Source: Pedobacter sp. PACM 27299
GTDB taxonomy: Bacteria > Bacteroidota > Bacteroidia > Sphingobacteriales > Sphingobacteriaceae
Assembly (NCBI RefSeq): GCF_001412655.1
Contig: NZ_CP012996.1
Coordinates: 4,712,001-4,776,000 of the forward strand
Direction: 5' to 3'
Length of the DNA stretch: 64,000 nucleotides
Below, piece by piece: positions 1-64,000 of this stretch. Below the pieces are notes generated by a model. The model made no database searches. It was not told the DNA's origin and saw nothing but the letters and a program-made list of their open reading frames with translations. Made by a program: the position numbers and the translations under genes. Each line of letters begins with the position of its first letter. The stretch's first letter is position 1.

Positions 1-1
1 T

Positions 2-136
2 GCAGGTCAGCTCGCCGGACCAGCACTATTAGGATTTATTGCCTACCATTTTTCCCTGACCATTGCACTCACCTTCACAGGAGTATTGCTCTTAAGTGTT
101 GCCCTGGCCTATGCCATCAGGAAACCCAGTGTATAA
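2..136 (+). CDS. MFS transporter, C-terminal fragment
   Basis: This is the 3' end of a gene that begins before the window. The frame opening at base 2 gives about 44 residues and ends at the TAA at 134-136. The fragment is hydrophobic: a Gly/Pro-containing stretch (GQLAGPALLGFIAYHF) leads into one membrane helix (LTIALTFTGVLLLSVALAYA) and a short basic tail. This matches helices 11-12 of a major facilitator superfamily transporter. The position just upstream of a sugar oxidoreductase pair on the same strand suggests sugar or sugar-acid transport, but that is inference from context. The substrate cannot be read from this piece. Confidence 0.6.
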   Translation, partial: AGQLAGPALLGFIAYHFSLTIALTFTGVLLLSVALAYAIRKPSV

Positions 137-209
137 AAGAAAAATAAAGCTTTCAACAGCCCAACAAAGGCAAATGCCCTTGAAAATATAATTAATACCT
201 AATATCAAA

Positions 210-785
210 ATGAAAAGAAGAGAAGCATTGAAGAACGTTGCGCTCCTACTGGGTACTGCGGTTTCTGCAACTACGATGAGCGCGCTGTTCGAGAGTTGCA
301 ACACGCCAGCAAAATTGGCTGATCAGATTCAGTTTTCAGCTGAGGATAAAAAGTTGCTTGCAGATTTTGCGGATATCATCATGCCTCCTACAAAAGATGC
401 TGGCGGCGCAAAAATGGCCGGACTTGGAGATTTTATTCCAATGATGATCACAGACTGCTACCCAGAGAATGAAAGATCAGCATTTTATAAAGGATTATTG
501 GAATTCCGCGAGAAAGCAGTACAGGACTATAAAAAGGATTTTACAGCAATGAGCCTGGCTGAGCAAAACAGCTATCTCGGAAAGATCAGAGAAATGCTGA
601 TTGGCCATATCAACACCACTTCAGAATCCCTGAAAACATTTTTCGTACTCGGACGCGACCTGACACTACTCGGTTATTTCTCCTCTGAAATCGGCTGTAC
701 ACAGGCAAGAGCCTATGTGCAGGTTCCGGGAAGATATGACGGTTCTGCCCCAATGAAACCAGGTCAAAAATCCTGGGCAACATAA
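210..785 (+). CDS. Gluconate 2-dehydrogenase subunit 3 family protein (small subunit of GMC oxidoreductase)
   Basis: The 191-residue product starts with a twin-arginine-type signal (MKRREALKNVALLLGT) and then a Cys (FESCN), so it is probably exported folded by Tat and may be lipidated. The body (FADIIMPPTKDAGGAKMAGL, then a helical region with YKKDFTAM) matches the gluconate 2-dehydrogenase subunit 3 family. In known complexes such as LacC of glucoside 3-dehydrogenase, this subunit escorts the cofactor-bearing large subunit across the membrane. The GMC flavoprotein follows 26 bases downstream, as expected for an obligate pair. The ATG at 210 is favoured because the RR motif follows directly. 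Family assignment is firm; the substrate is unknown. Confidence 0.88.
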   Translation: MKRREALKNVALLLGTAVSATTMSALFESCNTPAKLADQIQFSAEDKKLLADFADIIMPPTKDAGGAKMAGLGDFIPMMITDCYPENERSAFYKGLLEFREKAVQDYKKDFTAMSLAEQNSYLGKIREMLIGHINTTSESLKTFFVLGRDLTLLGYFSSEIGCTQARAYVQVPGRYDGSAPMKPGQKSWAT

Positions 786-811
786 TATATCAAAACAACT
801 AACCACACCTC

Positions 812-2512
812 ATGAATATAAATACAAATTTAAAGGCTGAAAATACTTACGATGCAATTGTAGTAGGCTCAGGGATTAGTGGCGGATGGGCTGCAAAAGA
901 ATTAACGGAGAAGGGACTTCGTGTGCTCATGCTCGAACGCGGGGAAAATATCGAGCACATTAAAGATTACGATACCGCTATGAAGAACCCCTGGGAGTTC
1001 GAACATGCAGGCAGACTAACCGAAGAGCAAAAAAGAACACATCCGGTACAAAAAAGAGACTATCCATATCAGGAAGCAAATGCAAAATGGTGGGTAAACG
1101 ATCTAGAATGCCCTTATACAGAAGACAAAAGGTTTGATTGGTACAGAGGCTATCATGTTGGCGGAAAATCCCTGATGTGGGGCCGACAAAGTTACCGCTT
1201 TGGTGAAGCAAATTTTGAAGACAATGCCAAGGATGGATATGGGGCAGATTGGCCAATCCGATACAATGACCTCGCTCCATGGTATGACTATGCGGAAAAG
1301 TTCGCAGGAATCAGTGGATCAAAAGAGAACTGGCCGCTATGTCCTGATGGAAGTTTCTTGCCTCCAATGGACCTGAACATCGTAGAAAAAACGGTAAAAA
1401 AGAGAATAGAAGATAAATATAATAGGGAACGGATCATGATGATTGGCCGAGTGGCGAACCTGACTGTTCCACATAAAGGAAGAGGCAATTGCCAGTATCG
1501 TGACCTTTGCAGTCGTGGCTGCCCATTTGGTGCATATTTTAGTACCCAGTCTTCCACCCTGCCTGCTGCCGTTGCCACTAATAACCTGACTTTAAGGCCT
1601 TATTCGATTGTCAATCATATTATCTATGATAAAGACACTAAGAAAGCAAAAGGAGTGATGGTGATCGATGCACAAACGCAGGAAACTATGGAATTTTATG
1701 CAAGAATAGTTTTTGTAAATGGTTCAACCCTGGGCTCCACCTTTATCCTGCTCAACTCTACTTCTGAAGCCCATCCAAACGGTCTGGGAAATGGCAGCGG
1801 ACAGCTTGGTCACAACCTGATGGACCATCATTTCAGATGCGGGGCCTCAGGAGAAGCAGCCGGATTTGAAAACACCTATACTTATGGACGCAGGGCAAAC
1901 GGAATCTATATCCCCCGCTATCAAAATGTAGGTAAGGACAAGAGAGATTACTTGCGTGGATTTGGGTATCAGGGAGGAGCAAATCGGGACAATTGGCAAA
2001 ATGATGTCGCAGAATTATCATTTGGAACAGACCTGAAGCAAAAATTAACCAGCCCCGGCAACTGGTCTATTGGTCTGAGTGGCTTTGGAGAGATGTTACC
2101 TTACTATGAAAACAAAGTATACATCGATCATTCCAAAAAAGACAAATGGGGACAGCCAGTATTGGCCATCGACTGCGAATACAAGGAGAACGAGAAAAAG
2201 ATGCGCAAAGATATGATCAATGATGCAGCAGAAATGCTGGAGGCCTCAGGCATGAAAAACGTGCGTACCTTTGATGACGAGTGCTATCCAGGTATGGCTA
2301 TCCATGAAATGGGAACAGCAAGAATGGGTAAGGACCCTAAAACTTCTGTGCTAAATAAATGGAACCAGATGCATGAGGTGAGCAATGTATTTGTAACCGA
2401 TGGTTCCTGCATGCCATCTATCGCGAGCCAAAACCCTTCCTTAACATTTATGGCACTAACCGCCAGAGCATGTGATTATGCAGTGAAGGAAATGAAAAAC
2501 AATAATTTATAA
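812..2512 (+). CDS. GMC family oxidoreductase, FAD-dependent (gluconate/glucoside dehydrogenase-type large subunit)
   Basis: This 566-residue flavoprotein has the FAD dinucleotide fold at residues 15-30 (VVGSGISGGW, G19/G21/G24). A GMC C-terminal domain carries the catalytic pair His498 (AIHEMGTARMG) and Asn541 (SQNPSLTF). A Cys-rich segment at 227-237 (CQYRDLCSRGC; C227, C233, C237) is typical of membrane-linked sugar dehydrogenases of this family, where such cysteines can hold an Fe-S cluster. It has no signal of its own, so it presumably travels with the Tat-tagged small subunit. In Bacteroidota, GMC plus subunit-3 genes beside a sugar isomerase are linked to 3-keto-glycoside metabolism. 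A role as glucoside 3-dehydrogenase is a reasonable inference; gluconate or sorbosone-type dehydrogenases are alternatives. Confidence 0.88.
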   Translation: MNINTNLKAENTYDAIVVGSGISGGWAAKELTEKGLRVLMLERGENIEHIKDYDTAMKNPWEFEHAGRLTEEQKRTHPVQKRDYPYQEANAKWWVNDLECPYTEDKRFDWYRGYHVGGKSLMWGRQSYRFGEANFEDNAKDGYGADWPIRYNDLAPWYDYAEKFAGISGSKENWPLCPDGSFLPPMDLNIVEKTVKKRIEDKYNRERIMMIGRVANLTVPHKGRGNCQYRDLCSRGCPFGAYFSTQSSTLPAAVATNNLTLRPYSIVNHIIYDKDTKKAKGVMVIDAQTQETMEFYARIVFVNGSTLGSTFILLNSTSEAHPNGLGNGSGQLGHNLMDHHFRCGASGEAAGFENTYTYGRRANGIYIPRYQNVGKDKRDYLRGFGYQGGANRDNWQNDVAELSFGTDLKQKLTSPGNWSIGLSGFGEMLPYYENKVYIDHSKKDKWGQPVLAIDCEYKENEKKMRKDMINDAAEMLEASGMKNVRTFDDECYPGMAIHEMGTARMGKDPKTSVLNKWNQMHEVSNVFVTDGSCMPSIASQNPSLTFMALTARACDYAVKEMKNNNL

Positions 2513-2616
2513 ACCAACAGAAAGGAACGCAGCACATGAACAGACAAATTCATCAATGCTGCAGTAAATCAGCAAAATAACTAGCCAAAGGCTGATAAGA
2601 AATTTTGGTTAGGATC

Positions 2617-2663
2617 AAGGGGGCCGGGGCTAAATGTTGATTGTTGTGTACCCGGTACCCCTT
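2617..2663 (+). terminator. GC-rich intergenic hairpin before the isomerase gene
   Basis: AAGGGG (2617-2622) pairs with CCCCTT (2658-2663), and CCGGG (2624-2628) pairs with CCCGG (2651-2655). The loop is about 22 bases, with small bulges. This is exceptionally GC-rich for these spacers and ends 25 bases before the next start codon. It has no strong T-run, so it could be an mRNA-stability or translation-control leader rather than a true terminator. Confidence 0.45.
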
Positions 2664-2688
2664 CCTATTTAAAACTTAAAAAAACTAT

Positions 2689-3564
2689 ATGTTTAAATCA
2701 CAGAAAAATCGATTAGGAGTACTGCTCGCTGGGATCCTGCTCTTCACAGCGGCATTGACCGCAAACGCTCAAAAGAAAAAAGATGTAGGCCTACAACTGT
2801 ATTCTCTTCGTGAACTCCTGCCCAAAGATGTTAAGGGAACTTTGCAAAAGGTTGCACAAGCCGGCTACACTCAGGTGGAGCTTTATGGTTTTAATATCAA
2901 GAACCAGTTCTGGGGATTGAAACCAATAGAAATCAAAAAAATACTTGAAGAATACCAGCTCAAACCCATCAGTGGGCATTTTAATATGACGCCATACTTT
3001 GAGGATGGAAACACCGCTGAACTTAAAGCCGCAATTGATGCCGCTAAAATTCTAGGGCTAAAATATGTCACCATTCCATGGATAGAGCCAAATAGAAGAA
3101 ATAGTGCCGAAGATTATAAAACCATCGCTAAAAGACTGAACTATGCAGGTCAGCTGTGCAAAAATGCCGGACTAAAACTGGCTTACCACAACCATGATTT
3201 TGAGTTTATCAAATACGGTAATGAAACTGGGTGGGATATCCTCCTGAAAAACACCGATAAAAAGCTAGTTAATTTTGAACTCGATATCTATTGGGTGATC
3301 CGTTCAGGCCTTCAGCCTTCCGATCTTTTTAAAGCCAATCCTGGCAGATATGTGATGTGGCATATTAAAGACATGGACAAAGCGGATCATACCTTAAATG
3401 CGGAAGTGGGTTCGGGAACTATCGATTACAAGGCTATTTTCAAACAGGCAAAGCTTTCCGGAATGAAATATTTTTTTGTAGAACACGAGTCGAATTATAA
3501 GCCGGATATGATCGGTTCCATCACTCAAAGCTGCAATTATATTAAAGAGCAGATTCTAAAATAA
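2689..3564 (+). CDS. Secreted sugar phosphate isomerase/epimerase-like TIM-barrel protein
   Basis: The 291-residue protein has an N-terminal signal peptide (hydrophobic VLLAGILLFTAALTANA, cleavage near residue 27) and a xylose isomerase-like (AP endonuclease 2 superfamily) TIM barrel. Metal-site motifs are visible: YHNHDFEF, the acidic FELDIYWV, HIKDMDK and the late VEHES. A secreted copy is common in Bacteroidota next to GMC/subunit-3 oxidoreductases. There these proteins are thought to isomerise, epimerise or eliminate on sugars or keto-sugars rather than on phosphorylated sugars, because they act outside the cytoplasm. It is the last gene of the plus-strand group and is followed at once by a strong terminator. 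The exact reaction cannot be assigned. Confidence 0.85.
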   Translation: MFKSQKNRLGVLLAGILLFTAALTANAQKKKDVGLQLYSLRELLPKDVKGTLQKVAQAGYTQVELYGFNIKNQFWGLKPIEIKKILEEYQLKPISGHFNMTPYFEDGNTAELKAAIDAAKILGLKYVTIPWIEPNRRNSAEDYKTIAKRLNYAGQLCKNAGLKLAYHNHDFEFIKYGNETGWDILLKNTDKKLVNFELDIYWVIRSGLQPSDLFKANPGRYVMWHIKDMDKADHTLNAEVGSGTIDYKAIFKQAKLSGMKYFFVEHESNYKPDMIGSITQSCNYIKEQILK

Positions 3565-3572
3565 TCGCAAAA

Positions 3573-3609
3573 AAACAGACGATGCTGGTGTTTCTAACAT
3601 CGTCTGTTT
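3573..3609. terminator. Strong hairpin terminator after the isomerase gene
   Basis: A perfect 12-bp stem (AAACAGACGATG at 3573-3584 with CATCGTCTGTTT at 3598-3609) encloses a 13-base loop. It begins 8 bases after the stop codon. T-rich sequence follows on the plus strand and A-rich sequence precedes, so it could work in both directions and also serve the convergent lipoprotein gene ending at 3632. Confidence 0.8.
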
Positions 3610-3631
3610 CTTAAAAAAGCCTTCCCTAAGG

Positions 3632-4456
3632 TTATTTGATTAAATAAATTCCTGTAGCATAGCTGAATAAATAGTTCTGCCCCTTTAGCTGAATGACCTT
3701 GGGTAAAGTCATATCGTCACATTTAAACTTATACTGACCAACCTGATAATAGGCCAGATAAACAGGAGAAGCCATCCTTCCATTTTTCCAGCGAATCAAT
3801 ACGTCCTCATCGAAGCGCCTCGCCTCAACCGGTAGTTTAACAAAATCATTCTTATAGCGTTCCTCCTGCCTGACGAGTAAAACATTGTTCCTGATTTCAA
3901 AAACATCACACCTTTCTCTGTTCACAATCTGATACTCACAGGGCTTCAATCCATAGGGCTGCAGTAATTTAACTTCATAGTCATCCAGCATTTTAAACTT
4001 TACACTGTCGGCAAACCGGGAACCCAACACCTCAGACCTTTTATCAATACTGTCTTTAAAAACTACTGTTTTAAATGGCCCATGCTTTTTATAGTCTGGA
4101 TACTCATATTTTTCCTGATTGAAGTATAGGTTTCCTAACTGATCCAGGTAAAATGGTAATTTCCAATCAAAATACTGCTCAATGAGCAGCTTTCCAGAAA
4201 TGTCTATAATTTTAAAAGGGAGATCGCTATTGCCCGGCTTCAATAATATCCTGTCGTCCTTTAGGAAAGCCAATTCAGAAAGGTGATCAGTGCCTGCAAT
4301 CTGTTTAAACTTAGCGCTGTCTTTTAAAAGATCAGCCAGCAAAGGCACTTCAGGATGGGTATCCTTTTTAGGAAAAGGATTACATCCGGCAAGAAATACT
4401 ATTGAAAATAATAAACTAAGGGGTAACAGCAGCAATACTATCGGGACTTTTCTCAT
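3632..4456 (-). CDS. Hypothetical lipoprotein
   Basis: A 274-residue protein of no family I recognise. The ATG at 4456 is chosen over a start 13 codons upstream because it gives a normal lipoprotein signal: MRK, a long Leu/Ile-rich core, then lipobox LAGC with the modified Cys near residue 25. The mature part is rich in Lys, Tyr and Asp and lacks obvious catalytic motifs. Stretches such as LAFLKDDRILLKPGNS and IIDISGKLLIEQYFDWKLP suggest beta-strand repeats like those of a propeller, but this is only an impression. It is separated from the peptidase operon upstream by about 200 bases holding a terminator hairpin, so it is probably its own transcription unit. Confidence 0.72.
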   Translation of the reverse strand: MRKVPIVLLLLPLSLLFSIVFLAGCNPFPKKDTHPEVPLLADLLKDSAKFKQIAGTDHLSELAFLKDDRILLKPGNSDLPFKIIDISGKLLIEQYFDWKLPFYLDQLGNLYFNQEKYEYPDYKKHGPFKTVVFKDSIDKRSEVLGSRFADSVKFKMLDDYEVKLLQPYGLKPCEYQIVNRERCDVFEIRNNVLLVRQEERYKNDFVKLPVEARRFDEDVLIRWKNGRMASPVYLAYYQVGQYKFKCDDMTLPKVIQLKGQNYLFSYATGIYLIK

Positions 4457-4609
4457 TTTATGATCTATTAAAGAACCCTGACAGGAGCCAATCATTCTTT
4501 TCTAACACCTAAAGTACGATCAATCTTGTAATAACTGGCCAGAATTGGAAATTTACAGATTAGATGATGTACAGATTTGATGTCGATCCCCTGGAATTAC
4601 TTAACAATA

Positions 4610-4645
4610 ACCTTCCGTTGCATGGACTTCAATACAACGGAAGGT
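4610..4645 (-). terminator. Terminator hairpin of the SusCD-peptidase operon
   Basis: A perfect 11-bp inverted repeat (ACCTTCCGTTG at 4610-4620 and CAACGGAAGGT at 4635-4645, 14-base loop) lies 11 bases past the stop codon at 4656 on the minus strand. The minus-strand sequence after it is T-rich. It is the expected end of the operon that starts at 12617. Confidence 0.7.
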
Positions 4646-4655
4646 ATAGCTTATA

Positions 4656-5858
4656 TTATAAAGCAGGATTTTGTGTGTAATCGCTCCAGAGCTGATCTAC
4701 ATTTTTACCTGTTTCTAATTGCCAGAAAGCACCATTGTTATAGGTACCTGTGCGTGCTGCGGTATTCAATTTAACCATGAGTCCAGGGTTTCTGATTTCC
4801 AGCCAAACAAAGAAACGTGCAGTGATTCTATAAGCATCCGTATAGTTTTGTCCGGCTTGATAATTAGGCAAACTCCATTTAGCAGTAGCATTGCTGAGGC
4901 CAATACGGTTGCGTTCATAATCTGCTAAACCTTCAGTAACCCATCCTGGTGCACCACCAGAATAAGCCTGCACGATGTGCATCATCTCATGAGTGGCTAC
5001 ATCTAAATCCAAAGGATTAGCTTTAAAATAAGCAGGGTCATAACGCACTACGCCACCTCCATAGGTTGCAGCAACGCCTTTATAATCAGGATCCATAATA
5101 AAGGTAATACTGGTCAACGCATTTGGATTATAGGTATCCACGGATTTACCATAGTTCTTTTTGAAAGCATCAATCAGTCCTGCTTTCACCGATGGCAGGA
5201 CATCGGTATTGCGGTCTACATAAGTAAGCGTATATTTACCTTCTTTGATTGTTTCTACGGTCGCTGATGCTGGAGTTACGGTTTGTTCTTTTTCTGGAAC
5301 CTCCAATAAGCGCCACTCTGCAAGTTGAAACAAAACGTTTGCACCTGTTCTGTTTTGCGAAGTCCCGCTAACATTCAAACGGTAATGCTTATAACCTTTC
5401 GTATTTTTAAAGTTAAAACGCTTCGTCTGCGTTCTAAAACCAAAAGCTTCATATTGTCTGGTATCCAGTTGAACCCAGTTTGTGCCATCATTTGACGCCG
5501 TTATTTTCCAGTCGCGGGGATCTCTTTCCTGAGCATCATCTCCAGAAGTAAGCGTATATGCAGCAATCACTTGTTCTTTTGGAAAAGACAGCTGCATATA
5601 GGAAGCAGCATCAAAAGAATAAGTCAGGAATTTCGTCGTAGTGATATTGTCTACTAACTTCGAAGAACCTTCTTTTCCATTCGCACCTGATGTATTCTCA
5701 GTGCTTACCGTAATTGTACCTGATGCCGTCACATCCTGCTCTTTAGTTGTTGTGATTGGATCTACGGTGTTATGATTTGATGTCGTTCCTTTATTACAGG
5801 AAGAATGCGCAACCAGCACGCAAAAAAGGGGCGCCATAAGGCATGAAAATTTCAACAT
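4656..5858 (-). CDS. Lipoprotein with discoidin-like domain and basic secretory protein (BSP) family metallopeptidase domain
   Basis: This 400-residue protein starts with a lipoprotein signal (lipobox HSSC near residue 21). An F5/8 type C/discoidin-like beta-sandwich follows at about residues 55-185 (SGDDAQERDPRDWKITASND, RFNFKNTKGYKHYRL). The C-terminal region (about 205-395) matches the plant basic secretory protein family. Its zinc site is HEMMH (His290, Glu291, His294) followed by the typical APGWVTEGLADYERN. It is predicted to be a surface peptidase with a binding module. It is the last gene of the SusCD operon, and its discoidin-like domain is clearly related to the whole of the operon's first gene product (12054-12617). 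The substrate is not readable; glycoprotein or peptide processing is inferred. Confidence 0.85.
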   Translation of the reverse strand: MLKFSCLMAPLFCVLVAHSSCNKGTTSNHNTVDPITTTKEQDVTASGTITVSTENTSGANGKEGSSKLVDNITTTKFLTYSFDAASYMQLSFPKEQVIAAYTLTSGDDAQERDPRDWKITASNDGTNWVQLDTRQYEAFGFRTQTKRFNFKNTKGYKHYRLNVSGTSQNRTGANVLFQLAEWRLLEVPEKEQTVTPASATVETIKEGKYTLTYVDRNTDVLPSVKAGLIDAFKKNYGKSVDTYNPNALTSITFIMDPDYKGVAATYGGGVVRYDPAYFKANPLDLDVATHEMMHIVQAYSGGAPGWVTEGLADYERNRIGLSNATAKWSLPNYQAGQNYTDAYRITARFFVWLEIRNPGLMVKLNTAARTGTYNNGAFWQLETGKNVDQLWSDYTQNPAL

Positions 5859-5926
5859 ATCAATTAGTTTATTTGTGTGTGTTTATCGCATAGAAAAAGC
5901 AACCTTAACAAGATTGCCTTCGTTTA

Positions 5927-6898
5927 TTAATAGGTAATACCTGGAAAATCGATTTTAGCCTTTACCAATTGCGCCTTCCAATCATTTCCTTTTTCATCTT
6001 TATCTCCAAATGCAATCAAAGCCTGGTTTTCAAGATTAGCTCCTGCAGCACCGCTCCAGAAATGGATAAACTCACCGAAGTTCATTCTACGGTCGTACTC
6101 CATATATTGTTTCCCGTTAACAACGATCTGATGTTTTGGAAAATGCTCCGCTAACTTGCTGAAAAAGCCATTCAGCACGCGTGTTTTACCAAACTGATCA
6201 TAGATGGGGAAGAACCAGTCTTTAAACCATTTTGTTCCGGCTCTAGGATAAGTATCAGTAGTGTTAATCATCAGGTTATACCAGCGTTTGGCATCATCAG
6301 TTCTGTTCAAGCCCAGATACACATCATATTGATAGATTTCCATCCATTTACTATCATGCCAGATGTCCCATGCTGGTGAACCTTTCACCCCTTTTACAGC
6401 ACCTTCAACAATATGTCCGATCTCATGCGTAGAAATGTCAATGTCATTCTCTTTACCCGACATCCATGCATTGAAATCCCCAGAACCGCAATCGGTCACA
6501 TTGCGATAATCATGACTGGCATCCATATAAGTGGAAGGATGACCACCGCCATATTTTCCTGCATGATAAATCACAAACAAACGACCATCATCACCAAAAT
6601 TCCCATAAGTCTTTTTGGTATAATCCCAGGCCTCAGCCATGTATTGAAATGGCCAGGTAATCGTTCCTTTCACATCGCCATCATAGTACACCGCCACATT
6701 GCTATCATAATACACCCGGTTTACAACCTGAACATGATCAAACCAATGTTCTTTCCATGTTTTAGGTGGTGCACCTGGCGGATCCTGAGCTTCTGCAATT
6801 GGAGGGGCTGGTGGGATGGGTTTTATGATTTCTTTTTTGGAATTACATCCAACACTTAAACCGGCTAAAAAAATTACTGTATACACGCTATTCTTCAT
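5927..6898 (-). CDS. Lipoprotein with HExxH (HEIGH) zinc-metallopeptidase motif
   Basis: The product is 323 residues using the ATG at 6898. The longer reading frame, which begins 26 codons upstream, runs into the end of susD and lacks a leading signal. The chosen start gives a lipoprotein signal (lipobox SVGC). A Pro-rich linker (KPIPPAPPIAEAQDPPGAPP) precedes the catalytic part. The zinc motif is STHEIGHIVEG (His158, Glu159, His162), with conserved-looking aromatics around it (DIWHDSKWMEIYQYDVY, MNFGEFIHFWSGAAG). I cannot name the family with certainty or identify the third zinc ligand. It lies between SusD and the BSP-type peptidase, 71 bases after susD, and is presumably co-expressed with both. 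It probably acts on the outer-membrane surface. Confidence 0.8.
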   Translation of the reverse strand: MKNSVYTVIFLAGLSVGCNSKKEIIKPIPPAPPIAEAQDPPGAPPKTWKEHWFDHVQVVNRVYYDSNVAVYYDGDVKGTITWPFQYMAEAWDYTKKTYGNFGDDGRLFVIYHAGKYGGGHPSTYMDASHDYRNVTDCGSGDFNAWMSGKENDIDISTHEIGHIVEGAVKGVKGSPAWDIWHDSKWMEIYQYDVYLGLNRTDDAKRWYNLMINTTDTYPRAGTKWFKDWFFPIYDQFGKTRVLNGFFSKLAEHFPKHQIVVNGKQYMEYDRRMNFGEFIHFWSGAAGANLENQALIAFGDKDEKGNDWKAQLVKAKIDFPGITY

Positions 6899-6969
6899 AA
6901 AATTTAATTTAACAGGCAATAAATAACACCGGACGATCATGCCCCGCCCGATGTTAATACTGCCTTCAT

Positions 6970-8796
6970 TTACCAACCTGTGTTTTGTACAATTTGGGGT
7001 ACTTTCTGTATTTCACCATTTGGGATAGGCCACAAATAATGTCTTTTTTGGAATACTCTGTTTTCAGTGGTCACCACAGTATAGAATGCCGGGCTATCCT
7101 TCGTGATGTCTAATCCACGAATAATATTATCGGTAGTTTCTGCAATTTTCCATTCTCTGGTATAGAAATAACGATCCAGTTCAAAAGCAAGCTCTACCCT
7201 TCTTTCCTTACCGATCGCAGCTCTCATATCAGTTGGAACAGGTAGTCCACCAGTACCGTATACAGGGATACCTGCACGTTCACGAATCCTGTTCAGATAA
7301 AGTAACAGGTCAGGATTTGTAGGGTCTGACTCCTGCAAGGCCTCTGCATAATCCAGATAAATTTCTGCCAAACGAATCACTGAGAATAAAGTACGACTGC
7401 TCGTCCATCCTGCCACTGTCAGGTGTTTTCTTGAAGTATAGCCTGTTTTGGTATAATCGGAATTCGCAATACCAGCTTTACCAGCATTTCCGGTATTGGT
7501 GAAATTAGTAATGATATTAGATTGCGGATTAATCCATTTACGACCTGTATACGTGATATTCGCATAAAAACGCGGTTCACGGTTCACATACATATTGCTG
7601 ATCAAACGAACCGCATTCTGGTCATTCGGATCTGGTGCCTGATAGTCAGAGAAACCAGTAGCCTTATAACTTGGATCGCTGTTAATAGACAATCCATTTA
7701 CAGTAAAAAATGCATCCACCATTTGCTGAGAAACAGACAGGAATGAGCCACCTTTATCACCTCCGGAAGCCCCATTATGATTTGGCGCTAATGAATATTG
7801 ATAATTGGTCACATCTCCTGCTCTTCCAAAGATCATTTCAGAATTCCAGCCATTCAAGACTACATCTCTACTAGCCAGGAAAGCCCTGTTGAATGCCGTA
7901 TTTGGAACTCCGGTTGGCGTGCTGCTGACCGAATATAAACTGTAACCTGAGTAATTCGCATTGTTTAAGAATTCTCTGGCAGCAGTAGCCAGTCTTGTCC
8001 ATTTCGCAGGACTGCTGGTTTGATTGATCAATTGTTTACCATCTTGATTTTTAAGATTGGCATAGTCAGCATTGCCATTAAACAAAGGTCTTGCTGCACT
8101 AAGCAATGCTTTTATTTTATAAGCCTGGGCAACTGATCCATTTACATGTCCATAATCTTCAGATGATTGAGGGATAGGTGGAAGCCCAGCAGTTGCCGCA
8201 TCCAGCTCAGCTACAATATAGTCGATACATTCATCAAATGAATTACGAGGTTTACTGATTGCAGCCAATGGCGCATCAGAAGGTATCGGTTCGTTGCCTA
8301 ATAAAACAACCGGACCGTATATACGGACTAAATGATAGTAATAAATCGCCCTTAACGCTCTCGCCTCGTTGAAATAACGACCCACAAAATCAATTCCACC
8401 AAGGTTACAGTCTGTACATCTGTTTACATTCGCCATGAAAGTACTGGCTGCCTGTATCCCTTTGTAGAAATTCTGCCAGTGGTAATTCACTTCACCTCTT
8501 GTGGCATCCCATGCACCGGTATTTACGTTTTCAGAGAAATTGGCCAGTGTATAATCCGCTTCATCAGAAGCGGCCGTCCATGGACCAATATTACCTGTCT
8601 GACTTGGGAAACGATCCTGATTCTGACTTGGCAAAGTCGAATACACATTTGCCAGGGCCTGCTCTACAGTCGCTTTCTTTTCAAAAGCCTGCGTAAAAGT
8701 CAATCGGTCATCAGGTACCTGGTCTAAAAATTTTTTACAACCGTAATTTCCGGCAATTAGCAGAAAGGCTGTTGTATATATAAATATTCTTTTCAT
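6970..8796 (-). CDS. SusD-like (RagB/SusD) outer-membrane substrate-binding lipoprotein
   Basis: A 608-residue SusD homologue with lipobox NYGC and the typical start of the mature protein (CKKFLDQVPDDRLTF). The TPR-like helices carry the usual RYFNEARALRAIYYYHLVRIYGPV block. The conserved end is RRVELAFELDRYFYTREW and the final PNGEIQKVPQIVQNTGW. It caps the partner SusC barrel and delivers substrate to it. It lies 5 bases downstream of susC. The length is normal for the family. Because the partner enzymes are peptidases rather than glycosidases, the cargo may be a glycopeptide or peptide; that is inference. Confidence 0.95.
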   Translation of the reverse strand: MKRIFIYTTAFLLIAGNYGCKKFLDQVPDDRLTFTQAFEKKATVEQALANVYSTLPSQNQDRFPSQTGNIGPWTAASDEADYTLANFSENVNTGAWDATRGEVNYHWQNFYKGIQAASTFMANVNRCTDCNLGGIDFVGRYFNEARALRAIYYYHLVRIYGPVVLLGNEPIPSDAPLAAISKPRNSFDECIDYIVAELDAATAGLPPIPQSSEDYGHVNGSVAQAYKIKALLSAARPLFNGNADYANLKNQDGKQLINQTSSPAKWTRLATAAREFLNNANYSGYSLYSVSSTPTGVPNTAFNRAFLASRDVVLNGWNSEMIFGRAGDVTNYQYSLAPNHNGASGGDKGGSFLSVSQQMVDAFFTVNGLSINSDPSYKATGFSDYQAPDPNDQNAVRLISNMYVNREPRFYANITYTGRKWINPQSNIITNFTNTGNAGKAGIANSDYTKTGYTSRKHLTVAGWTSSRTLFSVIRLAEIYLDYAEALQESDPTNPDLLLYLNRIRERAGIPVYGTGGLPVPTDMRAAIGKERRVELAFELDRYFYTREWKIAETTDNIIRGLDITKDSPAFYTVVTTENRVFQKRHYLWPIPNGEIQKVPQIVQNTGW

Positions 8797-8801
8797 TATG
8801 T

Positions 8802-11800
8802 TTAAAAATTAGCGGTGAAACCCAGAGAATAATTTGAAGTCAGCGGATAACGGGTACCATTACTGGTCAACAGTTCTGGATCCCATAACTTAAACTTGCT
8901 GAAAGTATACACGTTATAACCCGTTGCATAAATTCTTAGACGTTTCACACCGATGGACTTAATTCCTTCTTTAAGGGTGTATCCCAAATCAACATTTTTC
9001 AATCTCAGGAAGCTCACATCACGTTTCCACCAGGTGCTCGACTGATAATTGTTGTTGTTGGTGTTGTAAGATAATCTAGGATAAGTAACATTCTGACTTG
9101 GGTTAGCTACCGTCCATCGGTCTGTAGCCACTGCCAGCATATTTCCCTGTCCTCCAGAGTTAGCAAATGAAGGAATGTCAATTAAGATATCCGCATTGCT
9201 TTGTCCTTGGAAAAAGGCACCAAAATCAAAATTCTTGTAGCTTAGAGAGAAACCAAAACCATAAGTGGTCGTTGGCATATCACCTCTTCCGATGATGGTC
9301 TTATCAAAATCGTTGATTTCACCATCACCATTCAAATCCTTGTACTTAATATCACCTGGCATTAGGGTACCAAATTGTTTCGGACTGGCATCAATTTCTG
9401 CCTGAGTATCGAATAATTTCTCTGCAATAAACCCAAAACGAGTCGCTGCTAAGATGTTATATCCTCTTTGCTCCATCCATGGATAAGCTTTAGGTGCCTG
9501 ATCATTTTCAATCACCTTATCCTTGTTGTAAGTATAATTCGCTCTGAAATTGATAGACAAATCCTGGCTGAATTGCGCATTGTACTCTATTGTACCGTCA
9601 ATACCTTTATTTTTCACTTCACCAAGGTTACCCAGTGGGGTATTGGCAAGTCCGATATAGTTTGGCACTACACCACGGCTGATAAATGTCCCTGTTCTGT
9701 GTTCTTTGTACACATCTACAATTAGGGAAAGGTTGTTATTTAAGGTCTTCAACTCGAAACCTAAATCCTGCTTGCGCGTCTCTGCCCAGGTAACATCCAC
9801 GCCATAAGCAGTAATCGCTAAACCGCCAAAGCTGTTCTGCCCGGTCTGTCCAAAAGTATAACCGGGAATATCTGTATTGCTGATTTTGGTCAGGTAGAAG
9901 AAACGATCTGCTTCATTATCTGCATAATTTGCCGTACTTCCTCCAGATCCTACGATACCATCAGAATAACGGAACTTCACCATCTGGAAAGTGTTTTTCA
10001 ACTTCTCAAAGAAAGGCTCATTAGACACCAACCAGCCTACACCAAATGCTGGAAATGCACCGTAACGTTTACTAGGCGCAAAATTCTCTGAACCATTATA
10101 ACCCAGGTTAAACTCTGCAAAATACTTGTTATCATAAGCATAAGTAGCACGTGTAGCCACACCCTGCAACCTGTAAGGTATAGAAAGTGTTAAATTACCG
10201 GCAAATGGATTACTATTATCATTCTGATTGTAAAGTACCAAACCACTTACCGCATGTTTACCAAAAGTACGATTGTAATTGATCCCTATTTCAGCATATA
10301 CTTTCTTGTCTCCAGAATTGGTATTGGCATAGTTTAAGAAATCCTGCCCTTGTAATACCAAGCCATATTTATAACCTGAACTTGGGTCGTTAGGGGTATT
10401 GTAAGGATCATTAGGGTTAATTCTGTACAAGGATTCTCTTTTAATCCTGTTGATGCGGTTATCGTTTTTAACATCGAATGAGAACATTCCTGTCATAGAC
10501 AAACCAGGGGTAATCGCTTTTAAATCCTGGGTTAAACGAAGGTTGGAATACAGCTGAGTAGTATATCCAATGCGATATCCATTTCTGGTGATGTCACCAT
10601 AAGGGTTACGCTGATCGGCCTGCGGACTAATTCCTGGCAAGCTTCCGTTTGGATATAAGATTGGAAATGAAGTTGGATTGATCAGGAAAGCCTGACTAAA
10701 AATATCCTGTGCATTAAAGTTACTTGGGAAGTTAGTTTGTGACAACACCCCTTTTACGCCCAGATCCATCTTAGTGGTTCCCGTAATGTCCCAGTTTAAA
10801 TTGGTACTTACATTAAAACGGTCATAACTTTGGTTGATTTTCTTATTGTCTGCATCACTGGTTTTAAACAATCCGCTTTCGCCGTAATAACCTAAAGACA
10901 CATAATACCTCGCATTACTTACCCCACCAGATAAATTGGCAGTAGCTGTTCTGTTTTGTCCGAAATCATTGTAAATGGCATCAAACCAATTTACATTTGG
11001 ATACAGGATTGGATCAGCACCACTGGCTGTTTTTTGAATCGCATCCAGACTAAAAGCAGGATTAAATGCACCCGCAGCACCGCCTCTCAGGTATTCAGTA
11101 TATTTTGCCTCATTGGCAAGGTTCATATAATCGATACCATCAATCAGCTGTGGCTTACGTGTAAACTTGCTGATCCCCTGATAAAAATCTACAGAGATCG
11201 TTGGTACACCCGTTTTACCCTGCTTGGTATTGATCAGGATGACCCCGTTTGCACCACGAATACCATATACCGCAGTCGCCGCAGCATCTTTAAGCACAGT
11301 AAAGTTCTCTACGTCATATACACTGATGTCATTTAGGTTTCTACCCGGCACCCCATCTATGATGATCAAAGGACTTCTGTCACCGGCCGATTGTGAAGTA
11401 ATACCACGGATAAAAATATCTGAACCTGTAGCACCAGGCTCTCCATTTCTGCTCACATTAATTACACCTGGAATACGACCCGCCAACATCTGACTTAAGC
11501 TGGATACCGGCTGCTTTAAATCTTCTACTCTTACCGACGATTGTGCCCCTACCAGACTTTCTTTCTTCTGTGTACCAAAACCTACAATAGCGATCTCTTT
11601 CAGGTCTTCGCCACTTTTTGGTTTCATCTCAATAGTTAAAGCCGTTTGCTTTCCGACAGCAACTTCCTGAGTTTCATAACTTACATAACTTATAATTAAG
11701 ACTGCATTTTCATTTGGTATGCTGATCGTAAAAGCACCATTCACATCAGCAGCAGCAGTAGTAGTGGTTCCTTTAACCCTGATACCGGCACCTGGTAATG

Positions 11801-12008
11801 GCAATCCTTTTTCATCCTTTATAATACCACGGATCGTAATGTCCGCATTTGGCTGTACTGTGGTGACAAACGTATCTGCTTTAATTGCAGGTACCGATGC
11901 TGAGGCAGTGCTGCAAGTTCCTGCAGCTACAGAAAAGGCCAGCACCCGAAGGGCAATATCCCTCGATAGCAGCTCTCTTCCAATTAACATTCGTAATTTT
12001 TTTCTCAT
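8802..12008 (-). CDS. SusC-like TonB-dependent outer-membrane transporter (peptidase locus)
   Basis: The protein has 1068 residues from the ATG at 12008; the frame can also begin at a TTG two codons earlier, which is less likely. It has a long N-terminal signal region, a carboxypeptidase regulatory-like domain at about 55-135 (DITIRGIIKDEKGLPLPGAG), a plug starting near FGTQKKESLVGA, and the SusC signature VLKDAAATAVYGIRGANGVI. The long beta-barrel ends in YSLGFTANF with the terminal Phe expected for BAM recognition. The region between signal and regulatory domain is too short for an STN domain. No trans-envelope anti-sigma signalling is therefore expected, which agrees with the lack of an ECF sigma/anti-sigma pair nearby. 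It pairs with the downstream SusD. Confidence 0.95.
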   Translation of the reverse strand: MRKKLRMLIGRELLSRDIALRVLAFSVAAGTCSTASASVPAIKADTFVTTVQPNADITIRGIIKDEKGLPLPGAGIRVKGTTTTAAADVNGAFTISIPNENAVLIISYVSYETQEVAVGKQTALTIEMKPKSGEDLKEIAIVGFGTQKKESLVGAQSSVRVEDLKQPVSSLSQMLAGRIPGVINVSRNGEPGATGSDIFIRGITSQSAGDRSPLIIIDGVPGRNLNDISVYDVENFTVLKDAAATAVYGIRGANGVILINTKQGKTGVPTISVDFYQGISKFTRKPQLIDGIDYMNLANEAKYTEYLRGGAAGAFNPAFSLDAIQKTASGADPILYPNVNWFDAIYNDFGQNRTATANLSGGVSNARYYVSLGYYGESGLFKTSDADNKKINQSYDRFNVSTNLNWDITGTTKMDLGVKGVLSQTNFPSNFNAQDIFSQAFLINPTSFPILYPNGSLPGISPQADQRNPYGDITRNGYRIGYTTQLYSNLRLTQDLKAITPGLSMTGMFSFDVKNDNRINRIKRESLYRINPNDPYNTPNDPSSGYKYGLVLQGQDFLNYANTNSGDKKVYAEIGINYNRTFGKHAVSGLVLYNQNDNSNPFAGNLTLSIPYRLQGVATRATYAYDNKYFAEFNLGYNGSENFAPSKRYGAFPAFGVGWLVSNEPFFEKLKNTFQMVKFRYSDGIVGSGGSTANYADNEADRFFYLTKISNTDIPGYTFGQTGQNSFGGLAITAYGVDVTWAETRKQDLGFELKTLNNNLSLIVDVYKEHRTGTFISRGVVPNYIGLANTPLGNLGEVKNKGIDGTIEYNAQFSQDLSINFRANYTYNKDKVIENDQAPKAYPWMEQRGYNILAATRFGFIAEKLFDTQAEIDASPKQFGTLMPGDIKYKDLNGDGEINDFDKTIIGRGDMPTTTYGFGFSLSYKNFDFGAFFQGQSNADILIDIPSFANSGGQGNMLAVATDRWTVANPSQNVTYPRLSYNTNNNNYQSSTWWKRDVSFLRLKNVDLGYTLKEGIKSIGVKRLRIYATGYNVYTFSKFKLWDPELLTSNGTRYPLTSNYSLGFTANF

Positions 12009-12053
12009 AATCAATTTGATTGTATCTAATTTGTTTGTTGGTTTTTGATCTTT

Positions 12054-12617
12054 TTACTGTTGATCTTCGGGAACTTCTATCACTCTCCATTCACCCAGCT
12101 GAAATAAATCGCCAGAGCCAATTGAAGTAATACTAATGCGGTAATACTTGTACGCGTTAAGGTTTTTGAAACTGAAGAATCTGGTTTGTACACGTCCAGC
12201 AAAAGCTTCATTTGTCCTGGTATCCAATACCGTCCAGGTGCTGCCGTCATTAGATCCGTTAAATGTCCAGTTCTTTGGATCTCTCAAAGGAGCATCCCCT
12301 CCAGAAGTTAGTGAGTAAGAAGCCACTTGCTGAGCTTGAGGAAACTCCAGCTGCATGTAGAAATTAGGCGCATAAGAAAAGATTAAGAATTTCGAATTGA
12401 CATCATCATCCACCACTTTCTTCGAACCTTCACCACTATCAATCCCATCTCTGTTTTCTATGTTCACACTCAGTTTACCTTTTGAGGTCACATCTACCTT
12501 CGCCTTCCAGGTAAATAATTCGGTTTTTGGATAGTCCTGCTTTTCACAGCCTGAACATAATGCGGCGACTAGGAAAAGCACTGGTGATGCTTTCCTGGGC
12601 AATTTTAATAAGTCCAT
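12054..12617 (-). CDS. Small lipoprotein with discoidin-like domain
   Basis: A 187-residue lipoprotein (lipobox CSGC, Cys near residue 24) made almost entirely of one F5/8 type C/discoidin-like domain: YMQLEFPQAQQVASYSLTSG, RDPKNWTFNGSNDGSTWTVL, FFSFKNLNAYKYYRI and LFQLGEWRVIEVPE. The same blocks recur in the peptidase at 4656-5858 at clear paralog level. It is the first gene of the SusCD-peptidase operon, 45 bases before susC. It may act as a surface-exposed binding protein that concentrates substrate for the complex. The binding function comes from family knowledge; the ligand is unknown. Confidence 0.82.
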   Translation of the reverse strand: MDLLKLPRKASPVLFLVAALCSGCEKQDYPKTELFTWKAKVDVTSKGKLSVNIENRDGIDSGEGSKKVVDDDVNSKFLIFSYAPNFYMQLEFPQAQQVASYSLTSGGDAPLRDPKNWTFNGSNDGSTWTVLDTRTNEAFAGRVQTRFFSFKNLNAYKYYRISITSIGSGDLFQLGEWRVIEVPEDQQ

Positions 12618-12840
12618 ACAAATTTGGTTAATTGGTTTTTAGTTTGTTATTGAATTGGTCATTAATTGTTTCATTTTCTTCTCCTGGATACTGTTAAAAG
12701 GTTTTAGGAAAATCTTTAAATAAAAACATTTCAATAAAAATAGGCTTTGCCGCATCTTGAAGTTGTTAAGGAAATCTTAATGAAATGTTAATGTTTATTT
12801 TAAAATCATTTGTTGTGATAAAACGATTATTTTAGCGTTA
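12618..12840. promoter_or_regulatory. Divergent promoter region, peptidase locus / histidine kinase
   Basis: This 223-base AT-rich spacer must hold the promoters for both the minus-strand SusCD-peptidase operon and the plus-strand histidine kinase. It contains runs of A and T and TTAAGAAATC-like patches. I could not fix a -33/-7 pair with confidence on either strand. Confidence 0.5.
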
Positions 12841-14286
12841 ATGACCCTTAATAAAATACAAGCATCCCCTCGAACGCACAAGATAATTGCGCTGATTAGT
12901 CTGGTTATCCTTTCTTATTTACAATTCAATCTGATTTATACTACCTATAAATTAAAAGACAAGCAATATATATTAAAGGAAAGCCGCTCTATCGAGAATA
13001 GCTACAAAGAAGTGGTTCGTAATGACAAGTTATATCCTGGGGGACAGAAAATTGTAGATTCCGTCATTTACAGGAATATGCAAGCGATGGAAGATACTTA
13101 TTACCATAATCCTGCTGCTTTTGAACGCCTTAAAGAAAGGGTTTGCGACAGTATCGTCCGGAATCTCCGCTTAAACAGCAACATGGACAGTGTCTTTACT
13201 GCGATTTTAACAAAGGATAACCTGGATCGGGATCTAAAATATCTATTGGTCATGAATGACCTTGCCATTACCTTTAATGGTGTCAATTACATTTCATTGT
13301 ACAAACCAGAAAAAGAAAAGCTTGCTTACCTGGCCCTAAACATTCAAAACAAATACGGAATCGCCATAGATGGCAACCTCCAAAATCCTACAAACCAAAA
13401 TCATACTGCAGGTTTGATGGTCAGCTCCCCAACACCAAGAAGCTATTACATGGGTTTTGCAATCCATGTAGATTACGACAACAGGAAAATGATTATCCTG
13501 AAATCAATGTCCTTCACCCTATTGCTCTCCATCTCCTTTATTCTGCTGGTCATCAGCATCTACTACTTCACGTATAGAAATTGGCTAAGACAAAAGAAAC
13601 TGGCAGATATGAAGACGGATTTTCTAAATAGCATTACTCATGAATTTAACACGCCTATTGCTACAATTTTAGTCGCCAACTCCAGTATTCAGAACAAGGA
13701 AATTATTGCTGATCCTGCCAAGGTTTATCCACTCACAGAAGTCATCAAAAGGCAAACACAGCGACTTCAAACCCTGATTAATCAGGCGCTGGACATTAGC
13801 CAGATGAATAAGAATGAGATAGAAAGAGAACTTTATGACATGGCTTCTCTTTTAGAAGAACTCATCAACGACTATAAACTTAAAATCACCGAAAATGTAA
13901 CTATCAGTTACAACTTTGAAGATATTCATGCTTTGGTGTTATTGAACAGGTTTTTACTGACCACCATGCTTTATAATATTTTCGACAATGCGCTGAAATA
14001 TAACACGAAAGACGCCAAAGAAATTAAGCTGGAGCTGATAACCCATGGCCAAAGCTTAACACTCTGCATCCGGGATAATGGAGTAGGCATGAACAAAAAG
14101 CTCATGAAATCTATATTCGACAAATTTTACCGTGGTAAAAATGGAGTGAAGACACGTGGATTAGGATTAGGCCTGTTTTATGTCAAACAAACCGTAGAAG
14201 CGCACAACTGGGAATTAAATTTAAGCAGTGAACCAAACCAGTATAGTACATTTTGTATTACCATGCCGATAGAAAAAGAGAAATAA
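12841..14286 (+). CDS. Membrane sensor histidine kinase
   Basis: This 481-residue kinase has two membrane helices (about 14-34 and 223-245) flanking a periplasmic sensor domain of about 190 residues that I do not recognise. HisKA follows with phospho-acceptor His267 (LNSITHEFNTPIATIL). The ATPase domain has the N box (NIFDNALKYN), G1 (IRDNGVGMNKK), F box (FDKFYRGKNG) and G2 (TRGLGLGLFYVKQ). It is complete and should be active. It is transcribed away from the SusCD-peptidase operon across a shared 223-base spacer and faces the response regulator gene tail to tail. It is therefore the likely sensor for that operon. The ligand cannot be predicted. Confidence 0.93.
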   Translation: MTLNKIQASPRTHKIIALISLVILSYLQFNLIYTTYKLKDKQYILKESRSIENSYKEVVRNDKLYPGGQKIVDSVIYRNMQAMEDTYYHNPAAFERLKERVCDSIVRNLRLNSNMDSVFTAILTKDNLDRDLKYLLVMNDLAITFNGVNYISLYKPEKEKLAYLALNIQNKYGIAIDGNLQNPTNQNHTAGLMVSSPTPRSYYMGFAIHVDYDNRKMIILKSMSFTLLLSISFILLVISIYYFTYRNWLRQKKLADMKTDFLNSITHEFNTPIATILVANSSIQNKEIIADPAKVYPLTEVIKRQTQRLQTLINQALDISQMNKNEIERELYDMASLLEELINDYKLKITENVTISYNFEDIHALVLLNRFLLTTMLYNIFDNALKYNTKDAKEIKLELITHGQSLTLCIRDNGVGMNKKLMKSIFDKFYRGKNGVKTRGLGLGLFYVKQTVEAHNWELNLSSEPNQYSTFCITMPIEKEK

Positions 14287-14291
14287 CATCC

Positions 14292-15014
14292 TTACTTTTT
14301 TGAGAGTTCCGCAATGCTGAATATATAGCCAACACCATATACATTCTGGATACTCACCTCCGAAGAATGATTCAAAGCTTTACGTAATCTGGAAATGAAT
14401 ACATCCAGGCTTCTGCCCAGAAAATAATCATTCTCCCCCCAGAGCTCCAGCAAAATATCCGCCCTTTTTAAAATGCGGTTTTGATGTAAAAACATATATT
14501 CCAGCAGCTGAGCTTCGCGAAGGGTTAAAGAAATCACGGAATGATTAGGTAAAAACAACTTTAACAAATCCTTTTTAAAAGTTAAATCCCCTATGGCCAG
14601 CTCAGTTTCATTTACAGTAGACACCAGCGCTTCAGTCAGCTCAAGCGGTTCATTCCTTTTTAAGATGTTTTTTATTCTGAGTACCAGCTCATCAATATCA
14701 AAAGGTTTGACAATGTAGTCATCAGCGCCAATCTTCAAACCCCGAAGCCTGTCATTCTTTTCATTTCTTGCCGTAACGAAAATAAAACTCTGATTTTTAT
14801 TCAGGGACTTAATCTTTTCTACCAACTCAAAACCATCATAATCTGCCAGTTGAATGTCAAGGATCAAGATGTGAAATTTTGTGGTCTGATAGATATTCAA
14901 CGCATCTTGGGCATTTAAACACCAGGTCACTTCAAATCCTACCAGCTCCAAATACTGCTTTACCACATTACCAAGATCCCTTTCATCTTCTACAAAAAGT
15001 ACATGTTGTTTCAT
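14292..15014 (-). CDS. OmpR/PhoB-family response regulator
   Basis: A 240-residue regulator with an N-terminal receiver (acidic pocket VEDERD, phospho-acceptor Asp53 in LILDIQLADYDG, switch Thr81, Lys103 in DYIVKPFD). A C-terminal winged-helix DNA-binding domain follows (LTLREAQLLEYMFLHQN, LDVFISRLRKALN, IQNVYGVGYIF). The family ends at about this length. Its stop lies only 5 bases from the stop of the histidine kinase on the opposite strand, so kinase and regulator are convergent rather than in one operon. Cognate pairing is inferred from adjacency. Confidence 0.94.
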   Translation of the reverse strand: MKQHVLFVEDERDLGNVVKQYLELVGFEVTWCLNAQDALNIYQTTKFHILILDIQLADYDGFELVEKIKSLNKNQSFIFVTARNEKNDRLRGLKIGADDYIVKPFDIDELVLRIKNILKRNEPLELTEALVSTVNETELAIGDLTFKKDLLKLFLPNHSVISLTLREAQLLEYMFLHQNRILKRADILLELWGENDYFLGRSLDVFISRLRKALNHSSEVSIQNVYGVGYIFSIAELSKK

Positions 15015-15505
15015 TGCTTCATAAGAATAAGATTAACTGACTCCAGTTCATAGCTGAACTACCCCGAAGTAAACATATTCAAAAAAAACAATTCATTTAC
15101 AGTCGACATAGATAAATTTTACAGGAGCAATGGGATGCACTGAGAAAACTATTACGTTTTAGCATTCAAAACCAAGCTCCTGAAACAGTTTCAGGCCTTT
15201 TTGAATCACCCTGTTCCCAGATAGATATTTTCAACATTTCAATTCAACACTTCAACATTATGTCTCATAAATTCCACCCCGGTATGAGCTGCTAAAAGCA
15301 AGTAAGCTTTTAATAGGTTAAAATTTGATGCCCTGGTATCCATTTCTTGAGCGACTAAAAGTCAACAGCACTTTAACTGGAACTCATCAGCCCTTTAATA
15401 GATTTACGGAATGAACCGAATAACTTCCTGCAACGGTAGATATATGATCAGTATTTGATTTTAAACAGTACTTTAGATTTAAATTAACGCCTTAAATCAT
15501 CTGAA
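15015..15505. other. 491-base spacer without a recognised gene
   Basis: The spacer separates the minus-strand response regulator from the plus-strand CPBP protease and should contain both promoters. No open frame of protein-like composition was seen. Its one clear structure is the hairpin plus T-run at 15179-15205 on the plus strand, which has no obvious gene in front of it. Confidence 0.6.
15179..15205 (+). terminator. Orphan intrinsic-terminator-like hairpin
   Basis: CCTGAAAC (15179-15186) and GTTTCAGG (15188-15195) form a tight stem, and CCTTTTTGAA follows. This is the form of an intrinsic terminator on the plus strand, but no plus-strand gene ends nearby; the closest upstream one ends at 14286 and is followed by an oppositely oriented gene. 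It could end a small RNA made from the spacer. The stem is short, so chance is possible. Confidence 0.4.
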
Positions 15506-16171
15506 ATGAATATACTACGTACCTGGAAAGATTTCTTTAGCTTTCTTTTAGCTCCGGCTATCGACCACAAGGAAGGCAGCCTGCTGGAGAAGTCGCTCAG
15601 CGCATTCTACATCTTTATCCTTAAAGTAATCCTGGTAATTATCACAGGGCTGCTGCTACATCTTTTATTCGGCAATCCGGATCCCAAAATATTAAATAGC
15701 ACCTTAATTAATACCTCTATTTTTATTGCGCTCTTTGCAGGTGTATTTGAAGAAATCGTTTACCGCTTATCTCTCACTAAATTCAATCCCTGGTACCTTT
15801 CCATCTCCCTGGCTGGCTTCCTGTTCATCATCATCAAAAAACTATATTTCAGAAATATGCTGCTAGAAAATGAAGGCCTGCTGGTTTCTTCTTTGATCGC
15901 AGTCGCCTCTTTCCCTATATTTTATTTAATAACCAAAAAATTTACTGAGCAGCTGGAACGTTTCTGGCAGAAACATTTCGGAATTGTTTTCTATATCAGT
16001 GCCTTTCTTTTTGCCATTTCACATTTTTTTAACGCCAAAGAACTGGAACTAGTTAATTTAAAATCAAACATCAGCCATCTATTTAGCGCATTGATCCTGG
16101 GCTATGTGCGCATAAGATCTGGGATCGTAGCCGCAATAATTCTTCATATCGTCTGGGATTTAATGCTCTGA
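15506..16171 (+). CDS. CPBP family intramembrane glutamic protease
   Basis: A 221-residue multi-pass membrane protein with all the CPBP (CAAX protease and bacteriocin-processing, Abi) motifs. They are EEIVYR (Glu82, Glu83, Arg87), the second-motif His173 (FAISHFFN) and HIVWD near the C-terminus (His214, Asp218). Membrane stretches appear at about 35-57, 68-85, 98-116, 128-143, 158-174 and 190-220. Bacterial members are linked to membrane-protein cleavage or bacteriocin self-immunity, but the target here is unknown. It stands alone between the response regulator and the split hybrid sensor and shows no functional link to either. Confidence 0.9.
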   Translation: MNILRTWKDFFSFLLAPAIDHKEGSLLEKSLSAFYIFILKVILVIITGLLLHLLFGNPDPKILNSTLINTSIFIALFAGVFEEIVYRLSLTKFNPWYLSISLAGFLFIIIKKLYFRNMLLENEGLLVSSLIAVASFPIFYLITKKFTEQLERFWQKHFGIVFYISAFLFAISHFFNAKELELVNLKSNISHLFSALILGYVRIRSGIVAAIILHIVWDLML

Positions 16172-16354
16172 TCATGTATACCATTCCGTTTATGGCTTTC
16201 TCATCCGCAAAGCAGTTTAGAGAATAGCCCTATCCTCAGCGCTAAATCCTTTTCTCCATAGCATCGCAGGTTTTAATCAAAATTTCAGCATTTTGTCTCA
16301 ATCTCTAGGAGATACTAAAAGCAATGCTATATTTGATTAACGAGCCAAACTACA

Positions 16355-19300
16355 TTGAGAATAACCACCTTCATTTTTTTGCTGCTATTCGCGAAAATAT
16401 TACACGCGCAACCCTACTATTTTAAACACTATCAGGTAGAAAACGGGCTGTCCAACAACAGTGTATTTGCCGGTGTTCAAGATGATAAAGGATTTATGTG
16501 GTTTGGCACAAAGGATGGTTTAAACAGATTCGATGGCTATTCTTTCAAAACTTACCGCCATGATTCTGCAGATCCTACCAGCTTAGGAAACGACAAGATT
16601 TATTCCCTATTCAGCGATAAAACTACGGGCCTATGGGTGGGCACAGATCTCGGTCTGTATAAATACAACCCGGAGAAGGAAACTTTCAGCGCAGTCAAGG
16701 AAACCCTCCATATTGGCATCCGCAGCATACACGTCGACAAAAAAGGCAACCTTTGGCTCCTTTCAAACAGCAAACCCTATCGTTATAACCCAGCAAAAAA
16801 AGAGTTTTCAGCCATCAAAGTGGAGGACTCATTTGACGTTGGCTCTATTTACTGCCGTTCGAACGGAGAAATCCTCATCACCAGCCCTGATGGCAGGATT
16901 GCGATCTACAACCCCCAGAGCAAGTCTTTCCAAACCCGTTATCAAATGAATAAAAAAGGGGCTGTTAATATCGGCTGGATACCCGTATTTACAGAAACCA
17001 GCGACCAGCTGCTGCTGCTGGGTTCCAGCAGTCAGGGAATCAAATTATTCAACCCCAAAACAAATGAGTTAAAAGACATCATTACCCAGAATAAAGACAA
17101 AACACACATTTATGTGAGGGATATGCAGGCCAGAAATGAAGATGAATTCTGGATCGGTACCGAATCCGGATTATACATCTATAACCATAAAAATGGCCAC
17201 ATTATCCACCAGCAAAAGAAATACAGCAATCCATACACCCTTTCAGACAATGCCATTTACTCGGTATGCAAAGACAGAGATGGAGGCGTATGGATGGGCA
17301 CCTATTTTGGTGGAACCAATTATTATGCCCCCTCTTCTTCCATCTTCAGCAAATACTTCCCGGAACAGCAGCCAAACTCCATTAGCGGCAGCGATGTCCG
17401 AGAAATCTGTAAAGATAAAAACGGCAATTTCTGGATCGGCACCGAGGATGCAGGCCTGAATAAAATGGACCCGAAAACAGGTCGATTTACCTCCTTTTTT
17501 CCTACCGGAAAAGAGAGCACCATTGCACATTCTAACATCCATGGCTTAGTAACCGATGGTGATAAATTATGGATCGGTACTTTTGAGCATGGCTTAGATG
17601 TGATGGACATCAATACCGGTATGGTCATTAAACATTACGTACCGGGGAAAGGAAATTCTTTACGCTCCAGTTTTGTATTGAGCATGTTTAAAACTAAAGC
17701 CGGGGATATCCTCCTGGCCACAACCGTCGGGCTCTATAAATACAACCGCAAAAAGGATGATTTTGATGCCATACCTGATATCCCGTTTTATTTCTTCAAC
17801 AACATCATGGAAGACAGTGAAAGTAATATATGGGCTGGAACTTATGATAAAGGATTGCTTCGTTTCAGGTTGGGCGAAAAAGGTTATACCAATTTTAAAA
17901 ACGAATATGGCGATAAAAACAGCCTGAGCAACAACACCATCAACGGGATATTCGAAGACAGTAAAAAGAACATCTGGGTGGTCACCGATGGCGGCGGATT
18001 GTCCTTGCTGGATAAGAAAAAATCAACCTTCAAATCTTACCAGACAAACGATGGGCTCCCAAGTAATTTCCTCTTCAGGATCCTGGAAGATCAGCACCAT
18101 AAATTATGGATCAGCAGTACCCGCGGACTGTTTCGCTTTGATCCACAAACAGCAGAAGTAAAAATATATACCAAAGCAGATGGCCTGCTGACCGACCAGT
18201 TTAATTACAACTCTTCTTTCAAAGATACAGACGGCAGAATGTACTTTGGCAGCCTGAAAGGCATGGTGAGTTTCTTGCCAGACCAGCTCAATACCACCGC
18301 TAAAACAGCCCCCGTATTTCTAACCGGCTTCCAGATCGACAATGCAGACCGTACAGATCCCAATGCAGATAAGATCCTCACCAAATCCGTTACTTACACC
18401 AATGAGATTACCCTGGAGTACAACCAATCCTCTTTTAGTATAGACTTCGCCGCACTCAGCTATGCCTCGCCTGTTACCACAGAATACGCATACAAGATGA
18501 CCGGACTATACAATAGCTGGGAATATTTAAAAACGAATAGAAAGGTATACTTTACAAAACTAGCCTCTGGAACCTATATATTTGAAGCCAAGGCAATGAT
18601 TAACGGCAGTAAAGAATGGAGTAAAGACAACGTTAAATTACGCATCATTGTATTACTCCCATTCTGGAAAACCTCCTTAGCCTATGTCGGCTATTCGATT
18701 TTATTTCTAGGATTGCTCACCGCCATCATCCTCGAGTACCATAAGAGAACAGACCTTAAAAACAAAAGGCGCATGAAGCTTTTTGAGCATCAAAAAGAAA
18801 AGGAAATCTACCAGGCCAAAATCGAATTCTTCACCAATGTAGCGCATGAAATCCGTACTCCCCTTACCCTGATCAAAGGGCCTATGGAAAAGATTATGAA
18901 ACTTTCAAAAGAAGTGCCAGCCATTGAGAAGAACCTGAATACCATGAACCGAAATACCAATCGTTTACTGGAACTCACCAATCAGCTGCTGGACTTTAGA
19001 AAAACGGAGGTACAGGGCTATTCCTTAAACTTTGTAAAAGTCGACATCTCAGAACTTATTGAAGATATCAGACTGCAGTTTCAGGATGCTGCTGAAAGTA
19101 AAAAGATCAGTTTTGAAACTCTCCTGCCTCCCACCCATTTTTTTGCTTACGTAGATACAGAAGCATTGTACAAAATCATGAGTAACTTGCTGGACAATGC
19201 TTTAAAGTATGGTCAATCGAAAGTGAAAGTCGTATTGAGCATCAACCAGGAGGAAGACCAGTTCAGTATTCGCGTATATAGTGATGGACCTAAAATTGCA

Positions 19301-19525
19301 CCGGAGATCAGGAACAAAATCTTTGAGCCTTTTTTCAGGGCCAGAGAAACAGAAATGCAAAGGGGAACAGGTATCGGGCTGTCCATATCCAGATCGCTCG
19401 CAGAGTTGCATCAAGGGAGCTTGTACCTGGAAGAAAGTGGCCCGGAGGGCAATGTATTTGTAATAGTACTCCCCATACATCAGGCAATGGGATTTAACTT
19501 AGACGGAAAATGGAAAAAGAAATAA
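16355..19525 (+). CDS. Two-component sensor kinase with propeller sensor (kinase half of a split hybrid system)
   Basis: The 1056-residue protein starts at a TTG (16355), the only plausible start because an in-frame TGA lies at 16334-16336. It gives a good signal peptide ending HAQ. Two-component propeller repeats fill about residues 25-680 (for example GFMWFGTKDGLNRFDGYSF, NIWAGTYDKGLLRF). A Y_Y_Y domain lies at about 690-760 and a membrane helix near 772-794. HisKA follows with His831 (FTNVAHEIRTPLTLIKGP), and HATPase has NLLDNALKYG and GTGIGLSISR. It stops right after the ATPase domain, whereas standard hybrid sensors of Bacteroidota continue into receiver and AraC domains. Those are encoded by the next, overlapping gene. 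Its position beside the GH92 locus suggests it senses a mannoside fragment. Confidence 0.93.
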   Translation: MRITTFIFLLLFAKILHAQPYYFKHYQVENGLSNNSVFAGVQDDKGFMWFGTKDGLNRFDGYSFKTYRHDSADPTSLGNDKIYSLFSDKTTGLWVGTDLGLYKYNPEKETFSAVKETLHIGIRSIHVDKKGNLWLLSNSKPYRYNPAKKEFSAIKVEDSFDVGSIYCRSNGEILITSPDGRIAIYNPQSKSFQTRYQMNKKGAVNIGWIPVFTETSDQLLLLGSSSQGIKLFNPKTNELKDIITQNKDKTHIYVRDMQARNEDEFWIGTESGLYIYNHKNGHIIHQQKKYSNPYTLSDNAIYSVCKDRDGGVWMGTYFGGTNYYAPSSSIFSKYFPEQQPNSISGSDVREICKDKNGNFWIGTEDAGLNKMDPKTGRFTSFFPTGKESTIAHSNIHGLVTDGDKLWIGTFEHGLDVMDINTGMVIKHYVPGKGNSLRSSFVLSMFKTKAGDILLATTVGLYKYNRKKDDFDAIPDIPFYFFNNIMEDSESNIWAGTYDKGLLRFRLGEKGYTNFKNEYGDKNSLSNNTINGIFEDSKKNIWVVTDGGGLSLLDKKKSTFKSYQTNDGLPSNFLFRILEDQHHKLWISSTRGLFRFDPQTAEVKIYTKADGLLTDQFNYNSSFKDTDGRMYFGSLKGMVSFLPDQLNTTAKTAPVFLTGFQIDNADRTDPNADKILTKSVTYTNEITLEYNQSSFSIDFAALSYASPVTTEYAYKMTGLYNSWEYLKTNRKVYFTKLASGTYIFEAKAMINGSKEWSKDNVKLRIIVLLPFWKTSLAYVGYSILFLGLLTAIILEYHKRTDLKNKRRMKLFEHQKEKEIYQAKIEFFTNVAHEIRTPLTLIKGPMEKIMKLSKEVPAIEKNLNTMNRNTNRLLELTNQLLDFRKTEVQGYSLNFVKVDISELIEDIRLQFQDAAESKKISFETLLPPTHFFAYVDTEALYKIMSNLLDNALKYGQSKVKVVLSINQEEDQFSIRVYSDGPKIAPEIRNKIFEPFFRARETEMQRGTGIGLSISRSLAELHQGSLYLEESGPEGNVFVIVLPIHQAMGFNLDGKWKKK

Positions 19526-20274
19526 CCATCCTACTTGTAGATGACAACGAAGAAATCTTAGAATTCATCGCAGATGATTTAAGCGAAAAATATCAAGTCC
19601 TGACCGCTATGAACGGCCTGGAAGCCCTTGCTATCTTAGAGACAGAAACCGTCCATCTGGTGGTTTCTGATGTCATGATGCCGGAAATGGATGGATTTGA
19701 GTTCTGCAAAAAACTAAAATCAAGCATTGAATTCAGCCATATCCCCTTGATTCTGCTAACCGCAAAAGACACCCTGGATTCCAAAATACAAGGATTGGAA
19801 CTGGGAGCCGATGTGTATGTAGAAAAACCATTCTCACCAGAATTTCTGCAAGTACAGATCTCCAGCCTGATCGCCAATAGGAACAAAATCAAAGCTTATT
19901 TTTCCAATTCACCGCTTTTACACCTTAAAGGAATTGCCCATTCCAAAGCAGATGAGCAATTCCTGGAAAAGATTCAATACATTATTGATAAAGACATCAG
20001 CAATCCTGAGCTGGATGTAGAACACCTGGCCAACCACATGAACATGAGCAGACCCACCTTGTATAGGAAAATCAAATCTATTTCAAACCTCAGTCCCAAT
20101 GAACTGATCAATATTTCTCGTTTAAAAAAGGGCGCAGAACTTCTGAAACAGAACGACCTGAAGATATATGAGATTTCCGAATTGGTTGGATATAGCTCTC
20201 AAACTCACTTTGGGCGAGTTTTCTCCAAACAATTCGGAATGTCTCCTACAGAATATGCGAACCACAAATCATAA
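19510..20274 (+). CDS. Response regulator with receiver and AraC-type HTH (regulator half of a split hybrid system)
   Basis: A 254-residue regulator. The receiver occupies residues 5-120 (LLVDDNEE, phospho-acceptor Asp54 in VSDVMMPEMDGFEF, then LLTAKD and VEKPFSPEF). The AraC-family DNA-binding domain occupies about 158-253 (NHMNMSRPTLYRKIKSISNL, VGYSSQTHFGRVFSKQFGMS). This is exactly the C-terminal half of a canonical Bacteroidota hybrid two-component system. Its ATG overlaps the kinase gene by 16 bases in the -1 frame relative to it, so translational coupling is expected. The stop lies 16 bases from that of the convergent GH92 gene, and the whole adjoining SusCD-GH92 operon is the probable target. 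Confidence 0.93.
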   Translation: MEKEITILLVDDNEEILEFIADDLSEKYQVLTAMNGLEALAILETETVHLVVSDVMMPEMDGFEFCKKLKSSIEFSHIPLILLTAKDTLDSKIQGLELGADVYVEKPFSPEFLQVQISSLIANRNKIKAYFSNSPLLHLKGIAHSKADEQFLEKIQYIIDKDISNPELDVEHLANHMNMSRPTLYRKIKSISNLSPNELINISRLKKGAELLKQNDLKIYEISELVGYSSQTHFGRVFSKQFGMSPTEYANHKS

Positions 20275-20290
20275 GTTGATTCCTATCATT

Positions 20291-22564
20291 TTACTTTCCT
20301 GCACTTAAAGAAAATGGCCGATCAGCTGCTGCAAGCCCTCTGGTCAGCGAGGGCTGGTCAGACATTTCCAGCTTTAACACCCCGCCATTCAGTAGATCAC
20401 TGTGACGGATATAATTAGCTGTATACGGCTTCCCGTTCAACGTGGCTGATTTAATATAGACATTTTTAGCGCTGTTTTCAGGAGCCTCAATCACAAACTG
20501 CTGTCCATTTTCCAGGTTAATCGTCGTTTTCTTAAACATCGGACTGCCCATCACATACTGATCCGTCCCAGGAGTCACGCTGTAAAATCCTAAAGCACTC
20601 AACACATACCAGGAAGAAGTCTGCCCTTGATCTTCATCTCCCGGATAGCCGTTTTCCGTCGCATCATAAAGTTTAGACATCACATTCCTCGCATGAAACT
20701 GCGATTTCCAGGGCTGTCCCGCATAATTATAAAGGTACACCATGTGCTGAATCGGCTGATTGCCATGTGCATACTGCCCCATATTTGCCATCACCATTTC
20801 CGTCATCTCATGGATCATTCCACCATAAGTCCCTACATTCACCGTATTTGGCTCAGAAAACACCGAATCCAGCTTCGCACTGAAGTTCTGCTCACCTTTC
20901 ATTAAATCAATCAAACCCTTCACATCCTGGAATACAGACCACTGATAATGCCAGGCATTCCCCTCCGTATAAGGACCTCCCCATTCAAAAGGATCAAATT
21001 TCGGCGTCCATTGACCATTCGCATCTCTCCCTCTCATGAATTTAGTGGAAGGGTCATACACATTTTTATAATTGTACATCTGTCTCTCAAAAATACCCGC
21101 GTAAAAATCATTACCGGTCATTTTTGCCAGAGTCCAGCCACAATAATCATCATAAGCATATTCCAATGTTTTTGCCGTAGCCTCCCTGTATTTAGGATAA
21201 GGCACATACCCCAGCTCGAAGTATTCTTTCCAGCCATCCCTGCCATTTGCAGGGCCCCATGGGCCTTTATTCGTCGATTCATGCAGGTAAGCGGCCAGGG
21301 CTTCTTTAGGATCAAATGTCCTGATCCCTTTTGCCCAGGCATCTGCCAGCAGCGAAATCGCGTGATTACCAATCATACTGCCCGCCTCACTTGGGAAAGA
21401 CCAGGAAGGCAGCCAGCCGCATTGCTTATACGCGTCAATTAAGGCCTGCATATAACGGCCATGCATTTCCGGATGCATCAAGGTATTTAAAGGAAATTGA
21501 GCACGAAAAGTATCCCAGAAACCAGTATCGGTGAACATATAACCGGGATGTACTTTCCCATCATACGGACTAAAATAATAAGGATTTCCATTGGCATCGA
21601 TTTCATAAAACTTCCTGGAGAAAATACTCGCCCTAAAGAAACAAGAGTAGAAAGTTGCTTTATCGGCTTCCGTTCCACCCTCCACCACTACTTTCGACAA
21701 TGATTTGTTCCAGACCTCTGCAGCTTTCTCCTTAGTCACTTCCAAACTTTTATCTGCGCCTAACTCCCTGCTCAGGTTCAATTCTGCCTGCTCCATACTG
21801 ATGTAAGAGGAAGCGGTTTTCACCTGCACTTTCAGGCCATCTTTGAACTGAACATAGGCGCCTTTACCTGAACCTTCAGCACTTTTCTCTCCGGGATTAA
21901 TGGTGTTCTTCTTATTTTCCCAGGTGCCATAAGCTTTAAAAGGCTGGTCAAAATAGAGTACAAAAAAGCTTTTGAAACCTTCTTTAAAACCCTCTCCATT
22001 GTTTATAAAACCAGTAATCTTGTTTTCCTCCGGATAGATTTTAACCCCGCTGATGCCAGTATACCCATCTAAAACCAGGAAACTTTTCTTACCTGATGGA
22101 TAACTGAACCGCAAATGAGCACCACGCTCAACTGGTGAAATCTCAGTAGTAATCTGGTTTTCGAACTTCACTTTATAATAATTGGGTTTCGCCACCTCAT
22201 CATGATGACTGAACTTCGCTTCCCGATCATTTTCATTCACCACCAAACGGTCTGTCATAGGCATCAAAGAGAATACCGCATAATCCCTGGACCAGGAACT
22301 GCATTGATGTGCCTGTTGGAATCCCCGGATCTTATCTTTAAAGTACTGGTATTTCCAGCCATCGCCGTTTCTTCCGGTCTGAGGTGTCCAGGTGTGCATG
22401 GCAAAGGGTAAAGCAGTGGTAGGATACGTATTCCCCCTGGTCAGTTCATGTTTTGAATTCGTTCCCTGCAAGGTATTTACATATTTAACGAGGTCGGCCT
22501 TTTGGGCCAAACCTCGTACACTAACCTGCACACAAATGAAAAAGACAATAAATTTAAGTTTCAT
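20291..22564 (-). CDS. GH92 family alpha-mannosidase (first copy)
   Basis: A 757-residue secreted enzyme (signal peptide ending in GLAQ) with normal GH92 architecture: an N-terminal beta-sandwich followed by an (alpha/alpha)6 domain. Catalytic-site motifs are GNTYPTTALPFAMHTWTP near the start, the acid Glu534 in EGNAWHYQW, and the Asp pair Asp643/Asp645 in GDEDQGQTSSWYVLSALGF. GH92 enzymes are calcium-dependent, inverting exo-alpha-mannosidases acting on alpha-1,2/1,3/1,4/1,6 linkages. This is the only glycosidase of the operon starting at 29961, so mannose release is the locus's main function. Linkage specificity cannot be read from sequence. Confidence 0.95.
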   Translation of the reverse strand: MKLKFIVFFICVQVSVRGLAQKADLVKYVNTLQGTNSKHELTRGNTYPTTALPFAMHTWTPQTGRNGDGWKYQYFKDKIRGFQQAHQCSSWSRDYAVFSLMPMTDRLVVNENDREAKFSHHDEVAKPNYYKVKFENQITTEISPVERGAHLRFSYPSGKKSFLVLDGYTGISGVKIYPEENKITGFINNGEGFKEGFKSFFVLYFDQPFKAYGTWENKKNTINPGEKSAEGSGKGAYVQFKDGLKVQVKTASSYISMEQAELNLSRELGADKSLEVTKEKAAEVWNKSLSKVVVEGGTEADKATFYSCFFRASIFSRKFYEIDANGNPYYFSPYDGKVHPGYMFTDTGFWDTFRAQFPLNTLMHPEMHGRYMQALIDAYKQCGWLPSWSFPSEAGSMIGNHAISLLADAWAKGIRTFDPKEALAAYLHESTNKGPWGPANGRDGWKEYFELGYVPYPKYREATAKTLEYAYDDYCGWTLAKMTGNDFYAGIFERQMYNYKNVYDPSTKFMRGRDANGQWTPKFDPFEWGGPYTEGNAWHYQWSVFQDVKGLIDLMKGEQNFSAKLDSVFSEPNTVNVGTYGGMIHEMTEMVMANMGQYAHGNQPIQHMVYLYNYAGQPWKSQFHARNVMSKLYDATENGYPGDEDQGQTSSWYVLSALGFYSVTPGTDQYVMGSPMFKKTTINLENGQQFVIEAPENSAKNVYIKSATLNGKPYTANYIRHSDLLNGGVLKLEMSDQPSLTRGLAAADRPFSLSAGK

Positions 22565-22579
22565 AATGGGTAATAAATA

Positions 22580-23551
22580 TTAGGGTATAATGATCGTTCC
22601 CTGCTGGTCTTCATCAGGAATTAAAGTATTTCGTTTTCTTTCCAGAATCATAGAGCCCACAAAGCGGTAGTCAATCGGGAAGGTCGGATTTGAAATATCG
22701 CTGTATTGATACTCCAGAAAGACAGTGGTATAAATGCGCTCCAGATATGGCAGCACCCCATCTTTTTCTTTCTTGACGGTAAAAGTCCCACGCTGCTGAG
22801 AAAACCGTATCGCCGGATTCTCGCTGCTGAGCGTCACCGTTTTATTGCCCTCATTAAAGGAAGCTTTTATCTTATATTCTCGACGGTCAAGCGCCTCCTC
22901 TTCTGTAACTCCCGCAAAGAAAAAAACGGTTTTTTCATCCACCACATAAGCATTTCTAAAAGGTACCGTTAATGGTTTCTGCTCATTCTGAGGACGGTTC
23001 CGGTCCCATACCTCTGCAGCAATAGAGTATTTCCCAGAATAATCATTAAAAGGAACGATCCGCATCAGCGATTTTTTATATCCCCTGCCAGTAGCAATAG
23101 CCAGGGAAGAGGTCGAAATGATCTGTACCGGTAAAATGTACTTGTTGCTAAAATCCAGTCCTGCCAGCTTTAGGTTCAAGTTATAGGAGCCCTGGTTTTT
23201 ACCGGCAGGAATCGTCGTATTCATAGATTCAAATTGATAAGCTTCCTTCGGAAGTTCATTGAAATACAAATCACTCCTCAGCCTGAAGCGCTCGAAATTC
23301 AGGTTCTGAAGGGTATCCACATCCGTATTGATGGTCACAGTCACCTCAGCACTATTCTCCGTAGATCCGCTCACAATAATGGGAACTTTTACAGGAATAG
23401 CACCACCCGCAGCATTGTATTTCACATGGACTTCCACCACGCCATTGTTCACAAAAGACACCGATTTCCGGAATAACTCATCCTGCCACTCCTTGTTACA
23501 GGAGCTGATGAGCATGCAGCCAATTACAGCCAATATATATCCTCTTTTCAT
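22580..23551 (-). CDS. DUF1735-type surface lipoprotein (putative glycan-binding protein)
   Basis: A 323-residue lipoprotein with lipobox ISSC. The N-terminal half (about 25-150) looks like the DUF1735 beta-sandwich (RKSVSFVNNGVVEVHVKYNA, VTINTDVDTLQNLN, FNELPKEAYQFES). The C-terminal part (about 165-310) resembles the companion domain found in BT_3986-type proteins of mannan loci. Such proteins sit between SusD and the enzyme, as here, and bind glycan or keep the complex together at the surface. It starts 8 bases from the susD stop. The glycan-binding role is family inference. Confidence 0.82.
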   Translation of the reverse strand: MKRGYILAVIGCMLISSCNKEWQDELFRKSVSFVNNGVVEVHVKYNAAGGAIPVKVPIIVSGSTENSAEVTVTINTDVDTLQNLNFERFRLRSDLYFNELPKEAYQFESMNTTIPAGKNQGSYNLNLKLAGLDFSNKYILPVQIISTSSLAIATGRGYKKSLMRIVPFNDYSGKYSIAAEVWDRNRPQNEQKPLTVPFRNAYVVDEKTVFFFAGVTEEEALDRREYKIKASFNEGNKTVTLSSENPAIRFSQQRGTFTVKKEKDGVLPYLERIYTTVFLEYQYSDISNPTFPIDYRFVGSMILERKRNTLIPDEDQQGTIIIP

Positions 23552-23558
23552 AAATTTT

Positions 23559-25535
23559 CTAGTTAAAAGTAGTCCAACCTGGATTCTGGGTCAATTTTCT
23601 GTTCTTCCTCAGCTCACTATGCGAAATCGGCCAGAGGTACATTTTGTCAACAAAAATGGTCGGCATAGAAGGAATTGGAACCGGCGTATTGAACAAATCC
23701 CTTTGACTCTCCGTCATATTCATATTGCAGCCCGTCACTGCTGTAGCCTCTTCTACCGGCGCATCTTTCCATCTCCTCAGGTCAAAATACCGCTGACCTT
23801 CAGCAAAAAGCTCTATCTGACGTTCTCTTTTTATCGCTTTTCGCAGCAAATCCGTACTGCCATAAACCTCATTTCCATAATCAGGAACACCGCCACGGAT
23901 GCGCACTTCAGAAATATATTTACTCATTTCTGGTATATCCCTGCCCACTATAATGGTTTCAGTACCAGTATAACTTGGTATCGAATAGCTGCCCGTTAAT
24001 TCATTCATCGCCTCTGCATAGACCAGCAAAATATCAGCATACCTCATGGCTGGTTCTACCTTTGGCACGATAAAACCACCCTCCATATAAGAATCAATCG
24101 GGTTGTAATACTTCTTGATGCCCAGACCGGTCCTGATGTAAAAATCAGGAGAGGAAGCTTGTTTACCATTCGGGTGATCCCTGTAGTAAAAGACCTGGAT
24201 ATGGCGATTTTCAGGTTTCAAAGCACTGATATTTTCCCATATACTGCCATTGTAAGCTACCGAAGCATAGAAACGTGGTTCCCGCTCTGCATACTGTAAA
24301 GATACTTTTGCTGGTAAGGGTAAATGTCCTGTTGCATCGGTAGTATAACCCGCCCTGCGTGGGAAAAGTGCAATATCTTTCCCATCATTCATGTAATAAG
24401 CATCTGCTTGTTTCTGTGTGATGCCATGGGTATTCCATCCTTTCATAGAAAAGGGCATCTGGTGCAGAACCATCTGGTCTATCCCCTCAGAACTCTGCTC
24501 CATGACTCTGGAAAAGATCAGCTCCGGGTTGTCAGAATAAGAAATTGCCCCATTGAACAGCTGCCTGTAAGATTCAAAAGGATCAATATTCTTCCAGCCA
24601 TTCGGAAAGCTCTGATCAGAATATTTCGGATGATACGGAGGTACGATGGTTTTCGGTTGGCCCGGCCCCTGATCTGCAGCTTTAAACGGCGCAGTAAAAA
24701 GACGGTAAACGTTCATATTGATGACATCCTTTGCCGCGGCGGCAGCCTTCGCCCATTTTTCATTCCTGTAGTCCTGTGGGATCAGTTTCTTCCCCTCATT
24801 ATCGACTAAATTCGCCATCCCTGAATTACCATTAAACAGCGGGCTCGCGGCAAAAAGATAGACCTTTGCCCTTGCAGCAAGTGCAGCACCTCTGGAAGCA
24901 CGCCCTTTATCCCGATTGGTATGGTACAGCGGCAGATCCCTTGCCGCCAATGCAAACTCTGCAGTGATGAAATCTACACATTCATCATAAGAACTTCTTG
25001 GTCTGGCGATCTCCTGATAATCTTTGGTGTAATCCTCCCCCTCATCCGGTAATAAAGGAATCGGCCCGTACTTCCTCAGTAATAACCAGTAGTAATAAGC
25101 CCGAAGAAACCTGGCCTGTGCCTTCGTATCGGCCACTTCAGTAGGCGTCATCTCTTTATTCTTGTCGATATTATGAATAAAAATGGAGGCATCACGAATC
25201 CCTTCATAACAGGACCCCCAGCTGCCTTGCTCCGATCCTTCATCATATTCTCCATTTTTGAACCGCTTGTAGGCATTACTCCTATCGCCATAAAACATAT
25301 CATCGGATATAAAATTAAATGGTGTAAGTCCTTTACTGGCCACTTCCGCATTTGATCCGCGGAGGTGGGTATAAACATCAGCAAGCCACTGATTGGAATA
25401 ATTTTTATTGGTAAAGACTTTATCCAGATTCAGGCGATCTTCTTTAAAATAATGCTCTGTATTGAGGTACTTTTTACAGGCTCCAAATGAAAGCAGCAAG
25501 GCCGATAGCGTGACTATATAAATATATTTTTTCAT
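23559..25535 (-). CDS. SusD-like outer-membrane lipoprotein (alpha-mannoside locus)
   Basis: A 658-residue RagB/SusD protein with lipobox FGAC and mature start CKKYLNTEHYFKEDRLNL. Family blocks visible are TKAQARFLRAYYYWLLLRKY, YGPIPLLPDEG, SYDECVDFI and near the end RERQIELFAEGQRYFDLRRW and RKLTQNPGWTTFN. It is on the long side of the family, with an insertion in the middle (about 290-400) rich in Tyr, Pro and Gly that may shape the ligand site. It is co-transcribed with susC 13 bases upstream and forms the lid of that transporter. Confidence 0.95.
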   Translation of the reverse strand: MKKYIYIVTLSALLLSFGACKKYLNTEHYFKEDRLNLDKVFTNKNYSNQWLADVYTHLRGSNAEVASKGLTPFNFISDDMFYGDRSNAYKRFKNGEYDEGSEQGSWGSCYEGIRDASIFIHNIDKNKEMTPTEVADTKAQARFLRAYYYWLLLRKYGPIPLLPDEGEDYTKDYQEIARPRSSYDECVDFITAEFALAARDLPLYHTNRDKGRASRGAALAARAKVYLFAASPLFNGNSGMANLVDNEGKKLIPQDYRNEKWAKAAAAAKDVINMNVYRLFTAPFKAADQGPGQPKTIVPPYHPKYSDQSFPNGWKNIDPFESYRQLFNGAISYSDNPELIFSRVMEQSSEGIDQMVLHQMPFSMKGWNTHGITQKQADAYYMNDGKDIALFPRRAGYTTDATGHLPLPAKVSLQYAEREPRFYASVAYNGSIWENISALKPENRHIQVFYYRDHPNGKQASSPDFYIRTGLGIKKYYNPIDSYMEGGFIVPKVEPAMRYADILLVYAEAMNELTGSYSIPSYTGTETIIVGRDIPEMSKYISEVRIRGGVPDYGNEVYGSTDLLRKAIKRERQIELFAEGQRYFDLRRWKDAPVEEATAVTGCNMNMTESQRDLFNTPVPIPSMPTIFVDKMYLWPISHSELRKNRKLTQNPGWTTFN

Positions 25536-25548
25536 CTCTAATTTGTGA

Positions 25549-28500
25549 TTAAAAGTTCATGGTCAGTCCTAAAGTGATGGTTTTTGAGATCGGGTAATTC
25601 ATACCGCTTCCGCTTCCCAATTCCGGATCCCAGATTTTCAGGCTATCCCAAACCGCAAGGTTATAGCCCATCACATAGACCCTGGTCTTGTTCATATGGA
25701 TGGCCGACAGGAAACGGGAAGGCAAGGTATAACCCAGCTCCACATTCTTTAAGCGCAGGTAAGCACCATCTCTCAACCAATAAGAAGATGCCCGGTAATT
25801 GTTTCCATTTCCACCGTAACTCAGCCGCGGATATTTGGCATTTGGATTTTCAGTGGCAGGATCCCCGGAGATTTCCTGAGAGATCCAACGATTTTTAGGA
25901 TTTCCGATCTCTGTGAGCACATTGCCCCAGCTTCCATCCACAAAAGGAAAAACACTGGCCCCATTGATAAAATAAGAAGAGCTTCCGGCACCTTGTAAAT
26001 GGACGTTCACATCAAAGCCATTCCACATCACCGAAAAACCAAATCCATAGATCAGACTCGGAATGCGTGAGGCTCCAATCGGGACCACATCATCATCGTT
26101 GATAATTCCATCCCCGTTCACATCTTTGTACTTGACATCGCCTGGCATATACTCTCCAAACATCTGTTTTGGGCTGTTCCTGATCTCTTCATAAGACTGG
26201 AATAAACCCAAATCTATCAGCCCCCTGGCCTGGCCATAACGAAATCCCTGGGTCATCCGGTAAGGTAAATTATTCGCCTCTTCATCGAACTCCAATACTT
26301 TATTTTTGGAATAAGTGACATTACCACGGAAGGTAAAATCTACTTTATTCACGCGTTTGTTGATATTAAATTGTCCGTCAAAACCTTGAGACTCCATTTT
26401 TCCAACATTTGCCCATGGGTCACTGGATACCCCCACCATGTCGGGCAAATGCTGTCTTTGTTTAAAGATTTTCTCTCTGGTATCCTTAAAAACATCGATT
26501 CTGAAAGAGAATAAATTACCTAGCATATTTAGGTCGAAGCCCAGATTGTGCTTCTTTGCCACCTCCCAGGTCAGCTGATCAGAGGCCACCTGCGCATAAT
26601 ACAATCCCGGATAATAATTCGGACTGATGCTCTCGCCAAAATTATATCCTGGTCTTTCCCTAATGTCACTCAGGTAGGGAAAACGAATGTTGCCAAAATT
26701 ATCATTCCCCACTTCACCGTAGGAATAACGGACTTTAAAAAGGTCCAGCCATTTCAGATTTTTCTTTAGGAAAGCTTCTTCAGAGATATTCCAGCCTACA
26801 GAAACTGCTGGAAAAAACCCAAACTGGTGTCCGATTTTAAAATTCTCAGAACCAGTATAACCGAAGTTAAATTCTGCTAAATAACGGTCTCTGTAGCCAT
26901 ACATCACACGGCCGGATACCCCCATATTACGTCTGGCAATCCCCTTAATAATGTCACCGCCAACGTTAGAAGTTTCCCTTTGTTCGCGCTGGTTGTACTT
27001 GATTAAAGCCCCGATGTTATGTCTTTCATTGATCGTGGTATTGTAGATCAGGTCGGTTTCAAACATATTGATCCGCTCTCCCCAGGCATTAGATTCCTGA
27101 TACATCAGCCTTTCCGGCGACAAGCGTTTCATGATTAAATTGCCATCTCTGTCGCGTCTGCGCTCTACATTGTATTGTTCCGGCCATTTCACCCGGTTGA
27201 TGTTATTGTCGTTATTCGTATCGTAAGCAAAACGCCCGATGGCCTGCAAGCCCTTGGTGATGAAATCCAATTTCTGCTCCAGCGTAACATTGATCTCATT
27301 TTTGTTTTTCCAATATTCACGGTATCCGGTTTGGGTAGCTAATACCCATGGATTAGTCCGATCTGCAGTACCATAAGAAGGCACCAATCCATTGGAATAC
27401 AGCACAGGAGTGGATACCGGCGACTGTCCCACTAAGGAATTCCAAATGCCTGAAGTCAGCCCCGGGAAATTCTGCTTTTCAAGGTAGCCCGATACGCCAA
27501 GTTTCAATAAAGTGGTCTTCGTAATGTCCATGTCTACATTGGCCCGGTAATTAGACCTCGACATGTTCGCATTGGTATTGTAATCCTTCAGTGATTTATC
27601 CGATTTATACATTCCTTCTTCCTCCAGGTAACTTCCAGACACGAAATAACGTACCGTAGAGCCCCCACCATCCAGGTTCAGCGCTGCCCGGTAAGTATTT
27701 GCACCGTCACGCAGCATGACGTCCTGCCAGTTGACATTCGGATATAGATCAGGATCAAGACCATTTTTAAAAAGCATCAGCTCGATGTCCGTATACAGTG
27801 GTTCCTGATTACGGGTGATCTTTGCCTCATTCACCAGGCTGGCATAAGCCGGGCCATCTACAAATTCTGGTGTCCGCGTACGGGTCAGGTAGCCGTACTC
27901 CGTTTTAGCGTTGATATTTATTTTTCCGGCATGTCCCTTTTTGGTAGTAATGAGCACTACCCCATTCGCCCCTTTTGAACCGTAAATCGCCGTCGCAGAA
28001 GCATCCTTCAGAATCGAAAACGATTCAATATCTTCCACATTAATCTCATTAAATGCACGCTCAAATCCATCTACCAGGACAAGCGCAGCCGTATTGGCAC
28101 CAAATGTGGAAATTCCGCGAATCCAGAATTCGGACCTGTTATTTCCCGGTTCCCCGGAACCCTGCATGGCAATTACTCCAGCCACATTTCCTGCCAGGGC
28201 GTTCGTGATATTTCCTGTTGGTGTGCGCAGGTCCTTCACATTCACCGTGGTAATGGCCCCGGTTACCGTCACCTTTTTTTGAAGTCCGGTACCCGTCACC
28301 ACCACATCTGTCAGCACGCTGGCTTCACTCTCTTTTAATACAATAGAAATCCTGGTTTTTCCAGCCACTTGAATTTCTTGCTTTTCATAGCCCAGATAAG
28401 AAAAAATCAGGGTGCTGTAAGTGCCCGTTTTGATTTTGTAAACTCCGGCTTCATTGGTCATGGTGCCCAATCCTGGGCGGTCTTTGACCACCACCGTGAC

Positions 28501-28617
28501 ACCAGGGATAGGCTTATTATGACTATCTGTGACCATTCCTGTTACTTCTATTTCTCCCTGCGCATACGTCATGATGCGGCAGAATAGCAGAAGTAATGTG
28601 ATATAATATAGTTTCAT
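25549..28617 (-). CDS. SusC-like TonB-dependent transporter (alpha-mannoside locus)
   Basis: A 1022-residue protein with a signal peptide (ending in TYAQ) and a carboxypeptidase regulatory-like domain at about 22-100 (EVTGMVTDSHNKPIPGVTVV). The plug begins near VVTGTGLQKKVTVTGA. It has the SusC signature SFSILKDASATAIYGSKGAN, a long barrel and a final TLGLTMNF. No STN domain is present, consistent with control by the neighbouring two-component system rather than an anti-sigma factor. It imports glycan fragments trimmed at the surface in partnership with the SusD encoded 13 bases downstream. Confidence 0.95.
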   Translation of the reverse strand: MKLYYITLLLLFCRIMTYAQGEIEVTGMVTDSHNKPIPGVTVVVKDRPGLGTMTNEAGVYKIKTGTYSTLIFSYLGYEKQEIQVAGKTRISIVLKESEASVLTDVVVTGTGLQKKVTVTGAITTVNVKDLRTPTGNITNALAGNVAGVIAMQGSGEPGNNRSEFWIRGISTFGANTAALVLVDGFERAFNEINVEDIESFSILKDASATAIYGSKGANGVVLITTKKGHAGKININAKTEYGYLTRTRTPEFVDGPAYASLVNEAKITRNQEPLYTDIELMLFKNGLDPDLYPNVNWQDVMLRDGANTYRAALNLDGGGSTVRYFVSGSYLEEEGMYKSDKSLKDYNTNANMSRSNYRANVDMDITKTTLLKLGVSGYLEKQNFPGLTSGIWNSLVGQSPVSTPVLYSNGLVPSYGTADRTNPWVLATQTGYREYWKNKNEINVTLEQKLDFITKGLQAIGRFAYDTNNDNNINRVKWPEQYNVERRRDRDGNLIMKRLSPERLMYQESNAWGERINMFETDLIYNTTINERHNIGALIKYNQREQRETSNVGGDIIKGIARRNMGVSGRVMYGYRDRYLAEFNFGYTGSENFKIGHQFGFFPAVSVGWNISEEAFLKKNLKWLDLFKVRYSYGEVGNDNFGNIRFPYLSDIRERPGYNFGESISPNYYPGLYYAQVASDQLTWEVAKKHNLGFDLNMLGNLFSFRIDVFKDTREKIFKQRQHLPDMVGVSSDPWANVGKMESQGFDGQFNINKRVNKVDFTFRGNVTYSKNKVLEFDEEANNLPYRMTQGFRYGQARGLIDLGLFQSYEEIRNSPKQMFGEYMPGDVKYKDVNGDGIINDDDVVPIGASRIPSLIYGFGFSVMWNGFDVNVHLQGAGSSSYFINGASVFPFVDGSWGNVLTEIGNPKNRWISQEISGDPATENPNAKYPRLSYGGNGNNYRASSYWLRDGAYLRLKNVELGYTLPSRFLSAIHMNKTRVYVMGYNLAVWDSLKIWDPELGSGSGMNYPISKTITLGLTMNF

Positions 28618-28635
28618 TTTAAGGCGTTTTATAGG

Positions 28636-29961
28636 TTATTCGATGGAAATTGTGCGTATGCGACGGTTAATTAGATCAGCAACATAGAAAGTACCAGTGG
28701 TGGAATCGTAGATGATCCCATAAGGCTGATCAAACTGTGCATCCCTAAGTGCACCATCTGCGTATCCGGCACTGCGAGGCCTGCCTGCAAAAGTGCTGAC
28801 CACTCCCTGAGGAGTGATTTTACGGATGCAATGGTTAAATATATCGGCGACATAGAAATTGTCATTTTCATCGAATGCGCCTTGATGCGGCTGGTCAAAC
28901 CTAGCGTCTACACCTACCCCATCATTATGCCCTGCACGCCCTCTGCCCCCCACAAAATGTACGGGAGCCTCCAGTTTTCTGGTCTGTCGGTTATACCTGG
29001 ATTTCAAAATATAATGCTGATTAACGACCACGATATAAGCGAAATCCCCGCTTGGCGCAAACTGAATGTTGAACTCCCAGTTGTTATCGTCTACACGGAA
29101 AAGCAGCTCTGAAGCATTATTTTCCTTGTTCCATTTAAATACCTCGCCTTTTTCATAACTGTTATAAAAAAAGTCTCCGGTCTGAGGATGTGCAGCACCC
29201 CCATTAGTAGTTTTATTATAAATCAAAGAGTTCCATTCGGTAAAACCAGAAGCCGGTGTCAAAGCAGCCGTACTCAAGCCCCTTTCATCCCATTGATCAT
29301 TGGTCACATACAAGGTATCCCAGGTTGGACTAAAGGAAAGTGTTCTTGGTCTGTCCATGCCTTTACCCGTCCTGAACAAGGTCTTCACCTCCTTTTTTGC
29401 CATATCAATAAAGCGTAATCCCCTGCGCTGCTCAATCAGATAGATATTTTTATGCTGATCAAAGGTCATCCAGTAAGGTTCTTCAAACTGCGCTTTATCA
29501 AAGGTTCCATCTACAATAGCGGTCCTTCCATCTTTATCGGTAAAGCCCACCAGGGTGCTCACCGCCGGCATAAAAATATACTTGAATTCGTTCTTGGAAA
29601 TGATTTCCTGAACCTGATCGCCATTGCCTACCTCGATCCTTACCGGGCCTATATTTGCACGGGATGGTACCAGGACGTATAATGCGGAGGTACTTGCACC
29701 CACCAATGGCGCACGCTTATTATTGATGAATACTTTAATCAAAGAAGTATCACTTCCGAAGTTATTTCCTTCGATCACCATTTGTGTGCCCACTCCCCCG
29801 CTATCGGGAAGGAAACGTGACAATTCAATTGGTTTATTTGGATCGTAGACCTGGACAGCAGGTTCAGTGTCCTTCTTGCATCCCCAGAGGAAAAACAGGA
29901 GTACAAGACAAAAAAGGCATAGCTTGATATGCACTTTTAAGTAGGTAAAAATTTTATTCAT
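28636..29961 (-). CDS. TIG-NHL lipoprotein, first gene of the alpha-mannoside operon
   Basis: A 441-residue lipoprotein (lipobox LWGC) with an IPT/TIG immunoglobulin-like domain at about 48-125 (FLPDSGGVGTQMVIEGNNFG) and then NHL-type propeller repeats filling the rest. The last two repeats are clear (GHNDGVGVDARFDQPHQGAF followed by NDNFYVADIFNHCIRKI; then GYADGALRDAQFDQPYGIIY). It precedes susC by 18 bases. In related loci this architecture takes the place of a surface glycan-binding protein. The propeller could hold ligand or dock on the SusCD complex. It has no catalytic motif. Confidence 0.88.
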   Translation of the reverse strand: MNKIFTYLKVHIKLCLFCLVLLFFLWGCKKDTEPAVQVYDPNKPIELSRFLPDSGGVGTQMVIEGNNFGSDTSLIKVFINNKRAPLVGASTSALYVLVPSRANIGPVRIEVGNGDQVQEIISKNEFKYIFMPAVSTLVGFTDKDGRTAIVDGTFDKAQFEEPYWMTFDQHKNIYLIEQRRGLRFIDMAKKEVKTLFRTGKGMDRPRTLSFSPTWDTLYVTNDQWDERGLSTAALTPASGFTEWNSLIYNKTTNGGAAHPQTGDFFYNSYEKGEVFKWNKENNASELLFRVDDNNWEFNIQFAPSGDFAYIVVVNQHYILKSRYNRQTRKLEAPVHFVGGRGRAGHNDGVGVDARFDQPHQGAFDENDNFYVADIFNHCIRKITPQGVVSTFAGRPRSAGYADGALRDAQFDQPYGIIYDSTTGTFYVADLINRRIRTISIE

Positions 29962-30396
29962 AATTGTTTATTTGGTTTAAAATTTGGTTCGCTAAATGAC
30001 AGTCCACATCCCGCAGAATTTGTGCAATACAAATCCTGACGACCTGTAAGAGACCATCGATTAACATTTAAAATGAAACGCAAAATTTGTTTTGCGCAGA
30101 CTAAAGGAGGCTTAGCCTGCTAAGTTGAATTCCCGAAATTAGAGTTGATGTTCATGGTCTGTTTTGGCTTGGTTTATATATTTGGTTATTCTTTTGAATT
30201 CAACTTAATCTTGGCAACGGAAATCATTAAAACATGATGAACTGTGTTCATCTAAACAATATGAATTTGAGCAGCTTTTTAGGACTGCTCAGTAGGATGA
30301 ATACTCTTTATTACAATGATGTTGTACTCCTGTTATTTTGTACAACTTTTATTTTTTATAACTGTTACTTTTTACAACTTTTACTAATGATGACTG
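29962..30396. promoter_or_regulatory. 435-base upstream region of the alpha-mannoside operon
   Basis: The spacer lies between the stop of a DUF4965 gene (30397) and the start of the TIG-NHL gene, both on the minus strand, so it should hold the operon promoter and long leader. The part at 30300-30396 is strongly T-rich on the plus strand, with several near-repeats of TTTTTACAACTTTTA. At 30285-30295 is CTGCTCAGTAG, closely matched by CTGCTCAGCAG in front of the third susC (55045-55055). No protein-like frame was seen. Confidence 0.5.
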
Positions 30397-32889
30397 CTAT
30401 TTTGTGTTACTATGGTTCTCTTGTTGCTGATTCCACTGGCTTTCCAATAGCTTGATAAAATAGCCTCCTACCACACTCCTTGCCGTAAAATTCTGACGAA
30501 GCGCATCTGTTGTCCCATGCCAGTCGCTCAGTGGAGAACGCGAAGGTGTTTCTATCGCATACAAGTAAATCGGATCGATGAAAGCTTCAAAATCAGCCCG
30601 GTTATCGGCCAGTACAGAGGTCCAGATCACCCAATCAGATTTAGTATAGGATTTGCGGCTATCCAGTGGTAAACCATACTTATTTTGTTTACCTAGATAA
30701 TACTTCACTTCCTTCTCATAAACCGTTTTAGGAAATAGATCAAGACCTAATAACTTATCCCATACTAAATTATACTTCTGACTCCAGGTATCTTTTTGAC
30801 CAAAAGCCAGGCTATAATGATCGCCATCATCTGCCAGCTCCATCCATTTTTTAGCCATTTCTTTAGCCATGCTGGTATACTTCGCCGCAGTTGCGGTTTC
30901 TCCCATTTGCTGTGCCATCCAGCCATAAGAACCTAAAGCCACAATCGCTTTCGCGGATAAATTTGCATTTCTATTCAGGTGACCTGCAAAATCATCTGTA
31001 CACAATTGATTTCCAGGATCAAAACCTTCTTTACTCAGGTATTCAGCCCAGGTCGTTAAAGTTGCCCAATGTTTTTTCGCATATTCTGGATTGCCTTCTG
31101 CTTTTACAGTTGCCGCAGTAATGATGATCATATTCCCAGCTTCTTCTACCGGCATGTCTTCCCCGTAAGTCTGACCATTTGCTAAAGGATAAGTGCCTAA
31201 ATCATGTGCAGGATAAGGTTTTTTCCACCTGCCGCTTTCAGAATATTCGAACATACCATTCAACAAACCTTTCACTAATTCCGGGTTATAAGCCAGAAAT
31301 AAAGGCGCAGATGGATAGGTAAGATCCACAGTGTAAATAGAGCCGTTACTGTAGTTCTCTTTCGACATAAACAGCAATTCTCCCTTCGGACTTATCACTA
31401 GTTTATGCGCAGAAATCGCTTGTCTGTAGGCAAGAACGCATAAACCTGCATACTTCTCTCCTCCGGATTTAACCGCAGCAGTATACATCTGGGTATCGAA
31501 AGCATTACATTTTTCCAGGATCTGCGCATACTCATTGGCAGATTTTTGAAGCATAGCAGCAAAAGTCGTTTTGCCATCATTCGTCCAGTAGGCTTTCAGG
31601 TTTTCACCGAAATACTGTATCGATTCCAGGTCCTCATAAGCCAGCATCACAAACTGTTGTTTTGCCTTATCTTCTACCTGACCAAAATCCAGCACCGTAT
31701 TCAGCGCATACTTTGTTCCTTTCACTCTATTGGTATTTATAGCTTTACTACCGGATTGAAATAAAGCAGGACTAGCGGAAGATTTAGCAATAAACTGCGT
31801 ACTCTTTTGGGATTGAGGTACCGCTACATAGACATACCCCCAGTCGATCCGCACATTATCGCCACTTTTTTGCAGCACCGGCTGAGAAGTTGTTCCAGCT
31901 TTCAAAACCGACAATCCAGGAACCTTTAACGATTGGGCTTCAATTTCCTGAGCAGGTGTATGTACCGCCAGATCCGAGGAAGCAGCAAAAAGAATTTTCA
32001 CCTGATGCTTCTTTTTATCATTGGATTTAACGCGGTAAGTCAGGTAAGAAACAGGTCTGGAGATCAAGTCCAGATGATCCATCAACAATGGAGAAGTAAA
32101 GGCAAGCTCTAAATCAACACCGCCAGCTTTAAATGAATACGTAGTCTGGGTTGCTTTTACCATTCTGCTGGTCTGTGTGGCCAAGGCAACTTTAGGGTTG
32201 TTTGCAGGATCATCTGTGGAAAGCCCAACATCCAGCCATTGTCCACCAGCTGTGTTTTCAATGTGGACGGCCAAAACATTGTTTCCTTTTTTCAGGCTTT
32301 TCAATGCAGCTCCTTTTATAGGCACATATACATACTTACCTTCCGTGAAACCTATTTTCTTCAAGACCTCCTGGCCGTTTAAATAGACAGCCACATTGTC
32401 ATCATGGTTGATTTTAAGGTATAATACCTTTGGAATTTCGGCACCAAGCTGAAAATCTCTAATTGCCCAAAGGTGTCTGCTTTTCCATTCCGTTCCTGCC
32501 TCATCAGGACGGTCGCCAAAAGGCGCCGCACCTGATTTCCAGCCGGAAGCGTCAAAGTTAAGGTCATTCCAATTCGATTTTGGCGCAGTTTCCGTATAAC
32601 GGAAGGTATAAGGCTTTTCATCTGCAGCAGCCAATATGGTTTTATAAGTCCTCTCGGAATGCCCCATGAAATTATAGGACTTTCCATCCACCTGAATCAG
32701 CCCGCTCAATGCTTGTTCCGCACCTGTCCAGTGTGAAGTTGCGGATTGGGTCAGCTGATCGGTAGTAGACCAGATGCTGAAATAAGGATCGTGAGTAATT
32801 AAAGGGTATGCCGGGGCCTTACGCTGCTGTGCCTGAGCAGATACCAGCGTAAGTCCTAGAGTTATAAAGGTTAAAATTTGACGAATCAT
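30397..32889 (-). CDS. DUF4964/DUF5127/DUF4965/DUF1793 'glutaminase-like' exported protein, paralog 1
   Basis: 830 residues from the ATG at 32889; a Met seven codons upstream is possible, and both leave a signal peptide ending SAQA. The order is an N-terminal DUF4964 segment (YPLITHDPYFSIWS), then a galactose-binding-like beta-sandwich at about 80-220 (NDLNFDASGWKSGAAPFG, VAVYLNGQEVL). DUF5127/DUF4965 regions follow (YGEDMPVEEAGNMIIITAA, DDFAGHLNRNANLSAKA), and the end is DUF1793-like (RSPLSDWHGTTDALRQNFTA). The family name comes from a fungal glutaminase, but the fold is an (alpha/alpha)6 toroid typical of glycosidases. In a glycan locus a glycoside hydrolase activity is at least as likely. 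It is the third gene of an operon starting at 36601. Confidence 0.87.
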   Translation of the reverse strand: MIRQILTFITLGLTLVSAQAQQRKAPAYPLITHDPYFSIWSTTDQLTQSATSHWTGAEQALSGLIQVDGKSYNFMGHSERTYKTILAAADEKPYTFRYTETAPKSNWNDLNFDASGWKSGAAPFGDRPDEAGTEWKSRHLWAIRDFQLGAEIPKVLYLKINHDDNVAVYLNGQEVLKKIGFTEGKYVYVPIKGAALKSLKKGNNVLAVHIENTAGGQWLDVGLSTDDPANNPKVALATQTSRMVKATQTTYSFKAGGVDLELAFTSPLLMDHLDLISRPVSYLTYRVKSNDKKKHQVKILFAASSDLAVHTPAQEIEAQSLKVPGLSVLKAGTTSQPVLQKSGDNVRIDWGYVYVAVPQSQKSTQFIAKSSASPALFQSGSKAINTNRVKGTKYALNTVLDFGQVEDKAKQQFVMLAYEDLESIQYFGENLKAYWTNDGKTTFAAMLQKSANEYAQILEKCNAFDTQMYTAAVKSGGEKYAGLCVLAYRQAISAHKLVISPKGELLFMSKENYSNGSIYTVDLTYPSAPLFLAYNPELVKGLLNGMFEYSESGRWKKPYPAHDLGTYPLANGQTYGEDMPVEEAGNMIIITAATVKAEGNPEYAKKHWATLTTWAEYLSKEGFDPGNQLCTDDFAGHLNRNANLSAKAIVALGSYGWMAQQMGETATAAKYTSMAKEMAKKWMELADDGDHYSLAFGQKDTWSQKYNLVWDKLLGLDLFPKTVYEKEVKYYLGKQNKYGLPLDSRKSYTKSDWVIWTSVLADNRADFEAFIDPIYLYAIETPSRSPLSDWHGTTDALRQNFTARSVVGGYFIKLLESQWNQQQENHSNTK

Positions 32890-32945
32890 ATAAATAGGGG
32901 ATCTTTTCAATTTGATTGGATACGGAAATGAATTGGATACGGATG

Positions 32946-34139
32946 TTATTTAGCGACCGAGAATTGATAAATGGACTGGCTCTGATAAGTTTCGCCTGGT
33001 TTCAATACTGTCGTCGGAAAGGACGGATGATTTGGGCTATCAGGAAAATGCTGCGTTTCCAAAGCAAAAGCCGTTCTGAAATCATCTTTATGATTTCCTT
33101 TCATGGTATTTTTACTTTGCATAAAATTCCCGCTGTAAAACTGCAGACCCGGCTGATCGGTATATACGCGCATCAAAATCCCGGTTTTATTGCCAGTCAC
33201 CACAGCCACAGCATCATTCGCCCCATGCGGATTCAACACAAAATTATGGTCATATCCCTTTCCATTATCCAATTGAACGTTTTTAATCTCAATATCCTTT
33301 CCTATAGTTTTAGGTTTTGTAAAATCAAAGGGCGTACCTTTTACACCCTCTATTTTTCCAGATGGAATTAACGTGGAATCAACCGGAGTATATTTATCTG
33401 CATTGATTTCAAGCAAATGATTTAATATACTTCCGCTCGCTGAGCCATTCAAATTGAAAAATGCATGGTTGGTTAAATTGACAACCGTCTTTTTATCGGT
33501 GGTCGCTTTGTAATTGATTTTAAGGGCATTGTCGTCGGTTAAAGTATAAGTTACCGTCACCTTCAGATTTCCAGGAAAGCCTTCTTCCATATCTTTTGAT
33601 AAGTACTGCAGTTCTAAAGTTTGTGCATCTGGCTGTGTGGCTTCCCAAACTACATCCTGATACCCTTTTTTTCCGCCATGTAAAGTATTCAGCCCATTAT
33701 TGGTGAAAATTTGATAGGCTTTCCCGTCCAGGGTAAACTTTCCTTTCGCAATCCGGTTGCCATAGCGACCGATCGTAGCGCCAAAATAAGGCTCTGTAGA
33801 ATTCTGGTAGCCATCAATACTGTCAAATCCAGCCACTACATCCACTAATTTCCCCTCTTTGTCCGGAACAAATAGTCCAACCAGCCGGCCACCAAAATTG
33901 GTGACCAGCGCTTTTGAACCAAACTTATTTTTAAGACTGTACAGGCGAACCGGTTTACCGTCTATTTCTTTTTCAAAGTTTTTAGCTGCGATACTTGTCG
34001 TATCTGTAAGGCCTTGACTTGTGGTATCTGAAACGCCTTGATTTCCTGCAGACTTTTGCGAATTCATAGTACAGGAAGATGCAAAGAGCATCGTGCCTAG
34101 CGCTAAAGCTGGAATAGTTTTATTTATATATGCTTTCAT
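32946..34139 (-). CDS. galM: Aldose 1-epimerase (mutarotase) lipoprotein
   Basis: A 397-residue GalM-like protein with a lipoprotein signal (lipobox ASSC) and a Ser/Thr-rich linker before the beta-sandwich. Family motifs are GRYGNRIAKGKFTLDG, NGLNTLHGG, TNHAFFNLNG (catalytic His225), KGYDHNFVLN and FALETQHFPDSPNHP (catalytic Glu361). It interconverts alpha and beta anomers of free hexoses, here probably in the periplasm or on the membrane surface right after sugar release. Its ATG overlaps the TAA of the preceding DUF4965 gene by one base (TAATG), a sign of translational coupling. It lies between two DUF4965 paralogs. Confidence 0.94.
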   Translation of the reverse strand: MKAYINKTIPALALGTMLFASSCTMNSQKSAGNQGVSDTTSQGLTDTTSIAAKNFEKEIDGKPVRLYSLKNKFGSKALVTNFGGRLVGLFVPDKEGKLVDVVAGFDSIDGYQNSTEPYFGATIGRYGNRIAKGKFTLDGKAYQIFTNNGLNTLHGGKKGYQDVVWEATQPDAQTLELQYLSKDMEEGFPGNLKVTVTYTLTDDNALKINYKATTDKKTVVNLTNHAFFNLNGSASGSILNHLLEINADKYTPVDSTLIPSGKIEGVKGTPFDFTKPKTIGKDIEIKNVQLDNGKGYDHNFVLNPHGANDAVAVVTGNKTGILMRVYTDQPGLQFYSGNFMQSKNTMKGNHKDDFRTAFALETQHFPDSPNHPSFPTTVLKPGETYQSQSIYQFSVAK

Positions 34140-36601
34140 TACCTTTTATTTAACTTATCATCCAATAATTTCATAGAATATCCACCCACTACACTACGTG
34201 CCTGGAAGCCAACTTGTTTTCCGTCTGTAGTCTCATGCCAGTCGCTCATTGGCACCCTGTCTGTAGTTTCAACTGCAAACTTGTATATCGGATTGACCAG
34301 CTGATCAAAATCAGCTTTGTTGTCTGTCAATGTTGCCGTCCAGATGATCCAGTCTGATTTGGTATAGGTCCTGCGACTGTCCAAAGGCAAGCCGTAAGCT
34401 TGTTGCTGTTTCAGGTAAAACTTGATTTCTTTGTCATAAACAGCCTTAGGGAAAATATCCAGCTTCAGAACTTTGTCCCATACCAGGTTGTACTTTTGGC
34501 TCCAGCTGTCTTTGTTGTCAAAAGTCAGGGCGTAATGGTCTCCGGCATCAGCCATCTGCATCCATTTTTGCGCCATTTCTTTGGCCATATTTTTATACTT
34601 CGCTGCGATCTCCGTTTTTCCTAATTGTTCCGCAAGCATGCCATAACTGCCCAGGGCAACGATCGCTTTAACCGATAAATTGGCATTACGCGCCAGGTGA
34701 CCCGCAAAATCATCCGTACAAAGTTGATTGGCAGGATCAAATCCTTCTTTACTCAGGTAATCTGCCCAGATGCTCAGCGTTTCCCAGTGTTTTTTTGCGT
34801 ACTCCGCATTGCCTTCCACTTTGGCAAGGGCAGCAGTTAAAATGATCATGTTTCCAGACTCTTCTACCGGCATATCTTCGCCGTAAGTTTGTCCGTTTCC
34901 TAATGGATAAGTACCGATATCATGCGCTGCATAAGGCTTTTTCCATCGGCCGCTTTCACTATAATAAAAAATACCGTTCATCATGCCTTTCAGCAATTCT
35001 GGATTATAAACCAGGAATAATGGTGCAGAAGGATACGTGATATCTACCGTATTGATAGAGCCGTTACTAAAGTTCTCTTTCGAAAGAAAAAGCAATTCCC
35101 CATCCGGGCTTTTCACTAATTTATGAGCAGAAATCGCCTGTCTATAAGCCAATACACAAAGTTTCGCGTATTTTTCGCCCCCGGCATCCAATACACTTTT
35201 GTACATCGAAGCATCAAACTCATCACATCTTTTCAGGAGTTGTTTGTAGCTATCGGCAGCAATGACCAATTCATTTTCGAAAGTCTTATCCCCATTGGTA
35301 TTCCAGTAGGCTTTCAGGTTTTTACCAAAAAACTGAACCGATTCCAGGTCGTCATAACCAAGCATCACATATTGTTCTTTTGGGGTACTTCCTACCTGTC
35401 CGAAAGAAAGCTGAGTACTCAATGATAATTTAGTGCCAATAGCAGAAGTTGATTTAGCGGTTTGATTAGGGTTCACAAAAGCATCAACCGCATCTTTTAA
35501 AGGCAATACATATTGACTGCTCGAAGCTCCGGTAGGGGTAGCTACATATAAATAACCCCAATCTATTCTAAGGTCGTCACCAGCTCTGCTCATGATCTTC
35601 TGATCCACAGTTCCTGCTTTCAATACCGAAAGGCCTTTTGCATTTGCCTTAGATACTTTTACCTTTTGTCCGGTAGTATTCACGGCAAGATTGGTGGAAG
35701 CATTAAAAAGTACGGCTACCTGATGCTGCTTCTTATCATTTGATTTTACACGATAAGTAATATAAGAGATTGGTCTGGAGATCAAATTCAAATCATCCAT
35801 CAATAATGGAGAACTGAAGGTTAAAGAAAGGTCTACCCCTCCTGCTTTGAAATCATAACTGGTTTGCGTGGCAGTGATGTCTGCCCGCTTCTGCTCTGCC
35901 ATTAAAATTGGTTTTACCGCCGGAGCAGAAGAAATCAACCCGGCATCCAGCCAGGCGTCACCAATGGTATTTTTAATATGGATAGCCAGTACATTTTTAC
36001 CTTTTTTAAGGTTTTTCAGTACCGCGCCTTTTAAAGGGATATAGGAAAAGCGGTTGCTGGTCCATCCGATAAAGCTATAAATCAAATCACCATTCAGGAA
36101 AACTTCTACGTTATCATCGTGGTTCAGTTTTAAAGTCAAGTCTTTTAAGGCAGGATCTTTGAGTTCAAAAGTTCTCCTTACCCATAATTCTTTGGTGGTC
36201 CAGGCGGTCTTTGCACCATTCCTCAAATCACCAAATGGTGCTCCGGCAGTTTTCCAGCCAGCAGCATTAAAATCAATACTTTTCCAATTTGCAGCCGGTG
36301 CAAATTCCGTATAGCTGAACTGATAATCTGCATCATCAGAGGTAGCCAGCACATTGGTATAAGGTTTAGACGCTGCGCCTAAAAAACTGTAAGGAACGCC
36401 GTCAACTTTAATAATTCCCGTTAAGGATTGTTCTGTACCTGTCCAGTGTTTGGTAACAGAGGAATTTACCTGATCCGTGACAGACCAGACGCTAAAATAA
36501 GGATCGTGTGTAATTAAAGGATAGGATGGGGCAATGCGTTCCTGAGCGGAAGCATTCCACAGCATAGCCGATAAACCTAAAGTCATCAATATTCGTTTCA
36601 T
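34139..36601 (-). CDS. DUF4964/DUF5127/DUF4965/DUF1793 'glutaminase-like' exported protein, paralog 2
   Basis: An 820-residue protein with signal peptide (ending NASA) and the same domain order as the gene at 30397-32889: YPLITHDPYFSVWS, galactose-binding-like sandwich (AANWKSIDFNAAGWKTAGAP, VEVFLNGDLIYSF), YGEDMPVEESGNMIILTAA, DDFAGHLARNANLSVKA and SARSVVGGY-like end (QARSVVGGYSMKLL). Identity to the other copy is high across the full length, so the pair arose by duplication. The start codon is preceded by a 33-base TA repeat 43-75 bases upstream that could affect promoter spacing. It is the first gene of the three-gene unit with galM and paralog 1. Confidence 0.88.
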   Translation of the reverse strand: MKRILMTLGLSAMLWNASAQERIAPSYPLITHDPYFSVWSVTDQVNSSVTKHWTGTEQSLTGIIKVDGVPYSFLGAASKPYTNVLATSDDADYQFSYTEFAPAANWKSIDFNAAGWKTAGAPFGDLRNGAKTAWTTKELWVRRTFELKDPALKDLTLKLNHDDNVEVFLNGDLIYSFIGWTSNRFSYIPLKGAVLKNLKKGKNVLAIHIKNTIGDAWLDAGLISSAPAVKPILMAEQKRADITATQTSYDFKAGGVDLSLTFSSPLLMDDLNLISRPISYITYRVKSNDKKQHQVAVLFNASTNLAVNTTGQKVKVSKANAKGLSVLKAGTVDQKIMSRAGDDLRIDWGYLYVATPTGASSSQYVLPLKDAVDAFVNPNQTAKSTSAIGTKLSLSTQLSFGQVGSTPKEQYVMLGYDDLESVQFFGKNLKAYWNTNGDKTFENELVIAADSYKQLLKRCDEFDASMYKSVLDAGGEKYAKLCVLAYRQAISAHKLVKSPDGELLFLSKENFSNGSINTVDITYPSAPLFLVYNPELLKGMMNGIFYYSESGRWKKPYAAHDIGTYPLGNGQTYGEDMPVEESGNMIILTAALAKVEGNAEYAKKHWETLSIWADYLSKEGFDPANQLCTDDFAGHLARNANLSVKAIVALGSYGMLAEQLGKTEIAAKYKNMAKEMAQKWMQMADAGDHYALTFDNKDSWSQKYNLVWDKVLKLDIFPKAVYDKEIKFYLKQQQAYGLPLDSRRTYTKSDWIIWTATLTDNKADFDQLVNPIYKFAVETTDRVPMSDWHETTDGKQVGFQARSVVGGYSMKLLDDKLNKR

Positions 36602-36638
36602 ATATTTTGTGGTGTGTTTGTGTGTTTTATATTTTCCG

Positions 36639-36678
<40 letters not shown>

Positions 36679-36801
36679 AAACGTATAGATACATAAACAC
36701 AAGATGTCTTGATAGGCAATCCTGTGTTTACATTTCAGCCCTTTACGCCGTATTTCTGCATGCTAACCTCTATTTTCTAAGTTTTGGCTTTAGTTTATAA
36801 A

Positions 36802-38634
36802 TTAAGGCTTAACCAAATACAGCCTATCGTTTGCAGTTTTGATTTTTGCTTCAGGGAGTTTTAAGATTCTATCGTAGGTCATCAGCCCATTTGTTTCCTG
36901 CTCCACATCGGTGGTCTGTGTATATACCGCAGCCGACAATCCTTTTTTGATTAAACCTTCCAGGCTTCTGATAAAGGAATCATACTTTTCGAAAAGTTCA
37001 TCCGCAGTTTTAAATGACTGGTATCCCCAGTTGTCTTTATCCTTCCAGGTATGCCCTGCTACTGGCAAGCCCAACCCGCCAAATTCTCCGAGAACAATTG
37101 CATGTGTAGTCCCAAAAAGGTCTGGTCTTGGCATTTTTGGTTCTGGATAATGGTGTAAATCGACGATATCTCCAGTGATGACGTGATTGCCGCCACTTGC
37201 ACTATTCACCAATCTGGAAGGATCTTTTTTCTTGGTCCATTCTGCAATTTCCTTCGTTTTAAATTGTCCCCATGCTTCATTGAATGGCGTCCAAACTACA
37301 ATTGAAGGGAAATTATGAAGGTCCTCCATGATTTTACTCCATTCTTTGCGGTACATGGCTTCTGATGCTGGACTCCGGTCTTTATCCGTTCCTCCCATTG
37401 TGCCCAGATTCGGTTCCCAATGGTTTCCAAGATCGCCGCTCGGCATATCCTGCCATACCAGCATCCCCAGCTTATCACATTCGTAATACCACCTGGCCGG
37501 TTCTACTTTAATGTGCTTGCGAATCATATTAAAGCCCATTTCTTTGGTTTTTATGATGTCGAAAATCAAGGCTTCTACTGTAGGCGCAGTATATAAACCA
37601 TCTGGCCACCAACCCTGATCTAATGGACCATATTGGAATACAAATTCATTGTTCAGCAACATCCTTTCAATGCCATGCTGATCCTTGGCCATAGATGATT
37701 TACGCATGGCGAAATAACTACCAACCTGATCAATCACTTTTCCTTTACGGAGCAATTCAATTTTTAAATCATATAAGAAAGGGCTTGTTGTAGACCATAA
37801 TTTTGGGTTTTCTATCGCTAAAACCACCTCTTCATTAATATCGGCTTCCTTTTTAGCGACTTCATTTTTACCATCAAATGCAGTAATTCTGACCTGATCC
37901 CCTGCTTGTGCAGCCGCAACATTTACATTTACTGAAAGTGTTTTTGCATCAATATCCGGAGTATGTTTTGTAGAAATCAAATGTGTTTTTGGAACGCTTT
38001 CCAGCCAAACGGTCTGCCAGATACCGGTAACAGGAGTATACCAGATTCCTTCTGGCTTTCTCACCTGCTTCCCTCTTGGCTGCGGCCCTTCATCTGTAGG
38101 ATCCCAAACGCGTACTTTTATTTCCTGTGTACCGCTTTTCTTAAGCAGGCTGCTGATGTTAAAAGTAAATGGATCGAAACCACCTTCGTGCTTTCCTGCG
38201 CTTTTGCCATTCACAAAAACCTCAGCCTGCCAGTCTACTGCACCGAAATGCAACAACACTTCTTTATTTTTCATATTGGCAGGAATGGTAATGTGATGCT
38301 TATACCACAATACACTGTCTTTACCTACCGTTTTTCCTACGCCTGACAATGCTGATTCTACTGCAAAAGGGACAAGGATACTGCCTTGATATTTAACCGG
38401 ATCATTTTGATCTTTTGGAGTAATCGCATAACTCCAAAGGCCATTCAGGTTTTTCCAGTTTTCTGAACGAACCAATTGAGGGCGGGGATAATCCGGCAAG
38501 GGAGCTTTCGGATTAACCTTTTCCGCCCAAGGGGTTGTTATTTTATCTTTAATTAATGTCCAATTTTTTTCTTGCGCAGGCAAGGAGGAATAGCTCAGCA
38601 CCAAAAGCAGTGCGCCGGATAGTAGTCTCTTCAT
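36802..38634 (-). CDS. GH2 family glycoside hydrolase (beta-galactosidase/beta-glucuronidase/beta-mannosidase type)
   Basis: 610 residues from the ATG at 38634 (a start three codons earlier is possible), with signal peptide ending SLPAQ. The three GH2 domains are present. The sugar-binding domain is about 40-215 (LVRSENWKNLNGLWSYAI, WYKHHITIPANM, FVNGKSAGKHEGGFDPF), the Ig-like domain about 215-320, and the TIM barrel the remainder. The acid/base is Glu453 (TPFNEAWGQF) and the nucleophile Glu517 (VLGEFGGLG). It is shorter than LacZ and close to the many secreted 600-residue GH2 enzymes of Bacteroidota. Substrate specificity is uncertain. Beta-mannosidase, -galactosidase or -glucuronidase are all open. 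Confidence 0.92.
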   Translation of the reverse strand: MKRLLSGALLLVLSYSSLPAQEKNWTLIKDKITTPWAEKVNPKAPLPDYPRPQLVRSENWKNLNGLWSYAITPKDQNDPVKYQGSILVPFAVESALSGVGKTVGKDSVLWYKHHITIPANMKNKEVLLHFGAVDWQAEVFVNGKSAGKHEGGFDPFTFNISSLLKKSGTQEIKVRVWDPTDEGPQPRGKQVRKPEGIWYTPVTGIWQTVWLESVPKTHLISTKHTPDIDAKTLSVNVNVAAAQAGDQVRITAFDGKNEVAKKEADINEEVVLAIENPKLWSTTSPFLYDLKIELLRKGKVIDQVGSYFAMRKSSMAKDQHGIERMLLNNEFVFQYGPLDQGWWPDGLYTAPTVEALIFDIIKTKEMGFNMIRKHIKVEPARWYYECDKLGMLVWQDMPSGDLGNHWEPNLGTMGGTDKDRSPASEAMYRKEWSKIMEDLHNFPSIVVWTPFNEAWGQFKTKEIAEWTKKKDPSRLVNSASGGNHVITGDIVDLHHYPEPKMPRPDLFGTTHAIVLGEFGGLGLPVAGHTWKDKDNWGYQSFKTADELFEKYDSFIRSLEGLIKKGLSAAVYTQTTDVEQETNGLMTYDRILKLPEAKIKTANDRLYLVKP

Positions 38635-38771
38635 AAAGTTCAATATTTGGTGATCAAATATTGGAATTTACTCTTTAGATCGTCCTACAATTTTGTATCA
38701 TAATTTCCTCATTTCGTCTCTATTTAATTAAAAATGAGCACATAAGGGTTTAAAAGCATTTATGACGGCCA

Positions 38772-39860
38772 TTACTGCGCTAATTGTCTGAGTCGGGCAT
38801 AGATCTCCATCATTGCAGCCTGATCAATTAAAGTTTTCTCCTGGTGTTCGCCAAGCAGGTTTGCGCCATCCCGTTCTTCGGTCCAGATCCGCTGGGCCTC
38901 ATTTCTGAAAATATTGATCCAGTCGGGATTCTTGTCAATTTTATAAAGTTCGATATTGCCTCTTAACAAGACCGCATTGAACCAATAATGTCCGGGTAAA
39001 CGATTGTCTTTAAAAAAATAGCTTTTAGCCGCTTTCGAAATCTGCTGTGCCTCTGTTAAATATTTCTTTTCAGCAGTGATGCCGAACAATAAGGCATTGG
39101 CCTGAAGCATTGCCCCCGTATTATAAGTATAGAATTTGCGGTCGATCTCCCCGGAAGGGATTTTTATTGCGTCATAAAACAGCCCTTCCGGAGCACGAAG
39201 TGTTTTATTGGTCCAGTTGTACACTGCTAAGGCCATCTCCATGTATTTCTTCTCTTTGGTAATCTTATATAACTGCAAAGCGACCAATATAGCAGGTGCA
39301 TTGGAGCAGGTGTTTTTGGTACTGAAATCACCGTCCTTCCAGTATAAACCTCCACCAGCTTTCTCATCTACTCCTGTAATCATATAATCGTAGACCATGA
39401 TCGCCTTTTTCAGGTACCCGGCTTCCCGGGTACGGTTATACGCATCCAGGTAAGCAATCGCGATCCACTGGTTATCATCATAAAAACGGGAGCTCAACCG
39501 CTCGGCGGTTACATAATCCTGATAAGCCACAGGCGATTTTTCACTATAATACTGATCAATCGCTTTATTGACCGGCTTCAGATATTGCTGCCGAGCATCT
39601 AATACATCCATTTCATTCGCCGCCTGTACCAATGCACATAGCGGCCATAACCAGGAGTGCGGGTTTTCCTTTTGTATGGAATCCGTGGTTTCAAAATACA
39701 GACCAGTCTTCCGGTCTCTCAAAAGGTGGTTGATATTTTTATGGATCGTCGAAGTATACGCTTTAAAATTAGCCGTCTTTTCTTTAAAACCGGAAGACTG
39801 GGCAAAGGCAGCGGAAGTTACCATGCAGGCTATGCACGCAAAAAATGTAAATGTTCTCAT
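38772..39860 (-). CDS. GH76 family endo-alpha-1,6-mannanase
   Basis: A 362-residue secreted enzyme (signal peptide ending AAFA). It has the (alpha/alpha)6 pattern of GH76 and the diagnostic catalytic Asp-Asp pair, Asp128-Asp129 in SRFYDDNQWIAIAYLDAYN. Other family blocks are HSWLWPLCALVQAANE, GGLYWKDGDFSTKNTCSNA (start of the conserved N-A-P substrate loop) and YTYNTGAMLQANALLF. GH76 enzymes cut the alpha-1,6-mannose backbone of fungal mannan, and together with the GH92 enzymes in this window point to mannan as substrate. It faces away from the GH127 gene across 195 bases. Confidence 0.92.
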   Translation of the reverse strand: MRTFTFFACIACMVTSAAFAQSSGFKEKTANFKAYTSTIHKNINHLLRDRKTGLYFETTDSIQKENPHSWLWPLCALVQAANEMDVLDARQQYLKPVNKAIDQYYSEKSPVAYQDYVTAERLSSRFYDDNQWIAIAYLDAYNRTREAGYLKKAIMVYDYMITGVDEKAGGGLYWKDGDFSTKNTCSNAPAILVALQLYKITKEKKYMEMALAVYNWTNKTLRAPEGLFYDAIKIPSGEIDRKFYTYNTGAMLQANALLFGITAEKKYLTEAQQISKAAKSYFFKDNRLPGHYWFNAVLLRGNIELYKIDKNPDWINIFRNEAQRIWTEERDGANLLGEHQEKTLIDQAAMMEIYARLRQLAQ

Positions 39861-40055
39861 AAATCGTTTATTTTAACGAACTGGCTTAATAGTTTAAAGC
39901 TGAATGTAAGCTAAGCGCTTTTTGCCAGCCTTTCTTCAGCAAAACAGATCAATTTTTCAACAAAAGCGATCATTCTGAAAGCACAAGTAACTGATATCTG
40001 GCATTTTATAATAAACTTACCTTTTAAACACACACAAAGAAACCATTTATAAATT
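39861..40055. promoter_or_regulatory. Divergent promoter region between GH76 and GH127 genes
   Basis: This 195-base spacer must carry promoters for the minus-strand GH76 gene and the plus-strand GH127 gene. It is AT-rich with no clear palindrome; no promoter elements could be fixed with confidence. Confidence 0.45.
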
Positions 40056-42578
40056 ATGAACCTCAGGAAATCCATGCTGTTGATGCTGGCTATGACTCCG
40101 TCATGGCTATTTGCTCAAAATGAATCCAACGCGCAATACATTTTTAACCGAATTCCACTAAATACAGCCGCTTACGTACAACTGCCATTAGGCAGTATCA
40201 AAGCTAAAGGTTGGTTGCTAAAACAACTTCAGCTGCAAAAAGATGGTGCCACAGGAAATGCGGAAGCACTTTATCCGGAAAGCGGCAACCTTGGGGCTGA
40301 GTCCGACTGGTTAGGTGGTACCGGCGAAAGCTGGGAACGGGCCCCCTATTACGTAAAGGGACTGGTCGCATTGGCTTATACCCTTGGAGATACTGAATTA
40401 AAAGCAAAAGCAGAGAAATGGATCAACTGGACATTGGATCACCAACAGCCTAATGGTGCATTTGGCCCCGTTAAAATGAACGACTGGTGGCCAAGGATGC
40501 CCATGATGTACGCGGTTCAAAGTTATTATGAAGCAACTGCCGACAAGCGCGTCATTCCCTTTTTCAGCAGGTATTTTAAATACCAGCTGGACAACCTCGA
40601 TCAAAAACCTTTATATGAATGGAGCAAATCCAGAACTGCCGACAATATAGAAATCGTCCTTTGGCTTTATAACAGAACCGGAGAAAAATCACTTTTAGTA
40701 CTGGCAGAAAAGCTGAAATTACAAGCCTATCCATGGACAGACATTTTCACAAACAACCAGTTTTACCATTATGGAGATGATTTCCATACCAAACACAGTG
40801 TGAGTGTCGGACAGGCGCTTAAATTCCCCTCCCTCTATTCACAGCTGAACAACAGCCCATTTTACAGGGAAGCGACTCAGAAAGGGATCGACAATTTAAT
40901 GAGAGACCATGGACAATCTACCGGTATTGCCTCGGGCACAGAATTTCTTGCCGGAAGAAGCTCATTTCAGGGAACCGAAACCTGTACCGTAGTAGAATGG
41001 ATGCAGAGCCTGGAAACCGCAGCAAGAATCATCCATGATGCTCAACTTGGAGATCGACTGGAAAAGATTGCTTTTAACACTTTGCCGGCTCAGTTTAGCA
41101 GGGACATCAAATCCCATTTATACTATACACAGCCGAATCAGGTACTTTGCAAACATGGCAATTCCGGCTTTGATGAAGATTATGATGGTGCTTTACTATT
41201 GAGCCCCTACTCAGGAATGGGCTGCTGCAGGTACAATATGCACATGGGCTGGCCGTATTTCGTTAAAAACAGCTGGGCCGCTACACCAGATAAAGGTCTG
41301 GCCGTAATTGCTTATGCCCCTGTAGAAGTCAATGCTTTCGTTGCAGAGGGCATTCCGGTGCAGCTCCAGGTCATGACCGATTACCCTTTTGAAGAAGAAA
41401 TCAAAATAAAAGTCACGTTGGAAAAGACAACCCAATTTCCACTAAAGCTCCGCATTCCGGCATGGTGCAAAAACCCCTTAATTACTGTGAATGGCAAAGC
41501 CTTGCCAGGTGTTAAAACCGGTCAGATTTATACCATTAGCAGGGTATGGAACAGCAATGATCTGGTTAGTCTGAACTTCCCAATGGATGTAAAACTGAGC
41601 AATCAGGTCAACAATTCAGTGACTGTAGAACGCGGACCGATTGTTTACGGACTGCAGATGGATGCCAAATACAGCATTAGCAAAAAACACCCAGTGGATG
41701 GCTTTTTCGATTATGAAGTCGCTTCCGGTTCCCCATGGAATTATGGATTACTGCTCAGAGGCAAAGACCTTAAAGAAAGTATCAAAGTTCAGCGTACTGC
41801 AATGCCCGAAAACCCTTTTATACAAGCCAATACGCCTGTAAAATTAAAGGTCAAGGCAAAGAAAATCCCTTCCTGGACTATGGCCTATAACAAAATGCAC
41901 TCACTGGAAGTCCCTCGAAGTCCGGTAGCCTCCTCCGAGCAGACAGAAGAAATCACCCTGATACCATTCGGATCGGAAAATATCAGGATCAGTAATTTCC
42001 CGGTGATCGGAATACCAGAAATTGCAGTAAAAACCTATAAAGAAAACTTCAGCAAGGCCACACTAAAAGATTGGCTCCTCTATGGCGGCAGTTGGTTTAT
42101 TAAAGATGGCGCCATCCATGCCGCCTCTAACAAAGGTTCCTGGGGATATGGCATACATGGCTCTAAAGCCATCGCCAGCAATACCAATTTTAAGGACCTC
42201 AGTTATGAAGCAAAAGTACAGCTGAACTCCACAGGTGATGCGGGACTAATGTTTAGAGTAACCGATCATGTGATCGGAGCCGACGCTTATAATGGCTATT
42301 ATGTAGGCATCAATGCCGAGTCTGGACAGATACAATTGGGTAAATCTTCCCATCAAAAATGGCTGGTGCTGGCCTCTGCAAAGCAGCAGCTGGAAATTGG
42401 CAAATCCTATCCGGTTAGAATAGAAGCGAAAGGCGCTGACATCAAAGTATACTTTAAAAATGGAGTAAAGCCTATATTCTCTGTGACCGATGGGGAATTC
42501 AGCACCGGAGCTATTGGCGTCAGGGCATTTGATGCGCTGGCTAGTATTACCGATCTACAAGCACAAGCAATTAAATGA
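40056..42578 (+). CDS. GH127 family (beta-L-arabinofuranosidase-type) hydrolase with C-terminal laminin-G-like domain
   Basis: An 840-residue secreted protein (signal peptide ending LFAQ). Residues about 30-640 match the GH127/DUF1680 family: an (alpha/alpha)6 domain and two beta domains. The cysteine-zinc catalytic centre is preserved as Glu308 and Cys310 (GTETCTVVEW) with Cys390-Cys391 (GMGCCRYN), equivalent to the Glu, Cys and CC motif of known beta-L-arabinofuranosidases. A C-terminal concanavalin/laminin-G-like domain at about 660-838 (DAGLMFRVTD, YNGYYVGINAESGQIQLGK) is probably a binding module. It is a single gene, divergent from GH76. Activity on L-arabinofuranose is the family default, but other pentosides are possible. 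Confidence 0.9.
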   Translation: MNLRKSMLLMLAMTPSWLFAQNESNAQYIFNRIPLNTAAYVQLPLGSIKAKGWLLKQLQLQKDGATGNAEALYPESGNLGAESDWLGGTGESWERAPYYVKGLVALAYTLGDTELKAKAEKWINWTLDHQQPNGAFGPVKMNDWWPRMPMMYAVQSYYEATADKRVIPFFSRYFKYQLDNLDQKPLYEWSKSRTADNIEIVLWLYNRTGEKSLLVLAEKLKLQAYPWTDIFTNNQFYHYGDDFHTKHSVSVGQALKFPSLYSQLNNSPFYREATQKGIDNLMRDHGQSTGIASGTEFLAGRSSFQGTETCTVVEWMQSLETAARIIHDAQLGDRLEKIAFNTLPAQFSRDIKSHLYYTQPNQVLCKHGNSGFDEDYDGALLLSPYSGMGCCRYNMHMGWPYFVKNSWAATPDKGLAVIAYAPVEVNAFVAEGIPVQLQVMTDYPFEEEIKIKVTLEKTTQFPLKLRIPAWCKNPLITVNGKALPGVKTGQIYTISRVWNSNDLVSLNFPMDVKLSNQVNNSVTVERGPIVYGLQMDAKYSISKKHPVDGFFDYEVASGSPWNYGLLLRGKDLKESIKVQRTAMPENPFIQANTPVKLKVKAKKIPSWTMAYNKMHSLEVPRSPVASSEQTEEITLIPFGSENIRISNFPVIGIPEIAVKTYKENFSKATLKDWLLYGGSWFIKDGAIHAASNKGSWGYGIHGSKAIASNTNFKDLSYEAKVQLNSTGDAGLMFRVTDHVIGADAYNGYYVGINAESGQIQLGKSSHQKWLVLASAKQQLEIGKSYPVRIEAKGADIKVYFKNGVKPIFSVTDGEFSTGAIGVRAFDALASITDLQAQAIK

Positions 42579-42709
42579 CAGGCATTTCCCTTGAACCGTT
42601 CATCAGATGATTTTAATTAGTCGCATTTCCCCCCTTAACTTGTCACTTTTGCACATCCTAACGTAATCGGTATTACTGTAAATTTGAATAAACTAATCAG
42701 AAAAAACTC

Positions 42710-43123
42710 ATGGCAACTCAAATTTTTGTCAACCTAGCCGTTAACGACCTCAACAAATCTGTTGAGTTTTTTACCAAACTTGGTTACAGCTTTAATCCTA
42801 AATTTACCGACGAGAAAGCAACCTGCATGATCATCAGCGATACCATTTATATTATGCTGCTGACCAGACCTTTCTTTCAGACTTTTACTAAAAAGGAAAT
42901 CATAGATGCTCACAAGTCTTTGGAGTGCTCCATTTGCATATCTGCTGACAGTAAGGATGCCGTGAATGAAATGGTAGATAAAGCAGCAGCAGCAGGCGCC
43001 ACGATACCAAATCCGGCCACCGACTACGGCTTTATGTACCAGCACAGCTTTGCAGATCTTGATGGTCACCACTGGGAATTTGTATGGATGGATCCTAATG
43101 GCGCGCCTGAACATCAGGGATAA
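42710..43123 (+). CDS. VOC superfamily (glyoxalase/bleomycin-resistance-like) protein
   Basis: A 137-residue protein of the vicinal oxygen chelate fold, with paired beta-alpha-beta-beta-beta units: IFVNLAVNDLNKSVEFFTKL at the start and DLDGHHWEFVWMDP near the end, the latter holding a Glu that is usually a metal ligand. Soluble and cytoplasmic. Such proteins include lactoylglutathione lyases, antibiotic-binding proteins and dioxygenases. It is followed 19 bases later by a second VOC gene. The specific reaction cannot be assigned. Confidence 0.88.
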   Translation: MATQIFVNLAVNDLNKSVEFFTKLGYSFNPKFTDEKATCMIISDTIYIMLLTRPFFQTFTKKEIIDAHKSLECSICISADSKDAVNEMVDKAAAAGATIPNPATDYGFMYQHSFADLDGHHWEFVWMDPNGAPEHQG

Positions 43124-43142
43124 TTTTAAAGGAAGATAAATT

Positions 43143-43601
43143 ATGGTAGAAAATAAATTAATAAGGATGGACAATGTCGGCATCGTTGTGGAATCGCTCG
43201 ATAATGCCATCCTTTTTTTTTCGGAGATTGGTTTAAAACTTGAAGGGCGGGCCATAATTGAAGGAGAATGGGCCGGTCGTGTAACCGGCTTAGGCGATCA
43301 ACACGTAGAGATTGCCATGATGGTTACCCCTGATGGCCACAGCCGTCTGGAGCTTTCCAAATTTCTCCACCCTGCTCCTGTTTCAGACCATCGTATATCC
43401 CCTGTAAACACACTCGGTTATTTACGTGTCATGTTCACCGTTGAAGATATCGATGAGCTGGTAGCCAGGCTCATCAAAATTGGTGCTCAGCTCGTTGGAG
43501 AAATCGTTCAGTATCAAAACTCCTACCGACTGTGTTATATTCGTGGAGCAGAAGGTATCTTGGTTGGTCTAGCCGAACAAATAGCCCTAAATAAGGATTA
43601 G
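43143..43601 (+). CDS. VOC superfamily protein
   Basis: A 152-residue protein with the VOC fold: RMDNVGIVVESLDNAILFFS, VEIAMMVTPDGHSRLEL, GYLRVMFTVEDIDELVARL and the terminal RGAEGILVGLAEQI. It probably forms an operon with the VOC gene just upstream (19-base gap). It is more like the glyoxalase-type dioxygenase relatives than its neighbour. The function is unknown. The convergent EamA remnant ends 12 bases away. Confidence 0.87.
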   Translation: MVENKLIRMDNVGIVVESLDNAILFFSEIGLKLEGRAIIEGEWAGRVTGLGDQHVEIAMMVTPDGHSRLELSKFLHPAPVSDHRISPVNTLGYLRVMFTVEDIDELVARLIKIGAQLVGEIVQYQNSYRLCYIRGAEGILVGLAEQIALNKD

Positions 43602-43612
43602 AATAAATCCAT

Positions 43613-44282
43613 TTATCTGGCGAATTTCTTTGTCCCTGCTACACACAGAATCACACCTACAGTGATGACTAACATACCGATGCTCACCTGCTCCTTTAGT
43701 AAGGTAGCCGCTAAACTTAAACCAAAAAGCGGTTGTAAAAGCTGCAACTGTCCAACGGTAGCAATCCCACCCTGAGCCAATCCACGATACCAAAATATAA
43801 AACCAATAAACATACTGAAAAAACCAACATAGGCTAAGCAAAGCCAGGCTTCCAGACTGATTTCCGCAAATGATTCAGGACGGAAGAAGATGGTTAGCGG
43901 AGCAGTGACAGGCAGGGACAGCACTAATGCCCAGGAAATGACCTGCCATCCGCCTAATGTCCTGGATAGTTTTGCTCCTTCCGCATAACCGAGTCCGCAT
44001 AAAATGATGGCAGTGAACATCATAATATCTCCAATAGGAGAAGCAGCAAGGCCTTGGGAGATCGCAAAGTTGATTCCGATTGGGATGCTTTTCTTTGAAA
44101 ATCAGCAGGACAGCAAGTGCCAGAATCCCCGCAATTGTTGCGCGGGCAGCAGTAAAAAATACCGGATCAAAATCTAAAACCGCGACTTTAGTTGCCGGCA
44201 ATGATCCACTAAAGATGACTACCCCAATAAAACCATTCAGCCAACCACTGGAAGATTTCTCTTTATTTATTACCTCTTTCAT
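43613..44282 (-). pseudogene. EamA-family (DMT) transporter, broken by internal deletion and frameshift
   Basis: Two overlapping minus-strand frames together resemble one drug/metabolite transporter. The first (from ATG 44282) gives the normal N-terminus with helices 1-2 (NGFIGVVIFSGSLPATKVAV, TIAGILALAVLLIFKEKHPN) and then turns to nonsense. The other frame resumes at about 44070 with FAISQGLAASPIGDIMMF, CGLGYAEGAKLSRTLGGW and helices 6-10 to the stop at 43613. From memory of the family, the part between (helices 3-4, about 65-75 residues) is missing. The combined length of 223 codons against about 290 for intact members agrees. A deletion that also shifts frame, around 44060-44090, explains this. 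It should not make a working transporter. Confidence 0.82.
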
Positions 44283-44641
44283 TATTCTAAAAATTCAGCT
44301 GCAAAATAAGGACACATCATCTCACGAATACAGTCACAATTTCATGTTTTTTAATGGATACAGTTGATAATTTCGTAATGAAAAAGGTTTATAGTGGTCT
44401 ACATTCATCGATAAAGAACATAATGAATTAATCAAAAAAAGGAAGGAGGCAGAATGGCTCGTTAGAATCCTTATATTGACGACTTATTTAGCTCTGCCTT
44501 TATTGCTTGTTACTTGGAGGTTGGTAGGGCCTAATTGGGCTAATAACCCTATCAAGACTTGTAAGAACCCGTAAAAACTTACTATTAATACTTTAAAAAG
44601 TATAGCCTCAATAGTCTGATAACCCGAACATTATACCTATA
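44283..44641. other. 359-base spacer without a gene
   Basis: AT-rich sequence between the EamA remnant (minus) and the DUF6266 gene (plus). I see no protein-like frame. A weak inverted repeat (AGGCAGA at 44447-44453 with TCTGCCT at 44493-44499, followed by TTATTGC) is too widely spaced to be a convincing terminator. The promoter of the DUF6266 gene should lie in the last 100 bases. Confidence 0.5.
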
Positions 44642-45523
44642 TTGATCCTGCTACACCAAACTGAATATCAAACCCTTAACCTCTCAACTAGGGCAATCGC
44701 ATCAAAAGGCCCACACGGCCACCTTAATGGAAAAGTAGGCAATATTGTTTTTTATATGCTGAATGGACAGCCTGTAGTACGCTTAATCGGCAAAAAAGGC
44801 AAACCAAGTACACTTCAGCTGGCCAATTACCAAAGCATGGCGGTGACCACCAAACTGCTCAGCAGAATGGGTAGTTTTATCAAACTCGGTTATGGTTTAC
44901 AGGCAAAGGGAACAGTATATAACGCACACAACTTAGCAACCTCCTACCATAAAAAACAGGCTTTAACAGGCGATTACCACAATATTAAGGTGGATTACTT
45001 CAAAGTAAAACTGAGCCAGGGTGTGATGCCAGAGACTGCTGATGTAAAGATCAGCAAGGTTACCGGCGGACTAGAAATTAGCTGGGACCCTAGCTATAAC
45101 GAAGATTTACAACATAACGACAGTGTAATGGTGATGATTTGCTGCCCGGAAACCGGAGCCGATAAAGAATATCTGAACATTGCCAGACGATCGGAAGGAA
45201 AATGTTTCATTCCTCTGCAGGAAGAAGTCCTGAATCAACAAATAGAGCCCTATATTGCCTTTATTTCTGCGGATGGAACAATGGTGTCCGACAGTATTTA
45301 CCTGGGTAACCTGAACGGTCGGGGTAAAAATGAAGCACAAAAACAAGAAGAAGAAAAATACCAGCAGGTAAAAACAAGGTTTGACCAGGTCGCAGTCAGT
45401 TATTCCGCTCAAATGGAGGCACATTACGGCAATCGTCCAAGGACTAAAGCCTTTAAATTTTTGGAAAAAGAGTATGATACACTTAAAAATCAATTGAAAC
45501 ACTTACCCGGAAAGCCAGGTTAA
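44642..45523 (+). CDS. DUF6266 family protein with charged C-terminal extension
   Basis: The frame opens with TTG at 44642 and gives up to 293 residues. The DUF6266 core is recognised from GHLNGKVGNIVFYMLNGQPV onward, with the usual AYNAHNLA-type segment, TGDYHNIKVDYFKVKLSQG and later beta strands. The family is abundant in Sphingobacteriaceae and has no known function. The C-terminal 65 residues are highly charged and probably helical (EAQKQEEEKYQQVKTRF), an extension beyond the usual length of about 210. The start is doubtful: relatives usually begin a few residues before the GK-VG motif, where this gene has AGG in place of ATG. No better in-frame ATG exists, so TTG with a longer N-terminus is annotated. 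Confidence 0.7.
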   Translation: MILLHQTEYQTLNLSTRAIASKGPHGHLNGKVGNIVFYMLNGQPVVRLIGKKGKPSTLQLANYQSMAVTTKLLSRMGSFIKLGYGLQAKGTVYNAHNLATSYHKKQALTGDYHNIKVDYFKVKLSQGVMPETADVKISKVTGGLEISWDPSYNEDLQHNDSVMVMICCPETGADKEYLNIARRSEGKCFIPLQEEVLNQQIEPYIAFISADGTMVSDSIYLGNLNGRGKNEAQKQEEEKYQQVKTRFDQVAVSYSAQMEAHYGNRPRTKAFKFLEKEYDTLKNQLKHLPGKPG

Positions 45524-45639
45524 GCAACAGCCATCTTTCATACCCGATTTTTACATTTTTAGACCTTAACTGAGCGTAGCTGATAGCAATTATGATCAGT
45601 TTCGCGCTGAGATCAGGGATACTATGGAATTTAAACTTA

Positions 45640-45678
45640 AAGAACATAGGTCAATTTTTGAAGCTGAGCTATGTTCTT
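45640..45678. terminator. Hairpin between convergent DUF6266 and GH92 genes
   Basis: AAGAACATAG (45640-45649) and CTATGTTCTT (45669-45678) form a perfect 10-bp stem around a 19-base loop in the 186-base convergent spacer. It probably ends the long minus-strand operon whose last stop is at 45710, and may serve both directions. T-runs are modest. Confidence 0.6.
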
Positions 45679-45709
45679 CAGGATATTATTTTAAAATCCT
45701 TATCTCATT

Positions 45710-48700
45710 TTATTGTGCTGATGGAGGATGCTGAACCCCCCAGTTTTCATTAGGATGTTCCCCCATTTCCAAGGTCAGTTTCCCTCCTTTTAGCAATTCT
45801 GCTGCAGGAAACCAGAAGGAATTTAAGGCTTTGCCATTTAATGTAGCAGATTGTACATATTTATTAGCTCTCGAGGCATTGGCGGCTTCAATGGTAAAGC
45901 TTTCCCCTCTGCCATACAATTCATTCAGGTGAATGGTGACCTTCGGGAAGATCGGGCTTCCGATTTCATAGATCGGATTGACACTTGCTCCTCCGTCTGT
46001 TTGAAAGAGGCCAATGGCATTCATGATAAACCAGGCACTCATTTGCCCCTGATCTTCGTCGCCCAAATAAGCATTTGCCGGTCCGTAGCCATAGAAACGG
46101 TCCAGAATAGAACGGCTCCACTTTTGGGTTAACCATGGCTTTTCTGCCCAATTAAACAGGTAGGCAAAATGCATCGATTGCTGGTTGCCCTGGATCACCG
46201 GATAATCCCAGTATTGATCTCCTGGCGCATTAAAGCGAAGTTTATAACTTTCTCCAAATCCCCAAGACAAGCGGTCTGTAAAACGATCTTTACCTATCTT
46301 ATGAATCAATCCAGGAATATCCTGCGGCACAAAATAGGTCAGCTGCCAGGCATTGCCTTCCACATAATGCTCGTTGGCACCGGATTTAAATGGATCGAAA
46401 TCCGGAAACCAGCTGCCATCAGATTTCTTCAGACGTGCATATCCTGTTGTTGGATCGAGCACATTTTTCCAGTAACCAGAACGGCCCTGGAACTCTTTAT
46501 ATTCTTTATCTTTTCCTAGTGCCTTCGCGAACTGTCCAACTGTCCAATCGTCATAGGCATATTCTAACGTATTGGAAAAACGACCTTTGTCGTAAGGCAC
46601 AAATTTATATTTCAGGTAAGGTTCCAGGTCTTCATTACCTGCAAAACCAGCAGTCCCCACCTTTTTAGCGGGTGTCGTCTGCATTTTATAGACCGCTTTA
46701 AAAGCCTTCTGCGCGTCAAAATCACGAATCCCCATTTGGTATGCACCTACTATTAAAGGAATCTCATGTTCAGCCACCATGACCGGAACATAGTTCATTC
46801 CGGCAGGGCCTTTAGAAAGCCAGCCATTGGCATCATACATCGCCAATTGCGACTTTACCCATTTGGAGGACCATTCTGGGGTAGCCAGGTTCCAGAATTG
46901 ATTCAGGTTCCAGAAAGTATTCCAGAAAGCATCGCAGCCCAGGGCTAATGCTTCCGGATCTTTTAACTGCTGCACTCGTTTTGAAGCATCTACCCAGCTT
47001 CCATCTACATCACTCCAGGTATTTCTGCTGGCCAAAGCCCGGAACATATTGCTATAAAAGCGCATCTTTTCCCTTTTGTCGTTACTGCTGATTTCCAATC
47101 GGCCAAACCAGTTGTTCCAGCTTACTTTCTGAGCGTCTACGACTTTGGCAAAGCTCCAGCCAAAGGGCTTCGTAATTTCTTCTGATAAATTCTTCCCCGC
47201 ACTTTCCAGGCTGACCAAAGAAATCCCTGTTCTTACCTGTACGGCCTGGTTTTCCCTCGTGTCAAATTCGACGAAGGCACCGGCATCTTTTAAATCTTTT
47301 GCCCCTATAATGTCTGTTCCGGCAATACTGCCATTTGTCCAGGTCCCATATTTTTTAATCGGGCGGTCGAATTCCATTACAAAATGAACCGTATAATCCT
47401 GGTTTACCCCGCCAGACCAGGCGTCTTTTGTAAACTGCTTGCTGGATCCTTCAATACGGTAATCACTTACCTTTTTAAGCGTAACCTCTTTCAGTTCATA
47501 ACTATATTCCGCAGGGATCATTAAGTCGATCATTACCCTGGAATTTTCTCCCTTAGGATAGGTGTAGCGCTGGAAACTCGCCCTGGTGGTTGCGGTAAGT
47601 TCTGCCTGAATCTGATAATCTTTCAGCATCACTTTATACACCCCTAGCGGTGTTTCTTCTGTACTTTTATCAATTGCAGATCGGTATCCGCCGGAAGTAT
47701 TGTGCTGATCGCCCATCTTGATCTGTAATGCTCCGCTGGTGGGCATCATGCCCAAACCGGCCATCGTCCATTCATGAATGTGACTAAAGGTACCAATGCT
47801 TTCGAAAGTGGGATCATAGCCCCCCATCCAACCAGAATTCTGATTATCAGGGCTTAATTTCACCATTCCAAAAGGCATCCAGGGCCCTGGGGCAATCATC
47901 CACCTGGAATGTGCCGAACCTAGTTTCGTATCTACATAATCAGCAGGGCTAGCTATTTTTTGAGGAGAACGCTTTACTTTCCCTTTCTGAACTACACGAC
48001 CATTTACGAGAATTTCATACTCACTATTTCTGGGCTTAGTCACCGCAGGCATAGGCACTTCAAATTCGTATCTTGAGGTATCCAATTGCTCCTTAAAAAT
48101 CTGTTTGCGGTCGAGTTTTACTACAAGTACAGGTTTTCCCTGCAAATGATTTACATCCAGCACCAATGGCTGGAAATTTTGCTCCTTTTTCCTGATCAGA
48201 TAGTTTGCCGCTTTTACCTGACGAATATAAACCTCGCCGGGTTTTACCACCTGCAAACCTGAAGGCCCTTCCAGCTTCACCTGATCAAAAATCAGCCAGG
48301 AACCAGAAAGTGAAGTCAGCTGAATTTCGTTTCCTCCGTTCCTCAGGTTTTCAACTGGAATCGACAATTTATAGGATTTAGCGTTGGTTAAATCACCTTT
48401 CAGGGAACCTTCTTGATGCGGTCTTACCGGCAGCTGGGTGGTGCTGGCTTTTCCATTTACGGTTACCTTAACCAGTGGCGGCAAATTGCCTTTATAATCC
48501 AATAGCTCAATCATCAGGGTTCCTTTGCTGTTTCCAGCGACATTTCCCAAGCCAAATAGAATATTTAACACCTGCGACCGGATACCGGAAGTATTTCCCG
48601 TTCCACCCCATTCATCTGCAGGTCCTGGCAGGGCATAAGGCCATTCTTTGGCGGCATCCGAATAACCGACCAGGTAAAAACGGTCTTCCCATCCAAAATC

Positions 48701-48856
48701 TGATGCTAAGAAATGAGCATAATCTGAGGGGGCAAGCGCCATACCAGCACTGCTATGATCAGACTTCCCTATTTCCCAGATCGTTTTTTGCTGTGCGGAA
48801 ACCACACTGGTGATCCAACAGCAAATAAACATCAATATTGCGCTTTTCTTTATCAT
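45710..48856 (-). CDS. GH92 family alpha-mannosidase with extra N-terminal carbohydrate-binding-like region (second copy)
   Basis: 1048 residues from the ATG at 48856 (a start five codons earlier is possible), signal peptide ending VSAQ. The GH92 part begins only at about residue 315 (DYVDTKLGSAHSRWMIAPGP). It carries the acid Glu833 (EGNAWQLTYF) and the Asp pair 933/935 in GDEDQGQMSAWFIMNAIGLF. The first 300 residues are extra: a jelly-roll resembling domain III of rhamnogalacturonan lyases (YLVGYSDAAKEWPYALPGP, GSWLIFDQVKLEGP) and then an Ig-like strand region. The extension may bind a glycan or position the enzyme. It is the last gene of the operon beginning at 58307, 25 bases after the (alpha/alpha)6 glycosidase. 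GH92 calcium-dependent exo-mannosidase activity is expected. Confidence 0.93.
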   Translation of the reverse strand: MIKKSAILMFICCWITSVVSAQQKTIWEIGKSDHSSAGMALAPSDYAHFLASDFGWEDRFYLVGYSDAAKEWPYALPGPADEWGGTGNTSGIRSQVLNILFGLGNVAGNSKGTLMIELLDYKGNLPPLVKVTVNGKASTTQLPVRPHQEGSLKGDLTNAKSYKLSIPVENLRNGGNEIQLTSLSGSWLIFDQVKLEGPSGLQVVKPGEVYIRQVKAANYLIRKKEQNFQPLVLDVNHLQGKPVLVVKLDRKQIFKEQLDTSRYEFEVPMPAVTKPRNSEYEILVNGRVVQKGKVKRSPQKIASPADYVDTKLGSAHSRWMIAPGPWMPFGMVKLSPDNQNSGWMGGYDPTFESIGTFSHIHEWTMAGLGMMPTSGALQIKMGDQHNTSGGYRSAIDKSTEETPLGVYKVMLKDYQIQAELTATTRASFQRYTYPKGENSRVMIDLMIPAEYSYELKEVTLKKVSDYRIEGSSKQFTKDAWSGGVNQDYTVHFVMEFDRPIKKYGTWTNGSIAGTDIIGAKDLKDAGAFVEFDTRENQAVQVRTGISLVSLESAGKNLSEEITKPFGWSFAKVVDAQKVSWNNWFGRLEISSNDKREKMRFYSNMFRALASRNTWSDVDGSWVDASKRVQQLKDPEALALGCDAFWNTFWNLNQFWNLATPEWSSKWVKSQLAMYDANGWLSKGPAGMNYVPVMVAEHEIPLIVGAYQMGIRDFDAQKAFKAVYKMQTTPAKKVGTAGFAGNEDLEPYLKYKFVPYDKGRFSNTLEYAYDDWTVGQFAKALGKDKEYKEFQGRSGYWKNVLDPTTGYARLKKSDGSWFPDFDPFKSGANEHYVEGNAWQLTYFVPQDIPGLIHKIGKDRFTDRLSWGFGESYKLRFNAPGDQYWDYPVIQGNQQSMHFAYLFNWAEKPWLTQKWSRSILDRFYGYGPANAYLGDEDQGQMSAWFIMNAIGLFQTDGGASVNPIYEIGSPIFPKVTIHLNELYGRGESFTIEAANASRANKYVQSATLNGKALNSFWFPAAELLKGGKLTLEMGEHPNENWGVQHPPSAQ

Positions 48857-48881
48857 GATGACAGCTCTCAAATTTTCAATA

Positions 48882-50186
48882 TTACTTCTTAATTTCAGCC
48901 GCAGCCCATTTTTTCAACAGGGCAATCGCATCGTATAAAACCCCTGCTTCCCCTCTAAATTCTCCGGATCCTTTAGGTTCACCGTTTCTTACATCATACC
49001 ATTCAAAAAAGCCTTTTTTGGCAATTGTACGGTCTACCATGGGCAGCAGCTCCTGATAAGCTTCATTGACCATACCGTAGTTCATTAAAGCAGGCATCAT
49101 TCGTCCGCCAAACCAGGTCCAGTCGCCACCATTCTGATATTGATAAGCGGGCATATTAGGAAATTCTTCTACAGGATATGGCGGATAAACCGTGATTCCA
49201 ATAGTAGCATGTTTCTCTTTTTTGGCAGCGGCTACGATTTGCTTATTGATTGCTGCAACTTCTGCAGGGGTATTGAAATCTGCCAGGATTGCACAGATGG
49301 AACCACCGGTGTACAAGATTTTATCTTCATCAAAGTTCTTTGAAAACGGACTGCTGTTTAAGTATAGATGTGGTCTGTATTTTTGGGCATCCTTCATCCA
49401 TAAATGGATGCGAACATTCTTTTTAATCTGATCAGCTACATTTTTCCAATTCTCTACGGTCTTGTATCCTTTAGGAGCCATCGCTAAAAAGTCATGGATT
49501 GCGATCACATACATGGCATTATCATAAATATCAATCGCCATTTTAGTTTTATCATTGATGGAAACTCCCCAGCCGGTTTCTGGCTGTACATCGCCCCAAT
49601 CTACAGTAGTTGCACCTGTCACCAGACCATGTTTTACTGACCATCTTTCTTTCCTGATATAGCTAAAAGCATCTTCCATACGTTGCAGCACAGATTTTCC
49701 ACCGATCACTTCTGTCAGAATCGAGCGGTCATTGGTGACTTCAATATATTTCTTTACGGCCTGTACCAATGAGGATTCCTGATCCGTTTCCACGGTGTTT
49801 TTATGCGCAGCCCAACCCGGTAATAAGTCAGAATGACGATAATCATATCCTCCCGTTGCCTTTGTCGCCTCTACCACACCATCTACGATATTACCATCCT
49901 GACCTTGTATTTTGAAAAACATCAATAAGGCATTTTTCACCTCTTCTTTTGGTCTGACTTGCAGTGATCCTTTTAGGAAGGTATTAAAATCTCTGATCCA
50001 GATTTCACTATAAGATGTTCCGGCTGAAAAGCGGTCTAATAGTTTTAAAGCTTTCTTCTGAACGGTGTCTAAACGGGCATCTGCAAGAATTGTTTTCGCC
50101 AATGTTTTCCGGTCTTGCTTTTGTGCCTGCGCAGAAAAGGAAAGAAAAAACATGGCGATAAATACATAAATAGTAGTTGATTTCAT
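48882..50186 (-). CDS. Secreted (alpha/alpha)6-barrel glycosidase of unassigned family
   Basis: A 434-residue protein with signal peptide (ending SAQA). The sequence has the helical-hairpin pattern of six-hairpin glycosidases: SEIWIRDFNTFLKGSL, TVETDQESSLVQAVKKYIEV, TVDWGDVQPETGW, DIYDNAMYVIAIHDFLAM and YQNGGDWTWFGGRMMPALMN. The W-I-R-D and NGG-W-TWF elements recall GH63/GH65/GH94-type enzymes, but I cannot place it in a CAZy family. Candidate acids are in WIRDF and the late WYDVRNGEPKGSGEFRGEAG. It lies between SusD and GH92 in one operon, so it should act on the same mannose-containing substrate. It is separated from susD by a terminator-like hairpin. Confidence 0.75.
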   Translation of the reverse strand: MKSTTIYVFIAMFFLSFSAQAQKQDRKTLAKTILADARLDTVQKKALKLLDRFSAGTSYSEIWIRDFNTFLKGSLQVRPKEEVKNALLMFFKIQGQDGNIVDGVVEATKATGGYDYRHSDLLPGWAAHKNTVETDQESSLVQAVKKYIEVTNDRSILTEVIGGKSVLQRMEDAFSYIRKERWSVKHGLVTGATTVDWGDVQPETGWGVSINDKTKMAIDIYDNAMYVIAIHDFLAMAPKGYKTVENWKNVADQIKKNVRIHLWMKDAQKYRPHLYLNSSPFSKNFDEDKILYTGGSICAILADFNTPAEVAAINKQIVAAAKKEKHATIGITVYPPYPVEEFPNMPAYQYQNGGDWTWFGGRMMPALMNYGMVNEAYQELLPMVDRTIAKKGFFEWYDVRNGEPKGSGEFRGEAGVLYDAIALLKKWAAAEIKK

Positions 50187-50214
50187 AAATCAAAGTGTTT
50201 AAAATAAAAAATAT

Positions 50215-50243
50215 AAATGGGTCTCCCCGGGGGAGACCCATTT
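50215..50243 (-). terminator. Intra-operon terminator/attenuator hairpin between SusD and glycosidase genes
   Basis: The arms AAATGGGTCTCCCC (50215-50228) and GGGGAGACCCATTT (50230-50243) are perfectly complementary, a GC-rich 13-bp stem with a minimal loop. It begins 4 bases past the susD stop on the minus strand. Minus-strand sequence directly after is ATATTTTTTATTTT. This is the form of an intrinsic terminator. Genes of the same operon continue downstream, so partial read-through would set the ratio of SusCD to enzymes. Confidence 0.82.
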
Positions 50244-50247
50244 GGGA

Positions 50248-51837
50248 TTAATAACCTGGGTTTTGAACCAGTTTTCCGTTACGCTGTAACTCATCTGTAG
50301 CGATTGGAAAGAGCAGATTTTTCTCCTGGATGGTGGCACCAAAATTATTTGCATGACCAATCACCGGTTCAAACAAAATGTTTCCAGAGCCATCACTTGC
50401 CGGAACAGGAAATAACCTGGTCCGCTGGATATCAAACCAGATCCTGCCTTCAAATACCAATTCTCTGTAACGTTCTTTCCAAACTTCCTTGATGAAGTCA
50501 TCTTTAGAAAGCTGGGAAAGCTGTGTTTTAATTGCTGTTATATCATCTTTCCAATACGCTCTGCCTCTAACCTGCGCCAAGTAACCTACTGCTTCGCTAG
50601 TCACACCTTCAGCCATTGCAATTGCTTCTGCTGCGATCAGCAATGGGTCTGAATAAGTGTAAATAGGCTGATCTTTCCCAGAAGTTGCCGTCTTAAAAGT
50701 GGCTTCTTCATCCTGCCAAATATAAGGGGCTGTTGCAAAGTTCAAAGTAGTTCCATTGCTTTTGATCAGGGAAGAATGAAAGAACTGTTTTTCCTGAATT
50801 CTTAAGTCCTGGGTTTTATTGTAACCTAGTAAGAATTTGGCCGTTGGCCCGTAAGTATTGACGGTAATTGCAAATTTAGTTTCTGAGGTTGCTGTGGCTG
50901 GCAATGACCAGGAAGCATAGGCTGAAGTAGAGATTCCAACTGCAAATTCATAGTAATAGATGTATTCATTGACTGAATTATCGGCTAATCGCAGCTTATT
51001 ATACGCAGAGCTAGCAGGGATCACATTTCCATTGGCATCCACATTATGTGTGGTCAAACTGTATTTATTTGAATTGATGACCAGTCTGGCGTTTAATGCC
51101 GCCTTTGCATACATGTCCTTTTTCAAAGGAAAACCGCTCATTGTCAAATACACATCTGCCAGTAAAGTAGCTGCTGCGCCTTTAGTAATGCGTGCGCCAT
51201 TGTTCAACATCGCCACATCCGGCAGTCCACCATCATTTACCGCAGACTCCAGATCGGAGGTAATTAAATTGTAAACCTGTTCTACTGTGCTTTTTGCTAC
51301 GTCCATATTGCTGATATTTTCGTAAGGCTCTGTGATTAAAGGAACGCCTCCATACATCCGTACCAATTGAAAGTAACCATAAGCTCTGAAGAACCTGGCT
51401 TCAGCAGAAAGCTGTTTTGCTTTTTCCGCGGAAAGTCCTGGCGTTACAGGAATGTATTTAATGGCATTATTGGCTCTGGAAATTCCAGTATACATGCTGC
51501 TCCATATTCCCTGCAGGTAAGAAGAAAGATTGGTTCCGTTTAAAGTCATGTTCTGCGCATACTGCACATGAATCTCCTGCCCTTTATACTCATTGTCGAT
51601 ATAGCCCGACATATAAGGACCAAACATCATTCTTGAGCCAGAGTAGGCGCCCAGATTTGATTCATACATTTGCGGCGCACCACTTCTGTATAGTGCATTT
51701 ACTGCATTTTCGGCATGTTTAGGATTCTGAAAATACTGGCCGCTGGAAATTTCGTCCCTTGGCACTTCATCCAGGAACTTTTTACATGATGTACTGAGCA
51801 TCATGACTAATAATAAACTTATGATTGTAGGTTTCAT
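50248..51837 (-). CDS. SusD-like outer-membrane lipoprotein (third locus)
   Basis: A 529-residue RagB/SusD protein with lipobox STSC and mature start CKKFLDEVPRDEISSGQYF. Family blocks are SAEARFFRAYGYFQLVRMYG, GVPLITEPYENI, KEVWKERYRELVFEGRIWFD and the terminal RNGKLVQNPGY. It is shorter than the two others in the window and close to the usual length. It pairs with the SusC encoded 41 bases upstream. Its gene is followed by a strong terminator-like hairpin. Confidence 0.95.
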   Translation of the reverse strand: MKPTIISLLLVMMLSTSCKKFLDEVPRDEISSGQYFQNPKHAENAVNALYRSGAPQMYESNLGAYSGSRMMFGPYMSGYIDNEYKGQEIHVQYAQNMTLNGTNLSSYLQGIWSSMYTGISRANNAIKYIPVTPGLSAEKAKQLSAEARFFRAYGYFQLVRMYGGVPLITEPYENISNMDVAKSTVEQVYNLITSDLESAVNDGGLPDVAMLNNGARITKGAAATLLADVYLTMSGFPLKKDMYAKAALNARLVINSNKYSLTTHNVDANGNVIPASSAYNKLRLADNSVNEYIYYYEFAVGISTSAYASWSLPATATSETKFAITVNTYGPTAKFLLGYNKTQDLRIQEKQFFHSSLIKSNGTTLNFATAPYIWQDEEATFKTATSGKDQPIYTYSDPLLIAAEAIAMAEGVTSEAVGYLAQVRGRAYWKDDITAIKTQLSQLSKDDFIKEVWKERYRELVFEGRIWFDIQRTRLFPVPASDGSGNILFEPVIGHANNFGATIQEKNLLFPIATDELQRNGKLVQNPGY

Positions 51838-51878
51838 AATCGTTTTTTTGAGTTCATTTAATATTCAATTTGCTCCAC

Positions 51879-54800
51879 TTAAAACTGGAAACTAGCGCCC
51901 AATGTAAAAGTTCGGGGTTTAGGATATTGGTGGAAATAGATATTTTGTCCCCATTGGTTATCACCATAAGAAGTCGCTTCCGGATCATATCCTTTAAAGG
52001 ATTTCGATTTAATTAAGAAGGCGTTCTGAACACTTACATAAAAGCGCATGCTTTTTAACTTAAGTCTGCCCATTTGCTCTGGACTAAGGTTATAGCCTAA
52101 GGTAATTGCACTGGCGCGGATGTATGATCCATTAGCCACCCAATGGTCGTCTACTTCACTGCTCTGACCAGAATAAGGACCATTACGGATCTGCTGAATC
52201 ATGGTATTTTGGTTTTGTGGTGTCCAGCTGTCATACAGCGTCGATTTGAAACCATTTGAATACCCTGTTCTATCCTCCGTAGAGTGAAGAAACTGCTGTA
52301 GGATATCTACGCCAGCCACAAACTGCATTTCGATATTTAAATCCAGGTTTTTGTAGCGGAAGGTGTTGATGAAACTTCCGTTCCAATCTGGCAAACCTTT
52401 ACCAATTACACCACGTTCCGTACTGCGTTTAGCGGTGCCTGGAACAGCACCTACCAGTGCAGCTTCTGCGGCTTCATCTGTACCCCAGGTTCCAAGTCGC
52501 TTATAGCCATAGAATGAACTCAGACTTTCGCCAACACGCAGGATGGTCTGACTGCCGGAAACAAAACCTGGTCCTGGAAATATGTCTTCATTATTGGCAC
52601 CTAAGGCCTCGATTCTATTCTTGTTGTAACTAAAATTCAATGTAGTTTCCCATCTGAAATCTGGTGTTACGACAGGGCTGCCACTCAACAGTACCTCTAC
52701 TCCTGTATTCAATACAGAGCCGATATTATCTCTAACCGCAGCAAATCCGGTAGAAGTAGGTACTGGTCGGTCTAACAGTAAATCTGTAGTGAGTTTATGG
52801 TAATAATCAGCGCTGAACCTTAACCTGCTTTTAAATAAAGAAAGGTCGAATCCGGCATCAAACTGTTTTGTTTTCTCCCATTCTAAATTTGGATTCGGAA
52901 GTCGGTTCACGAAGCTTTGAGATACCCTGGTGCCATTGAGCAAGGTGGTTTCAGATGAAATCGTTCCTAAAGATTGATAAGTAGGAATTTCGGTATTTCC
53001 CGTTACCCCATAACTTGCGCGCAGCTTCAATTCATCGATAGATTCCACTCCGCTAAGGAAATTTTCTTTAGACACGATCCAGCCTAATCCTAAGGATGGG
53101 AATACGCCATATTTATTGTTTTTTCCAAAACGGGAAGAGCCATCCACACGACCGGTAACGGTGAGCAGGTACTTGTCTTTATAGCTATAGCTACCTCTCA
53201 GGAAGTAAGAGTTCATACTCCAGCGGTCAAAAGAAGAGGTTGGCGCTCCTGGCTGACTGGCAGATTGTATGCTGTTGAACCTGAAAAAGTCATCAGAAAA
53301 ACCCTGAGCAGAAACGGCGGTATTGTCTGCCGTTCTTTCCTGCCAGCTTAATCCCAGCACCGCATTGATCCGGTGATCTCCTAATTGTTTGTTGTAATTT
53401 AAATAAGTCTCTTCCTGCCAGTAAAAGGAATGCTGATTGTCAACAGACGCAGAGCCTAAAGGAGCAGAAATATTGATTAAGTCCGTCGGACTGTAGTTTT
53501 GGAATAGGTTATCTCTTTTGTCAAATCCAAATTGGGTCCGCAAGTCCAGACCTGGGATGATGTGAAAAGTCAGGTAGGTATTCCCGAACAATTGGTTCCT
53601 TTTTCTCAATCGGTCTTGTGTGGATAATACATGTACCGGATTCGCAATCGACTCCAGAGAATAAGGATCCGTGATCATGCTGCTGTTTGACCAGCTACCG
53701 TCTGGAAACTTCACTGGGAATATAGAAGGCATTTCCAGCATCGACCGTCTTGGCGACTGGTCTCCGCCGTCTTCCTGAGTTTCATTTGCTTTGGTACTGT
53801 TGACCAATAAATTTAAACCCAGGGAAAGCCATTTTTTAGGCTTTGCATCGTATACAATTTTGGAATTGATCCGATCCAGCCAGCTGTTGAGCATAATCCC
53901 TTCCGTTCTGCCATAGTTCATAAATGCACCAAAAGAGGACTTTTCAGATTTCCCTAATATGCTCAACTGGTGGTTGTTGGAGAATGCCGTACGTGTCGCT
54001 TCCTCCTGCCAATCCGTATCATACAATGGGTTGCCATTTGCATCAAATAATCGGGGATCAGATTTTGAAAACACTGGTGGTGTTCCTGTTGGATTGTATT
54101 TACTGTAGTTTTCGAAACCTTTTTGGATCACTTGTAAAAACTCGGCTGAGTTCAATACTTCCAGTTTTTTAGGCAATACGCCGACGCTGAGGTAGCCGTC
54201 ATAACCTACGGTTACGCCTTCAGTTGTGGCACCACGCTTGGTGGTCACCAGGATCACTCCGTTCGCACCACGGGCACCATAAATTGCGGTTGAAGAGGCA
54301 TCTTTCAGCACTTCCATGCGGTCAATATCATTTGGATTCAGGAATTGTACATCTTCCATCACTACTCCATCCACCACATACAAAGGGCTTGAAGAGGAAT
54401 TGATGGTTCCCAGACCTCTGATCAGCACTTTTGGACTGCCTGTTGGAGATCCTGAATTCAGGAACACGTTTACCCCTGCGACCTTACCTTTTAAACCTTG
54501 CAGGGCATTATTTACAGGCGCATTCAGGAGGTCTTTTCCAGTGATTACAGCCACAGAGCCGGTCACATCAGATTTTCGCTGTGTGCCATAGCCTGTTACT
54601 ACGACTTCGTCCAAAGCCTGATTATCAGCCGTCATGTATACGTTTAACTGTCCGCTTTCAGGAACTTTAACTTCCTGATTCTGCATCCCGATATAGCTGA
54701 ATATCAAGGTAGAATTTGCAGAAGGCACTTCGATTTGGAACGTTCCATTTGCATTAGTAACGGTTTTTTTATTACCGCCTTTTAGCATCACTCCTACTCC

Positions 54801-54938
54801 GGGTAAGCTTACAGAACGATTGGCCGCTTCATAAACAACTCCTTTTACGACGATGCCCTGCGGAGTTTGCGCATAGCCAGGGCTGCCTCCTCCTAAATAG
54901 ATCAGGAAGGACATTAAAAAAATAAACATTCTTTTCAT
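51879..54938 (-). CDS. SusC-like TonB-dependent transporter (third locus)
   Basis: A 1019-residue protein with signal peptide (ending GYAQ) and a regulatory-like domain at about 28-110 (VVKGVVYEAANRSVSLPGVG). The TonB-box/plug start is VVVTGYGTQRKSDVTGSV, and it has the signature MEVLKDASSTAIYGARGANG and a barrel ending in TLGASFQF. No STN domain. It is 190 bases downstream of the sugar transporter gene, so it may have its own promoter in addition to read-through. It forms a SusCD pair with the next gene. Confidence 0.95.
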   Translation of the reverse strand: MKRMFIFLMSFLIYLGGGSPGYAQTPQGIVVKGVVYEAANRSVSLPGVGVMLKGGNKKTVTNANGTFQIEVPSANSTLIFSYIGMQNQEVKVPESGQLNVYMTADNQALDEVVVTGYGTQRKSDVTGSVAVITGKDLLNAPVNNALQGLKGKVAGVNVFLNSGSPTGSPKVLIRGLGTINSSSSPLYVVDGVVMEDVQFLNPNDIDRMEVLKDASSTAIYGARGANGVILVTTKRGATTEGVTVGYDGYLSVGVLPKKLEVLNSAEFLQVIQKGFENYSKYNPTGTPPVFSKSDPRLFDANGNPLYDTDWQEEATRTAFSNNHQLSILGKSEKSSFGAFMNYGRTEGIMLNSWLDRINSKIVYDAKPKKWLSLGLNLLVNSTKANETQEDGGDQSPRRSMLEMPSIFPVKFPDGSWSNSSMITDPYSLESIANPVHVLSTQDRLRKRNQLFGNTYLTFHIIPGLDLRTQFGFDKRDNLFQNYSPTDLINISAPLGSASVDNQHSFYWQEETYLNYNKQLGDHRINAVLGLSWQERTADNTAVSAQGFSDDFFRFNSIQSASQPGAPTSSFDRWSMNSYFLRGSYSYKDKYLLTVTGRVDGSSRFGKNNKYGVFPSLGLGWIVSKENFLSGVESIDELKLRASYGVTGNTEIPTYQSLGTISSETTLLNGTRVSQSFVNRLPNPNLEWEKTKQFDAGFDLSLFKSRLRFSADYYHKLTTDLLLDRPVPTSTGFAAVRDNIGSVLNTGVEVLLSGSPVVTPDFRWETTLNFSYNKNRIEALGANNEDIFPGPGFVSGSQTILRVGESLSSFYGYKRLGTWGTDEAAEAALVGAVPGTAKRSTERGVIGKGLPDWNGSFINTFRYKNLDLNIEMQFVAGVDILQQFLHSTEDRTGYSNGFKSTLYDSWTPQNQNTMIQQIRNGPYSGQSSEVDDHWVANGSYIRASAITLGYNLSPEQMGRLKLKSMRFYVSVQNAFLIKSKSFKGYDPEATSYGDNQWGQNIYFHQYPKPRTFTLGASFQF

Positions 54939-55128
54939 TTCATACAGATTTAGTGATTTGGTATTTGGTTGTTTGTTTGTTATTCGGTTATGATTAGGGT
55001 TTTTGTTCAGTTAATATTGAAGCTTTATTTAGGTTATTATTGGGCTGCTCAGCAGGTTGTAATTCTTTTTTATTTTTTGCTGGATAAAGCCTGGCATCCT
55101 GGCTGTTATTCCGGCGAGACCCCTGAGC
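54939..55128 (-). promoter_or_regulatory. Leader region before the third susC
   Basis: A 190-base spacer inside the minus-strand gene series, larger than the other gaps. It carries the 11-base palindrome CTGCTCAGCAG (55045-55055), next to a T-rich stretch on the plus strand. A similar arrangement is found at 30285-30295 before the second locus. It is a plausible site for a second promoter or a leader that regulates SusCD expression. Confidence 0.4.
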
Positions 55129-56514
55129 TCAGACCATGTTATTTTCTATGTCTTCTAATGATTTCCCTTTAGTTTCGGGCAGTAAAAAGTAAACGGTAAT
55201 AAAGGCCGCGAGACAAAAGGCGGAGAATATCCAGAAAGTGTAGGCGGTACCTAATTCCTGGAGAAAAATGGGGGTCAATTGACCTACGATCGTATCTGCA
55301 ATCCACATTACCATGATGCTCAAGGCCATTGCCCGGCCACGGATCCTTGCAGGAAAGATTTCGGAAGCCACTACGAATTTTAAAGGGCCAATAGAAAATG
55401 CGAAACTGGCTAGAAAAGCAAGAACTGCGATTAACAGAAATACGCTATGCGTTGCATGGTTATAGAAGCATAATCCTGTAACAAATAAGCTAATTGTGGC
55501 ACCGACTGTACCAATCAGATATAGTGGTCTGCGGCCTAAAGCATCGACTTTCCAGACTGCAATTAGGGTAAACAGCATGTTTGCCAGGCCAAAAATCACC
55601 TGACTTTGGAAAGAGTTACTCAGGCTGATTCCTGCACTGGTCAGGATACTGGGGCCATAGTAAATAATGGCATTGATACCACTAAACTGAGAAAACAGGG
55701 GTAAGAATAAACCCAGAATTAATGCGCGGCGCAGGCGTGGCGACCATAATTCTTTGTAGGAACCTTTACCTGCTCCCTGATTCTTCTTTAGTTTATCTGC
55801 ATCCTCTATAGCTTCTTTTTCACCGACTAATTCTTTCAGTAATTGTAAACCTTGTACTTCCCGTCCATTTTGAATGAGCCATCTTGGGCTTTCCGGCACA
55901 AAGAACAAGCCTGCCATAAATAGCACGGCGGGAATGATACCAATACTGAACATTCCTCTCCAGGCTTCTTCCACAAAGAGAAAATGAAATGGGGAATTGC
56001 TGCTATCAGCAGACCACGCTAATGAATACTTTAGAATCGCGGCATTACTCAAATAAGCCACCAAAATCCCCAGCGTAACTGCGAGCTGATAACAGGTCAC
56101 CAATCGCCCTCTGATTTTTGTGGGTGCAATTTCCGAGATATAGAGTGGAACAATGTTAGAGGCAATTCCGATCCCGATTCCCGCCAATATCCTTGCAGTC
56201 ACCATCAAGGAAAATGTGGGAGCCCAGGTACAGCCTACTGCGCCTATTAAAAATAGAATCGCCGAAAGCATCAATAATTTCTTACGTCCAAGGCGGTCTC
56301 CCAATTCGCCAGAAATGGCCACACCAATGATACAGCCCAGTAGTGCGGAGGAAACAAACCATCCTTCCTGTACGGCGCTGAGGTTAAATTGCTTTTGTAC
56401 AAAAGGCAATACACCGGAAATTACCGCCATGTCAAAGCCAAACAGTACTCCTCCTAATGCTGCAATGCAGCAGACCATTAGGAGAAGATTTCTTTTATAT
56501 ACGATCGGTTCCAT
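55129..56514 (-). CDS. Sugar porter family MFS transporter (XylE/GLUT type)
   Basis: 461 residues with twelve predicted helices and all signature motifs of the sugar porter family. These are GDRLGRKK after helix 2, RILAGIGIGIASNIVPLYIS in helix 4, VPESPRWLIQNGR at the central loop, QFSGINAIIYYGPSI in helix 7, and PETKGKSLEDIE at the end. It probably carries a hexose, perhaps mannose, by proton symport across the inner membrane. The ATG at 56514 shares its A with the TGA of the upstream isomerase-like gene (TGATG), a sign of translational coupling; a TTG one codon earlier is less likely. Together they couple import and first metabolism of the released sugar. Confidence 0.94.
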   Translation of the reverse strand: MEPIVYKRNLLLMVCCIAALGGVLFGFDMAVISGVLPFVQKQFNLSAVQEGWFVSSALLGCIIGVAISGELGDRLGRKKLLMLSAILFLIGAVGCTWAPTFSLMVTARILAGIGIGIASNIVPLYISEIAPTKIRGRLVTCYQLAVTLGILVAYLSNAAILKYSLAWSADSSNSPFHFLFVEEAWRGMFSIGIIPAVLFMAGLFFVPESPRWLIQNGREVQGLQLLKELVGEKEAIEDADKLKKNQGAGKGSYKELWSPRLRRALILGLFLPLFSQFSGINAIIYYGPSILTSAGISLSNSFQSQVIFGLANMLFTLIAVWKVDALGRRPLYLIGTVGATISLFVTGLCFYNHATHSVFLLIAVLAFLASFAFSIGPLKFVVASEIFPARIRGRAMALSIMVMWIADTIVGQLTPIFLQELGTAYTFWIFSAFCLAAFITVYFLLPETKGKSLEDIENNMV

Positions 56515-58307
56515 CAATCTTTAGTTTTTAGGAATGCTTTGATCACTTTTGCCTTATTATTTCCTTTATTGATCAGTTTATAGGAATTGGCTGCTGCAGG
56601 GACCACAAATGTTTCTGCGAAATGGAATGCTGCAGTAGTACCATCTGCTGTTTCTATCGCCAGGCCATCACCTTCTACCAGCATCAATACATGGCAGAGA
56701 TTTTCGGTTTTTACATCAATTGTGGTTGAAAACTCCAGTCGTTCCACATCATAGAAATGATCCGGATGAGTGGGTAGATGGATGATTTCCCAGTCTGCAC
56801 CTGAGCTTAGTAATTTTGGTTTTGACACCAGCTCTTCTCTAACTTTCTCCCCTTTTCTTTCAAAGTTTAAGTTGTTGAAAGCATGTTCAATATTGATTGG
56901 CCTTGGATTTCCATTTAAATCAGGACGAACCCAGTCGTACATTTTAAAGGTGAAAATATAGGGCGTAGCACTGATTTCCAGTACCAGATTATTGGTACCA
57001 GCACTGTGTACCGTACCATTAGGGATCAAAAAGAAATCGTGCTGGTGGGCAGGTAATTTTTGTACATATTTTTCTATGCCAACTTCTTCTCCTGAATTGA
57101 AACTATGCTCCAGTTCTGCTTTAAAAACTTCCGGCTGAATGTCTTCCTGAAATCCGATATATACGCCTGCATCTTCTTTGCAATCGAGAATATAATAGGT
57201 CTCATCCTGTGTAATAGTTTCACCAAATTGCTCCTGAATATATTTCAGACTAGGATGGCATTGAATGGAGAGATTTCCTCCATCAAAAGTATCCAGGAAA
57301 TCAAAGCGGATTGGAAATTCGAATTTAAACTGCTCGGCATGTTTGCCTAACACAGCTTCATTTTCCTGGAACATCAGAAAGTCGAAAGAGATTTCCAGCA
57401 GATGACCATTGCTTTCAAATACCAGCCCATTTTCTGGGGTGATGAGTTCGAAAGACCAGGCGTAATTCACTTCCTCCTGGTTTAGTTCAGAGATGTGCTG
57501 CTTTAACCATTGTCCGCCCCAGGCTCCTGCTTCAAACCATGGTAATGCCCTGAATACTGAGGTTGACAATTTATGAAGGCCGTTTTTGATGGCTCCGAAC
57601 ATGGCCCAGTTGGGTTCTGGCAGGATTTGTCCATCTGCAATTGCGGTGATCTGATCTTTAATATTTTGCTTATGACGATTCAGCACTACCCAATCCACAA
57701 AGTAAAAACGCTTGTACATTTGTTCTTCATTGGCCAGGCCTGTTTTTCCAAGATTGCTGACAGATCCTCCGCGCATGCGGTACTTTACTTCATTTTTAGG
57801 CAGGTCAAAATAGATGATCGGAGCTTCCCAGTTTAACAAAGCGGCGCCTGTTCCAATCCCTATATTAATTGCGGTCTTTTGATCAGGCTGCTGTGCAGAC
57901 AAAGTTTCCAGCTGGAAAAAGTCTTCTAATATCAAAGTGGTTTTTGTACCCCAAACGGAGTCTGGAGTTCCTAAGAATGGATCAACCAATCGGTCAATAT
58001 CGGTATCCGGTTTCAGGTAATCTGCCGTTTTTACCCAGTTGACCTCCAGGTTTCTTTTTTTAAACTCCTTTTCCAATGCGGCAGCGATATTGTTCCATAG
58101 TGTTCCGGCATATCCGTCAATCAACACTGTTTTTTGACTGCAGATCCAATCTGCTAAAGAGGAATACCCTTTAAATACCTGATCATCTCCGATGGAATGA
58201 AAAGGATACATGCTGTAGTCCTGGTTTTTTTCAACTAGTTCATTAATACTTGAAGGCAATGGTTTCTGGCTTGCCTTCCTAATAGATTCTTGTACTTCAA
58301 CCTTCAT
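56514..58307 (-). CDS. Class I mannose-6-phosphate isomerase-like protein with N-terminal P-loop-like domain
   Basis: A 597-residue cytoplasmic protein. The C-terminal 340 residues match type I mannose-6-phosphate isomerases: LSIQCHPSLKY with metal-site Gln349 and His351, ETYYILDCKEDAGVYIG, FFLIPNGTVHSAGTNNLVLE (His in the zinc site) and a final cupin barrel. The first 230 residues are extra. They resemble a small kinase-like P-loop NTPase fold (VLIDGYAGTLWNNIAAALEKEF), but the GxxGxGK sequence is degraded, so ATP binding is doubtful. This two-part form is typical of Bacteroidota. It begins the operon leading to transporter, SusCD and mannosidases and would convert mannose-6-phosphate to fructose-6-phosphate. 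Confidence 0.85.
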   Translation of the reverse strand: MKVEVQESIRKASQKPLPSSINELVEKNQDYSMYPFHSIGDDQVFKGYSSLADWICSQKTVLIDGYAGTLWNNIAAALEKEFKKRNLEVNWVKTADYLKPDTDIDRLVDPFLGTPDSVWGTKTTLILEDFFQLETLSAQQPDQKTAINIGIGTGAALLNWEAPIIYFDLPKNEVKYRMRGGSVSNLGKTGLANEEQMYKRFYFVDWVVLNRHKQNIKDQITAIADGQILPEPNWAMFGAIKNGLHKLSTSVFRALPWFEAGAWGGQWLKQHISELNQEEVNYAWSFELITPENGLVFESNGHLLEISFDFLMFQENEAVLGKHAEQFKFEFPIRFDFLDTFDGGNLSIQCHPSLKYIQEQFGETITQDETYYILDCKEDAGVYIGFQEDIQPEVFKAELEHSFNSGEEVGIEKYVQKLPAHQHDFFLIPNGTVHSAGTNNLVLEISATPYIFTFKMYDWVRPDLNGNPRPINIEHAFNNLNFERKGEKVREELVSKPKLLSSGADWEIIHLPTHPDHFYDVERLEFSTTIDVKTENLCHVLMLVEGDGLAIETADGTTAAFHFAETFVVPAAANSYKLINKGNNKAKVIKAFLKTKD

Positions 58308-58325
58308 TAGTGTGTGTTTAAAATT

Positions 58326-58337
58326 ATGTACCTACAT
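58326..58337. promoter_or_regulatory. Palindrome ATGTA-cc-TACAT upstream of the isomerase-like gene
   Basis: ATGTA (58326-58330) and TACAT (58333-58337) are inverted around CC. The core resembles the other candidate GntR sites in this window. It lies 19 bases before the start of the minus-strand operon, a typical place for repression. Confidence 0.4.
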
Positions 58338-58391
58338 ATATACAGTAATCTTGTTTATTCAATTTATTTTAGTTAAAAAAACCGAAAAACA

Positions 58392-58433
58392 ACATACATA
58401 TATACATACATACGTTAGTATGTATAAACATAC
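58392..58433. promoter_or_regulatory. Cluster of ACATAC / GTATGT repeats, likely GntR operator
   Basis: In the divergent spacer between the isomerase-like gene and the GntR gene, ACATAC occurs at 58392, 58404, 58408 and 58428, with the inverse GTATGT at 58418. The best dyads are ATACATAC-gtta-GTATGTAT (58406-58425) and GTATGT-ataa-ACATAC (58418-58433). They share their core with the perfect palindrome before the GH3 gene at 61871. This is the pattern of a local transcription factor's binding sites. Confidence 0.65.
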
Positions 58434-58544
58434 AAAAACATCACAATAATTATAAAAATATTTTAAATGAATTTTCGGGACATTAAAACACGTCATACTT
58501 TCCCCAAATGAATGATTTTGTATATGTTTGAAGAAAACACCTAC

Positions 58545-59279
58545 ATGAAATTGTCGATAGATCACAAAAGTCCGGTTCCTTTACATGTACAAGCTGAGGC
58601 TTTGCTCCGAAAACTGATCGAATCACCTGATTATCAGGGAGGAAAATTACTACCTATAGAAGTTCAGCTGGCACAGCAGCTGGGCATCTCCAGAACCACC
58701 TTACGTCAGGCCCTGAACAAATTGGTCTATGAAGGATTGCTGGTCCGTAAAAAAGGGGTGGGTACTAAAGTGGTAGAGCAGAAATCTGTCAGCTCAAAAT
58801 CTAAAAACTGGCTGAGTTTCTCTCAGGAAATGCAGGCCCGTGGTATTGTGACCCGAAATTTTGAACTCCATGTCAGCTGGGTGTATCCGGATGAAAGGCT
58901 CGCTTCATTTTTTGACATCAAAACGGACAAAAGGATTTTAAAGCTGGTTCGTTTAAGGGGTAAACCTGATGGGCCTTTCGTTTATTTTGAATCTTATTTT
59001 CACCCTAGAATCGGCCTTACCGGAGAAGAAGACTATACCCGTCCATTGTATGAAATGCTGGAGAATGAATATTCCGTCATCGCCACCATCTCTAAAGAAG
59101 AGATCAGCGCCATCTTAGCGGATAAATTCATTGCTGGAAAACTGGAGTACGAAGTGGGCAGTCCTGTACTGCTGCGGAAAAGGTTTGTTTTTGATAAAAT
59201 GGAAAGACCTATTGAGTATAACCTGGGTTTTTACAAGGCCGATAGTTTTATTTATACTGTGGAGAGCGAGCGAGAGTAA
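58545..59279 (+). CDS. GntR family transcriptional regulator with UTRA effector domain
   Basis: 244 residues from the ATG at 58545; an in-frame ATG 11 codons upstream exists but family members normally begin close to the I-x-H-x-SPVPLH motif. The N-terminal winged helix (about 10-75) reads LHVQAEALLRKLIESPDYQG, LGISRTTLRQALNKLVYEGL and RKKGVGTKVV. The UTRA ligand domain (about 85-240) has VRLRGKPDGPFVYFESYFHP and EYEVGSPVLLRKRFVFDK. HutC-type GntR proteins sense sugars or sugar phosphates and usually repress. It is divergent from the mannose operon and convergent with a GH92 gene. The repeated ACATAC boxes on both sides are its likely targets. Confidence 0.92.
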   Translation: MKLSIDHKSPVPLHVQAEALLRKLIESPDYQGGKLLPIEVQLAQQLGISRTTLRQALNKLVYEGLLVRKKGVGTKVVEQKSVSSKSKNWLSFSQEMQARGIVTRNFELHVSWVYPDERLASFFDIKTDKRILKLVRLRGKPDGPFVYFESYFHPRIGLTGEEDYTRPLYEMLENEYSVIATISKEEISAILADKFIAGKLEYEVGSPVLLRKRFVFDKMERPIEYNLGFYKADSFIYTVESERE

Positions 59280-61584
59280 GGTCGAGGACTCCACCTTTTT
59301 CCAGGTCCTTAAATTTAATCTTCAGCTCGTTTAATGGCTTAGCATTGAGCCTTCCGCTCTGGATATAAGGATGATTTGGATCCTGCTGATTCACTTTAAT
59401 GAGGAAATCATTTTTACGTATTTCCTTAGGCAGTTTAATCCTGACGCTTTCAAACAATGGCGCACCAATGAGGAAAGAAGGTTCAGCTGCTGTCAGTGCT
59501 TTTACATCAAAAAGCCCCATTGCGGACAATACATACCAGGCACCGAGTTGTCCCTGATCTTCATCCTGTCCATATCCATAACCATGGATGCCGTCGGTTC
59601 CATAGAACTCATTGCAGATTGCCCTTACCCATTTTTGGCTGAGATCCGGTCTTCCCGCATAATGGAACAGCCAGGAAATATGCAGGTTTGGCTGATTTCC
59701 ATGATTATACAAACTTTCAATTCCTGCAAAGGCATCAATATGCTTCCCTCCCCCAAATAAGTTTTTCTGGGAAATGGTGAAGATACTGTCTAAGCGGTTG
59801 CTGAAAGTGGTTTTTCCAACCAGGTTGACCAGCTCTTCCGGAGCATGCGGCACATAAAAAGTATACTGCCAGGCATTGCCTTCCTGGAAACCACGCCATG
59901 ATTCGTAGGGATTAAAGCGGTCCAGGAATTTACCTTCCACATCTTTCGGTCTGACAAATTTGGTTGCTGGATCATATAGCAATTTCCAGCCCTCTGCGAG
60001 TTTATACAGCTGTTCCGCATCTGCTTTCTTATCCAGTGATTTGGCAAATTGTGCTGCGGCGAAAGAAGAAAAAGAATATTCTAAGGTATGGGAGGCGCCA
60101 AAAGGAGAGCCTGCTGTATTTAATTCCGGGTTGCCGCTCGAGTCCTTTACATAGGGAGAATAGCCTTTTTCTACGAAAACGCCTACGTCAAGTTTTCCTG
60201 ATCCGGGGATGCGGTTTTTTGCTTCCAGTTCATTTTTTCTGACCGCTTCATAGGCCAATTGGACATCATAATTCCGGATACCTGCATTATAAGCTGCAGC
60301 AATCGCCAGTCCGGTGAAATTCGTTCCAACACCGGAAACATATTTACTATTTGCAATCCCATCACCAAGCCATCCTGCATCTTTATAAACCAGCAATTGA
60401 CTTTGCACCCAATCATTATAGTATTCAGGGTAGGCAATTGCCCATAACTGAGTCAGGTTCCAGAATGCACCCCAAATGGCATCTGTATTGTAATGATGAT
60501 GTACAGGGCTGCCATTTTTCAATAAAGGAATCTGACCAATGCTTCCGTCATTTTTAGGATAAGCCCCATTCACATCATCTGCCAGGCCCCTGCCTAAAAG
60601 TGCATGGTATAGCCCGGTGTAAAACTTGATTCGATCGTTTAATAAGCCACCTTTCACCTCAATTCTGCCCAATGCGCTGTTCCAGTTTTCTGTAGCTTTA
60701 TTTTTTGCTTTTGCAAAACTTAGTCCGGAGGCTTCTTTCTTTAGATTGAGCTGAGCATTCTCTACAGAAGTATAGGAAAGTCCGGTTTTGATGCCAATTT
60801 GTTCTCCATTTTTAGTTTTAAACCTCAGGTAGATGCCCGCGCCTTTTCCCTGTATACTTTTCTGCCCTTTAAATTGCGTGTTGTCTATAAATGTACCATA
60901 AGCAGCAGGCGTTTTATCCAGCTCCGCATAGAAATACATGGTCACATTTGCTGCTTCCTGATATTTCTGCACATATACCGGCTTTGTTACTACATAACCC
61001 CAAACATGACGGTCATCGTAAGTCACTTTAGCATCCAATACGGGTCCGCTCTCACCCATCTTATGGCCAATGTCAAAAATAACGTTGGCGGAGTCTGTTT
61101 CCGGGAAAGTATACTGATGAAAACCGACCCTTTCTGTAGCAGTCAGCTCGGCTTTGATCTGATAATCTTTTAATAATACGCGATAATATCCAGCAGTTGC
61201 AAACTCATCTGCCTTATCAAAAGAGGATCTGTACCCGGAATTCTTTTCATTTTCTTTACCTGGGACCGTTTTTAAGGTACCAACAGTTGGTGCAAATACA
61301 ATCCCGCCTATCTGAAACTCATGAAAATTTGCAAAGCCTTCTATGGAGCGATGACGATCGTCGTAACCTACAGCCTCCCATCCGGAGGCGTTACCTTCAG
61401 ATCCATTGGTACTCGGTGCTAATTTAGCCATCCCAAAAGGGACTGCTGCCGGAGTATAGAAAAAATACCGGCTATGCGCAGATCCGATGTTAGGTTTCAC
61501 ATATTGAATCAGATCCCTCGCTTCTTGTGCGTAAAGTAAGGTGGCTTGTATACTAATTAATGAGATTAAAAGAATCCTTTTCAT
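59248..61584 (-). CDS. GH92 family alpha-mannosidase (third copy)
   Basis: A 778-residue secreted enzyme (signal peptide ending LLYAQ). The GH92 start is KPNIGSAHSRYFFYTPAAVP, with the acid Glu568 in EGNAWQYTF and the Asp pair 674/676 in GQDEDQGQLGAWYVLSAMGL. The lengths of both domains are normal. It resembles the catalytic part of the second copy more than the first (shared G-SAHSR motif). Its 3' end overlaps that of the convergent GntR gene by 32 bases. It is transcribed alone, divergently from the GH3 gene, and probably under the same GntR control. It is an inverting calcium-dependent exo-mannosidase by family. Confidence 0.94.
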   Translation of the reverse strand: MKRILLISLISIQATLLYAQEARDLIQYVKPNIGSAHSRYFFYTPAAVPFGMAKLAPSTNGSEGNASGWEAVGYDDRHRSIEGFANFHEFQIGGIVFAPTVGTLKTVPGKENEKNSGYRSSFDKADEFATAGYYRVLLKDYQIKAELTATERVGFHQYTFPETDSANVIFDIGHKMGESGPVLDAKVTYDDRHVWGYVVTKPVYVQKYQEAANVTMYFYAELDKTPAAYGTFIDNTQFKGQKSIQGKGAGIYLRFKTKNGEQIGIKTGLSYTSVENAQLNLKKEASGLSFAKAKNKATENWNSALGRIEVKGGLLNDRIKFYTGLYHALLGRGLADDVNGAYPKNDGSIGQIPLLKNGSPVHHHYNTDAIWGAFWNLTQLWAIAYPEYYNDWVQSQLLVYKDAGWLGDGIANSKYVSGVGTNFTGLAIAAAYNAGIRNYDVQLAYEAVRKNELEAKNRIPGSGKLDVGVFVEKGYSPYVKDSSGNPELNTAGSPFGASHTLEYSFSSFAAAQFAKSLDKKADAEQLYKLAEGWKLLYDPATKFVRPKDVEGKFLDRFNPYESWRGFQEGNAWQYTFYVPHAPEELVNLVGKTTFSNRLDSIFTISQKNLFGGGKHIDAFAGIESLYNHGNQPNLHISWLFHYAGRPDLSQKWVRAICNEFYGTDGIHGYGYGQDEDQGQLGAWYVLSAMGLFDVKALTAAEPSFLIGAPLFESVRIKLPKEIRKNDFLIKVNQQDPNHPYIQSGRLNAKPLNELKIKFKDLEKGGVLDLTLARSPQYK

Positions 61585-61898
61585 TGTGGTTTAAGGTTTA
61601 AGTTTTATGCTGTATGACCTGTAAAGGCTGCGATCTGAAAAATGAAAACCTCAGATCCGCAAATCAAGGCCTCATCCAGAACAAACAAAAGCAACAGTCT
61701 GAGCAAACAAAAGCAGCATCCAGGCCAAATGTACATACATAGTTTTCAAATATATTTTAAATCTCCAGTACTTTAAAATTTATTATAAAATAAACAGTTA
61801 AACACTTAAAAAGAAGAATCAAAAGATAAAAATTCAATTATTTATGAGTAATATTTAAATTTCACTATACTTGTATGTACATACAATCTAACCAAACC
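61585..61898. promoter_or_regulatory. 314-base divergent regulatory region between GH92 and GH3 genes
   Basis: The spacer is AT-rich and has no gene. It contains a direct repeat CAAACAAAAGCA (61682-61693 and 61704-61715, 22 bases apart) on the GH92 side, an incomplete GntR-type box ATGTACATACA (61729-61739), and the perfect palindrome at 61871-61886 on the GH3 side. TATACTTG at 61866-61873 is close to the Bacteroidota -7 element (TAnnTTTG) and overlaps the palindrome. Confidence 0.6.
61871..61886. promoter_or_regulatory. Perfect 16-bp palindrome TTGTATGTACATACAA, candidate GntR operator
   Basis: The site is fully self-complementary and ends 12 bases before the GH3 start codon. Its GTATGT/ACATAC arms are the same as those repeated before the GntR gene. 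It overlaps the possible -7 box, so binding would block transcription start. Assignment to the GntR protein is inference. Confidence 0.75.
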
Positions 61899-64000
61899 AT
61901 GAATAAGCTTAAACATTTGACCTGCTGTGCCTTTTTTTCTTTGCCATTGACTGCTATTTGCCAGCAGCCTTTATATAAAGATGCCAGTCAGCCTATAGCA
62001 ATAAGGACCAAAGATCTGATCAGTAGAATGACACTCAAAGAAAAAGTAGGTCAATTGCTGAGTCCGCTGGGCTGGGAAATGTACGAGCGACAAGGGAACA
62101 AAGTGAAAGTGTCTCAAAAATTCAAGGATCTTATTGCTGAAAAACAGGCTGGGATGCTCTGGGCAACTTTCAGAGCTGATCCATGGACACAAAAAACGCT
62201 GGCGAATGGCCTTAATCCAGAAATGTCGGCGGAAGCAGCGAATGAATTACAGCAGTATATGATCAAGAATACCCGTCTGGGGATTCCTATATTTTTAGCA
62301 GAAGAGGCACCCCATGGCCACATGGCCATTGGGACCACCGTGTTTCCAACGGGCATTGGGCAGGCTTCTACCTGGAATCAGGCCTTATTAACCCGTATGT
62401 CGGCGGCTGTTGCTAAAGAAGTTCGTCTGCAGGGCGCTCACATCAGCTACGGCCCGGTATTGGATTTATCACGTGATCCACGCTGGTCGCGTGTAGAAGA
62501 AAGTTATGGAGAAGACCCGATATTGACTGCTAAGCTTGCCAGCGCTATCATTACTGGTTTAGGTGCCGGAAAACTTTCCAATCCTTATAGTACCATCGCC
62601 ACGCTGAAGCACTTTGTAGCTTACGCCATACCTGAAGGCGGGCATAATGGCGCTGCTGCCAGTGTTGGTGAGCGTGAATTGCGGGAATATTTTCTCCCTC
62701 CTTTTCAATCTGCGGTAAAAGCAGGTGCAAGGTCCATCATGGCGGCTTATAATTCCATAGATGGCATTCCATGCAGTTCCAACAGTTTTTTATTGACGGA
62801 TATTTTGATCAAAGAATGGGGATTTAAAGGATTTACGGTTTCTGATTTGGGCAGTATTGAAGGAATTAAAGGCAGTCACCGGATTGCCAGGGATTACACC
62901 CAAGCGGCCAAATTGGCCCTTACTGCAGGCTTAGATGCAGATTTGGGCGGAAATGCCTACCCTAACCTGATTGCTGCAGTGGAGCAGGGAAAAGTTGAAG
63001 CGCGATTTATTGATACTGCTGTATCGCGGGTACTCCGCCTAAAATTCGAAATGGGATTATTTGAACACCCATTTGTCGATGTGCAAAAAGCTAAGAAAGA
63101 GATTAAAACGAAAGAAAACATCCTGCTTTCCCGTCAGGTAGCCAGAGAATCCATCATCCTGTTAGAGAATAAAAACAGCCTGCTTCCCTTGAAAAAAGGG
63201 CTCAAACTTGCTGTTGTAGGTCCTAATGCCGACAATGTTTACAATATGCTCGGCGATTATACTGCTCCGCAAGCTGAAGGAAATGTAGTCACCGTATTGC
63301 AGGGGCTGCGTTCCAAACTCTCCCCTTCCATGGTGACTTATGTGAAAGGCTGTTCGATCCGTGATACCACAGCTAGCAGCATCCCTCAGGCAGTGGCGGC
63401 CGCAGCAGCGTCTGATGTGATCGTTGCCGTTGTAGGTGGTTCCAGTGCACGTGATTTCAAGACCTCCTACGCTGCCACAGGAGCGGCAATCGCCTCTGTT
63501 GAAACGATTTCGGATATGGAAAGCGGGGAAGGTTTTGATCGTTCTACGCTGGATCTGCTGGGCAAACAAATGGAGCTATTGCGAGCCTTAAAGAAAACCG
63601 GCAAACCATTAATTGTCATCTACCTACAAGGAAGGCCGCTCAATATGAACTGGGCTAAAGAAAATGCAGATGCTTTATTGTGTGCCTGGTACCCCGGACA
63701 AGAAGGTGGATCGGCAGTTGCCGATGTATTATTCGGAGATTATAATCCAGCAGGCAGGCTTCCAATTTCAGTCCCTCGGAGTGTGGGGCAAATCCCTGTT
63801 CATTACAATCGGAAAAGCCCTTTGGATCATCGTTATGTGGAAGAAGAAGCTACGCCACTTTATGCGTTTGGCTATGGTCAAAGTTATACCAGCTTTATTT
63901 ATGATCAGCTGAATGTGAACGCCGCAGATGCAGATGGCAATTATAAAGTATCCTTTACTTTGTTGAATAAGGGCGCCTATGATGGCGATGAAGTAGTACA
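61899..64000 (+). CDS. GH3 family beta-glycosidase, 3' end outside the window
   Basis: The frame from the ATG at 61899 stays open to the window end (700 codons), so the gene is incomplete here. It encodes a signal peptide (ending AICQ), then the GH3 N-terminal barrel: RMTLKEKVGQLLSP, LGIPIFLAEEAPHGHM, VLDLSRDPRWSRVEESYGED and ATLKHFVAY. The nucleophile is Asp316 in FKGFTVSDLGSIEG. The alpha/beta sandwich (LPLKKGLKLAVVGPNADN, WYPGQEGGSAVADVLFGDYN) and the start of the fibronectin-III-like domain follow. Family members remove terminal beta-glucose, beta-xylose, beta-GlcNAc or alpha-arabinose residues; the linkage is not clear here. A perfect palindrome sits just upstream. Confidence 0.95.
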   Translation, partial: MNKLKHLTCCAFFSLPLTAICQQPLYKDASQPIAIRTKDLISRMTLKEKVGQLLSPLGWEMYERQGNKVKVSQKFKDLIAEKQAGMLWATFRADPWTQKTLANGLNPEMSAEAANELQQYMIKNTRLGIPIFLAEEAPHGHMAIGTTVFPTGIGQASTWNQALLTRMSAAVAKEVRLQGAHISYGPVLDLSRDPRWSRVEESYGEDPILTAKLASAIITGLGAGKLSNPYSTIATLKHFVAYAIPEGGHNGAAASVGERELREYFLPPFQSAVKAGARSIMAAYNSIDGIPCSSNSFLLTDILIKEWGFKGFTVSDLGSIEGIKGSHRIARDYTQAAKLALTAGLDADLGGNAYPNLIAAVEQGKVEARFIDTAVSRVLRLKFEMGLFEHPFVDVQKAKKEIKTKENILLSRQVARESIILLENKNSLLPLKKGLKLAVVGPNADNVYNMLGDYTAPQAEGNVVTVLQGLRSKLSPSMVTYVKGCSIRDTTASSIPQAVAAAAASDVIVAVVGGSSARDFKTSYAATGAAIASVETISDMESGEGFDRSTLDLLGKQMELLRALKKTGKPLIVIYLQGRPLNMNWAKENADALLCAWYPGQEGGSAVADVLFGDYNPAGRLPISVPRSVGQIPVHYNRKSPLDHRYVEEEATPLYAFGYGQSYTSFIYDQLNVNAADADGNYKVSFTLLNKGAYDGDEVV

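Follow-up and report, generated by a model that had tools for sequence, protein, structure and literature searches.

A Pedobacter SusCD operon with two putative zinc peptidases and NnGH92-like CBM32 domains: a candidate system for mannosylated glycoproteins

Introduction

The closest described system to the locus reported here is BT4240-50 of B. thetaiotaomicron, a mucin O-glycopeptidase PUL directed at mucin core-1/Tn glycans (PMC11992087). In the excerpted text of that source, the locus combines SusCD with a free CBM32 surface-glycan-binding lipoprotein (BT4245), a CBM32-bearing zinc peptidase lipoprotein located at the cell surface (BT4244), and glycosidases. The same excerpts describe the BT3013/BT3015 PUL of B. 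thetaiotaomicron, in which a SusD and a peptidase occur without CAZymes, BT3015 is predicted to be M60-like, and neither BSP nor HEIGH is mentioned (PMC11992087). M60-like peptidases (PF13402) are, in an excerpted account, gluzincin-type zinc peptidases that are often joined to CBM32 (PMC3267712). Two further comparisons are with individual proteins, each again from excerpts of its source. NnGH92, a multi-domain GH92 alpha-1,2-mannosidase from Neobacillus (7nsn), carries a CBM32 with mannose contacts, here fused to a glycosidase and not to a peptidase, and thereby links this type of CBM32 to an alpha-mannosidase (PMC10167667). The plant protein PR-17/PRp27 belongs to the BSP family (PF04450), is secreted as a stand-alone defence protein, and needs its HExxH motif for labelling by a metalloprotease probe; no substrate is named in the excerpts (PMC9322406).

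The window analysed here, a stretch of 64,000 nucleotides from Pedobacter sp. PACM 27299, contains a five-gene operon in which, as in BT4240-50, a free CBM32 lipoprotein and a CBM32-bearing peptidase lie beside SusCD. It differs from that system in its peptidases, which are of the HEIGH and BSP types rather than M60-like, and in having two of them, whereas no second peptidase is mentioned for BT4240-50 in the excerpts; furthermore, its CBM32s would bind mannose, judging by their contact residues, whereas those of BT4240-50 bind Gal/GalNAc (PMC11992087). The first-pass annotation, made from the letters of the DNA, knew of no named system with this makeup, a view that finds no support, as the BT4240-50 and BT3013/BT3015 PULs come close. 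A PUL with BSP or HEIGH was not found among the matches listed in open-access literature. We consider it reasonably probable that the operon is a PUL-type system for alpha-mannosylated glycoproteins (mannoproteins or high-mannose glycoproteins), with peptidases that cut the substrate and SusCD that imports the products.

Results

All five ORFs lie on the minus strand, at the same coordinates as in the first-pass annotation, and the PF00754, SusC, SusD and PF04450 calls agree with its description of a five-gene operon with a discoidin-like domain at each end. The operon and the features around it are as follows.

12054..12617, minus strand: unfused CBM32 (F5/8 type C) as a lipoprotein, probably a surface glycan-binding protein (PF00754; 7nsn match; contact residues)
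8802..12014, minus strand: SusC-type TonB-dependent transporter (TIGR04056, NCBIfam OMP_RagA_SusC, 932 bits)
6970..8796, minus strand: SusD-type lipoprotein (PF07980; best solved relative 7bll, BT3013)
6956-6924, minus strand: hairpin of 13 pairs between SusD and HEIGH, possible attenuator (class not enriched over shuffles)
5927..6898, minus strand: putative HEIGH zinc peptidase, lipoprotein, HExxH-x24-E (unnamed gluzincin family; predicted M1/M30-like fold)
4656..5858, minus strand: fusion of CBM32 and putative BSP (PF04450) peptidase, lipoprotein (Pfam; BSP part with predicted M1-like fold)
4645-4610, minus strand: hairpin of 14 pairs directly 3' of the fifth gene, where the operon probably ends (sites of this class not enriched relative to shuffles)
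12841..14286, plus strand: divergent sensor histidine kinase (with homologues that neighbour SusCD-HEIGH in other genera)
14292..15014, minus strand: response regulator of the OmpR type, probably paired with the kinase
20291..22564, minus strand: GH92 alpha-mannosidase (78-81% identity to the GH92s at the head of the operon in sister species)

The SusC and SusD genes adjoin on one strand, which is the gene order of a PUL (SusCD operon), and degradative enzymes are co-located with them, namely the two peptidases in the operon and GH92 enzymes in the runs of relatives and 7.7 kb off here. All four non-SusC products have a hydrophobic leader followed by a Cys (with -3 positions that are not of the E. 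coli type), and by the usual consensus they are predicted lipoproteins, both peptidases included, as had been proposed. The likely start of HEIGH, judged by eye, is ATG 6898 and not TTG 6976. Sites of the terminator type, taken together, were not clearly commoner than in shuffles (8 found against a mean of 6.7), and no site stood above chance in scans for sigma-70 promoters (17 found, 22.7 expected) or for a Bacteroidetes-type promoter pattern (2 found, 3.3 expected).

The F5_F8_type_C profile (PF00754, cut-off 28.2) scores 29.8 bits in the first gene and 31.6 in the last. The two discoidin regions are 45% identical (E 2e-45), are each other's only matches genome-wide at E <= 0.001, and share the blocks RDPKNW/RDPRDW and SNDGSTW/SNDGTNW; both the homology and the shared blocks claimed in the first-pass annotation are thus real. 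We considered whether the BSP gene had recently acquired its CBM32 by duplication of the first gene, and this was rejected by a CBM32 tree, in which several rows are long-branched and the root is arbitrary. There, the three BSP-fused CBM32s group in a separate clade (99/100) and fall outside the one that holds 38 of the 39 free domains (97/91); the fused CBM32 therefore does not stem from recent copying of the first gene.

The sole strong PDB match of these CBM32s is NnGH92 (7nsn; E 9.8e-41 for the free domain), whose N-terminal CBM32 holds mannose via Glu105, Asp148 and Arg152 (PMC10167667, section 3.2, seen in excerpt). In the alignment, their counterparts in the free CBM32 are Glu63, Asp108 and Arg112, and the set is kept in 25 of 25 and in 64 of 64 family domains, two sets that overlap and that were both gathered with the family's own HMM. 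It is also kept in eight of nine SGBP copies (at least one genome being counted twice) and, as a control, in none of 12 fucosidase-cluster C-termini, a cluster from which one of the 13 members (597 aa) was left out by length and in which Pfam was used to look for an F5/8 domain in L042 only. At the position of Phe122, the aromatic that stacks on mannose in NnGH92, the free domain has Phe and the fused domain Tyr, and the residue varies across the family (12 Phe and 2 Tyr among 64). From the three contact residues, both CBM32s of the window are predicted to bind mannose, with Glu63, Asp108 and Arg112 as the contacts in the free domain. NnGH92 is the single structural precedent for a mannose-type CBM32. 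To our knowledge, Neobacillus has no SusCD. Per the excerpts of the NnGH92 study, a variant with an N-terminal deletion was still about half as active, and no separate role of the CBM32s emerged from the binding tests (PMC10167667).

Galactose is the ligand of many CBM32s, and the domains here, being F5/8 type C and CBM32-like, might bind galactose or another such sugar in a system that handles galactose-bearing plant or animal glycoproteins. In the excerpts of the NnGH92 study, the galactose-binding CBM32 of MvGH33 overlays the NnGH92 site (PMC10167667). Among solved structures, the best relatives of the SusD belong to PULs linked to mucin and not to mannan, the first being 7bll (PDB; E 2.3e-56), which is the SusD BT3013 of B. 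thetaiotaomicron according to the excerpted text (PMC11992087); a GH2 enzyme 24 kb off in the window could also fit galactose. Against this, the Glu/Asp/Arg mannose-contact set is invariant and no galactosidase family was detected among the operon-run genes scanned (a sample), and we regard a galactose-directed system as very improbable.

With respect to the peptidases, the HEIGH protein has no Pfam match better than E 0.19 and no NCBIfam match. Its HExxH-x24-E motif is present in 50 of 50 aligned relatives, and 48 HEIGH-positive genomes were found, four of them with weak partial matches only. The predicted model (pLDDT 89.1) has an M1/M30-like fold. The BSP part of the last gene matches PF04450 at 70.8 bits (cut-off 23.8) as the one BSP match in the genome, with an HExxH that is invariant in 24 of 24 sequences; the AlphaFold model of the fused protein has a mean pLDDT of 62.7, falls below 50 in the CBM32 part, and is good only for the BSP part. 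Both predicted folds align with the catalytic domains of M1 aminopeptidases and the M30 peptidase lugdulysin, at an identity of at most 15% among the matches listed, so that the likeness is one of fold and not of membership by sequence. With an HExxH, a downstream Glu and a predicted M1-like catalytic fold, HEIGH falls among the gluzincins (clan MA(E)), and peptidase activity of both proteins is suggested by these models. Sequence profiles of HEIGH and BSP retrieved no convincing solved structure. Neither protein has a Pfam match to M60-like PF13402 (for HEIGH, none at E <= 1), the match of the HEIGH profile to 12 M60-like proteins was weak (probability 11%), and no M60-like peptidase of the BT4240-50 type was found in the operon.

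To place the operon among its relatives, we surveyed the best 80 of 261 loci, a sample that leans to Pedobacter, and scored genes in the same-strand run of the 57 loci that gave an unfused HEIGH ORF. SusCD was present in 45 of these 57 runs, BSP in 40, free CBM32 in 38 and GH92 in 31, with SusCD and BSP together in 37; by a rough upper estimate, about one BSP would be expected by chance. The proposed co-occurrence of the genes was thus borne out, and the counts are lower bounds, because a run ends with its locus (10 kb flanks or short contigs, as in L114 and L119). L149, in which an antisense ORF overlaps the open HEIGH frame, is not among the 57; with it there would be one more locus of the CBM32-SusCD-HEIGH type. 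SusCD, BSP and GH92 occur together in Pedobacter (with which the Sphingobacteriaceae bacterium of L104 was counted), Mucilaginibacter, Parapedobacter, Flavisolibacter, Lacibacter, one MAG and bacterium A37T11. Fusions link the parts of the system to one another: within the best 80 of 261 loci, HEIGH is fused to CBM32 in 22 of 79, CBM32 to BSP in two of 80 (in addition to the window), and GH92 to BSP in three of 80, among them the Lacibacter and Flavisolibacter loci L150 and L145, two of these three having been checked by Pfam. The 22 loci with a HEIGH-CBM32 fusion lack SusCD, BSP and GH92 in their run, and in eight unfused loci SusCD and HEIGH occur with neither BSP nor a scored GH, so not all parts are obligatory.

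RagAB-type systems are SusCD systems for protein and peptide scavenging, and the operon could be a general, RagAB-like scavenger with the CBM32s as mere anchors or adhesins and the nearby mannosidases incidental. That the operon in the window has peptidases and no glycosidase of its own would fit, as would the six of the 37 SusCD and BSP loci without scored GHs (L114 and L119, both near contig ends, are among the six). The presence of GH92 in more than half of the unfused runs, the GH92-BSP fusions, the conserved mannose-contact residues and the orthologous GH92 nearby all argue in the other direction and make general scavenging rather unlikely. The idea in the first-pass annotation that the system is free of glycosidases likewise lacks support in view of the GH92s in the sister-species runs and the window's own copy 7.7 kb away.

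If mannosylated glycoproteins are the substrate, they might still come from other bacteria and not from fungal or plant material, with the same mechanism. Bacteroidota O-glycoproteins contain mannose, and the gene content fits fungal, plant and bacterial mannoproteins alike. Pfam searches of 20 of the 40 otherwise unlabelled run genes yielded three GtaA proteins and a single GH43, and detected none of GH18, GH76 and GH85; GH18 and GH85 are N-glycan markers, and their absence from the genes scanned is consistent with a bacterial target. On the other hand, GH76, which acts on fungal alpha-1,6-mannan backbones, is also present in the window, and the GH29 fucosidase in two and GH125 in three of the 57 runs (best 80 of 261 loci) fit eukaryotic glycans. 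A bacterial target therefore seems quite improbable to us.

Discussion

For alpha-mannosylated glycoproteins as the substrate, the reading that we favour, the free CBM32 lipoprotein and the BSP-fused CBM32 would hold terminal mannose at the cell surface, where HEIGH and BSP, as M1-like zinc peptidases, would cut the protein backbone in stead of the usual surface endo-glycanase. SusCD would then bring in mannosylated glycopeptides, and GH92 mannosidases (in-operon in relatives, 7.7 kb off here) would strip the mannose, with the adjoining two-component system probably in control of the operon. Binding, cutting and import of a glycopeptide, as first suggested, remains the best reading. Sister-species operons hold mannose-removing enzymes, and the locus in this soil Pedobacter therefore resembles a known sugar-uptake machine in a form that cuts protein.

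The glycopeptidase-PUL idea would thereby be extended from gut mucin (BT4240-50) to soil Bacteroidota and mannosylated proteins. The locus also points to a conserved peptidase family (HEIGH) without a Pfam or NCBIfam model, and a mannose-type CBM32 module that is swapped among free, SGBP, HEIGH and BSP contexts. The GH92-BSP fusions connect the BSP/PR-17 peptidases, which are poorly understood, with alpha-mannose and therefore give a direct substrate hypothesis for the family, one that bears on the target of its plant members, which are defence proteins. The enzymes may be a source of tools to cut or capture high-mannose glycoproteins. A broader and more speculative proposal, which we hold to be unlikely, is that two sister branches of M1-like gluzincins, BSP/PR-17 and the unnamed HEIGH family, are specialised for mannosylated glycoproteins. 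If true, the orphan BSP family would gain its first class of substrate, plant PR-17 defence proteins would be expected to act on mannoproteins of the fungal cell wall, and PULs in which a pair of glycopeptidases stands in for the surface endo-mannanase would form a type of their own.

Regarding the surroundings of the operon, the GH92 gene of the window now adjoins a different SusCD, and the regulators lie between it and the operon. Further window genes encode the GH76, two more GH92s, a ManA-like protein and a sugar MFS, in addition to the GH2 enzyme. When the 14-18 kb upstream stretches of eight relatives were searched, the window's second SusCD retrieved only distant SusC matches (24-26%), and GtaA relatives (57-59%) were present in three of the eight.

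Genomic organization of the operon

The genome consists of one contig of 6.15 Mb. The operon is a tandem array of five minus-strand genes, separated by gaps of 5 to ~70 bases.

Genes of the operon (window coordinates; families per Pfam/NCBIfam)
12054-12617, minus: F5/8-type C lipoprotein, 187 aa, CBM32-type (discoidin-like) domain
8802-12014, minus: SusC
6970-8796, minus: SusD
5927-6898, minus: HEIGH protein (putative zinc peptidase), 323 aa, matching no family in Pfam or NCBIfam
4656-5858, minus: F5/8 domain plus BSP peptidase domain protein, 400 aa

Among the named relatives in our scan, Pedobacter polysacchareus (97% for HEIGH) and Pedobacter sp. N36a (93%) came closest. A strong hairpin is located 3' of the last gene and a second one between SusD and HEIGH, although terminator-like sites taken together show no enrichment. 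The operon is followed on the same strand by a gene for a 287-aa protein (3632-4495), for which Pfam and NCBIfam gave no convincing family; an ORF of equal length occupies the same place in the related locus L091.

Conservation of the gene set

Within the taxonomic family, HEIGH was found in 48 of 251 genomes (four of these being weak partial matches) versus 234 of 251 for BSP genes, which makes HEIGH the more specific of the two as a marker. Scanning genome contigs yielded 261 relatives, the best 80 of which were mapped with HMMs built in this analysis; a HEIGH ORF was obtained in 79, locus L149 being left out by the ORF filter. In 22 of the 79, HEIGH is fused to a CBM32 domain, and the same-strand run around it lacks SusCD, BSP and GH92. 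The runs of the other 57 loci contain SusCD in 45, BSP in 40, free CBM32 in 38 and GH92 in 31 cases; SusCD and BSP occur together in 37, and with CBM32 as well in 30. Co-occurrence of these genes in other genomes, which the first-pass annotation had named as a check on its reading, is thus borne out. By chance, about one BSP gene would be expected in the 57 runs, a rough upper estimate calculated for runs of 20 kb at a density of 4 BSP genes in 4.2 Mb; the loci are not independent, the majority being from Pedobacter. Beyond that genus, SusCD, BSP and GH92 accompany HEIGH in Mucilaginibacter, Parapedobacter, Flavisolibacter, Lacibacter, a Bacteroidetes MAG and bacterium A37T11. HEIGH homologues without scored partners alongside were found in the cyanobacterium Desmonostoc and the myxobacterium Hyalangium (L156, L161).

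Fusion proteins among the mapped loci
HEIGH-CBM32 (22 loci): L121, L125-L129, L131-L134, L136-L144, L147, L151, L168
CBM32-BSP: window, L090, L091
GH92-BSP, one 988-989 aa protein adjoining SusCD and HEIGH: L145:11025-13991, L150:11009-13978, L152:10932-13901

The CBM32 module occurs both free and fused, in CBM32-BSP and HEIGH-CBM32 proteins. Pfam placed both GH92 and BSP in the L145 and L150 proteins, the two scanned of the three GH92-BSP fusions, and a 998-aa BSP frame in another genome (G093) may be a further one. The L168 protein is a CBM32-CBM32-HEIGH fusion with a type IX secretion tail, which is also carried by a two-CBM32 protein of L154; these tails support a predicted extracellular site of work for both relatives. 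Longer BSP proteins (~320-390 aa; L094:11034-12014 and its counterparts in many further Pedobacter loci) mostly have a second, partial N-terminal match to the BSP profile, which may be a decayed duplicate or an additional domain.

The CBM32 domains retain a putative mannose-contact set

The free and fused CBM32 domains, proposed earlier to be paralogous, are indeed homologues, with 45% identity (E 2e-45), and the genome holds no further match to them at E <= 0.001. Both strongly match one solved protein, the Neobacillus GH92 alpha-1,2-mannosidase NnGH92 (7nsn; E 9.8e-41 free, 5.8e-33 fused). The N-terminal CBM32 of NnGH92 contacts a mannose via Glu105, Asp148 and Arg152, and Phe122 stacks on the sugar (PMC10167667). 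In the alignments, Glu63, Asp108 and Arg112 of the free domain take the positions of these three polar residues, and the fused domain has matching residues there. This set is invariant in 25 aligned CBM32 domains and kept in all 64 family domains from the named loci, which were gathered using an HMM of that same family. It is also found in 8 of 9 copies of the surface glycan-binding protein (SGBP; at least one genome is counted twice among the nine). None of 12 C-terminal stretches from a fucosidase cluster has it; in these the Arg column falls into a gap. Across the 64 domains the stacking position is not conserved, holding F in 12 and Y in 2.

A recent duplication of the first gene as the source of the fused domain was ruled out, because in the tree the three BSP-fused domains form one clade, which lies outside the one that unites 38 free operon domains.

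Glycosidases and alpha-mannan genes

In typical Pedobacter relatives the gene order is GH92, ROK kinase, CBM32, SusC, SusD, HEIGH, BSP, BSP, GH92, which does not support the earlier view of a system devoid of glycosidases. The window encodes a GH92 (20291-22564) that, in the comparisons shown, is 81% and 78% identical to the first-position operon GH92 of L093 and L094, versus 49% to the second GH92 of L094. Two regulator sets lie between it and the operon, and it sits behind a different SusCD and SGBP. Since this GH92 matches that of the relatives' operons yet sits apart, the apparent lack of glycosidases in the window operon looks like a local rearrangement. A few runs have extra glycosidases (GH125 in 3/57, GH29 fucosidase in 2/57). 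The SusC-bearing runs held 40 genes with no other label; in the 20 of these that were scanned, Pfam found one GH43 and no GH18, GH76 or GH85.

Alpha-mannan genes are abundant in the wider window (three GH92, GH76, MGH1-like protein, ManA-like protein, sugar MFS). A second alpha-mannan-type cluster at 45710-61584 comprises CBM-like+GH92, MGH1-like, SusCD, sugar MFS, ManA-like and GH92 genes. Two GtaA (glutaminase A six-hairpin) proteins are encoded at 30397-32910 and 34139-36601, on either side of an aldose epimerase. Among the related loci, L100, L110, L152, L187, L188 and L190 also have GtaA close to the HEIGH/BSP operon, within the run in the first three; of 8 stretches examined upstream of the operon, 3 contained GtaA relatives.

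Comparison with known systems and proposed mechanism

The first-pass annotation knew of no named system of this makeup, a statement that the comparison does not support: BT4240-50 of B. theta combines SusCD, an SGBP of CBM32 type and an M60-like glycopeptidase that carries a CBM32 and cleaves mucin in its O-glycosylated parts (PMC11992087), and the window operon shares this plan of SusCD, CBM32 lipoprotein and CBM32-bearing peptidase. The same paper describes the BT3013/BT3015 polysaccharide-utilization locus (PUL), which lacks CAZymes but has a predicted M60-like peptidase; among solved proteins, BT3013 is the best relative of the window SusD. Relative to these PULs as described there, the window operon has two peptidases, both of other families, and CBM32 domains that are mannose-type by sequence. 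No BSP- or HEIGH-based PUL was found among the matches listed in the open-access literature.

The simplest account is that the operon products would be surface-displayed and would bind, cut and import a substrate. The CBM32 domains would capture terminal mannose at the cell surface, HEIGH and BSP would cut the backbone, the mannosylated peptides would be imported through SusCD, and exo-mannosidases would finish the breakdown. The peptidases would thereby fill the surface step that the classical PUL scheme, as outlined in PMC11992087, gives to an endo-acting enzyme. A histidine kinase and response regulator recur beside SusCD-HEIGH in the window's clade and in other genera, mostly divergent from the operon, and are likely its regulator. 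The window's genome also has one M60-like peptidase (PF13402; G000:C1:347698-348510), located far from the operon.
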